Source: Odoribacteraceae bacterium
GTDB taxonomy: Bacteria > Bacteroidota > Bacteroidia > Bacteroidales > Marinifilaceae
DNA length: 37,056 bases
Direction: 5' to 3'
Assembly (NCBI GenBank): GCA_031266545.1
Contig: JAISAV010000272.1
Coordinates: 1-37,056 of the forward strand
Positions within the stretch are counted from its first letter, which is position 1; every line of letters begins with the position of its first letter. The notes under the pieces are model-generated. The model saw only the letters and a program-made list of their open reading frames with translations. It was not told the DNA's origin and did no database searches. The position numbers and the translations under genes were made by a program. Shown here piece by piece: positions 1-37,056 of this stretch.

Positions 1-1256
1 AGGGTGGCCCGCTCGATGACGGTGCCGCGGGGCACCTCGATCTTCAGGACGCGGGAGAGGGGCGGGTTCGTGACGATCATGTAGACGTCGCCCGTCTGGC
101 GGTCGCGCGTGTAGTAGCCCCATTTCTGGGGCTTGAAGGGGGCGTTCTCGCGGGCGTAGATCGCCTCGCCGTTGACGCCCATCCAGCGGCCGACCTCGCG
201 GGCGATCGTTTTTTCCTCCTCGCGGATGCTGCCGTCGCCGCGCGGCCCGAAGTTCAGCACGAAGTTGCCGTTCATGGAGACGGCGGCGGCGATCATGTCG
301 ATGATCTCGAGCGAGTTCTTGACGTGGCCGCGCCACTCGGCGTGGTAGCCCCACTGGTTTTCCGGGACGGTCATCACGCACTCCCAGTCGTTCTCGGGCA
401 TGGCGTCGGGGAGGCTTCGTTCCCAGCCCTGCTCGTAGTCGCCCATCAGTTGCTTGTTGGAGTCGAAGTGGCGCGCGCCGAGGTCGTCCACGCGGAGGCG
501 GCTGCCGGAGATGATGCCGGGGTTCAGGCGTTTCATCAGCAGGGAGAGGTCCCACGTGATCTCCCCGTGCTTCACCACGGAGGGATCCCACGTGCCGTCG
601 TACCAGAAGCCCTTGACGGTGGGGTAGCGAGTCATCAGCTCCTCCACCTGGTTGTTCATGAAGTCGCGGTAACGGAAGAAGGCGAGGCTGTCGGCGGCGT
701 TCCTGATGCTCGAGCGCCAGTCGGGGTGGTGCCAGTCGATGATCGAGTAGTAGAAGTAGACGTCGATCCCGGCGTCGTTGTACGCCTTGACGTACTCGCC
801 GAGCAGGTCGCGGCCGAAGGGGGTGGCGGCCACGGTGTAATCCGTGTAGGCGCTCGGCCAGAGGCAGAAGCCCTCGTGGTGCTTGGTGGTGATGACGGAG
901 TATTTAACGCCCATCTCCTTGGCGATGCTCGCCCACTCGCGGGCGTCGAAGGCGGGGAGGCTGAACTGCCGCGCCAGCGCGACGTAGTCGGCGTCGGGGA
1001 TCCGCGCGCCCGACTTGATCCACTCGGCGGCGCCGCCGATGTACTTGCCGTTCCAGAAGCCGCCGGGGATGGAGTAGAGGCCGAAGTGGATGAACTGGCC
1101 GAGGCGGTTGTCGCGCCAGCGTTGCATCTCCGCGTCGTCGCGCTTGCCGGTTCGCTCTGCCCCGTATTTCAGGGGGATCTTTTCCGTCGACTGCGCGACG
1201 ACGCCCGCGCTCGCGGTGGCGAGGAGGGCGCATAATAAAAGGTGTCTTATTTTCAT
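1..1256 (-). CDS. Alpha-L-fucosidase, GH29 (C-terminus beyond window)
   Basis: This secreted or periplasmic glycoside hydrolase is expected to remove alpha-linked L-fucose from glycans by the retaining mechanism of family GH29. The frame reads from an ATG at 1256 and runs off the window edge after about 418 codons, so only the N-terminal part is visible. Residues 1-21 form a signal peptide (a charged start, a leucine/alanine core, then VVAQ). The TIM-barrel features are the FIHFGLYS segment near residue 55, TKHHEGFCLW at 124-133 and FWYDG near 217-221, where D220 matches the family nucleophile. The C-terminal part seen so far looks like the usual beta-sandwich. It is the last visible gene of the kduI operon, 30 bases after the GH2 gene. 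The family assignment is strong; the linkage specificity cannot be read. Confidence 0.92.
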   Translation of the reverse strand, partial: MKIRHLLLCALLATASAGVVAQSTEKIPLKYGAERTGKRDDAEMQRWRDNRLGQFIHFGLYSIPGGFWNGKYIGGAAEWIKSGARIPDADYVALARQFSLPAFDAREWASIAKEMGVKYSVITTKHHEGFCLWPSAYTDYTVAATPFGRDLLGEYVKAYNDAGIDVYFYYSIIDWHHPDWRSSIRNAADSLAFFRYRDFMNNQVEELMTRYPTVKGFWYDGTWDPSVVKHGEITWDLSLLMKRLNPGIISGSRLRVDDLGARHFDSNKQLMGDYEQGWERSLPDAMPENDWECVMTVPENQWGYHAEWRGHVKNSLEIIDMIAAAVSMNGNFVLNFGPRGDGSIREEEKTIAREVGRWMGVNGEAIYARENAPFKPQKWGYYTRDRQTGDVYMIVTNPPLSRVLKIEVPRGTVIERAT

Positions 1257-1286
1257 GTTGATCGTGTTTTAACAAGGGCGCGGGGA

Positions 1287-3407
1287 TTAAAATCCCCAGT
1301 GCTCCTTCTCGTTTTTTAAGGTGCCGGCTTCCCCGGCCTTGTATTCTCTCGTGAAATTCCACTCCACTTGATCCTCGTACCGCTGCCCGTCGCGCTCGAC
1401 GATGGCGGTGATCACGTTCTTGCCGGCGTCCAGCGTGACGTTGTCGATCAGGTAGTGCACCGGCGTGAACCCCTCGCGCGCGCCTTCCAGCGGCCGGCCG
1501 TTCAGCAGGACGCGCGGCGTGCCGACGTTGGAGTAGACGGTGATCGTCGTCACCCGCTTTTCGCGCTCCACGAGGCGGCGCTGGGTGATGTAGAGGACGG
1601 GGTCGGCGCTCCAGTTGGCCTTGTACCAGTAGTAGGAGTCTTTCTTGATCTTCCGGTCGAAGGTGACCAGCCCCTTCATGTTGCGCGCCTCCACGCCCCC
1701 GCGTGCCCACATGGGGACGGCGAAGTCGAACATGTTCCACAGGTAGGAGGCGATGATGTAGGGGTGTCGCGCGATGATGCCCCACTGGTACTCGTGGGTG
1801 GCGGTCTGGAAAGTCTCCGGGTAGAAGGGGGCCGTCCAGTTGAGCGACTCGCCGAGGTGCTCGGTTTGGTGGTGGATGTTGGCGTCCGCGCCGTACTCGG
1901 TGAGCATGAATTTATGATCGGGGAAGCGTTGCTCGAGGTCTTCAATCCAGGGCTTGATGTCCTTGATTTTTCGCTCGTACCAGCCGAAGTAGCGGTTCAT
2001 GCCCTGTATGTCCGCGTTGCCGTTCACGGGATGTTCCATGTGGCCGTAGCCGTTCACGGCGGCCGTGTAGCGTCCCGGGTCCTCGGTCTTGGCGAGGTCG
2101 TGCAGCTCGCGGGTGAGCGCCGCCGTGTAGGCGTGCGGCTTGTAGACCTCGTTGTGCAGCCCCCACGCGTAGATGGAGGGGTGGTTGAAGTTCTGGCGTA
2201 CCAGCTCGCGGAGCTGTTCCTTGGCGTTCTCTCGCTCGGCGCCCGTGACGCGGTTCACGAAGGGGATCTCCGCCCAGACGATCAGGCCGAGGGTGTCGCA
2301 GCGGGCGTAGACGTGCTCCGCCTGCTGGTAGTGGGCGAGGCGGACGGTGGTCGCGCCGATGTCCATGATCGTGGCGAGGTCGTGGTCGTGGTGCTCGTCG
2401 CGCAGGGCGCTGCCCAGCTCCCACCAGTCCTGGTGGCGCGTCACGCCGTACATCGGGTAGCGCTTCCCGTTGAGGAAAAAGCCCTCGCCCGCGCGGATCT
2501 CGTAGGAGCGGAGGCCCAGCGGTTGCACCACCTCGTCCAGCACCTCGTCGCCGGACTTGACGCGCACCACCACCTTGTAGAGGTAGGGATCCGGGCGGCC
2601 GTTCCACAGCCGCGGGTGTTGCACGCGCAGTGACTGTTCCAGCGCCTGCACCCCGTCCGGGGAGAGGGCGGCGGGCGACTCGCGGCGGGCGACTTGCTTG
2701 CCCAGGTGGTCGTAAACGGCCGTCTCCAGCGTCACGAGGCGCATCGCGGTCTCCGCGTTTTCCAGCTTGACCTTCACGGAGAGATCGGCCCGCCTCGTCG
2801 ACACGTCCCGCTGGGAGATGTAGACCCCCGGCGAGGCGTGATCCGTGACGGCGACGTGCACCGGCCCCGTCACGACCAGCCACACGGGCCGGTAGACGCC
2901 CCCGTACACGCCAAACAGGCTATGATTGACCGGGATGACGTCCGGGCGGGCGGCGTTGTTCACCCGCAACAGTAGCTCGTTCTCCTCGCCGTATTTCAGC
3001 AGCGCCGAGAGGTCGAAGGCGAAGGCCGAGTAGCCCCCGCGGTGGTTGCCCGCCCACTCGCCGTTGACATGGAGGTCAGCCACCTGTCCGACCCCCTCGA
3101 AGCGGAGGAAGATCGCCCGGCCGCGCCACGATTCGTCGACGCGGAAGCGCTTGCGATAGTACGCCTCGCCGGCGTAGAAGGCGTCGTGCTGGAGTTGCAT
3201 GTCGCGCGCGTTCCACGTGTGCGGGATCTCGACCGCCTCCCAGCCCTCGTCTTGAATGGCGGGAAGCTCGCCGGCGGCGAAGGGGCCGCGCTTGAATTGC
3301 CAGCCCTCGTTGAACGACCGCGTCAAGCGGCCGCCGGCCAGAGCGCCCGTCCCGCACGCCAGCACGAGGAGAAGCGCGAGTAATCGTTTTCCTGTCATCA
3401 TCGTCAT
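1287..3407 (-). CDS. Glycoside hydrolase family 2 (beta-galactosidase/beta-glucuronidase type)
   Basis: This 706-residue exported retaining exo-beta-glycosidase has a signal peptide at 1-24 (MTMMTGKRLLALLLVLACG). The GH2 layout follows: a jelly-roll sugar-binding domain about 28-185, an Ig-like domain about 190-300 and a TIM barrel about 305-600, with a short C-terminal beta domain. WGLHNE puts the acid/base at E420 and MLTEYGA the nucleophile at E504. The family is certain but the sugar is not. An N-M-K triplet at 576-578 lies where beta-glucuronidases carry their carboxylate-binding NxK motif, so glucuronate is possible, although related galactosidases can show similar residues. The start lies 6 bases after the kdgK stop, so the two are probably translated from one message. 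It is shorter than LacZ (about 1020 residues), as is common for Bacteroidota GH2 enzymes. Confidence 0.93.
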   Translation of the reverse strand: MTMMTGKRLLALLLVLACGTGALAGGRLTRSFNEGWQFKRGPFAAGELPAIQDEGWEAVEIPHTWNARDMQLQHDAFYAGEAYYRKRFRVDESWRGRAIFLRFEGVGQVADLHVNGEWAGNHRGGYSAFAFDLSALLKYGEENELLLRVNNAARPDVIPVNHSLFGVYGGVYRPVWLVVTGPVHVAVTDHASPGVYISQRDVSTRRADLSVKVKLENAETAMRLVTLETAVYDHLGKQVARRESPAALSPDGVQALEQSLRVQHPRLWNGRPDPYLYKVVVRVKSGDEVLDEVVQPLGLRSYEIRAGEGFFLNGKRYPMYGVTRHQDWWELGSALRDEHHDHDLATIMDIGATTVRLAHYQQAEHVYARCDTLGLIVWAEIPFVNRVTGAERENAKEQLRELVRQNFNHPSIYAWGLHNEVYKPHAYTAALTRELHDLAKTEDPGRYTAAVNGYGHMEHPVNGNADIQGMNRYFGWYERKIKDIKPWIEDLEQRFPDHKFMLTEYGADANIHHQTEHLGESLNWTAPFYPETFQTATHEYQWGIIARHPYIIASYLWNMFDFAVPMWARGGVEARNMKGLVTFDRKIKKDSYYWYKANWSADPVLYITQRRLVEREKRVTTITVYSNVGTPRVLLNGRPLEGAREGFTPVHYLIDNVTLDAGKNVITAIVERDGQRYEDQVEWNFTREYKAGEAGTLKNEKEHWGF

Positions 3408-3413
3408 ACAAGG

Positions 3414-4454
3414 TTAACGGGAGACGCGCCCGGAGGCGTCCCCCTTCATTAATTTCTCGACCTCGTCGACGGTCACGAGGTTAAAGTCGCCGTAAATCGT
3501 ATGCTTCAGGCAAGAGGCGGCCACCGCGAAGTTCAACGCCTTGAGGTCATCCCCCGCGTAGGTCAACAAGCCGTAGATCAAGCCGCCCATGAAGGAGTCG
3601 CCGCCGCCCACGCGGTCGACGATGTGGGTGATGTCGTAACGCGCGGACTCGTGCAGGCGCTGGCCATCGTAGAGCACCCCGCCCCACGTGTTGTGGTTGG
3701 CGTTGATCGAGCCGCGCAGGGTGATGATCACCTTCTTCGCCGCCGGGAAGCGGGTCATCAACTGGCGGCAGACCGACTCGAAGGCCGCCGCCCGCACCTC
3801 GCCCCCGGTGGCCGTCGCGTCGAAGCCCTCCGGCTTGATGCCGAAGACCATCTCCGCGTCCTCCTCGTTGCCGAGGATCACGTCGCATCCCTCCACCAGC
3901 GCCGGCATGACGTCGGGGGCTTTCTCGCCGTATTTCCACAGGTTCTTCCGGTAGTTCAGGTCGCAGGAGACCGTCAGTCCCGCCGCCCGCGCCGCCCGGA
4001 TGGCTTCCAGGCAAGCGTCCGCCGCTCCCCGCGAGAGCGCGGGCGTGATGCCCGTCCAGTGAAACCACGAGGCCCCCGCGAAGACCTCCTGCCAGTCCAC
4101 CATGCCCGGCTCGATCTCCGCGATCGAGGAGCGCGAGCGGTCGTAGATCACCTTGCTGGCCCGCGCCACCGCGCCCGTCTCCAGGAAATAGATGCCCAGG
4201 CGCTCGCCCCCGCGCAGGACGCGGGAGGTGCCCACGCCGTGCTTTTGCAACTCCATGAGGCAGGCGCGGGCGATGTCGTTGTCCGGCACGCGGGTCACGA
4301 AATCCACCGGGATCCCGTAGTTGGCCAGCGAGACGGCCACGTTAGCTTCCCCACCGCCAAACGTGGCCGTGAACTCTTTCGCTTGGCTGAAACGTAAATA
4401 ACCGGGAGTCGCCAAGCGCAGCATGATCTCCCCGAATGTCACTACTCGATTCAT
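3414..4454 (-). CDS. kdgK: 2-dehydro-3-deoxygluconokinase (PfkB family)
   Basis: This cytoplasmic sugar kinase of 346 residues is expected to phosphorylate 2-keto-3-deoxygluconate (KDG) to KDG-6-phosphate with ATP, feeding KDPG aldolase. The N-terminus has the ribokinase-fold sugar-binding sequence FGGGEANVAVSLA near 32-44. The second PfkB signature DRVGGGDSFMGG spans 280-291, with D286 as the catalytic base. The internal segment DLNYRKNLWKY near 165-175 is typical of KDG kinases. Its place after kduI and the DUF4861 gene supports KDG over other PfkB substrates, since KduI makes the precursor of KDG. Spacing is 33 bases from the upstream gene and 6 bases to the GH2 gene, so it is mid-operon. 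Fructokinase or another ketosugar kinase is the main alternative. Confidence 0.88.
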   Translation of the reverse strand: MNRVVTFGEIMLRLATPGYLRFSQAKEFTATFGGGEANVAVSLANYGIPVDFVTRVPDNDIARACLMELQKHGVGTSRVLRGGERLGIYFLETGAVARASKVIYDRSRSSIAEIEPGMVDWQEVFAGASWFHWTGITPALSRGAADACLEAIRAARAAGLTVSCDLNYRKNLWKYGEKAPDVMPALVEGCDVILGNEEDAEMVFGIKPEGFDATATGGEVRAAAFESVCRQLMTRFPAAKKVIITLRGSINANHNTWGGVLYDGQRLHESARYDITHIVDRVGGGDSFMGGLIYGLLTYAGDDLKALNFAVAASCLKHTIYGDFNLVTVDEVEKLMKGDASGRVSR

Positions 4455-4487
4455 CTTTTTGTATTTTTCCCCGGCGGCGGGGGCGTG

Positions 4488-5621
4488 TTACTTGTTTATC
4501 TCTACTTCCAGCGGGTTTTTCAACTTCGTCAACTCGTCCGCCACGTGTTGTTGCCACGCGTCGGGGGTCTCGATCCCGCCCTTGCTCCAACCCGTGCCGG
4601 CGTAATAGACGCAAGGAGCGTCCGGCGCGTAACCGACGATGCCGGCGAGGTGTCCCTCGACCCGCTCGATCCCCTTGACCCCGGAGGGGAAGAGGAGGGC
4701 CACGGCCGTGTGGCCGTTGTCGTCGTCGTTGTCGTTATTTCGCGGTTCCCAGTAGGCGACGACGCCGTTCTCCGCGTCCGTCCACATCGTGCCCTCGCCC
4801 TCGCGCAGCACGATACCGGCGGCCACGTCCATCGCGGCGGCGTTCTCGTAACGCTCCTCGACCCGGTTAAAGCGGGAGTTCGCGTCCAGCGTGATCAGGC
4901 GACGCTCGGTCACGACGCTCCCCCCGACGGCGTAAGGCGCGTAGGTCAGCTCGAAGGAGAGGCGGAGGGGGCCTTGATCCACGATGTTGTAGGCCATGAA
5001 GTTATTCCCCAGCACGAGGGCGCCGTCCACGAGCGGGGCCATCGCGCCCGCCCCCAGCGTCCGCCCCACCTTGTAGCAGTCCAGGCCGTGGCCGTGATCC
5101 CGGTGGTAGTCGCCCGTGGCATACCAGTCGTCCAGCACCAACTGGCGCGAGGATTTCACCCACGCGTCAATCCCGTTGCTGATCTCCCCGGTGGCCTCCA
5201 GCGCCGGGCCGTACACGCGGAAGGCGACCAGCGCGTTTTCCCACGCGAAGTCGTCGTAACGCTCCGGCACGAATCGCCCGAAGACTTGCCGCGCGTATTC
5301 CGCCGGCGCGCCCCGCAGCATCATGTACGCGGAGGTGGCCCCGGGAGCGGCCGAGGCCTGGAAAATGATCGATCGCGGCGTCCCGTCGCCGCCGTAAAGC
5401 ACCTGTGACGGCAGCTCGAAGCCCTCCGCGTCCGTGATGATTACCCCCGTGGCGGTCCAGCCGGCGTATCGCGCCGCCACCTCCTGCCACGGGATCTCGA
5501 CCGTCTCCTTCTCGCGGGGGAGTTCCGTGGTGTTCTTCACCGTGATGGTGATCACCTGCTTTTTCGCGCAACCGGCCAGCGTCAATCCCGCCAGCAGCCA
5601 ACAATAATAATGTAGTTTCAT
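4488..5621 (-). CDS. DUF4861-family lipoprotein
   Basis: This 377-residue protein resembles the DUF4861 family, which has no assigned reaction that I know of. A lipobox (LTLAGC) puts the lipidated cysteine at residue 18, so it should be anchored in the outer or inner membrane and face the periplasm or surface. The body appears to be all-beta. Visible features include DWYATGDYHRDHGHGLDCYKVG around 175-196, with a cluster of Asp and His residues that could bind sugar or metal, and LPSQVLYGGDG near 70. It lies between kduI and kdgK with 33-base gaps on both sides. In this family the gene is often found in loci for uronate-containing polysaccharides. A role in processing or binding an unsaturated uronate product is inference from position only. 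Confidence 0.85.
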   Translation of the reverse strand: MKLHYYCWLLAGLTLAGCAKKQVITITVKNTTELPREKETVEIPWQEVAARYAGWTATGVIITDAEGFELPSQVLYGGDGTPRSIIFQASAAPGATSAYMMLRGAPAEYARQVFGRFVPERYDDFAWENALVAFRVYGPALEATGEISNGIDAWVKSSRQLVLDDWYATGDYHRDHGHGLDCYKVGRTLGAGAMAPLVDGALVLGNNFMAYNIVDQGPLRLSFELTYAPYAVGGSVVTERRLITLDANSRFNRVEERYENAAAMDVAAGIVLREGEGTMWTDAENGVVAYWEPRNNDNDDDNGHTAVALLFPSGVKGIERVEGHLAGIVGYAPDAPCVYYAGTGWSKGGIETPDAWQQHVADELTKLKNPLEVEINK

Positions 5622-5654
5622 GATCTATTCTTTAGAGGTTATTATGCTTGTTCG

Positions 5655-6497
5655 TCATCGCAAATCCTGCTGGGAGACGGCGTCCATGTCCCCGTAATCC
5701 TGGTTTTCCCCGGCCATGCCCCATATAAACGTGTAGTTAGAGGTGGCGCAGGCCGAGTGGATCGACCACGCGGGGGAGATCACGGCCTGCTCGTTCTTCA
5801 TCCAGAGGTGGCGGGTCTCGTCCACGGCGCCCATGAAGTGGCATACCGCCTGGTTGTCGGGCAGCTCGAAGTAGAAGTAAGCCTCCATGCGGCGCTCGTG
5901 GGTGTGGGGCGGCATCGTGTTCCAGACGCTGCCCGGCTTCAGCTCCGTCATGCCCATCTGCAACTGGCAGGTGGGCAACACCTGCGTCACGAGCAGGCGG
6001 TTGATCACCCGGTGGTTGCTCTCCTCGAGGGTGCCCATCTCGACCACCACCGCGTCGTCGCGGGTGACCTTCTTGTCCGGGTACGCGCGATGCGCCGGGG
6101 CGGAATTAAAATAAAAACGCGCCGGGCACGCCGGGTCGAGGCTGGAAAAGCGCGCCGCGCGGTCGCCGCGGCCGACGTACAAGGCCTCCTTGCAACGCAA
6201 GGCGTGGGGATGCCCGTCCACCTCCACGATCCCGTCTCCCCCCACGTTGATGACGCCCAGCTCGCGGCGCCCGAGGAAAAAGGGCGACCGCAAGGGCGGT
6301 ATGGAGGCCAGCTCCAGCGTCTCCTTGACCGGCACGGCGCCCCCCACGATCAGCCTGTCGTGCAGGGTATATACCAGGTTAATCTCGTCCGCCGCCATCA
6401 ACTTTTCGATGAGGAACTCCCGCCTCAGGCGGCTCGTGTCGTAGCTTTTCGCGTCTTCCGGGTGGGAAGCGTAACGCGTCTCGTAATTTTGTTTCAT
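5655..6497 (-). CDS. kduI: 5-dehydro-4-deoxy-D-glucuronate isomerase
   Basis: KduI (4-deoxy-L-threo-5-hexosulose-uronate ketol-isomerase) converts 5-keto-4-deoxyuronate, the open form of unsaturated uronic acid released by lyases and unsaturated glucuronyl hydrolases, into 2,5-diketo-3-deoxygluconate in the cytoplasm. The 280-residue length matches the family. The cupin zinc site is intact: PPHTHERRMEAYFYF gives H198, H200 and E205, and WSIHSA gives H247. The N-terminal motif around YETRYASHPED is also typical. No signal peptide is present. It is the first gene of the operon that continues with the DUF4861 gene, kdgK, GH2 and GH29. The next enzyme, the KduD dehydrogenase, is not in this window and may lie beyond the left edge or elsewhere. 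Confidence 0.97.
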   Translation of the reverse strand: MKQNYETRYASHPEDAKSYDTSRLRREFLIEKLMAADEINLVYTLHDRLIVGGAVPVKETLELASIPPLRSPFFLGRRELGVINVGGDGIVEVDGHPHALRCKEALYVGRGDRAARFSSLDPACPARFYFNSAPAHRAYPDKKVTRDDAVVVEMGTLEESNHRVINRLLVTQVLPTCQLQMGMTELKPGSVWNTMPPHTHERRMEAYFYFELPDNQAVCHFMGAVDETRHLWMKNEQAVISPAWSIHSACATSNYTFIWGMAGENQDYGDMDAVSQQDLR

Positions 6498-6541
6498 GTT
6501 GTCCTATTTTATATGATCACCATCCTAAGGATTTTAGGAAG

Positions 6542-6549
6542 CAAATGAA
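6542..6549 (-). promoter_or_regulatory. Possible -7 promoter element of the kduI operon
   Basis: Read on the minus strand this is TTCATTTG, one base away from the Bacteroidota -7 consensus TAnnTTTG. T-rich DNA with TTTTTG runs lies upstream where a -33 element would be expected, and the kduI start is 45 bases downstream. A short hairpin (CCTAA/TTAGG) lies between it and the gene. The assignment rests on sequence similarity only, and readthrough from miaA (stop at 6595) is also possible. Confidence 0.35.
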
Positions 6550-6594
6550 CGAATTTTCAAAAACAAAAACAACTAAAAACCCGCTCTTTTCAAA

Positions 6595-7539
6595 TTAGAA
6601 TTTGCTCGCAAGAGATGGGCCACCCGCCCGCTCGCGAATAAAGGCGAGGAGGAGGCCCGCGTCGCCGGGGGAAAACCACGTGATCTCGTCGTCGCGGCGA
6701 AACCACGTGAGTTGCTTCTTGGCGTAGCGGCACGTGTCGCGCTTGATCAGGCGGATGGCCTCGTCGCGGGAGATTTTCCCGTCGAAGTGGTCGAACCACT
6801 CCTTGTATCCTACCGTGTTGAGCGCATTCAGGTGGCGGCGGGGGTACAGGCCGCGCGCCTCCTCTTCCAGCCCCGCCGCCACCATTTGATCTACGCGGCG
6901 GTGGATGTTCTCGCGCAGTTCCCCCGCGTCCCGCGTCAGGCCGATCTTCACGATGGAGAAATCCCTCGGCTTCCGCCGGCCGGTGCGCAGGGAGGAATAG
7001 GGTTTGCCGGTCGTCAGGCAGATCTCGACGGCGTGCATCACCCGGCGCGCGTTCTTCAAGTCCACCTCGCGGTAAAAGGCGGGGTCTAAAGCGTGCAACA
7101 ACGCGCGCAGCGACTCGATGCCCTCCCGCTCGTGCAGGCGCGTGACCGAGGCGCGTATTTCCGGGTCGACGTCCGGGATCTCGTCCATCCCGCGGCACAC
7201 CGCGTCGATGTAGAGCATCGACCCGCCCACCATCAATACCACCTCGCGGCGGGCGAAAAGCTCCTCGAGGCACGCCAGCGCCTGCCGCTCGAACTCCCAG
7301 CAGTTGTAGTAGCGCTCCACGGGAATCGCCCGGACAAAAAAATGAGGAACTGCCGCCAGCTCTTCCGGGCCGGGCGCGGCAGTTCCTATACACATTTCCT
7401 CGTAAACCTGTCGAGAATCACACGAGAGGATGACCGTGTCGAGGGCGCGGGCCAGCTCGACGCCGACGCTCGTTTTTCCCACCCCCGTCGGCCCCAGGAG
7501 CACGACCAGCGTCCCATGCGTGCCGGGCGAGAGCGACAT
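6595..7539 (-). CDS. miaA: tRNA dimethylallyltransferase
   Basis: MiaA transfers a dimethylallyl group to the N6 of adenosine 37 in tRNAs reading codons that start with U, the first step to ms2i6A. The 314-residue protein has the P-loop GPTGVGKT at 16-23, the DSRQVY motif at 41-46 with the catalytic Asp, and GGSMLYIDAVCRG near 105-117, which matches the family's GGT-LY-A segment. The C-terminal TVGYKEW and KRDTCRYAKKQLTWFRRD segments are characteristic of MiaA. It begins 2 bases after the stop of the upstream acidic pRiA4b-like gene, so the pair is tightly coupled. No clear terminator follows before kduI. Confidence 0.97.
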   Translation of the reverse strand: MSLSPGTHGTLVVLLGPTGVGKTSVGVELARALDTVILSCDSRQVYEEMCIGTAAPGPEELAAVPHFFVRAIPVERYYNCWEFERQALACLEELFARREVVLMVGGSMLYIDAVCRGMDEIPDVDPEIRASVTRLHEREGIESLRALLHALDPAFYREVDLKNARRVMHAVEICLTTGKPYSSLRTGRRKPRDFSIVKIGLTRDAGELRENIHRRVDQMVAAGLEEEARGLYPRRHLNALNTVGYKEWFDHFDGKISRDEAIRLIKRDTCRYAKKQLTWFRRDDEITWFSPGDAGLLLAFIRERAGGPSLASKF

Positions 7540-7541
7540 GC

Positions 7542-8150
7542 CTACAAGCGGTCGATGTAATCGTCCAGGCTCTCGTACTTCTCCCCGCCAAACTCGTCGT
7601 CGTAGTTGCCGTCCTGGCGATCCTCGTCCTCGTAACCGTCGTTCTCGAACTCGTCCATGAAGCTGTTGTCGTAGTCATCATCGCCGTACTCCTCGGTCGT
7701 CCCCTCGAAGTCCCAGTCTTCCTTGTCGGCGTTGTACGAGAACTGCTCCGGGATCTTGCCCGCGCACGAGATGCACACCGGCATGATGTCCGAGGAGTCG
7801 CGGATGTACTCCCCGGCGTACTCCACCCTGAAGTAGCGGTTGGCAAAAAAATCGAACACGTATTCCAGCTCCAAACACCCGGGCTTGACCACGTTGCTGA
7901 TCTCGGTGTTGTCCATCACGAGCGTGTCACTTTCCTCCTCTTCCGCGGCGGTCATGTCCATCAGCGCGATCTCTTTCTGGCGGTTGCCCAGGCGGTCGAG
8001 CGTGAAGAACGAGGCCATCTGCGCGTTATCGTAGCCCAGGGTCTCCACCAGCTTGTCATGAAACTGCTGAAAAGTCTGGTTGCCACCGATGGCTATCTCA
8101 CACCTGAAATCAGAATTATCCGGCAGGCTAATTTCAAACTTGTAATCCAT
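7542..8150 (-). CDS. Plasmid pRiA4b ORF-3-like protein with acidic tail
   Basis: This 202-residue cytoplasmic protein of unknown function resembles the pRiA4b ORF-3 / IS1096 passenger family. Residues 1-140 form the conserved part: MDYKFEISLPDNSDFRCEIAI, a helix FQQFHDKLVETLGY, and LELEYVFDFF. A C-x-x-C pair sits at C126 and C129. Residues about 142-200 are a low-complexity tail dominated by Asp, Glu and Tyr. Despite the family's mobile-element name, no transposase or terminal repeats are nearby. The gene has its own promoter and is followed after 2 bases by miaA, so a link to tRNA or nucleic-acid metabolism is possible but unproven. Confidence 0.82.
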   Translation of the reverse strand: MDYKFEISLPDNSDFRCEIAIGGNQTFQQFHDKLVETLGYDNAQMASFFTLDRLGNRQKEIALMDMTAAEEEESDTLVMDNTEISNVVKPGCLELEYVFDFFANRYFRVEYAGEYIRDSSDIMPVCISCAGKIPEQFSYNADKEDWDFEGTTEEYGDDDYDNSFMDEFENDGYEDEDRQDGNYDDEFGGEKYESLDDYIDRL

Positions 8151-8189
8151 ATCTCATTTTGTCTTTTAAAATAGTTCGTTAAACCGCGG

Positions 8190-8219
8190 CAAATGTAAGA
8201 AAAAAAACTAACCCGCAAG
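8190..8219 (-). promoter_or_regulatory. Promoter of the pRiA4b-like/miaA operon
   Basis: On the minus strand TACATTTG (8190-8197) matches the Bacteroidota -7 consensus TAnnTTTG exactly. CTTG (8216-8219) lies 18 bases upstream, close to the expected -33 spacing. Transcription would start about 33 bases before the ATG at 8150. The -33 end lies inside the region of the terminator of the preceding regulator gene. Confidence 0.7.
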
Positions 8220-8256
8220 ACCCCGTCATCACAAAAGATACGCCCCCCCGGGTTAG
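8200..8256 (-). terminator. Intrinsic terminator of the hybrid two-component gene
   Basis: Perfect 8-base arms CTAACCCG / CGGGTTAG (8249-8256 and 8208-8215), read on the minus strand, are followed at once by eight T residues (8200-8207). The first arm overlaps the stop codon of the regulator gene (8253-8255). The loop is long (about 33 bases) and has G/C runs that may pair further. Confidence 0.75.
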
Positions 8257-11200
8257 AGGGGCGCTGGCCCGTCACCCCCCGCCCCGTCGCGAAAAGCGGT
8301 GGGGGTGACATGGAAACGGGCCTTGAACGCCTTGCCAAAGTACTGGATGGAGTTGAAGCCCGCCTGTTCGGCCACCTCCGCGACGGGGAGGTCCGGGTGG
8401 CGACGGAGGAGGGAAGCGGCCCGTTTGAGGCGCATGGTGATGATCAGGTCGTTGGGCGTTTGCCCGGTGATCCCCTTGATCTTGACGAAGAGCGCCGTAC
8501 GCGAGAGCGAGACCTCGCGGCAGAGGAACGTCACGTTCAGTTTCGGGCTGTTGACGTGTTCCTCGATCAGGCGCAGTATCTTCGCGATGAATTGCTCGTC
8601 CATCGAGTTGGTGGTGATGCTCTTCACCGAGGGGAGTTGTCCCGCGAAGAATTTCTCGCGCAGGATCTCCCGGTTCCGGAGCAGGTTGTCGCACCGCGCA
8701 AGGAGCAGGTTGACGTGAAACGGCTTGTGGATGTAGTCGTCGGCCCCGCACTCGAGTCCCTTGATGGCCTGCTCGGCGGTGGTCAGCGACGTGAGTAGGA
8801 CGACGGGGATGTGGCAGGTCTCGAAGTTGCCCTTGATCTTCTCGCACAGCTCGTAGCCGGTCATGATGGGCATCATGACGTCACTGACCACGAGGCCGGG
8901 TTGGCGCACGGCCTTCTGCCAGCCTTCCTCGCCGTTCGCGGCCTCCTCCACGCACCAAGAGCGGGAGAAAATGGCGACGAGCATTGCCCGCAACTCCTCG
9001 TCGTCCTCCACGATCAGTACGCTGGCGATGGGACAGGCGGGCGGCGGCGGGGCCTCCTCACCCGCGACGGGCTGCGGGAGGATAAACTGCCGGTGGTCTT
9101 CCCCCGCTTCGACGATCTCCACGTTGTCGTTGGTGCAAGGGACCCCCGCGGGCAATTCCACGGTGAAGGTCGAGCCGATGCCCACCTCGCTCTCCACGCG
9201 TATCGTTCCGCCGTGTAACTCCACGATCGCCCGGGCGAGCGCCAGCCCGATGCCCATGCCCGCGTCGGCGCCCTGTTCGTCATGGTGGTAGAAGCGACGG
9301 AAGATGGTCTCGAAGAGCGCCTTGTCGATGCCGCTCCCCGTATCGGCGACCGACACGGCGACCAATCCCTCGCCGACGGTGACGGCGACGGTGATCGTCC
9401 CGCCCCGGCCCGTGTGCTTGAAGGCGTTCGAGAGCAGGTTATAGAAGACTTTCTGCAACTGCACGCGGTCGTGGTAGAGGATCACTTCGTGCGAGGCCTC
9501 GAGGTGCAAGGTGATTCCCTTGACCCGCGCGTGGTCGCGAAACGAGTCGCATGCCTCCTCCAGCAGTGGCACGACGTCCCGGCGGCACACCTTGAGTTTC
9601 AGGTAGCCCTGCTCCTGTTTCCGGAAGTCGATCAACTCGTCGATCAGCAACTTCAGTCGCTCCGCGTTCCGGCTCGCACTCGCAACCGCCCGCCGACAAG
9701 CGTCGGCGGCGGGCGCCCGCGCCGCGAGGTCCAGTTGCCCGAGAATCAGCGTCAGCGGGGCGCGAAACTCGTGCGAGATGTTGGTGAAAAAGGCCAGCTT
9801 CCAGTGCGTGACCCGTTCCTGCCGCTCCTTGTCCCGCCGCTCGAGGCCGAGCATCTTCCGCGAGTCGAGGTAGCGGATCACGAGCACGGTGATGCCGATG
9901 ATGAGCAGGATGTAGAGCGCATACGCGGGCAGCGACGCATAGTAGGGCGGCGAGACGTGCACGCGCAACGCGAGGGCGGCGGCGCCCCCCTCACGCTCCT
10001 GCCGTTCCTTAACGACCAACTCGTAGCGACCCGGCGGCAGGTTCATATAGGTGATCGAGTTTCCCGTCAGGTTGTACCAGCGGTCATCGTGACCGACCAG
10101 CCGGTAGTGGTACGCTGCCGGGTTAAAGTGGAAGAGGTCGCCGGGGCAGAACTCGATCTCGACGAGCGTCTGCCGGTGGTCCAGCGCGATCTCGGCAGCG
10201 TACGGCAGCGCAACGTCGAGGATACCCGTCGCATCACCGGCGGTGACGGGGCGGTTGTTCACGGTGAGCCTCGAGAAGCGGGTGCGCGCCGGGGGACGCA
10301 TCGCGTCGAGGGCCGCCTCGTCGCACCACGCGATGCCGTTCATCCCGCCCATGAAGACCTCGCCGTGCGGCCCCCTGACGATGCAGCCGTTCTGCATCGA
10401 GACGAGGGGAAAACCCTCGCTCGCGCCGTAGTTCACGCTGGTCATCCGGTCAACGTCCACGACGGAGACGCCCCGCTCGCTGCCGACGATGATTTTGCCC
10501 GGGGCCAGCTCAGCGATGGCGCTGACGTGGTCGCTTTCCATACCGCAGTTCTCGCGGTGGAAGCGGGTGGTTGTCCACGTCCCCCTGTCGAGGCGCAGGA
10601 GGCCGCTACGCCCGGTAGCGATCCACGCGTCGCCGCGCCCGTCCTCGAGCAGGGCGTTGATAACGTCCAGCGAGAAGGTGGTATCGAGTAGCAAGCGCGG
10701 GTTCTCGCGCCCGAGGGCGTGTATCTTGAGGCGGTTGCTCAGCGGCACGGTGTAGAGGCGGCTGTCGGAGTCGAGCATCACGTCGAAGACGCGGGGATCG
10801 TCCAGCAGTTTCACGGTGCGCCCGTCGCGGGTATCGAGCGCATAGACACCAGCGTAGGTGGCGAGGTAGAGGGTCTCGCCGACGAGCCTCACGCGGTGGA
10901 CGATCTCGGCGTCCTCGCCGTCGCCAACGCGGGGGTGCTCGAAACGGTCGCGAGCGATGTCGTAGTAAATCACGCCCCCCATGAAGGCGCCCATCCAGAG
11001 GGCGTCGCGTCGGGCGTCGTACTGTACGCACTTGATGTTGTTGCTGCCGATGCGGCTATTGGTCATGTTGAAGAAGCGCGAGCGACAGGTCTTGCGGTCG
11101 TGGAAGTAGAGCCCCTTGTCTGAGGTACCGGCCCAGACGTTGCCCCGCTTGTCGAGGGCGATGTCGGCGATGACGGTCCACGTGCTGCCCTCGCCGGCCA

Positions 11201-12185
11201 CGGGGATCAGGTTGAAGCGGGCCTGCCGGGTGTTGAAATAGGAGAGGCCCGTGTAATAGGAGCCGAGCCAGATGGTGCCGCTGGCATCTTTCATGATACA
11301 TTCCACGGTCAAGTTGCGGGGGCTGTAGAGCGACTCGCCCGAAGTGCCGAAGTGCTGGAAAGCGTCGGCGCCCGGTTCAAGGCAGTCGAGGCCAAACATC
11401 GTGCCAAACCAGAGGCGGCCATCATCGTCCTCGCAGGCGCAGCGGACGTAGTTGTCGACAAGGCTGGAGGGGTCGCCCTGCCGGTGCTTGAACTGGCGGG
11501 TGGCGCCCCGCGGATCAACGACGATGACGCCCTGCCCGCGGGTGGCGACCCAGAGGTTACCGTGGCTGTCCTCGAGGAGGGCGTTGATCTTGCTACCGGT
11601 GGAAATCACCTGCACGAGAGTGCCGTCGCACCCGAGGCGGAAGAGGCCCTCGCTCATCGTGCCGAGATAGAGATCGCCGTTCGCGGCGGCGCTCGCGGCG
11701 GTCACCTCGCCGAGACAGAGGGGCAGGGGGCGGGTGGTCACTTCGCCCCGCTCGTGGCGCAGGATGCGGTGGTTCGTGACGGCGTAAAGCGCCCCGTCGC
11801 GCAGGCAGGTCGCCAAGATCGGGTGACCGTCGAGCAGCGAGTCGGGAAAGAGCGGTGCGAAGGTCTCCGCGCGAAGGTCGTGGACGATGACGTTAGCGGC
11901 CATGCAGAGGTAGACGGCACCGGTGCGCTCGCCGAGGATGGCTTTCACCTGTTGCGGCGGGAGGCCGGTGACGCGCTCTTCCGGCAACTTGCCGTTGTAG
12001 CGGAAGACGCCGTTGGCGCTGCTGGCGATCCAGATCACGCCGTTCTCGTCCTGGTGGAGGGCGAGGATGTTGACCTGCAAGAAACCTTCCTTCACCCCGA
12101 GGTGTTTGAAGGTAAAGTTGGCGGGGACGGCGCTCGCGTGCAGGCAGGCGAGCAGGGTCACGAGGGATACGATCACGTTCCGCAT
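8253..12185 (-). CDS. Hybrid two-component sensor histidine kinase/response regulator (HTCS)
   Basis: This 1310-residue regulator joins sensor, kinase and transcription factor in one chain. In order it has: a signal peptide 1-20; two beta-propeller-like blocks of repeats of the form DxxGxxWxGT/A from about 30 to 625; a Y_Y_Y domain about 665-745; a membrane segment about 750-772; a HisKA domain with H805 in NISHEFRAPLTL; a HATPase with the N-box around N920 and DTGSGI at 948-953; a receiver domain with the EDDEE acidic pocket near 1060 and phospho-acceptor D1102; and an AraC-type helix-turn-helix domain about 1200-1298. Such proteins bind a breakdown oligosaccharide in the periplasm and activate a glycan locus. 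It lies between the kdu operon side and the SusC/D locus, so its target is uncertain. The SusC/D locus carries a FecR system, so the kdu operon is the better guess. Confidence 0.96.
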   Translation of the reverse strand: MRNVIVSLVTLLACLHASAVPANFTFKHLGVKEGFLQVNILALHQDENGVIWIASSANGVFRYNGKLPEERVTGLPPQQVKAILGERTGAVYLCMAANVIVHDLRAETFAPLFPDSLLDGHPILATCLRDGALYAVTNHRILRHERGEVTTRPLPLCLGEVTAASAAANGDLYLGTMSEGLFRLGCDGTLVQVISTGSKINALLEDSHGNLWVATRGQGVIVVDPRGATRQFKHRQGDPSSLVDNYVRCACEDDDGRLWFGTMFGLDCLEPGADAFQHFGTSGESLYSPRNLTVECIMKDASGTIWLGSYYTGLSYFNTRQARFNLIPVAGEGSTWTVIADIALDKRGNVWAGTSDKGLYFHDRKTCRSRFFNMTNSRIGSNNIKCVQYDARRDALWMGAFMGGVIYYDIARDRFEHPRVGDGEDAEIVHRVRLVGETLYLATYAGVYALDTRDGRTVKLLDDPRVFDVMLDSDSRLYTVPLSNRLKIHALGRENPRLLLDTTFSLDVINALLEDGRGDAWIATGRSGLLRLDRGTWTTTRFHRENCGMESDHVSAIAELAPGKIIVGSERGVSVVDVDRMTSVNYGASEGFPLVSMQNGCIVRGPHGEVFMGGMNGIAWCDEAALDAMRPPARTRFSRLTVNNRPVTAGDATGILDVALPYAAEIALDHRQTLVEIEFCPGDLFHFNPAAYHYRLVGHDDRWYNLTGNSITYMNLPPGRYELVVKERQEREGGAAALALRVHVSPPYYASLPAYALYILLIIGITVLVIRYLDSRKMLGLERRDKERQERVTHWKLAFFTNISHEFRAPLTLILGQLDLAARAPAADACRRAVASASRNAERLKLLIDELIDFRKQEQGYLKLKVCRRDVVPLLEEACDSFRDHARVKGITLHLEASHEVILYHDRVQLQKVFYNLLSNAFKHTGRGGTITVAVTVGEGLVAVSVADTGSGIDKALFETIFRRFYHHDEQGADAGMGIGLALARAIVELHGGTIRVESEVGIGSTFTVELPAGVPCTNDNVEIVEAGEDHRQFILPQPVAGEEAPPPPACPIASVLIVEDDEELRAMLVAIFSRSWCVEEAANGEEGWQKAVRQPGLVVSDVMMPIMTGYELCEKIKGNFETCHIPVVLLTSLTTAEQAIKGLECGADDYIHKPFHVNLLLARCDNLLRNREILREKFFAGQLPSVKSITTNSMDEQFIAKILRLIEEHVNSPKLNVTFLCREVSLSRTALFVKIKGITGQTPNDLIITMRLKRAASLLRRHPDLPVAEVAEQAGFNSIQYFGKAFKARFHVTPTAFRDGAGGDGPAPL

Positions 12186-12201
12186 GGTGGTAATTTTACG
12201 G

Positions 12202-12209
12202 TAAAAGTA
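12202..12209 (-). promoter_or_regulatory. Possible -7 element of the HTCS gene
   Basis: On the minus strand TACTTTTA differs from TAnnTTTG only at the last base and lies 16 bases before the ATG at 12185, which would give a short leader. The gap between this gene and the divergent sigma remnant is only 52 bases, so promoter signals for both must overlap here. Confidence 0.35.
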
Positions 12210-12223
12210 ATAAATAATTTTCT

Positions 12224-12231
12224 TACCTTCG
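12224..12231 (+). promoter_or_regulatory. Possible -7 element before the sigma-factor remnant
   Basis: TACCTTCG on the plus strand is one mismatch from TAnnTTTG and is 6 bases before the ATG of the sigma-factor fragment at 12238. That would place the transcription start about at the start codon. No convincing -33 element is seen. It may be a relic of the intact gene's promoter. Confidence 0.3.
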
Positions 12232-12237
12232 CTGCCG

Positions 12238-12423
12238 ATGAAACACGCCGAAGAAAGTATAATCGATTGTCTCGCCCGTGCCGACGTGGCGGGGATGCGG
12301 ATGATGTTCGAGAACTATTATCAAGCGCTCTGCATCTTCGCCTTGCGTTACTGGAAATCGCGATTAAAACACAAGCATAAACCTCATTTCTATCTAATTC
12401 TTCTAACAAAACTACCTCAGTAG
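12238..12423 (+). pseudogene. N-terminal remnant of an ECF RNA polymerase sigma factor
   Basis: A 61-codon reading frame begins MKHAEESIIDCLARADVAG and continues to FENYYQALCIFALRYW near residues 25-39. This matches the start of sigma region 2 in Bacteroidota ECF sigma factors (a helix followed by F-x-x-Y-Y-x-x-L-x-x-F-A-x-R-Y). After residue 39 similarity ends in an AT-rich, basic tail (KSRLKHKHKPHFYLILL) that stops at 12423. Sigma region 2.2-2.4 and the whole of region 4 are absent, so it cannot work as a sigma factor. It is the only plus-strand coding trace in the window and is followed by a repeat cluster. Length and similarity are short, so the call is moderate. Confidence 0.6.
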
Positions 12424-12468
12424 CAATGGATTATTGCACCCTCAAATCCGATCTCATTACCTTATTTT

Positions 12469-12710
12469 CTTAACTTGATGGCATTGGGATCCAGCCTATG
12501 TTGCGGTAGAAGCAAGGCTCCAGCCTTGCAACGCAATAGATTTTGCAAGGCTGGAGCCTTGCTTTTAACTCGACGGAGGCTGGAGGCTCCGCCGAGCGGG
12601 TATTGTTTCTGCTTAAGTTGACGGCTTTGGGCTGGCGCCTTACCTTTAACGAGGCGTGATGAAGGCGTTATGCCGGGCGGGGAGTCTTGGGCTGGGAATT
12701 TGGTGATATC
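12469..12710. repeat. Cluster of palindromic intergenic repeats
   Basis: This non-coding stretch has two mutually inverted 18-base palindromes (12512-12529 and 12545-12562; arms GCAAGGCT/AGCCTTGC) and a third hairpin with the same GGCTGGAG core at 12569-12596. It is bordered by two copies of a motif close to CTTAAGTTGACGGCATTGG (12469-12487 and 12612-12630) that recurs near 25.8 and 26.0 kb. Such arrays may act as REP-like elements or as terminators of the aminotransferase gene, whose stop is at 12709. The AT-rich piece at 12424-12468 shows nothing else. Confidence 0.75.
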
Positions 12711-13797
12711 ACGAATGTATGACCTCTTCCAGCACGTCGAGCGCCGCTGCAACGTGTGTCATGTTGGCCTGCGAACCCATGTGCCCGATTCGAAAAACCT
12801 TGCCCGATAGCGCGCCGAAGTTGTTACCGACGACCACCCCGCGCGCCCGCAACGCCGCGTCTAACCGCTCCCAGCCCATCGCCTCCGGCACGCGGATGGC
12901 CGTGACCGTCGGGGAGCACGTCGCGCTCGCCACCGGGTAAAGTGGCAAGCCCATCCCGGTCACGCGTTCGCGGCAATACGCGGCCACCGACCGGTGACGC
13001 TCGAAACAAGTCTCCACTCCCTCCTCCACGACCAGCTCGCACGCCCGTTTCAGTTGGGCCAGCCCGTGCCAGTAGGGCGTGTAGGGGAAAGCCCCCGTCT
13101 CCAACGCCTCCGCGAAGGGCAACAGGGCCTCGTAACCGGGATAAGCCACTTCCCGCACGCGCCGCCACGCCGCCTCGCTCACCGAGAGAAACGACAGGCT
13201 CGCCGGCGCGGAAAGGCACTTCTGCGAGGCGCCGAGCGCCAGGTCCACGCGCCAATCATCCACGGCCACCGGCACGCCGCCGACCCCGGAAATCGTGTCC
13301 ACGCACAGCAGCGGCACGCCGTACTTCTCCTTTAACTCGCCGATCTCCCGCACCGGGTTGAGCGTCCCGCTCGGCGTCTCGCAGTGTACCAGCGTGATCA
13401 TCTTCGGGGAGAACCCGCGGATCGCCCGCTCCACGCGCTCGAAGTCGTACACGGTTTCGTCAAACCCGTATTCCACCGTCCGCGTCTCGCACCCGATCGA
13501 TTCTGCCATCGTCGCGAAGCCCTGGCCGAACATCCCCGTGGAGATCACCAGCACCTTGTCTCCCGGCGCCAGCGTGCTCTTCAGCGCCGTCCACAGCGCC
13601 AGCATCCCCTCGCCCGTCTGGATCACCACCCGCGAGCGGGTGCCCAGCAGCCGTTGCAGCAGCGCCTCCGTCTCCTTGTACATCGCGAAATATTCCGGCT
13701 CCACCATCCCCGACCCGTAGTTCGTCAACGCGGCCTCCCGGATCGCCAGCGGCACGGAGACCGGGCCGGGAACCATCGAAATCATGTATTCTTTCAT
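12709..13797 (-). CDS. Class V PLP-dependent aminotransferase (alanine-glyoxylate type)
   Basis: This 362-residue cytoplasmic enzyme belongs to the alanine-glyoxylate/serine-pyruvate aminotransferase group of fold-type I, class V PLP enzymes. I chose the ATG at 13797 because MKEYMISMVPGPVSVP matches the family's N-terminal MxPGPxxVP motif, while the open frame further upstream is low in similarity and lies in repeat-like DNA. The PLP lysine is K193 in GASQKCLSAP, and D167 in CVDTISG contacts the PLP ring nitrogen. The C-terminal FRIGHMG segment is also typical. It could use alanine, serine or phosphoserine-related donors; related family members act on 2-aminoethylphosphonate. It is a single-gene unit flanked by repeat clusters on both sides, with no obvious link to the neighbouring glycan genes. 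Confidence 0.9.
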   Translation of the reverse strand: MKEYMISMVPGPVSVPLAIREAALTNYGSGMVEPEYFAMYKETEALLQRLLGTRSRVVIQTGEGMLALWTALKSTLAPGDKVLVISTGMFGQGFATMAESIGCETRTVEYGFDETVYDFERVERAIRGFSPKMITLVHCETPSGTLNPVREIGELKEKYGVPLLCVDTISGVGGVPVAVDDWRVDLALGASQKCLSAPASLSFLSVSEAAWRRVREVAYPGYEALLPFAEALETGAFPYTPYWHGLAQLKRACELVVEEGVETCFERHRSVAAYCRERVTGMGLPLYPVASATCSPTVTAIRVPEAMGWERLDAALRARGVVVGNNFGALSGKVFRIGHMGSQANMTHVAAALDVLEEVIHS

Positions 13798-13856
13798 TGT
13801 CGTCACTTTATAATTACGTGGCTCGCGAGGCGGGACACCCCCTCTTGAAGCGCGCG

Positions 13857-13864
13857 CGAATGTA
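13857..13864 (-). promoter_or_regulatory. Possible -7 element of the aminotransferase gene
   Basis: On the minus strand TACATTCG is one base from TAnnTTTG and lies about 60 bases before the ATG at 13797. No clear -33 element is seen. It falls inside the open upstream extension of the frame, which supports the downstream start. Confidence 0.4.
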
Positions 13865-13982
13865 CGTGAATTTTTGATAATACGGGCTACCAACTCCCCC
13901 CTCAACTCGCCGTTCATGCAAAAAGTATATCATCCCCCGAATTCACGGATGATGCATGGCGTATTGCTGGGGGTATGTGCAA

Positions 13983-14099
13983 GGGCGTATGCCCCACGGC
14001 ATGGTTAGACCGCATTGTTGTAGGGGCGTATCGCATACGCCCGAAGAGTCAGGCAGAAGGTGTTATATCGGGCGAAAAATCTTTCACCCCCCTGACTCT
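13983..14099. repeat. REP-like nested palindromes
   Basis: The gap 13865-14153 is non-coding. It holds GGGC/GCCC at 13983-13994, a strong hairpin GGGCGTAT-CGC-ATACGCCC at 14024-14042, and a nested structure: an outer perfect 9-base stem AGAGTCAGG/CCTGACTCT (14045-14053 and 14091-14099) enclosing an inner hairpin at 14070-14089 (GGGcGAAA / TTTCaCCC). Similar paired palindromes are common between genes in Bacteroidota. It could help terminate the fucosidase transcript (stop at 14154). Nothing else is recognised in the gap. Confidence 0.7.
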
Positions 14100-14153
14100 A
14101 AAGTCCCTAAAGCCCCATTCTTATTATATGAAAGGGGAAAGGGGTTGCGCGCC

Positions 14154-15560
14154 TTACCGCGTCCGCTCGTTGTAGACCTGAAATTCGGAGATGGAGGGGA
14201 CGTCGGAGCGGGATTCCACGAGGAGCCGCACGCGATCGCCATACACGCGGTCGAAGCGGTGGATCTTGACGCGGTCGTTGTTCTCGCCGGTGAAGAGGGG
14301 TTTCCAGTCGCCGTTCTCGCGGTACTCGAGGCGGTAGCGCTTGACGCGCGGTTTCTCGTTCTCGACGATGACGACGGCGTTAAAGGCGCGTTCCCCGTCG
14401 AGGTAGACCTCGAACCACGGGTTCTCGACGACGTCGATGGAGGTCCAGGCGGTCGAGAAGTCGTCATCGACGGCGAAGTCCATGATGCTCATGTCCCAGC
14501 TCCAGCTCGCGTCGGCCGGCCGGTTCTTGGCGAGGTTCGAGGAGATGATGGGGGCGTGGTTGGGGGGAAGCACGGCCGTCGGGCCGTCGTTTTTCCATCG
14601 TTTGCCGATCGCGGCGAGGGTGGCGAGGGCGTTGTCGTCGATCAGCCCCTCGCGGTTGGGGGCCACGTTGAGGATAAAGTTACAGTAGGCGTTGTTCATC
14701 GGGATGATGTTCTCCTCGACCATCTTCACGGGATCCTTCGTGGGGCGGTCGGGGAAGCGGGTTTTCCAGAACCAGTTCTGGTTGACCGGCAGGCAGGAGA
14801 GCGCCGGGAGGCGGTTGCGTTCCTTCGAGATGTGCTGGCCGGCCCCCTGCTCGTAGGACTTGATGTCCGTGTAGTAGAGGACGTCGGACGGGTACTTCGC
14901 CGCGTTGAGGTCCATCACGAGGCAATTCGGCTGGAGGGACTTGACGAGGAGGTAGATCTCCTCGAACGGGATCGCGTCGTAGGAGATGCGCGACCACGGG
15001 GCGTCCCACCCGTCGATGACGAGCGCCGTGACCTCGCCGTAGTTGGTGAGCAGCTCGCGCAACTGCGCCTTGACCATCTCGACGTGCTCGCGGGAGATCC
15101 ATCCCGGGCGCAGCCTGTGGTGGGTGTCGAGGATCGAGAAGTAGAGCATGACCTTCAGGCCCCGCGCCCGGAAGGCGTCGACGTACTCGCGCACCACGTC
15201 GCGGCGGAGCGGGGAGTTCATCACGTTGTAGCCGGTCGTCTTCGTGTCCCAGATGCAGAAGCCGCTGTGGTGCTTCGTCGTCAGGCACCCGTAGGACATG
15301 TTGGCCGAGGCGGCGGCGGCGGCCCATTGCGCGCAGTCGAGGCGCGTCGGGTTAAAGAGGGCGGCGGGCGCTTCCGGGTCGGCCCAGTCTTCTTTCATGA
15401 AGGTGGGGATGTTGAAGTGGATGAACATGCCGAAGCGCAGGTCGACGAACTCTTGCTGTAGCTGGTGCAGCGATTTGGCGGGCTGCCGTTGTTGTTGTGC
15501 CCGGCAGGCCGTCGCGAGCGTGAGGCCCGCGAGGAGGAGAAGGAGGATGGTTTTCTTCAT
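14154..15560 (-). CDS. Alpha-L-fucosidase GH29 with C-terminal F5/8-type module
   Basis: This 468-residue exported fucosidase differs in sequence from the one at the left edge. Residues 1-19 form a signal sequence ending in LATAC, which may be lipidated at C19. The GH29 barrel covers about 30-340, with FGMFIHFN at 43-50, TKHHSGFCIWDT at 95-106 and VIDGWD at 181-186, where D183 is the expected nucleophile. Residues about 345-468 resemble a discoidin/F5-8 C carbohydrate-binding domain (SWDMSIMDFAVDDDFSTAW near its start). It lies 105 bases downstream of the DUF4998 lipoprotein and has its own good -7 element. It is the only glycosidase seen in this SusC/D locus, so fucose removal is likely central to the target glycan. 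Confidence 0.93.
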   Translation of the reverse strand: MKKTILLLLLAGLTLATACRAQQQRQPAKSLHQLQQEFVDLRFGMFIHFNIPTFMKEDWADPEAPAALFNPTRLDCAQWAAAAASANMSYGCLTTKHHSGFCIWDTKTTGYNVMNSPLRRDVVREYVDAFRARGLKVMLYFSILDTHHRLRPGWISREHVEMVKAQLRELLTNYGEVTALVIDGWDAPWSRISYDAIPFEEIYLLVKSLQPNCLVMDLNAAKYPSDVLYYTDIKSYEQGAGQHISKERNRLPALSCLPVNQNWFWKTRFPDRPTKDPVKMVEENIIPMNNAYCNFILNVAPNREGLIDDNALATLAAIGKRWKNDGPTAVLPPNHAPIISSNLAKNRPADASWSWDMSIMDFAVDDDFSTAWTSIDVVENPWFEVYLDGERAFNAVVIVENEKPRVKRYRLEYRENGDWKPLFTGENNDRVKIHRFDRVYGDRVRLLVESRSDVPSISEFQVYNERTR

Positions 15561-15580
15561 ATTTCAATCATTTTAGTGTT

Positions 15581-15588
15581 CAAATATA
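15581..15588 (-). promoter_or_regulatory. -7 promoter element of the locus fucosidase
   Basis: TATATTTG on the minus strand is a perfect match to TAnnTTTG, about 20 bases before the ATG at 15560. A -33 element is not evident. It suggests that the fucosidase can be expressed apart from the susC-led operon. Confidence 0.55.
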
Positions 15589-15665
15589 CGCGATTTATCG
15601 ATCACGGGAGCGCGCGCGCGCCGCATTATTCAATTCGCGTCGCCCGCGTGCCTGCCCGCGCCGGG

Positions 15666-16808
15666 TCACTCGACCACCTCGAGGTTAATCTCGGAGATCT
15701 GGATGGCATCTTTCCCGGGTATCGCTTGCGTGCCGATGAATTTCAGGAAACGCGCGTCCGCCGGTTCGGCTAGCGTCACCACGCGGGATTTCTCGTCGCC
15801 CACGAAGTGGACCGTCGCGACCTTCTGGAAGTTCGCCGGGTCGAGCGGGTCGAGCGCGGCGTTGGCGCATGCCCACACCTCGACGATCTCGGTCTCCTCC
15901 CGCCACGAGTCGTCGGGGCGCACCAGTTCCACGGAAACGACGGTGAAGATTCCCTTGAGATCGACGGTGATCCACTGCGGGAGCGTCTCCCCGCTCCACC
16001 CGCTGTGCCAGCCGGTGTCGTTTCGCCCGTCGAAGGCGCGCCAGCCGTCGCCGAAGCCGCCGTAATCCCCGTGGGAGGTCTCCTCGACGAGCACCCAGTT
16101 AGCCTTGTTCAGCACCAAGCGGGCGAAGTTCATGACGACCGGCGCGGTACGGAACGTGTCGATGGAGGTCGCCACCGGGAGGTAGAGCGTGGAGTAGGAG
16201 AACTCCCGGCCGGGGACGAAGTCCGCGAACACGTGCCCCGCGGCGGTGGGCGGGATCAGGACGTTCGTCGTCACGCCGTCGCGGTTGACGTAGCGGAACT
16301 CGACGCCGACGGAATTGTCCGCCACGCCCCACGAGATGGTCACGTTGTCCGCGTCCGGGTCGATCACCTGCGTGGTAATCGCCCGGTTGGAGAGCGAGGC
16401 GGCGTAGCGCTCGCCGTAGCAGGTGACGGACTTCTCGGTCTTCAGGGAGACGCGCTGGTAGAGGTCGCGCGTCCTGATCTCGAAGATGTGGCCGCGCTCG
16501 GAGAGGCCGTCGATGATGACGGACATCTTCTGCCGCCCGCCGCCCGCGTCGCGGACGATGGGGACGACGAGCGAGTCGGCGCGCTCGTCCCAGTAGATGA
16601 TGCAGTCGACGAGCTTCGGGTCGGCGTTGATCTCCCACTCGAGCTTCACGCGGCCGTTGCCGGGGAAGAGCTGGAGGGAGTCGGCGCGGCCGATGTAGAT
16701 GGTCTCGCCGCGGTCGAGGTAGTCTTGATAGATGTCGGTCATGTTGTTGCAGGCCGCGCAGAGGAGCGCGGGCAGTAACAAGGCGTGGAGGATATTTCTG
16801 CTTTTCAT
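15666..16808 (-). CDS. DUF4998 and discoidin-domain surface lipoprotein
   Basis: This 380-residue lipoprotein (signal ending CAAC, lipidated C20) has an N-terminal DUF4998-like part about 22-230, built of fibronectin-like beta domains (GRADSLQLFPGNGRVKLEW near the start). A C-terminal F5/8-type C domain covers about 245-380, with SHGDYGGFGDGWRAFDGRNDTGWHSGW and WITVDLKGIFTVVSVEL. It is probably a surface glycan-binding protein in the SusC/D complex, binding sugar through the discoidin domain; no catalytic motif is seen. It follows the DUF4959 gene by 18 bases in the same operon. Confidence 0.88.
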   Translation of the reverse strand: MKSRNILHALLLPALLCAACNNMTDIYQDYLDRGETIYIGRADSLQLFPGNGRVKLEWEINADPKLVDCIIYWDERADSLVVPIVRDAGGGRQKMSVIIDGLSERGHIFEIRTRDLYQRVSLKTEKSVTCYGERYAASLSNRAITTQVIDPDADNVTISWGVADNSVGVEFRYVNRDGVTTNVLIPPTAAGHVFADFVPGREFSYSTLYLPVATSIDTFRTAPVVMNFARLVLNKANWVLVEETSHGDYGGFGDGWRAFDGRNDTGWHSGWSGETLPQWITVDLKGIFTVVSVELVRPDDSWREETEIVEVWACANAALDPLDPANFQKVATVHFVGDEKSRVVTLAEPADARFLKFIGTQAIPGKDAIQISEINLEVVE

Positions 16809-16826
16809 GTCGGTATTATTAAGGTA

Positions 16827-18044
16827 TTAGTTCACGGGTTTCCCCCAGAAGCGAAGCTCGCCGATGTGCACCTCGGTACTGCCGGAGCAGGTCTCGGCGA
16901 TGCAGAGGCGGATGTAGCGCACGGGCGCGCTGGCGGAGAAGTTGCTCTCGAATCCAGCGCGGGCGAAATCGAGATCCTCGTTCGTGGACTCCTCGGAGAT
17001 CTCCTTGCCGGAGGGTTTCTTGACCTCGTGGGTATCGAGGAGCGTCCAGTGGCCGTCGGTCTCCCACGGGCCTCCCTGTTGCCAGTAGGCGGCGTCGGAG
17101 GGCGCGTAGCTCACGTCGTCGGTACCCCAAATTTCCCACACGCGGGGGTTGTAGTGGGCGTAGAAGTACTGCCCGCCGCGGTGCCAGAGCTTCATGCGGC
17201 TGAGGATCGCCAGTTGCCCGAGGTCGACGGTGATGTAGGTGGGCTTGGTGAGGTAGCGCTCGGAGTGCCAGCCGTTGAACTCCTCGCTCAAGACGCCGTC
17301 GAACATGTTGAGGAACGTGAAGCCGTAGGCGTTGATGTCCGTCGTGTTATCGGCGGGCAGGGGCCTCATGCGGTAGGCCGTCCGGTCGAGTTCCTGCTCG
17401 AAGAGAGGAATCTGTCGCGTGACGAGCGTGTCGGAGAGGTTGCCCCAGCGATCCCTGACGTACACGCCGAAATCGCGCGCGAGCGTGTCCATGCCGCGGA
17501 GGGAGTAGGCGCCCTCCTTGACGCTGGTGTAGAGGACGTCCCTCTCGACGAGGGCGCCCGTGGAGTCTTGCGCCATGAGGTAGACGGAGACCTCCGCCTG
17601 GTTGTCGTTCTGCCAGTCAACGCGGATGCCGCCGAAGTCGGGGATAACGGTGAAGGATTTGATGATATCCCAGATGCTGGGCGCGAGGGGCTTGACGCGC
17701 GTGGGGGTGGGCTTGGAGGCGTTGCCGCTCCTGTCGACGCTGACCAGCTCGACGGGGTGGTAGAGGGTGTCGCCGAATCCCTCGATCTTGAGGGAGTTGG
17801 AGTACAGCGAGGCTTTCACGTCGCGTGGCACGCCGCCGCGTTCGTACCTGGCCATGACGTAGAGGAGATCCTCGTTCGTGGGCAGGTTATAGCGGATGAT
17901 GGCGCCGCCGGGGATGCCGGTGGCTTGCACGCCGGTGATCTCGTCGGGGGCGGCGCCGTCGGTGGCGGGTTGGCCGAGGGGTTCCTCGCCGCAGGAAGCG
18001 CAGAGGGCGATGGCGATGATGCAGGGTATAAGATATTGTTTCAT
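16827..18044 (-). CDS. DUF4959/DUF5126/DUF5000 surface lipoprotein
   Basis: This 405-residue protein has a signal ending LCASC, with C18 lipidated. The order fits DUF4959 (about 25-120, with ATGIPGGAIIRYNLP), DUF5126 (about 120-225) and the discoidin-like DUF5000 (about 245-405, with TYITVDLGQLAILSRMKLWHRG and GELRFWGKPVN at the end). Such proteins usually follow SusD in Bacteroidota loci and are taken to be carbohydrate-binding partners at the cell surface. It starts 21 bases after the susD stop and is followed after 18 bases by the DUF4998 gene. No enzyme residues are visible. Confidence 0.9.
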   Translation of the reverse strand: MKQYLIPCIIAIALCASCGEEPLGQPATDGAAPDEITGVQATGIPGGAIIRYNLPTNEDLLYVMARYERGGVPRDVKASLYSNSLKIEGFGDTLYHPVELVSVDRSGNASKPTPTRVKPLAPSIWDIIKSFTVIPDFGGIRVDWQNDNQAEVSVYLMAQDSTGALVERDVLYTSVKEGAYSLRGMDTLARDFGVYVRDRWGNLSDTLVTRQIPLFEQELDRTAYRMRPLPADNTTDINAYGFTFLNMFDGVLSEEFNGWHSERYLTKPTYITVDLGQLAILSRMKLWHRGGQYFYAHYNPRVWEIWGTDDVSYAPSDAAYWQQGGPWETDGHWTLLDTHEVKKPSGKEISEESTNEDLDFARAGFESNFSASAPVRYIRLCIAETCSGSTEVHIGELRFWGKPVN

Positions 18045-18065
18045 GATACTTTGTTTATCGTTGGG

Positions 18066-19994
18066 TTATTGCCATCCGGGATTCTGGATGATGTTCTTGT
18101 TCACGTCGATGACGCCCTGGCGAATGGGCCAGAGGTTGTGCTTGTAGGTAAACTCGGGGGCGTAGTAGGTGACGACCTGATAATAGTCGGCCTCGTTGGC
18201 GCCCTTGACGTTCCAGCCCCTGAGCGGCTCGTTCATGCGCGTCTCGAGTTGTTTCCAGCGCCGGATGTCCCAGAAGCGTTGACCCTCGAGGGCCAGCTCG
18301 ATGAGGCGCTCGTGGCGGGTGATCTCCAGCATCCCCTCGCGGGAGGAGGGCTTGTCGGGACGGGTGAAGGAGTACAGGTTCCAGCTCCGCTCGCAATCGT
18401 CGAGACCGGCGCGGCGGCGCACCCTGTCGACCAGCTCCCGGGCCTCGGCGATGCTGCCGCCGGACTCGAGCAGCGTCTCGGCGCGGAGCAGCAGGAGATC
18501 GGCCAGGCGGATGATCGGGAAGGTGTAGGCGCGGGGGGAGAAGTTGTTGTTGGAGACGACGGACTCGTACTGGACGAGTTTCTTGCCGAAGTACCCGGTC
18601 TGGGAGTAGCGGTCGGCGGCGGTGATGCCGGAGGCCTGCCCGCTCTTGGCCTGTATGTAATAGAGTTCCTCGGAGTCGTCGGCCTTTCCGCCGCCGTACC
18701 AGACGCCGCCGTCAAAACCGAGCGTGGCGTAGAAGCGCGGCTCGCGGTCGAAGTGCAGGTTGGCCGTCGTGTAGCCGTCGCGGATATAATAAGGGGCGGA
18801 GCCGTCGGCGACGCGCGTTTTATAGCGGTCGGGGTAGTTCCAGTTCTTGTCCTCGTTGATGGGGACGCCGTTCTTGGAATAAAACAGCTCGGCGATGCGG
18901 AGGCTGGGGGCCATCTCGCACACGATGGAGGTCATCGAGGCTTGCACGGCCTCGGTGCGGGCCGTGGAGACGCGTTGCAACTGGTCGCAACTGCCGATGG
19001 CCCCCCAGATGATTTCCGCGTTCCAGTTGTCGGTGACGGCGCCGCGGAGGTTCATCTGCGTCCGGATCTCGTCGCTGTGGACGTAGAGGGACTGGAAGTT
19101 GTCGTACAGGCGGATGTTGCCCGCGTCGCAGTACTCGAGGGCCTCGCGGCAGGCGGTGTCGGCCCGCGCCCACTTGTCGGCGTCGTACGCCGGGAAGAGT
19201 TGCACGCCGCGGTTATCGCGGAGGCTCGTGTAGTCGTCGTTCCCGTTGAACAGGGGGCTGGCGGCCAGCGCGAGCACCTTGGCCTTGACGGTGGCGACGA
19301 TGGGCTTGGTGGCGCGTCCCAGCTCGGTGGTTGTCCGCTGGATGCTCATCGGCAGTTCGGGGACGAGGGCCTCGTCGAGCAACTGAACGATGTAGTTGAC
19401 GACGGAGTCGACCGGCTCGCGGTAGCTCCTGACCTCCTCCGGGGAGGCGTTGACGGGCAGGTTGACGCGAATGACGGGGATGGGGCCGTAGAGCTGGAAG
19501 AGCCAGTAATGGTAATAAGCCTTGAGGAACTTGACCTCGGCGATCCAGCGGTACTTCTCGTAGTCGTCGAGATCGTTGGGACGGTCGATGTTCTCGAGGA
19601 AGATGTTGCAGTCGCGCAGGGCCTGGAATATGGATTTCCCGTTGCCGCCGATGGAACTGATGTTCTCGCCGTTCCAATAGTTGACGTAGGGGTTCTCCGT
19701 GTTCTGTAGCCCGCGGACGATGTAGAACGGGAAGTCGAAGCCGAAGTATCCCTGCCGGGTGTTGATGAGGATGATATTCTCGTCACCCCCGACGAACGCG
19801 GGGTTGGCGCTCGGCGATTGATGCTCGGGCAGGTAACTATAGCAGGTGTAGAGGTATCGCTCGGCGCTGACGCGGTCTTGGAAGGCGTGGTTGATGGTGG
19901 GAAGGTCGTCAGGGATCACGTCGAGGTATTTGCCGCAGGCGGCCGCGGTCGCGCAGAGCGCCGCGAGCAAGGTGTGTTTAATAATTCTTTTCAT
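18066..19994 (-). CDS. SusD/RagB-family glycan-binding lipoprotein
   Basis: This 642-residue outer-membrane lipoprotein forms the lid over the SusC transporter and binds the glycan before uptake. The signal ends ATAAAC (C20), and GKYLDVIPDD follows, the typical SusD start. TPR-like helices occupy the N-terminal half (FQDRVSAERYLYTCYSYLPEH; WIAEVKFLKAYYHYWLFQLYGPIPVI near 165-190). The C-terminal half has FPIIRLADLLLLRAETLLE and the ending RWKQLETRMNEPLRGW, all typical of the family. It starts 12 bases after the susC stop. The substrate cannot be read from this sequence. Confidence 0.97.
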   Translation of the reverse strand: MKRIIKHTLLAALCATAAACGKYLDVIPDDLPTINHAFQDRVSAERYLYTCYSYLPEHQSPSANPAFVGGDENIILINTRQGYFGFDFPFYIVRGLQNTENPYVNYWNGENISSIGGNGKSIFQALRDCNIFLENIDRPNDLDDYEKYRWIAEVKFLKAYYHYWLFQLYGPIPVIRVNLPVNASPEEVRSYREPVDSVVNYIVQLLDEALVPELPMSIQRTTTELGRATKPIVATVKAKVLALAASPLFNGNDDYTSLRDNRGVQLFPAYDADKWARADTACREALEYCDAGNIRLYDNFQSLYVHSDEIRTQMNLRGAVTDNWNAEIIWGAIGSCDQLQRVSTARTEAVQASMTSIVCEMAPSLRIAELFYSKNGVPINEDKNWNYPDRYKTRVADGSAPYYIRDGYTTANLHFDREPRFYATLGFDGGVWYGGGKADDSEELYYIQAKSGQASGITAADRYSQTGYFGKKLVQYESVVSNNNFSPRAYTFPIIRLADLLLLRAETLLESGGSIAEARELVDRVRRRAGLDDCERSWNLYSFTRPDKPSSREGMLEITRHERLIELALEGQRFWDIRRWKQLETRMNEPLRGWNVKGANEADYYQVVTYYAPEFTYKHNLWPIRQGVIDVNKNIIQNPGWQ

Positions 19995-20006
19995 GACTTT
20001 GGCAGG

Positions 20007-23000
20007 TTAAAAGTTTACGTTCAGGCCGAGATTGTAGACCCGTTGCAGGGGATACCCGAGGCCGTTACCGGCCATCTCGACGTCCCACAGCTTGAATTTG
20101 CTCAAGGATAAGAGATTCGTGCCGCTCAAGTAGATGCGCGCCTTCTCGAGGAACATCCGCTTGCTGAGGCGGTCGGGGAGCGTGTAGCCGATTTCCGCCG
20201 ACTTGAGGCGGAGGAAGGCGCCGTTTCGCATGAACCACGTGTTCAGTTGCGTGTTGTTGGCGACGACCTCGTTGGAGAGGCGGGGCCACAGGGCGTACAG
20301 GTTGCGGTCTTCCTCCGACCAGTGATCGTCGGCGTAGACGCGCAGCAAGGCCCGGTTACCGACGAAGGGCGCGGTGGCGTCCGGGTCTATCCAGAAGGAG
20401 GAGCGGGCGGATCCCTGGAAGAAGGCGGAGAGGTCCCAGCCCCCGCGACCGTAGGAGAAGCCGAAGCCGTAGTTGATCTCCGGCGTGGTAGGGAAGCCGA
20501 CCTGCACGCCGTCGGCGGCGTTGATGATGCCGTCGTAGTTGATGTCCTTGTACTTGATGTCGCCGGCCTTGTAGGGGCCGAAGAGCTGCTCGGGAGAATT
20601 ACGGACATCCTCCTCGTCCACGAAGAGGCGCTCGGCGATCAACCCCCACTGCTGGGAGATCTTGGCGCCGATGCGCGAGCGCCACGGGGCGCCCTCGTAG
20701 CTGGGTTCCTCGAACACCTTGTACTTGGCGGTGGCGTAGGTAAACGTGCCGCGGAAGGTGACCCACGCGTGGTTGTCGAAGACATGGGAATAGTCCAGCG
20801 AAAGCTCGAGACCGCTGGCCTGCGTCTCGCCGATGTTGGCCTGCGGGTAGGCTTGTAGTCCCATCGTGTTGGGGACGTAAGAGCGATACTGGAGGATGCG
20901 GGTGCGGTGCTCGCGGAAATAGTCGAGTTGCAGGTCGAGATCGCCGAGCACGCCCACCTCGAGGCCGTAGTTTTGCTTGTAGGCGGTCTCCCACGTGATT
21001 TTCTCGTCGGCGTAGCGGGAGATGGTGACCCCCTGCCGGTAGCCGTCGTAGCTGTTTATGTCGTACCCGAAATTATAGGAGCGGCTGTCGTCCTCGAGGT
21101 TGACCTTGGAGAGGTAGAAGAAGCGGTCGTCGCTGGAACCGATTTGGTCGTTGCCGACCATGCCGTAGGTGGCTCTCAGTTTCACCTTGTTGAAAGTCTC
21201 CTTCCAGGGCCAGAACTTCTCGTTGGAGAGATACCACGCAACGCCTGCGGAGGGGAAGAAACCCCAGCGCTCGTTCTTGGCGAAGCGCTCGGAGCCGTTG
21301 TACCCGAAGTTAAACTCCGTGAAGTAGCGCCCGTCGTAGGCGTAGGTAAAGCGTCCCGACACGCCGAGGTTGCGGTGGGGCAAGGAGTTGGTAAGCGTCC
21401 CGGCGTTGCCGTCGAGGGCCTCGCGCGCGGTGAGGACGAGCAGGCCGCTGAACGCGTGCTTGTCGTGCGCCACGCGGTCGTATTGCAGAACGCCCTCCAT
21501 GTAGAGGGTACTGGAGGCCAGCTTGTCGCCCTCGTCATAGCTGAGCCACGGCCGGCCGGCGTCGGGGTTGATGCGGAACAGCTTGTAGGCGCCCGTCTCG
21601 CGGTCATAAGCGGAGACACGGTACCAGAAGGGGGTGTAGGCGCGCTTGAGTTCGAAGTAGGAATCGCGCGTGGTGCTCAGCATGAACCGGGCATTTAGTC
21701 CCTCGGTGACGAAGTTAAAATTCTGTTTCAACTCCAGTTGAGCGAGGATGCTGGAGCGGGAATACTCCTTGTATCCCTTCACGAGGTCGGCGTAAGGGTT
21801 GAGGTAATCGCCGCCACCGGCGTTGCCGAAGAGGATGTGCTCGGTGGTGAGATTGGCCTCGTCCGGCGCGTAGTAGGCGGGAAAGAGAACGGGATTCGTC
21901 TTGATCACCTTGTTGTACAGGTCGGCGCCGCCGTCGAGCGGCCCGCGGTAGTCGTCGAAGGCGGCGTGGAGGCGGGTGACCAGCTCGGTGGAGGCGGAGA
22001 GGTTGATGTTGACGTTCGTGTGGAGGGTATACTTCTTGAGGTCGATGTTGCTGTTGAAATTATTCCGCTTGTCGACTTTCAGCACGCCATTGTCCTGCGC
22101 GAAGGAACCGGCCACGTAGTAGCGCGCCACGCTACCGCCGCCGCTGAGGTTGATGTTCACGCGCTGGTTAGAGGTCACCTTCTTGAAAAGCATGTCGTAC
22201 CAGTTGGTGGCCGGGTAGACGTAGGGATTCTCTCCCGCCCCCGTGCGGGCGATCTTCTCGCTGGAATAGGGCAACTCCCCGAGAGGGTTGCGCGTGAGCA
22301 CGGCCTCGTTGTGGAGCTTCATGTAGGTGATGGGGTCGGCCAGCTCGATATTTCGCGTGGGCATGGAGAAGGAGTTCTCGAATCGCGCGGAGACGCGACT
22401 CTTGCCCTCCCGCCCCTCCCGGGTGGTGACGAGGATGACGCCGTTCGCGCCGCGGGCGCCGTAGAGGGCGGTGGCCGTGGCGTCCTTCATGATGGAGAAG
22501 TTGGCGATGTCGTCGGGGTTCAGGTGGGAGAGCGCCGTGACGTTCATCTCCATGCCGTCGATCAGGATGAGCGGGTCCACCTTGCCCGACCCGAAGGAGG
22601 TGATGCCGCGGATGAAGAAGGAGGCGTTATCCTCCCCCGGCTCGCCGCTCCGCTGGTAAGAGATCAGCCCGGCGAGTTGCCCGGCGAAGGCGGTGGTGAG
22701 GTTGCTGGAAGGGACTCTCAAGTTGGAGGGGCTGATCGTCGTGATCGACCCGATGACGCTCTCCTTGCGCTGCTTGGCGAAGGCGACGACGGTGACCTCC
22801 TCCAGCTCGTCCGTCTTCGGCTTCAGTTGCACGGTGATCCACGTCTGCTCGCCCACGGGCACGGTCTGGGCCTGGTACCCGACAAACGAGATGAGCAGCC
22901 GCTCCTCCGGCGTCACGTCGATGACGAAGGAGCCGTCCACGTCGGTGCTTACCCCCCGCGTGGTGCCCTCCACGCGGAGCGTGACGCCGGGGAGGGGGGC

Positions 23001-23426
23001 GTTATTCTCGTCGATCACGCGGCCGGTGACCCGCTTGCGCGCCGGGCCTTGCTCGAGCACGACGGGCTTGACGGAGACGAGGATCTGGCGATCGTTGATC
23101 GCGTAAGCGTTGTTCGTTCCCTCGAAGAGCTTGTCGAGGATCTTGTCGACCGTCTGCCGCTCGACGTGGATGGTGACTCGCCGCCTCGTGTCGACGGCCT
23201 TGTCGTAGTAGAAGATGACGTACTCGCTATCTTTCTCGATAGCCTCGAAGACCTCCTTCACGGTCTTCTCCTTCAGGTTCATCGTGAAGAGCGTTGACTG
23301 GGCGTAACCGTTGCCCGCGTACGCGGCCCCGATACCCGTCAGCAGGAATAAGGTTGTTAGTTTCATAACCCGTGAAAAATTTCTAATTTTAACCGGATTC
23401 AAGCCAAGTGATCGTTTCTTTTTCAT
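20007..23426 (-). CDS. SusC/RagA TonB-dependent transporter with STN signalling domain
   Basis: This 1139-residue outer-membrane transporter imports oligosaccharides using TonB energy. The ATG at 23426 gives MKKKRSLGLNPVKIRNFSRV and then a signal peptide ending near AYAGNGYAQ (about 43). An STN domain covers about 48-115 (TVKEVFEAIEKDSEYVIFYY), a carboxypeptidase-like regulatory domain about 133-205 (VTGRVIDENNAPLPGVTL), the plug starts near 208 (EEVTVVAF) with the LILIDGMEM segment near 287-295, and the rest forms the barrel, ending in FKLWDVEMAGNGLGYPLQRV and YNLGLNVNF. An STN domain marks transporters that signal through a FecR anti-sigma factor, and a fecR gene lies in the same transcription direction upstream. 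A metallopeptidase gene lies between them. Confidence 0.97.
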   Translation of the reverse strand: MKKKRSLGLNPVKIRNFSRVMKLTTLFLLTGIGAAYAGNGYAQSTLFTMNLKEKTVKEVFEAIEKDSEYVIFYYDKAVDTRRRVTIHVERQTVDKILDKLFEGTNNAYAINDRQILVSVKPVVLEQGPARKRVTGRVIDENNAPLPGVTLRVEGTTRGVSTDVDGSFVIDVTPEERLLISFVGYQAQTVPVGEQTWITVQLKPKTDELEEVTVVAFAKQRKESVIGSITTISPSNLRVPSSNLTTAFAGQLAGLISYQRSGEPGEDNASFFIRGITSFGSGKVDPLILIDGMEMNVTALSHLNPDDIANFSIMKDATATALYGARGANGVILVTTREGREGKSRVSARFENSFSMPTRNIELADPITYMKLHNEAVLTRNPLGELPYSSEKIARTGAGENPYVYPATNWYDMLFKKVTSNQRVNINLSGGGSVARYYVAGSFAQDNGVLKVDKRNNFNSNIDLKKYTLHTNVNINLSASTELVTRLHAAFDDYRGPLDGGADLYNKVIKTNPVLFPAYYAPDEANLTTEHILFGNAGGGDYLNPYADLVKGYKEYSRSSILAQLELKQNFNFVTEGLNARFMLSTTRDSYFELKRAYTPFWYRVSAYDRETGAYKLFRINPDAGRPWLSYDEGDKLASSTLYMEGVLQYDRVAHDKHAFSGLLVLTAREALDGNAGTLTNSLPHRNLGVSGRFTYAYDGRYFTEFNFGYNGSERFAKNERWGFFPSAGVAWYLSNEKFWPWKETFNKVKLRATYGMVGNDQIGSSDDRFFYLSKVNLEDDSRSYNFGYDINSYDGYRQGVTISRYADEKITWETAYKQNYGLEVGVLGDLDLQLDYFREHRTRILQYRSYVPNTMGLQAYPQANIGETQASGLELSLDYSHVFDNHAWVTFRGTFTYATAKYKVFEEPSYEGAPWRSRIGAKISQQWGLIAERLFVDEEDVRNSPEQLFGPYKAGDIKYKDINYDGIINAADGVQVGFPTTPEINYGFGFSYGRGGWDLSAFFQGSARSSFWIDPDATAPFVGNRALLRVYADDHWSEEDRNLYALWPRLSNEVVANNTQLNTWFMRNGAFLRLKSAEIGYTLPDRLSKRMFLEKARIYLSGTNLLSLSKFKLWDVEMAGNGLGYPLQRVYNLGLNVNF

Positions 23427-23473
23427 ACTTTCGCGTTGTACAATTAATTCATGATTGTAAGTTAAGTGTGTAC

Positions 23474-23502
23474 CCCCGGGCGACATGCCAGTGTCCCCGG
23501 GG
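23474..23502. promoter_or_regulatory. GC-rich hairpin in the susC leader
   Basis: Arms CCCCGGG (23474-23480) and CCCGGGG (23496-23502), plus GACA/TGTC inside with one bulged base and a 6-base loop, make a strong stem. On the plus strand it is followed by ATTTTTAT, while on the coding (minus) strand the A-tract comes before the stem. It therefore does not look like a normal terminator for the upstream peptidase gene. It may be a leader structure that tunes susC, or a terminator for a plus-strand antisense transcript. A small inverted repeat TACAAT-N9-ATTGTA sits at 23439-23459. Confidence 0.5.
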
Positions 23503-23534
23503 ATTTTTATATGTAGAGGCCAGGGCCATCCCCG

Positions 23535-24347
23535 TTATTTCACCGTCTTCCTGTAAGTCTGGTACTCCACCCACAGGGCGTCCACGTCGGCCGCCTCGCC
23601 GAGCGCGTGCTTGAAGGCGGCGGCAAAGTTCCACGGGTAGACGTGCAGGGCGGCCTGGTTGAACGCGTGCAGGAACTTGGCGTCCTTGTTCTTCTGCACC
23701 CAGCCGAGGAAGAAGCCCGTCGTGCGATAGCCGTCGAGGTAACTCCCGCCGGCGCCCACGTCGTTCTCCTTGAAGTAACCGGCAAGGTAGCGCACGGCAT
23801 CGGCCGTCCCCTCGATGCAGGCCCATATCTCGGTGTTACCCCCGTAGCCGCCGGGGGCGCGCGGCTCCAGCTGGTAGACGTGGGTCATCTCGTGGAGCAG
23901 GACGCCGGTGATCTCGTCGGCCACGCGGCTCGTGTCTTGGGTGTCGAGGAACGTGCTGCCGATCCAGCGGCAACTGAGGACGATCACGTTCCCCTCGCTG
24001 TCGCCCGTGGCGTAGGCCACGCCGTCGAAGTCCTCGAGGCGGATGTTCAGGTTACGCACCCGCGTGATCGAGTCGGCGGGCGACTCGTAGAGGACGGCGA
24101 GCACCTTGCGGGCGATCCCGGCGAAAAAGTCCGGGTCGTCGCGGACGATCGCGTCCGTGATCCGCCCGCCGGGGGTGGTGGCGGCCCGGTTCTCGAAGCG
24201 GATGTTCCCCGCGTCATACTCCTTCCAGATGTCCACCTCTTCCACGGGATCGGGTTCCGGTGGCGGTGGCGTCTCCCTGTCGCCGGAGCAGGCGATGAGG
24301 GCGGCGAGGCTCGTCACGAGGACGAGCGCGTGATGAAATTTTCTCAT
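23535..24347 (-). CDS. Basic secretory protein-like zinc metallopeptidase lipoprotein
   Basis: This 270-residue lipoprotein resembles the basic secretory protein (BSP) family of zincin-like peptidases. The start at 24347 is chosen because it gives a clean signal MRKFHHALVLVTSLAALIAC with lipidated C20, and because fecR ends only one base before it. After a Pro/Glu-rich linker comes FENRAATTPGGRITDAI at 51-67, a family hallmark. The zinc motif HEMTH is at 152-156, and W176-CIEGTADAVRYLAGYF follows, with E180 or D183 as a possible further ligand. DGYRTTGFFLGWVQ near 205-218 is typical of the C-terminal part. It should act at the cell surface or in the periplasm. Its position between fecR and susC suggests a role in degrading the glycoprotein that carries the target sugar, or in signalling; both are inference. 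Confidence 0.85.
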   Translation of the reverse strand: MRKFHHALVLVTSLAALIACSGDRETPPPPEPDPVEEVDIWKEYDAGNIRFENRAATTPGGRITDAIVRDDPDFFAGIARKVLAVLYESPADSITRVRNLNIRLEDFDGVAYATGDSEGNVIVLSCRWIGSTFLDTQDTSRVADEITGVLLHEMTHVYQLEPRAPGGYGGNTEIWACIEGTADAVRYLAGYFKENDVGAGGSYLDGYRTTGFFLGWVQKNKDAKFLHAFNQAALHVYPWNFAAAFKHALGEAADVDALWVEYQTYRKTVK

Positions 24348-24348
24348 G

Positions 24349-25548
24349 TTATGGCGTGTTCGTGATATGAATCTTTCCATCGAGGCGCTCCACGCGGACG
24401 GGAGCGACGCGCGCGAGGCCCTCGAGCACCTCCTCGAGGTGCGGCTTGAGTTCCAGCTTGCCGGAGCAGGTCATCTCGACCACCGCGGGGTCGCGCGTGA
24501 TCTCCTTCCCGTAGTAGTTGCCGAGGCGGTCGAGGATTTTATCCAGCGACGCGCCGTTAAAGTAGAGCAACCCATCCTTCCACGCGGCGTACTCCTGCAC
24601 GTCCACGCGGTCGATGGAGACGGCCCCGTCGCGGTACTCGAGGCGCTGGTCGGGGTGCAGGATGACCTCCTGCCGGGACGACGTCTTGACGTTCACCTTC
24701 CCCCGTTCCAGCACCACGGTGTTGGCCGTCGTGTCGCGGGCGGTCACGTTGAAGCGGGTGCCGAGCACCTCGATCTCCAACAAGCCGGTGTTGACGATGA
24801 AGGGACGCGCCTCGTCCGGGGCCACGTCGACGAAGACCTCCCCCTCCACGAAGAGTTGCCGCCGGTCGCCCGCCCACGTGACCGGGTACCAGACGTGCGA
24901 GCGGGCGTTAACCCACACCCGCGTGCCGTCCGGGAAGAGCACGGAGGAACGCTTGCCCACCGGCACGATCAGGTGGTTGTACGGCACGTCGCTGGCCTCG
25001 TCGCCGCCGCCGCTCTCGTCGCCGGTGACGGGGATGTCGTGCGCGTTGACGCTCACCTTGCCGCCGGGCGCGTGGCTGATCTCCACCTCCTCGCCGCGGA
25101 GGTGCTGCCGCGGCTGGCCGGCGAGGACGAGCACGACGTCATCGCTCTCCCCGGGTAGGAATCCCGTTCCCGTTTCCGTTCCCGCGACGACCGGCGGCTC
25201 CTCCTCCCGCCCGGGATAGAGGAGGACGCTTCCCGTGACGAGCGCGGCGATCCCCGCAGCCACCGCCAGCGCGAGGCGGGGGCGACGATGACGGGCGTTG
25301 CGGGCCTTGACGCGGTTCCACAACGCGAGGATCTCCTCGCCGGAGACCTCCTCCATCTCTTGCCTGATGACCATCAGAAAGTGCCGGGCGATCTCTATCT
25401 CCCGTTCCAGCGCGGGATCCCCGGCCGCCTCCCGCTCCCAGAAAGCGTTGCTCCCCGGCGCGGGATGGCGCGTGGAATCGAGGAAGAAATCATCCATCAA
25501 CAATTCCTCCGCGGTATACCCGTTGTATCTATTTGTCTTTTGCTTCAC
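24349..25548 (-). CDS. FecR-family anti-sigma factor
   Basis: This 399-residue inner-membrane protein holds an ECF sigma factor at the membrane until the STN domain of a partner transporter signals. The N-terminal cytoplasmic part (about 1-88) is helical, with FLMVIRQEMEEVSGEEILALWNRVKARN. One membrane segment lies at about 91-112 (LALAVAAGIAALVTGSVLLYPG). The FecR domain covers about 190-290 (VGKRSSVLFPDGTRVWVNARS; VEVLGTRFNV-like segment), and the C-terminal DUF4974 domain about 325-396 (LYFNGASLDKILDRLGNYYG). The chosen start is GTG; no in-frame ATG lies just upstream. The sigma gene normally found directly upstream is missing here; a 500-base repeat region takes its place. The stop and the next ATG are one base apart, so translation is coupled to the peptidase gene. 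Confidence 0.95.
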   Translation of the reverse strand: MKQKTNRYNGYTAEELLMDDFFLDSTRHPAPGSNAFWEREAAGDPALEREIEIARHFLMVIRQEMEEVSGEEILALWNRVKARNARHRRPRLALAVAAGIAALVTGSVLLYPGREEEPPVVAGTETGTGFLPGESDDVVLVLAGQPRQHLRGEEVEISHAPGGKVSVNAHDIPVTGDESGGGDEASDVPYNHLIVPVGKRSSVLFPDGTRVWVNARSHVWYPVTWAGDRRQLFVEGEVFVDVAPDEARPFIVNTGLLEIEVLGTRFNVTARDTTANTVVLERGKVNVKTSSRQEVILHPDQRLEYRDGAVSIDRVDVQEYAAWKDGLLYFNGASLDKILDRLGNYYGKEITRDPAVVEMTCSGKLELKPHLEEVLEGLARVAPVRVERLDGKIHITNTP

Positions 25549-25593
25549 GATGCTTGGTAATACATTTCCCCCATAACACGAAAAGACAATTAT

Positions 25594-25806
25594 CTACTCA
25601 CTTTCTCGCCGCGTTTCCGTGTTTTTTTTCACCGCGGGCCGGGGCAAGGTGCGCGGGAGGTCACCCGATGCAGTTTTACTTATTATAACCTGAGTTCGGG
25701 ATAAGAAGTGATATAAATCCATGATGAATCGTGTATTTATTGCCCGTAGGGCATCCATATCAATAGAAAAACGGCCTTTTCTCCCTCGCAACCCCGTCAG
25801 GGCATA
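25594..25806. other. Non-coding gap with a possible dispersed intergenic sequence
   Basis: No gene is supported here. An open frame of 65 codons on the minus strand has no recognisable family and overlaps an AT-rich stretch around 25670-25770 (TTATAACCTGAGTTCGGGAT and onward) that resembles intergenic repeats of Bacteroidota as far as I can recall. No promoter for fecR was identified with confidence, although it must lie in 25549-25700. Confidence 0.4.
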
Positions 25807-26031
25807 GCCGTCAGGTTAAGGGCTGAAGGCCCGCCGAGCAATAGCGTAGGGCAACGCCCTACGAATAGTCACCCGATGGATAACAAGCAGGCTGAAAGCC
25901 TGCGAGCCAATACAATACAACACTATGCTATTGCTTACGCCCCTTCAGGGCTTGGTGAATGACATGATCCGGTTCGTGGGGCGTTGCCCCACGCTATTGC
26001 TTGGCGGGCCTTCAGCCCTTAAGTTGACGGC
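25807..26031. repeat. Symmetric palindromic element with 41-base inverted ends
   Basis: Left arm 25807-25847 and right arm 25991-26031 are inverted copies differing at about three positions. Each arm leads into a matching hairpin: CGTAGGGC-AAC-GCCCTACG at 25845-25863 and CGTGGGGC-GTT-GCCCCACG at 25975-25993. The centre holds GCAGGCT-GAA-AGCCTGC (25887-25903) and CCCTTCAGGG (25941-25950). There is no coding capacity. The outer ends carry the motif CTTAAGTTGACGGCATTGG (26018-26036 on the plus strand, and its complement at 25803-25820) that also occurs at 12469 and 12612. It may be a non-autonomous mobile element or a composite of REP-like units. Confidence 0.75.
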
Positions 26032-26052
26032 ATTGGCCAACCGGCCAGCGCG

Positions 26053-27324
26053 TTAATCGAGGTAGCGCTTGATGGTTTGCTCGCGATCCGCGCCCACGGA
26101 GACGATCCGGATGGGGACGGATAGTTCTTCTTCCAAGAAGGTCAGGTAGTTGTTTAATTCTTCCGGGAATTCGTCTTCCGAGGTGACGCGCGTTAAAGGA
26201 GTCTTCCAGCCCGGTAGTTCCACGTAGACCGGTTCGATGTTACTTTCTTGCAGGTCGAAGGGAAATTCGGTCGTTTCCTCCCCGTCGACGCGGTAGGCGA
26301 CGCAGACCTTGATCGTGTCGAAGGTGTCGAGGACGTCGCCTTTCATCATGAACAGGGAGGTGACCCCGTTGAGGCGTATGGCGTAGCGAAGGGCCACGAG
26401 ATCCAGCCAGCCGCAACGACGGCGACGGCCGGTCACCGAGCCGAACTCGTGCCCGATCTCGCAGAGGGCGTCGCCCGTCGCGTCCTTTAATTCCGTGGGG
26501 AAGGGGCCGCTGCCCACGCGCGTGCAGTAGGCTTTAAAGATGCCGAAGACCTGACCGATCCTGCCCGGGGCGACGCCCAGGCCGGTGCACGCGCCGGCGC
26601 ATATCGTGTTGGAGGAGGTCACGAAGGGGTAAGAGCCGAAGTCCACGTCGAGCATGGTGCCCTGCGCCCCCTCGGCCAGCACGCCCCGTCCCTCATCGAT
26701 GAGGCGGTTGATGAAGTGCTCGCCGTCCACGAGGCGGAAGCGTTTCAGGTAATCGACGCCTTCCATCCACTCGCGCTCGACCTCCCGAAGGTCGTAGGAG
26801 AAGCCAAGGCTCGCCAGCAGGCGCTCGTGCCGCGCCTTCGCGGCGGCGTACTTGGCCTCGAAGCCGTGCAGCAAGTCCCCGACGCGGAGGCCGTCGCGTC
26901 CCACCTTGTCGGTGTAAGCGGGGCCGATGCCCCGGCCGGTGGTGCCCACGCGGGCATCCCCCTTGGCGGCCTCGCGGGCGGCGTCGAGGAAGCGGTGGGT
27001 GGGGAGGATCAGGTGCGCCTTTTTCGAGATGTATAATTTGCCCGGCAGGTCGTGGCCAGCCTTGACCAGCGCCTCGGCCTCGGCCTTGAAGAGGGCCGGG
27101 TCAAGGACGACCCCGTTGCCGATGATGTTCACCTTGTCACCCTGAAAGATCCCAGAGGGGATCGAGCGAAGCACGTATTTCTCGCCGTTAAACTCGAGGG
27201 TGTGCCCCGCGTTGGGTCCCCCTTGAAAACGAGCGACCACGTCGTATCCCGGTGTTAAAACGTCCACTATTTTTCCCTTCCCCTCGTCTCCCCATTGCAG
27301 TCCCAACAAAACATCTACTTTCAT
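26053..27324 (-). CDS. purA: Adenylosuccinate synthetase
   Basis: PurA joins IMP and aspartate with GTP to make adenylosuccinate, the first committed step from IMP to AMP. I chose the ATG at 27324 (423 residues), which gives MKVDVLLGLQWGDEGKGK; an in-frame ATG nine bases upstream is also possible. The GDEGKGK loop is at 12-18 with catalytic D13, and H41 lies in GGPNAGHTL. TTGRGIGPAYTDKVGR near 128-143, AEGAQGTMLDVDFGSYPFVTSS near 216-237 and GRRRRCGWLDLVALRYA complete the family motifs. It follows fur by 40 bases, the rsh-fur-purA order common in Bacteroidales. Confidence 0.98.
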   Translation of the reverse strand: MKVDVLLGLQWGDEGKGKIVDVLTPGYDVVARFQGGPNAGHTLEFNGEKYVLRSIPSGIFQGDKVNIIGNGVVLDPALFKAEAEALVKAGHDLPGKLYISKKAHLILPTHRFLDAAREAAKGDARVGTTGRGIGPAYTDKVGRDGLRVGDLLHGFEAKYAAAKARHERLLASLGFSYDLREVEREWMEGVDYLKRFRLVDGEHFINRLIDEGRGVLAEGAQGTMLDVDFGSYPFVTSSNTICAGACTGLGVAPGRIGQVFGIFKAYCTRVGSGPFPTELKDATGDALCEIGHEFGSVTGRRRRCGWLDLVALRYAIRLNGVTSLFMMKGDVLDTFDTIKVCVAYRVDGEETTEFPFDLQESNIEPVYVELPGWKTPLTRVTSEDEFPEELNNYLTFLEEELSVPIRIVSVGADREQTIKRYLD

Positions 27325-27364
27325 GATTATCATTTATATATTTAAACAGGTTTCTCTCGCGGTG

Positions 27365-27808
27365 TTACTTGGCCTTGCACTCCTTGCACACGCCGTAAAT
27401 GTAGAGGAGGTGGTGGTGCACGGAGAAGTCGTACTTGTTCTCGACGTGCTCCACGATCTCCTCGAGGCGCGGGTCGGCAAACTCTTCCACTTTCCCGCAT
27501 ACCTTGCAGACGATGTGCTCGTGCTTTTTGTTGTTGTATGCCTTCTCGAACTGGGCGATGTTGTTCCCGAACTGGTGCTTGATCACGAGCTTACACTCCA
27601 GCAAGAGGTCTATCGTGTTGTAGAGGGTGGCCCTGCTCACGCGGTAGTTCTTGTTCTTCATGAAGATGTAGAGCGATTCTATATCGAAATGTCCCGTGTG
27701 AGAATAGATCTCGTCCAGGATGGCGTACCGTTCGGGTGTTTTCCGATGGCCTTTCTGCTGCAGGTAGGCGGTAAAAAGCTCCTTTACCGCTCCCTTGATT
27801 TTTTCCAT
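27365..27808 (-). CDS. fur: Fur-family metal-dependent transcriptional repressor
   Basis: This 147-residue regulator (from the ATG at 27808) binds DNA when loaded with metal, usually iron, and controls metal uptake or redox genes. A GTG nine bases upstream would give MDSMEKIKG; the ATG is simpler. The winged-helix part includes [25 protein letters not shown] and [17 protein letters not shown]. The dimer domain has [19 protein letters not shown], with two C-x-x-C zinc sites (C101/C104 and C141/C144 from this start). Fur and PerR subtypes cannot be told apart with confidence. A possible -7 element lies 40 bases upstream. Confidence 0.93.
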
Positions 27809-27849
27809 TGAGTCCACGATTATTTTTTTACGACCTCGCTAAGTTACGA

Positions 27850-27857
27850 CAAATATT
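27850..27857 (-). promoter_or_regulatory. Possible -7 element of fur
   Basis: AATATTTG on the minus strand is one base from TAnnTTTG and lies 41 bases before the fur ATG at 27808, inside the 78-base gap after the RelA/SpoT gene. It would allow fur-purA expression apart from the upstream genes. Confidence 0.35.
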
Positions 27858-27886
27858 AGAAGTAATGACCATCCGGGTGAAATTTC

Positions 27887-30103
27887 TTACACGTCCATGT
27901 TTTCCACGCGCGCGACCTGCTCGACGCCGCTGAGGGAGGTGATGCGCATCATGAGGTTGTTCAGGTCGGCCGTGTTGTGGACGTAGAGGTGGATGGTTCC
28001 CTCGAAAATCCCGTCCTTCGTGTCGAAGTGGACGGAGCGCATGTTCACGCTGCTCTCCTTGGAGATGACGCGCGTGATCTCGCTCACGATGCCGATGGTG
28101 TCGATGCCGCTCAAGCGGATGACCGCGAGGAAGGACATGATCCTGTGACTGACCCAGCGCACCGGCACGATGCGATCCCCGTGGCGGGCCATCAGGCGGA
28201 TCGCTTCCGGGCACTTCCGCTTGTGGACGATGATCTCGCCGTCGTCCATCTTGAGGGCGACCACGTCGTCGCCCGGGATCGGGCTGCAGTCGGGGGCGAT
28301 GATAAAGTCGGGGATCTCCGCCTGCTCCTGCTCCCGGGAAGCGTCGTCCGGCGCGACGGGGGTGGCGCGTTCCTTGTCGCCCTTGAAGAATTGCAGTTTC
28401 CAGTAGCGCATGAACTTGTTCTCGGATTTTCGCCGCAGGGCCTTGCGCAGTTCCTCGGCCGGGATCTGTTGCTTGAACAGGCCGAGGTAAAGCTCCTCCT
28501 TGTCGCCGAGATGCAAGTGTGACAGGGCCTTGTCCAGCACCTCCTGCGTCGAGGGGAGGTTCATCTTGCGCGTCAGGTCCTCGAAGATCAACATGCCCTG
28601 GCGCACCTGCTCCTTGCGCTCCTTGCGGAAAGCGGCGACGATGTGGTGGCGAGCCTTCGACGTGACGATAAAGTGCCGCCATTCGCCGCGCGGGGTTTGC
28701 GTGTCGCTGGTGAGCACCTCCACCTGATCGCCGTTGCGCAGCACGTGGCTGACCGGCTCCAATTTATGGTTAACTTTCGCGCCGATGCACGTGTCCCCGA
28801 GTTCCGTGTGTATCTCGTAAGCGAAGTCCAGCACGGTGGCCCCCTTCGGCAGGGTCTTCATGTCCCCCTTCGGGGTGAAGACCTGAATCTCTTTCGCGAA
28901 CAAGTTCAACTTGAAGTCGTCGAGCAGTTCCAGCGCCCCCGAATCCGTCTGTTCCAGCATCTCCTTGATGTTTATCAACCACTTGTCCAGCTCGGAGATG
29001 GGATCGGAGTCCTCTTTCTTGTATTTCCAGTGAGCGGCGAGGCCCTTTTCGTCGATGTCGTCCATGCGGGTGGTGCGGATCTGTACCTCGATCCAGCCGC
29101 CGCCGGGGCCCATCACCGTCACGTGCAGGGCCTCGTAGCCGTTGGACTTGGGGAGGCTGACCCAGTCGCGGATGCGCTCCTGCTTGGGGGTGTAGAGGTC
29201 GGTGATCAGGGAGTAGATGTGCCAGCATTGCCACTTCTCGGGCTGGTCGTCCTTGGGGTCGAAGATGACCCGCACGGCCAGTATGTCGAAAATCTCGTCG
29301 AAGGTGACGTTTTGCCGCTGCATCTTGAGCCAGACGGAGTAGACGCTCTTGGTGCGGGCGGCGATCTCGAACTTGTAGCCGCTCTCCTCTAACCGGGAGC
29401 GGATGGGCGCGATGAAGCGCTGGAAGAAGTCGGCGTTGTCGTGCCGGTAGCGCTGGATGCGTCCCTGCAGGAGCTTGTACTCCTCGGGGTTCTCGTATTT
29501 TAAACTCAAGTCTTCCAGCTCGCTCTTGATGGCGTGCAGGCCCATGCGGTGGGCCAGCGGGGCGTATATGTAGAGGGTTTCCCCGGCCATCTTGACCTGA
29601 CGGCGCTCCGACAGGGAGTCCAGCGTGCGCATGTTGTGCAGGCGGTCGGCGATCTTGATCAAGATCACCCGCACGTCGTCCGCGAGGGCCAGTATGATTT
29701 TCCGGAAGTTCTCGGCCTGCTCCGTGGTGTTGGCGCCCATCACGCCGTCGATCTTGGTCAGGCCGTCGACCAGCGAGGCGATTTTCGGCCCGAAGAGTTT
29801 TTCGATGTCCTCGACCGTGTAGTCGGCGTCCTCCACGACGTCGTGGAGCAGGGCGGCGACCACCGATTTCGTTCCCAGGCCGATCTCCACGGAGGCGATC
29901 TTGGCCACCGCTATGGGATGCATGATGTAGGGTTCTCCCGAGGCCCGCTTCACGCCCCGGTGCGCCTCGTCCGCGAATTGAAACGCCACGCGGATCAATT
30001 GCCGGTTCTCTTCCGTCGTCTCCCCGCGCAGGGAGTTCATGAGATCCTCGAAGGCGGCGTTGATTTTTTCTTGTTCTTCCATACTGGTCGCTGATTTTGA
30101 CAA
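27887..30103 (-). CDS. RelA/SpoT-family bifunctional (p)ppGpp synthetase/hydrolase
   Basis: This 738-residue cytoplasmic enzyme makes and degrades the alarmone (p)ppGpp in the stringent response. The HD hydrolase domain lies about 40-190, with H62 in MHPIAVA, H87-D88 in LLHDVVEDADY and IKIADRLHNMRTL near 149-161, so hydrolase activity should be intact. The synthetase domain covers about 235-360 with SNGYEALHVTVMGPGGGWIEVQIRT. A TGS domain lies about 403-465 (IQVFTPKGDMKTLPKGATVLDFAY), then helical and zinc-finger-like regions, and a C-terminal ACT domain about 660-738. It starts 6 bases after the murI stop and probably shares its transcript. Confidence 0.96.
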   Translation of the reverse strand: MSKSATSMEEQEKINAAFEDLMNSLRGETTEENRQLIRVAFQFADEAHRGVKRASGEPYIMHPIAVAKIASVEIGLGTKSVVAALLHDVVEDADYTVEDIEKLFGPKIASLVDGLTKIDGVMGANTTEQAENFRKIILALADDVRVILIKIADRLHNMRTLDSLSERRQVKMAGETLYIYAPLAHRMGLHAIKSELEDLSLKYENPEEYKLLQGRIQRYRHDNADFFQRFIAPIRSRLEESGYKFEIAARTKSVYSVWLKMQRQNVTFDEIFDILAVRVIFDPKDDQPEKWQCWHIYSLITDLYTPKQERIRDWVSLPKSNGYEALHVTVMGPGGGWIEVQIRTTRMDDIDEKGLAAHWKYKKEDSDPISELDKWLINIKEMLEQTDSGALELLDDFKLNLFAKEIQVFTPKGDMKTLPKGATVLDFAYEIHTELGDTCIGAKVNHKLEPVSHVLRNGDQVEVLTSDTQTPRGEWRHFIVTSKARHHIVAAFRKERKEQVRQGMLIFEDLTRKMNLPSTQEVLDKALSHLHLGDKEELYLGLFKQQIPAEELRKALRRKSENKFMRYWKLQFFKGDKERATPVAPDDASREQEQAEIPDFIIAPDCSPIPGDDVVALKMDDGEIIVHKRKCPEAIRLMARHGDRIVPVRWVSHRIMSFLAVIRLSGIDTIGIVSEITRVISKESSVNMRSVHFDTKDGIFEGTIHLYVHNTADLNNLMMRITSLSGVEQVARVENMDV

Positions 30104-30109
30104 AATCCT

Positions 30110-30940
30110 TTATAGTTCTATTCTTTTCGATCGCACCGGGAGTTGCATGAAACGCCCCCCCACCCGGTCGAACATCTCCTCGCTCTCCGTGGTATAGTAG
30201 GAGACGAGGCCCCGCCGGGAGAGATGGCGCTCTATCTCGGGATGACGTTGCAGGTATGCCCGCAGGCTGCGAGCCACGAGTTCGCCCTGCTCGACGACCG
30301 TCACGCCCGCCGGGATGCAACGGTCGATCTGGGCGCGCAGCAGCGGGTAGTGCGTGCAGGCCAAGACCACGGTGTCTATCCCCGGGTCCTCGCGCAGCAT
30401 ACGCGAGACGTGTTGCTGCACGAAAAACGCCGCCCCGGCAGAGTCCTGCTCGTCGTTCTCCACGAGCGGGACCCACATCGGGCACGCCTCTTGGGTCACG
30501 CGGAAGGTTTCCCCGGGGTAGAGTTTCGCTATTTCCAACAAGTACGAGCGCGAGACGATCGTCCCCCGCGTGGCCATGATCCCGATATGGCCGTTGCGCG
30601 TGAAGCCGGGCAACGCCTCCACGCTGGGGCGGATCACGCCCAGCACCCTCCGGTCGGGACCGAAACGGGGCAAATCCACCTGCTGGATCGTCCGCAAGGC
30701 TTTCGCCGAGGCGGTGTTGCAGGCCAAGATCACCAGACGACATCCCATCTCGAACAGCTTCTCCACCGCTTGCCGCGTGTACTTGTACACCACGTCGTAC
30801 GACCGAGTCCCGTAAGGCGTTCGCGCGTTATCTCCCAAATAGACGTAATCGTACCCCGGCAGTTCCCTCGCGATGTTTTTTAAAATCGTGAGGCCCCCGT
30901 ATCCCGAGTCGAATACTCCTATTGGACAATCAGCTTCCAT
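30110..30940 (-). CDS. murI: Glutamate racemase
   Basis: MurI interconverts L- and D-glutamate in the cytoplasm, supplying D-Glu for peptidoglycan. The 276-residue protein has PIGVFDSGYGGLTI at 6-19 with D11, GDNARTPYG at 36-44, and the two catalytic cysteines: C74 in LACNTASA and C195 in LACTHYPLL. All key residues are present. It is separated from ompH by 105 bases that hold a strong hairpin, and is followed directly by the RelA/SpoT gene. Its place after bamA-ompH is conserved in Bacteroidales. Confidence 0.97.
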   Translation of the reverse strand: MEADCPIGVFDSGYGGLTILKNIARELPGYDYVYLGDNARTPYGTRSYDVVYKYTRQAVEKLFEMGCRLVILACNTASAKALRTIQQVDLPRFGPDRRVLGVIRPSVEALPGFTRNGHIGIMATRGTIVSRSYLLEIAKLYPGETFRVTQEACPMWVPLVENDEQDSAGAAFFVQQHVSRMLREDPGIDTVVLACTHYPLLRAQIDRCIPAGVTVVEQGELVARSLRAYLQRHPEIERHLSRRGLVSYYTTESEEMFDRVGGRFMQLPVRSKRIEL

Positions 30941-30987
30941 GTTCTTTCGTGTCGTTTACCGCGGGCAGGTGATACCCCTTTAGAATA

Positions 30988-31027
30988 AGATAGCTGTCTA
31001 AATCTTTCACCATTTAGACAGCTATCT
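30988..31027. terminator. Bidirectional-looking hairpin after ompH
   Basis: A perfect 16-base inverted repeat (AGATAGCTGTCTAAAT and its complement) with an 8-base loop lies 18 bases after the ompH stop. Only a weak T-rich stretch follows on the minus strand, so termination could be partial and let some transcripts reach murI. Confidence 0.65.
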
Positions 31028-31045
31028 CTAAACCTTTTCAGTCGG

Positions 31046-31567
31046 TTATAGCAGGCCCAGTTTTTTCTTTACCAAGGGTAGCACGTCCTCGCTCGCGGGG
31101 GAGGCGTACCTGATCGCATTTTCCATTTCGAAGATGTAGGTGAACCCGTTCTCGTCACCCACTTGCTTGATCGCCTTCTGTACCTTTTCAAGAATCGGTG
31201 TTAGCAACTCTATACGCGTTGTTCGCATTTGCTCGCCAGCCATTTCCTCGAAACTTTGCATACGCTGAGAGATGTCGCGAAGCTCCTGCTCCAAATTTTT
31301 CTTCTTCAATTCAGAATAGGTTGCTCCTTTCTCTTGAAGTTCCTTGTTCAACTCTAACCCTTTCGCACCCATCTCCCCGTAAAGCTTTTGAAATTCTTCT
31401 TCTTTGGCTTTCAACGTCTCATCGGCTTTCTTTACCTCGGGCATGATCTCCATCAGCTTCCCCGTCTCTATATGCCCTAACTTAATAGGCTTAACGCTCT
31501 GTGCAGAAGCGGTAAAACCCGCAAACACGAACGCTACCAACGTCATCAATTGAATACTTTTTTTCAT
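31046..31567 (-). CDS. OmpH/Skp-family periplasmic chaperone
   Basis: This 173-residue protein has a signal peptide (MKKSIQLMTLVAFVFAGFTASAQ, 1-23). It is followed by the OmpH/Skp fold: a short strand KLGHIETGKLMEIMPEV, a long charged coiled coil about 38-120 rich in Lys, Glu and Leu (EEEFQKLYGEMGAKGLELNKELQEKG), and a C-terminal strand region FTYIFEMENAIRYASPASEDV. Skp proteins are trimeric chaperones that escort unfolded outer-membrane proteins to the BAM machine, so its place beside bamA fits. It has its own promoter in the 109-base gap. Many relatives have two ompH copies here; only one is present. Confidence 0.93.
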   Translation of the reverse strand: MKKSIQLMTLVAFVFAGFTASAQSVKPIKLGHIETGKLMEIMPEVKKADETLKAKEEEFQKLYGEMGAKGLELNKELQEKGATYSELKKKNLEQELRDISQRMQSFEEMAGEQMRTTRIELLTPILEKVQKAIKQVGDENGFTYIFEMENAIRYASPASEDVLPLVKKKLGLL

Positions 31568-31615
31568 AATAATCGTCTCTATTTTTAATTAAAAATCATT
31601 CTAAAACTCTCCGCA

Positions 31616-31623
31616 CAAATGTA
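31616..31623 (-). promoter_or_regulatory. -7 promoter element of ompH
   Basis: TACATTTG on the minus strand matches TAnnTTTG exactly, 48 bases before the ompH ATG. A perfect 16-base AT palindrome (31581-31596) lies in the leader between them. A -33 element is not clear. Confidence 0.6.
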
Positions 31624-31676
31624 GCACATTTTCTTTCTAATGATAAAGGAAAAGGGAACTTTTTATTCCTGATCAT

Positions 31677-34217
31677 TTAAAACTCTTGCCCCAGCACGAA
31701 GTGGAATTGTCCCTTGGAAGCGCCGGGACGGGTGGGTACCTCGTCGAAGCCGTATCCCCAGTCGATTCCCAACATGCCAAACATGGACAAAAAGATGCGC
31801 ACGCCGACCCCCGCGGAGCGGTAAAGGTTAAAAGGCTCGAAGTCCTTCAGCTTGTACCACGAGTTGCCCGCCTCCAAGAAGGTCAACGCGTAGATCGTGT
31901 TCGTCCCGCCCAGCATGATCGGGTAACGCAACTCCATCGTGAACTTGGAGTAGAGGCGCGCGTCCGAGGACTGGGGCGTGATAAAGCTGGAACCGGCGTT
32001 AGTCAGCGCCCCGTTTTCGTATCCCCTCAGCCCGATATACTCCCGGCCGTACATGCTCATCCCGGACATCCCGTCGCCTCCCATCTCGAAGCCCTCGAAG
32101 GGGGACTGGCGGAATTTATTGTACGATCCCAGGTAGCCGTACTGCACGCCGGCATAGAAGACGAGGGGTCGCTTGACCTCTTCCACCGCCCCGGAGGATA
32201 GCGGGACGTACACCTTGCCCACGAATTTCCACTTGTGATACTCGATCCAGCGGTACTTGATCCGGTCTTTCTCCGTCTCCATGTCCCGCGTGGAAAAAGC
32301 CGAGTAGGGAGGGGTCAAGGTCACGGACAGCGAGAAATCGCTCCCCGACTTCGGGAAGATCGGGTTGAATATCGAGCTGCGCCGCAACGTCGCCGAGAAG
32401 GAGAGCGTGTTCGAGTTCCCGTCACTGAATATATAGTAAGCCCAGTTTTTCAACTCGTAGCGCTGGAAAGAGACGGAGGTGGTCATCTGGAAATAGTTAT
32501 CCGGCCACTTCAAGCGCCTGCCCAGGCCCACGCTCGCGCCGTAAGTCAACATCATCTGGTTAGAGGTGGTCTGCTGCGTCGGCTTCACCATATAGGAATT
32601 GTTGTAAGCGCTGGTATAGCCCGTCTGGCGGGAGAAATAGACGGAGGCGTTGAACGAGTTCGGGCGCCTGCCCCCCAGCCACGGCTCCATGAACGAGAGG
32701 CTAAACTGGGAGTAATACTTCCCGTTGGTCTGCGCGTTCAGGCTCAAGGTCTGGCCGTCTCCCTGCGGCAGCGGGTGATAAGCACTCTTGTTAAATAGGT
32801 TACGTATAGAAAAGTTGGAAAAAGTTAAGCCTACCGACCCGATGATCATACCGGCGCCCCATCCACCGGACAGCTCGAACTTGTCGTTGGCTTTCTCTTC
32901 CAACTTATAGGTGATATCCACGGTACCGTCCTCCGGGTTGGGTCGCGGGTCAACGTCAAGCGCTTCCGGGTTAAAATACCCCATCGTCGACAACTCCCGC
33001 AGGCTGCGCATCACGTCCTCCCGGCTCCAATACTCCCCGGGGTACGTGTACAGTTCCCGGCGGACGACATGCTCGTGCGTCGTCGTGTTGCCCTTGAGCA
33101 TGATCTTGTTAATGATGGCCTTCGGCCCCTCTACCACCCGTATCTCCAAGTTGATGGAGTCGTTCCCGTGAATGATCTCGACCGGATCCATGCGCGAAAA
33201 GAGGTAGCCGTTATTCTGGTACACGTTCATGACCGCGTCGTCATCCTTCACCAGTCGCTCCTCCAGTTGCTTGCTGTTATACACGTCCCCTCGCTTGATG
33301 CCCAGGATGTCGGACAACACCTCCGAGTTGTACATGGTGTTCCCCATCCACGTGATATTATTAAAGTAATACTTGTTGCCCTCCTGCACGTCGATGTAGA
33401 TCTTCACGCGCTTGGAGGAGACGGAGACCACGCTATCGGAGAGGATCACGGCGTCGCGGTAACCGATCTCGTTGTACTTGTTGATCAGGTTATAGCGATC
33501 CTCCTCGAAATTCTTCTGGATAAAATTCGACGACTTGAAGAGGTTCAGGATCGACCGCTCCTTGGTCTTTTTCATGGCGGCTTTCAGTTTCTGGCCCTTC
33601 ACCTCGCTGTTCCCTCGCACGACGATCTCCGCGATCTTGATCTTGTTGTTCTTCTCGACGATCACGTCGAGGATCACGTTATTCTTCTGGTCGGGATCGT
33701 CCCGCTGGATGATGTTCACCGAGAGGTTGTAGAAGCCCTTCTCCTTCAGGTAGCGCTCGACCTGCATCTTCACCATCCGGATCTTGTAGTCGTCGATCTG
33801 CATTCCCACGACCATGTCGGTTTTCTCCCGGATCTTGGTCTCCTCCGCCTTCTTTACCCCGATATAATTGATCTTGGTGAGGCGGGGCAGGCCCTGTATG
33901 TGAAGATCGAGGTACACCTTGTCGCCCTCCACGCGGTTCACCGTGATAAAGACGTTGGAGAACATTTTCGTGGCGTATAGCTTCTTGACCACGTTGGTCG
34001 TCTCGTCGCCGGGGATGCGGATCGACCGCCCCACCCGCAAGCCAGACTGCTGCAAGATCGTCGCCGGGTCATACTGGTCCCCGGCCCCCACGACCTCCAC
34101 TCCTGCCAACTCGTATACCTTTGGATCCGAGTAGTTAATATCCAAATCTTCAACCTGCGCGGCAAGCCGGTTAAAACAAAAAAACAACAGGAATAGAGGA
34201 ATTATCTTTTTTATCAT
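31677..34217 (-). CDS. bamA: Outer membrane assembly protein BamA
   Basis: BamA is the central barrel of the machine that folds beta-barrel proteins into the outer membrane. The start at 34217 gives a clear signal peptide (MIKKIIPLFLLFFCFNRLAAQ) and an 846-residue protein, 8 bases after the uppS stop; the longer open frame upstream overlaps uppS and is not real. Residues about 35-430 form the POTRA domains (for example YEIGYRDAVI-like motifs and GNTMYNSEVLSDILGIKRGDVYN). The barrel covers about 440-846, with LRGYENGALT as the conserved L6 loop (VRGF/Y type) and the terminal ...FVLGQEF signature ending in Phe. Confidence 0.95.
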   Translation of the reverse strand: MIKKIIPLFLLFFCFNRLAAQVEDLDINYSDPKVYELAGVEVVGAGDQYDPATILQQSGLRVGRSIRIPGDETTNVVKKLYATKMFSNVFITVNRVEGDKVYLDLHIQGLPRLTKINYIGVKKAEETKIREKTDMVVGMQIDDYKIRMVKMQVERYLKEKGFYNLSVNIIQRDDPDQKNNVILDVIVEKNNKIKIAEIVVRGNSEVKGQKLKAAMKKTKERSILNLFKSSNFIQKNFEEDRYNLINKYNEIGYRDAVILSDSVVSVSSKRVKIYIDVQEGNKYYFNNITWMGNTMYNSEVLSDILGIKRGDVYNSKQLEERLVKDDDAVMNVYQNNGYLFSRMDPVEIIHGNDSINLEIRVVEGPKAIINKIMLKGNTTTHEHVVRRELYTYPGEYWSREDVMRSLRELSTMGYFNPEALDVDPRPNPEDGTVDITYKLEEKANDKFELSGGWGAGMIIGSVGLTFSNFSIRNLFNKSAYHPLPQGDGQTLSLNAQTNGKYYSQFSLSFMEPWLGGRRPNSFNASVYFSRQTGYTSAYNNSYMVKPTQQTTSNQMMLTYGASVGLGRRLKWPDNYFQMTTSVSFQRYELKNWAYYIFSDGNSNTLSFSATLRRSSIFNPIFPKSGSDFSLSVTLTPPYSAFSTRDMETEKDRIKYRWIEYHKWKFVGKVYVPLSSGAVEEVKRPLVFYAGVQYGYLGSYNKFRQSPFEGFEMGGDGMSGMSMYGREYIGLRGYENGALTNAGSSFITPQSSDARLYSKFTMELRYPIMLGGTNTIYALTFLEAGNSWYKLKDFEPFNLYRSAGVGVRIFLSMFGMLGIDWGYGFDEVPTRPGASKGQFHFVLGQEF

Positions 34218-34225
34218 CTGGTTTT

Positions 34226-34987
34226 CTATTTTATTTTTACTTGTTCTCCGGTCATCCCAAAACGTCTCTCTCGTTGCTGGAAATTTTGAACGGCCAAATA
34301 TAAATCTTCTTTTTGAAAATCGGGCCAAAATTTGCCCACAAAATACAGCTCGGAGTACGCAATTTGCCACAACAGGAAATTGCTTAGCCTGCACTCGCCG
34401 CTGGTGCGGATCAACAGGTCGGGATCGGGGATCCCCGCCGTCGTCAGGTAACGGGCAAATTCCCCCTCGCCCAACGCGTCCAGCGTCGCCGCGTCGGCCG
34501 TCCCGTAATCGACCGCCAATCGCTTGGCGGCCTGCAAAATCTCCCACCTCGAGCCGTAGCTCAAGGCCAGCACCACCGTCAGCCCGTCGTTCGCTTCCGT
34601 CAGGCGAATCAAGCCCGCCAATTTTTCGCGCGCCTCGACCGGTAAATCCTGCAAGTTACCGATGGCCTTCACGCGCACCCGTTGCCGCATCAAGTTAGCC
34701 GTCTCGGACAGGATCGCGTCCACCATCAAGCCCATCAACATGCTCACCTCGTCGCCGGGACGGTTCCAGTTCTCGATCGAGAACGCGTAAAGCGTCAGGT
34801 ACTTCACCCCGACCTCCCCGCTCGCCTCCATCACGCGCCGCACCGCCTCCACGCCCTCCTTGTGCCCCTGCCAGCGTTCCAGCCCCTTCGCCTTCGCCCA
34901 CCGCCCGTTGCCGTCCATGATGATGGCCACGTGCGAGGGCACCCCTCGCGCCACGATCGTTTCTCTCTTCAATTTGTCATTTTCCAT
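34226..34987 (-). CDS. uppS: Isoprenyl transferase (undecaprenyl diphosphate synthase)
   Basis: UppS condenses isopentenyl diphosphate units onto farnesyl diphosphate in cis configuration to make the lipid carrier for peptidoglycan and surface polysaccharides. The 253-residue protein has MDGNGRWAKAKGLERWQGHKEG at 24-45 with catalytic D25, the YLTLYAFSIENWNRP motif near 63-77 and LLIRTSGECRLSNFLLWQIAYSELYF near 195-220. It acts at the cytoplasmic face of the membrane. It lies 16 bases after nadK and 8 bases before bamA in one operon. Confidence 0.97.
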   Translation of the reverse strand: MENDKLKRETIVARGVPSHVAIIMDGNGRWAKAKGLERWQGHKEGVEAVRRVMEASGEVGVKYLTLYAFSIENWNRPGDEVSMLMGLMVDAILSETANLMRQRVRVKAIGNLQDLPVEAREKLAGLIRLTEANDGLTVVLALSYGSRWEILQAAKRLAVDYGTADAATLDALGEGEFARYLTTAGIPDPDLLIRTSGECRLSNFLLWQIAYSELYFVGKFWPDFQKEDLYLAVQNFQQRERRFGMTGEQVKIK

Positions 34988-35003
34988 CCGGTTTCCCTTC
35001 GTG

Positions 35004-35891
35004 TTATTCGCGGTTTCGCTTGTCTTCCCCCCATCCCAGCTTATCCCGCAAAGCCTCGTAATAACCGGGGGTCGACATCCGCGCCATGTTCAATTTAAAA
35101 TCGGCCGAAGATACGCGTAATTCTCGACAATCCGGCACTTTTTGTACCCTCGAGTCCAGGCGCAACATGAAATCCCGCGAGCGGCTCTCCACCCGGAGGC
35201 GAATCTCGGCCGCGCGGGGGATCACCAACGACCTCTGGTTCAAGTTATGAGGGCTTACCGGCGTCAACACAAGGTCCTCGCACGTCGGGAAAAGAATAGG
35301 CCCCCCGCCGCTCAACGAGTAGGCCGTCGAACCGGTGGGCGTGGCCACGATCAAGCCGTCCGCCCAGTAGGTGGTCAGGTACTCCTCCCCGATATACGCG
35401 TTGATCTTCAACATGGAGGACTCCTCCGTCTTCAACACGCACGCGTCATTCAAGGCGAAACTAAAGTCGGCGTACGGGTTCTCCTCCATCTCCAACCGGA
35501 GCAAGGCGCGGCGCTCGACGGCAAAAGGACGGTCGCACAACGAGACGACCTGCATGATCTCCTCCCGCGCCACGTTGGCCAGAAAACCCATGCGCCCGCA
35601 ATTGATCCCCAGCAGCGGCACGCCGCTATCCTTCACGTGACTAACCGCGTCGAGAAACGTGCCGTCTCCCCCGATGCTGATCAGTAGATCCGTGTCCGCT
35701 TCCAGCGGGGCTTCCTTGTCGAAAATAGAGCGAAAGAACGGCGCGAAATCCGGGCGCCCCTCCACGATATCACGATACAGCGGGAGATAACAGGAAAGCA
35801 GCACCCCGCGACGCGTCAACTCCGCCAGCAACTGCTTCAAGTAAACATAAAAATGCTCCTGAATGTTCCACCCGAATACGGCAACTTTCAT
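35004..35891 (-). CDS. nadK: NAD kinase
   Basis: NadK phosphorylates NAD to NADP with ATP or polyphosphate and is the cell's source of NADP. The ATG at 35891 gives MKVAVFGWNIQEHFYVYLKQLL and a normal 295-residue length; the longer frame upstream is non-coding. Motifs are ISIGGDGTFLDAV at 71-83 (GGDGT at 74-78), GINCGRMGFLA near 95-105 and the ATPTGSTAYSLSGGGPI segment near 190-206. The protein is cytoplasmic. It starts the nadK-uppS-bamA operon. Confidence 0.97.
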   Translation of the reverse strand: MKVAVFGWNIQEHFYVYLKQLLAELTRRGVLLSCYLPLYRDIVEGRPDFAPFFRSIFDKEAPLEADTDLLISIGGDGTFLDAVSHVKDSGVPLLGINCGRMGFLANVAREEIMQVVSLCDRPFAVERRALLRLEMEENPYADFSFALNDACVLKTEESSMLKINAYIGEEYLTTYWADGLIVATPTGSTAYSLSGGGPILFPTCEDLVLTPVSPHNLNQRSLVIPRAAEIRLRVESRSRDFMLRLDSRVQKVPDCRELRVSSADFKLNMARMSTPGYYEALRDKLGWGEDKRNRE

Positions 35892-35919
35892 GTGTGATCT
35901 TCTCATTTTTTTTCCGCCA

Positions 35920-35927
35920 TAAAGGTA
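35920..35927 (-). promoter_or_regulatory. Possible -7 element of the nadK operon
   Basis: TACCTTTA on the minus strand differs from TAnnTTTG only at the last base and lies 28 bases before the nadK ATG, following GTTG. No exact -33 element is seen. Confidence 0.4.
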
Positions 35928-36085
35928 CAACTTTTCCCGCGTCCCCGTGCCTCTCGCGAAATTATTTTCCACGCGGGTGATATAGTGGTTAATAGTTAGT
36001 GAACTGCCCCCTACAGAATCCGCGTGCCATAAATCATCAGGAAGGATTTTGGGCAGGGACAAGCCCTGCCCGCGAATCATGCTTG

Positions 36086-36200
36086 GTTACATAGAGGCTC
36101 TATCTAACGGTGCATAGAGGCTCTATCTAACGTTACATAGAGCCTATATCTAACGTTACATAGAACATCTATGTAACGGTGCATGGCGACGCCATGCAAA
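36086..36200. repeat. Tandem array of five 23-base palindromic units
   Basis: Five head-to-tail units lie at 36086, 36109, 36132, 36155 and 36178. Units one to four share the core CATAGA...TCTA; the fourth is a near-perfect palindrome (arms GTTACATAGA/TCTATGTAAC, loop ACA). The fifth keeps the layout with a different core (GCATGGCG-A-CGCCATGC). There is no coding capacity. The array sits between the nadK promoter region and the terminator of the DUF4469 gene; 35928-36085 shows nothing recognisable. Confidence 0.85.
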
Positions 36201-36213
36201 CCGGCCCGCGAAA

Positions 36214-36268
36214 AGCGCCCCCGGCAACAAGAATAAACACGCGAATTTATCCTTGTGCAGGGGGCGCT
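36214..36268 (-). terminator. Intrinsic terminator of the DUF4469 gene
   Basis: Perfect 9-base GC-rich arms (AGCGCCCCC/GGGGGCGCT) enclose a second stem (ACAAGaATAAA/TTTATcCTTGT, one mismatch) with an 8-base loop. On the minus strand a TTTT run follows, starting in the last stem pair. It begins 20 bases after the stop of the DUF4469 gene (36289). Confidence 0.8.
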
Positions 36269-36288
36269 AACAACTCCGCAAACCACTA

Positions 36289-37020
36289 CTACAACACCTT
36301 CAACGGCAACTCGTATTCAAGGGTACGCGGGTTCTTCAACATCTCGCCGCCCTGCGAGAAACGCGTGATGATCCGTAGCGTGTACTCGCCCGCGCCCACC
36401 GGCGGCACGCGGCAGATGATCTTCTTCGGGTCGTTCACCGCGTAGGGAGGATCGAAGCGCGTCTCCGTGCCGCTGGTGACCTCCACGAGGTACACCCGGT
36501 ACTCCGGCTCGTCGAGCGGCAGCACCCGGATCTTCTCCCCCTCGATGATGATGTCGCCGTCGGGGGTGATCGTGCCGTCGGTCAGGCCGGTGTTCACGTC
36601 GGTCACCAGCCCGATACGCGCGCCACTATCCTTCACGCCCAGCACCTCCACGCCCACGTCTTCAAGACCCTTGCGCGTCTCGGCGGTTAGCGTTAGCTCG
36701 CAGGTGATCTTGTGCTTGTCGGGATCGTAACGAGCCGCCGAGCCGATAAAGCTCCCGGTCACCTGCGGCTTGGCGTGACACAGGCCCGTCTGCACGCTGT
36801 AGCCTTGACAGAGGCGGTCGCGACGCAGGCGGTCGGCGCGGTTCAGGATGTCGAAAATCGTCTCGTACTGCAATTCCGACCCATCTTCCACCATCTGGCG
36901 CGCGATGTCCTCGTTGTACAGGGTCTTCCCCGTCGTCGACACCATGGCCACGTAGTCATTCTCCACGTCTTTGGTTAGCCAGTTCGGGCTGAGCCAAACC
37001 TTCCATACATACTTTTTCAT
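36289..37020 (-). CDS. HU-like DNA-binding protein with DUF4469 domain
   Basis: This 243-residue protein has an N-terminal HU/IHF-like DNA-binding domain about 1-125 (MKKYVWKVWLSPNWLTKDVENDY; LYNEDIARQMVEDGSELQYETIFDILNRADRLRRD, a helical body). A C-terminal DUF4469 Ig-like beta domain follows at about 135-243 (GLVTDVNTGLTDGTITPDGDIIIEGEKIRV). No signal peptide is present. Such proteins occur in several copies in Bacteroidales genomes and are presumed to be nucleoid-associated; the job of the beta domain is unknown. It is a single-gene unit with a strong terminator. Confidence 0.9.
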   Translation of the reverse strand: MKKYVWKVWLSPNWLTKDVENDYVAMVSTTGKTLYNEDIARQMVEDGSELQYETIFDILNRADRLRRDRLCQGYSVQTGLCHAKPQVTGSFIGSAARYDPDKHKITCELTLTAETRKGLEDVGVEVLGVKDSGARIGLVTDVNTGLTDGTITPDGDIIIEGEKIRVLPLDEPEYRVYLVEVTSGTETRFDPPYAVNDPKKIICRVPPVGAGEYTLRIITRFSQGGEMLKNPRTLEYELPLKVL

Positions 37021-37056
37021 AACGTTTCTGTATTTAAATTAAACAAATAAGCCGAG

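Follow-up and report, generated by a model that had tools for sequence, protein, structure and literature searches.

Organization of the locus

The window, by which we mean the whole stretch of 37,056 nucleotides analysed from an Odoribacteraceae genome, carries on its minus strand purA, a gap, fecR, a BSP gene, STN-susC, susD, the genes for a DUF4959-DUF5126-DUF5000, a DUF4998-F5/8 and a GH29-F5/8 protein, a class-V aminotransferase gene and a gene for a hybrid two-component regulator, in this order (Table 1). The TAA stop codon of fecR is followed by one C and then by the ATG of the BSP gene, and the likely SusC start at 23426 lies 108 nt past the BSP stop codon. The susC-susD pair, the genes for the putative glycan-binding lipoproteins and the GH29 gene lie on a single strand, as expected of a PUL, and their order is kept in contig C43 of the congener G002. 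The FecR domains (PF04773 and PF16344) and the STN domain (PF07660), by which a surface-signalling system is recognized, are both present. The first-pass annotation was correct in the coordinates and content of its BSP entry, that is, the lipoprotein ORF with its HEMTH motif, the coupling to fecR and the STN-susC gene next to it. A hairpin is visible by eye between the BSP gene and susC in both species; it folded no better than shuffled sequences (z -1.51 and -0.55).

Table 1. Features of the window around the BSP gene
Feature	Position	Strand	Evidence and remarks
purA	26053-27333	-	ORF; ends at 26053
Dispersed REPIN-like palindrome, two inverted copies, taking up much of the purA-fecR gap	25800-26038	.	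66-nt arms, 88% complementary
Promoter-like stretch GTGAGTAGATAATTGTCTTTTCGTGTTA 5' of fecR	25574-25601	-	Position and match in G002:C2; putative function
fecR-like anti-sigma factor	24349-25548	-	GTG start; VLGTRF; PF04773 66 bits, PF16344 (FecR_C) 37 bits
BSP (PF04450), putative zinc metallopeptidase, lipoprotein	23535-24347	-	270 aa; Pfam 135.4 bits (cut-off 23.8, E 3e-39), residues 50-262, profile 7-207 of 207
SusC with N-terminal STN	20007-23486	-	Likely true start 23426; PF07660, PF13715 (CarbopepD_reg_2), PF07715 (Plug), TIGR04056 (OMP_RagA_SusC) 938 bits
SusD	18066-19994	-	PF07980 191.9 bits
DUF4959-DUF5126-DUF5000 lipoprotein, probable surface glycan-binding protein	16827-18044	-	Pfam; solved relative 7m1b 'Galactose-binding-like protein', E 7e-48
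DUF4998 + F5/8 type C lipoprotein	15666-16808	-	Pfam
GH29 alpha-L-fucosidase + F5/8 type C domain	14154-15560	-	PF01120 147 bits; solved relatives
Class-V aminotransferase	12709-13917	-	Nearest pyridoxamine-pyruvate transaminase models, 220/600 bits
Hybrid two-component regulator	8253-12185	-	

A fucosidase had been named as the only glycosidase of the locus. This holds for the conserved gene run, in which the GH29 protein is the sole glycosidase, but not for the window, which also holds a second GH29 (3-1256) and a GH2 (1287-3407) further off, past the hybrid two-component gene. Together with a PfkB kinase and a DUF4861 protein, they make up a piece of another sugar locus at 3-5621. No GH92 was present, next to the BSP gene or elsewhere, among the window proteins searched against Pfam. 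The aminotransferase scored far below the cut-offs of the transaminase models, and none was seen 3' of GH29 in the congener contig.

BSP as a putative zinc peptidase

The BSP protein has the lipobox LIAC, with SGDRE after the cleavage mark; the post-cysteine sequence of SusD from the same locus (CGKYLD) differs from that of BSP. The HEMTH motif occupies residues 152-156 (window 23894-23880), and E179, whose codon starts from 23813, is a candidate third ligand. H152, E153, H156 and E179 were invariant in all of the 39 aligned BSP sequences. Disrupted zinc ligands, which the first-pass annotation had named as evidence against a functional peptidase, were thus not what we found, and the gene looks intact by sequence.

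No PDB chain matched BSP by sequence at E 0.1. An AlphaFold model was obtained with a mean pLDDT of 89.5 and a pTM of 0.82. When this model was searched with Foldseek, no match was found at E 0.001, and the best matches were peptidase domains of clostridial collagenases, from E 0.002. Alignment with VIA-align 2 gave Z 12.3 (rmsd 3.8, 199 residues) with tricorn factor F3, an M1 aminopeptidase (1z1w), and Z 11.2 (rmsd 3.7, 202 residues) with lugdulysin of M30 (7bb8). BSP therefore resembles the catalytic domain of these peptidases in its modelled fold, although it is only ~10-13% identical to them and the other M1 domains are absent. Since the model aligns to both M1 and M30 peptidases, BSP fits a gluzincin-type zinc peptidase, and because the fold resembles gluzincins, E179 probably serves as the third zinc ligand.

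The window BSP is 75.8% identical to that of G002:C43. The dN/dS value between the two species was 0.235 for BSP, and the values of the other six genes ranged from 0.118 (GH29) to 0.347 (the C-terminal part of FecR). BSP and the C-terminal part of FecR are under purifying selection.

The PF04450 family also includes the plant PR-17 proteins. According to PMC9322406, a hydroxamate probe for metalloproteases labels PRp27 in a HExxH-dependent manner, and a barley BSP homologue cleaved neither casein nor gelatin. The plant protein is an apoplastic immunity protein with neither a lipoprotein nor a PUL context, unlike the BSP of the window.

Conservation and rarity of the gene order

The order fecR-BSP-susC was found in two of the six genomes of the genus, the window genome and G002. 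Contig C43 of the latter starts within fecR and continues with BSP, susC, susD, D4959, D4998 and GH29, which is the same seven-gene run. The gap between fecR and BSP is 3 nt in G002 versus one base in the window, indicating that the tight coupling is kept. The other fecR-susC gaps in the genus, as measured from ORF ends, are shorter than the BSP-susC gap of the window (18, 29 and 33 nt in L054-L056). BSP itself is patchily distributed: the six genomes of the genus carry two copies (window genome), three (G002), one (G001) and none (three others), and BSP is carried by 17 of the 56 genomes of the family and by 16 of 393 genomes sampled evenly across the order.

To score the neighbourhoods, the nearest neighbours within 700 bp were labelled with 13 home-made models in 145 BSP segments, some of which count twice owing to overlapping loci. 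FecR upstream together with SusC downstream was observed in two segments only, those of the window and G002:C43. Among 80 named GTDB Bacteroidales BSP loci, FecR was adjacent to BSP in none and present anywhere in the locus in four. Viewed from the side of FecR, the next labelled gene 3' of it in 38 non-identical rows was SusC in 26, BSP in two and another FecR frame in one, with nine rows cut or unlabelled. As far as we searched, the order is confined to part of one genus. It had been called unusual, which these counts bear out; the absence of the order from relatives, which had been put forward as grounds for dismissing it, applies only in part, as two of the six genomes of the genus have it.

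Origin of the window copy

A quick tree was built from 115 BSP rows, 35 of which have no labelled neighbour owing to the small number of models. The copies of the window and G002:C43 grouped in it as a single branch (99*, stem 0.92), close to the other BSP copies of the genus. The next larger starred set around this pair had seven rows; these included a copy linked to sigma, another linked to GH92, and the two copies of the genus that are linked to thioredoxin. A flagged long-branch join groups the window pair with a second pair from the genus, so that only the pairing of the window copy with C43 is safe and its placement among the other copies of the genus is provisional. The window BSP appears to be a genus-specific paralogue residing in a fucosidase PUL without GH92.

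The copies of the genus occur in three contexts, which are next to fecR (window and C43), 3' of genes for a PKD-like and a thioredoxin-like protein (C226 and C124), and 5' of a sigma-fecR pair (C2). In G002:C124 (L047:3016-3684) and in L041:3-773, BSP ends a run of DUF4843-type, PKD-like and thioredoxin-like genes; the C124 copy has one in-frame TAA and may be decaying. A BSP 40% identical to that of the window was seen in L094, a MAG titled Akkermansia muciniphila (Verrucomicrobiota), and was placed among Bacteroidales copies, which reflects either transfer or mis-binning.

fecR and the missing sigma gene

No ORF for a sigma factor was present at 25549-26052, the ~505-nt gap between purA and fecR, and fecR therefore has no sigma gene beside it. 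A relic of the G002 sigma gene was searched for in this gap by tblastn and blastn with no match above chance, and the best match of the congener sigma factor in the window genome was only 37% identical. The 28-nt core of the REPIN-like repeat in the gap occurs in 35 copies in the window genome, and in none in the five congeners or in the backwards control; other opposed pairs of the repeat lie ~150-170 nt apart (C118 and C249). Since the assembly is 73% complete and the junction contains this dispersed repeat, the absence of the sigma gene applies to the assembly and may not extend to the organism. For the same reason, loss, relocation, mis-assembly and lack of assembly of the sigma gene are inseparable. 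Any claim of signalling by this locus is limited accordingly. In the congener G005 (L202), the frame after purA runs convergent to it and was read from its translation as purC.

In G002, contig C2 carries a BSP gene directly 5' of a sigma-fecR pair. The fecR of C2 is cut by the contig end at the position of window residue 102, and that of C43 is cut by the contig start at residue 112. The N-terminal half of the C2 FecR is identical to the window FecR at 53 of 99 positions with a score of 252, and the next best FecR scored 100. The 28-nt stretch GTGAGTAGATAATTGTCTTTTCGTGTTA occurs without mismatches at two sites in the six genomes of the genus, in the window and in the sigma-fecR interval of G002:C2, and the backwards control gave one match in G002; by its position, it may be called promoter-like. 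We infer that C2 and C43, which were not joined, are the two flanks of one fecR, in which case the G002 order across the contig break would be BSP-sigma-fecR-BSP-susC. A PHP-type gene (read from its translation) lies 5' of the first BSP gene in C2. It had matches in all five congeners and none in the window assembly, in which the region around this gene may simply be unassembled. The BSP, FecR and sigma models gave no match around the PHP-type gene in the short loci of the four other congeners.

A truncated N-terminus of an ECF sigma factor was seen at 12238-12360(+), divergent from the hybrid two-component gene and followed by unrelated sequence. It had no Pfam match, and its best kin was a G001 protein (54% over residues 1-39, E 1.5e-9). 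It was considered as the missing partner of fecR and rejected, since by its best match it belongs to a sigma lineage other than that beside fecR in G002:C2.

The window FecR keeps VLGTRF, a GT motif of the self-cleavage type. This motif was found in 28 of the 38 FecR rows with a simple pattern and in four with a stricter one, some rows being cut by locus ends.

Association of BSP with GH92

GH92 enzymes are alpha-mannosidases active on N-glycans and mannans. Of the 80 named loci, 59 contained a GH92 gene, which lay no more than 700 bp from BSP in 57. In 14 of the 80 (L058, L075, L081, L102, L106, L110, L114, L115, L120, L121, L126, L127, L128 and L129), GH92 and BSP were within a single stop-free frame. 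Pfam assigned Glyco_hydro_92N, Glyco_hydro_92 and BSP to one frame of 1002 or 1009 aa at L045:740-3745 and L046:9348-12374. Judged from the reading frames, these are natural fusions. Both counts use all of the 80 loci, including L073 (identical to G002:C124) and L091 (within G026), both of which were excluded from the neighbour rows and from the BSP tree. The remaining 21 loci had no GH92 in reach, indicating that other uses of BSP exist.

The adjacency and the single frames make BSP look like a glycoprotein-foraging peptidase, and in view of the action of GH92 on N-glycans, the most plausible target of BSP in this family is the protein bearing N-glycan- or mannan-type glycans. The link between GH92 and BSP was not named in the title or the start of the abstract of the open-licence PMC papers that we found.

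Discussion

The window BSP probably serves a PUL that forages on glycoproteins; as its protein-cutting enzyme, it would trim a glycoprotein or glycopeptide. In the proposed mechanism, BSP, a predicted zinc peptidase, would be exported as a lipoprotein and cleave or trim back the peptide moiety of fucosylated glycoproteins or glycopeptides, acting beside the GH29 fucosidase and the two F5/8-type or galactose-binding-like lipoproteins. The product would be imported by SusCD, and the STN domain of SusC would signal this uptake to FecR. GH92 is the usual partner of the family to which the window copy belongs, and this copy would have come to sit between fecR and susC. This interpretation is built on the family, the metal-site residues, the gene order and its conservation in the congener, purifying selection, and the association and fusion with GH92. 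The activity, the substrate and the cellular side of BSP, as well as a role of its position in co-expression only, are predictions of the proposal. The location of the BSP gene, at the end of the operon that carries the regulator and not near the fucosidase gene, counts against the proposal, as does the lack of cleavage of casein and gelatin by the barley homologue.

The first-pass annotation had suggested that BSP is a surface peptidase that opens a fucosylated glycoprotein such as mucin. The glycoprotein part of this suggestion gains indirect support from the frequency with which GH92 adjoins BSP or shares its frame, and mucin is one candidate substrate among many. The named loci resemble that of the window in the BSP family and the invariant metal-site residues, and they are often in or near SusCD loci. 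In most of them GH92 is a neighbour or fusion partner of BSP, and in none is FecR next to it, whereas the window copy follows fecR and has GH29 but no GH92. Since this PUL lacks GH92, the substrate is transferred from the family pattern only indirectly.

It had also been suggested that BSP is a protease within the signalling chain. In the Fec-type systems (FecI-FecR-FecA of E. coli, IutY of P. putida) and the sigma-anti-sigma-SusC systems, the FecR domain, the GT motif and an STN-bearing TonB-dependent transporter are shared with the window, which differs in having a peptidase gene between fecR and the transporter and no sigma gene in cis. According to PMC8144685, E. coli FecR cleaves itself at the GT motif without an enzyme, is then trimmed, and receives the last cut from RseP; the trimming protease is not identified there, and neither, in PMC5411451, is the site-1 protease of FoxR and FiuR, which is not Prc. 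BSP could fill such a place as a dedicated site-1 protease that trims the periplasmic domain of FecR upon ligand uptake, after which a site-2 protease would free the sigma factor, and its direct coupling to fecR in both species and its location 5' of the sigma-fecR pair in G002, which BSP genes may bracket, would suit this role. We nevertheless regard it as improbable. FecR is far more often followed by SusC than by BSP, most BSP loci are without FecR, and the window FecR retains its self-cleavage-type motif and has no sigma gene in cis. Moreover, the window genome has 28 FecR matches versus two of BSP, which means that FecR has no general need for BSP. On these grounds the signalling suggestion is weakly supported. 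Even less probable is a combination of both roles, in which a foraging glycopeptidase was recruited as the periplasmic site-1 protease, so that the same enzyme reads the presence of glycopeptide and the transport signal; the BSP genes that seem to bracket sigma-fecR in the congener are what it would account for.

The place of the gene could also have been selected for expression and not for contact with FecR: an ordinary PUL enzyme with low basal expression alongside the regulator would act as a scout that releases the inducing glycopeptide. The gaps to fecR, one base and 3 nt as against 108 nt to susC, agree with this, as do the closer fecR-susC pairs elsewhere in the genus, but the hairpin between BSP and susC is no better than shuffled sequence in either species and susC may share the transcript, and we consider such a scout enzyme unlikely. 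A still smaller chance, comparable to that of the dedicated site-1 protease, is given to mere insertion, in which BSP was recombined between fecR and susC and tolerated, the order is meaningless, and the FecR system is crippled by the loss of sigma. The lack of a sigma gene beside fecR, the REPIN-like repeat at the junction and the convergent purC after purA in G005 would all be accommodated. It is disfavoured by an order and short gaps that are kept in the congener at 76% BSP identity, and by the purifying selection on BSP and the C-terminal part of FecR. Foraging is preferred over these alternatives, because relatives beside or fused to mannose-removing enzymes make a use in feeding likelier than a new signalling switch. 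The mechanism is most likely an ordinary foraging one, and what is unusual is the position of the gene in the operon.

If the signalling interpretation were true, BSP would be a candidate for the protease that starts FecR processing, a question left open in PMC8144685 and PMC5411451. If the foraging interpretation is true, glycoprotein loci of Bacteroidales would have in BSP a widespread protein-cutting arm that has drawn little notice. The link between GH92 and BSP is the more general lead.
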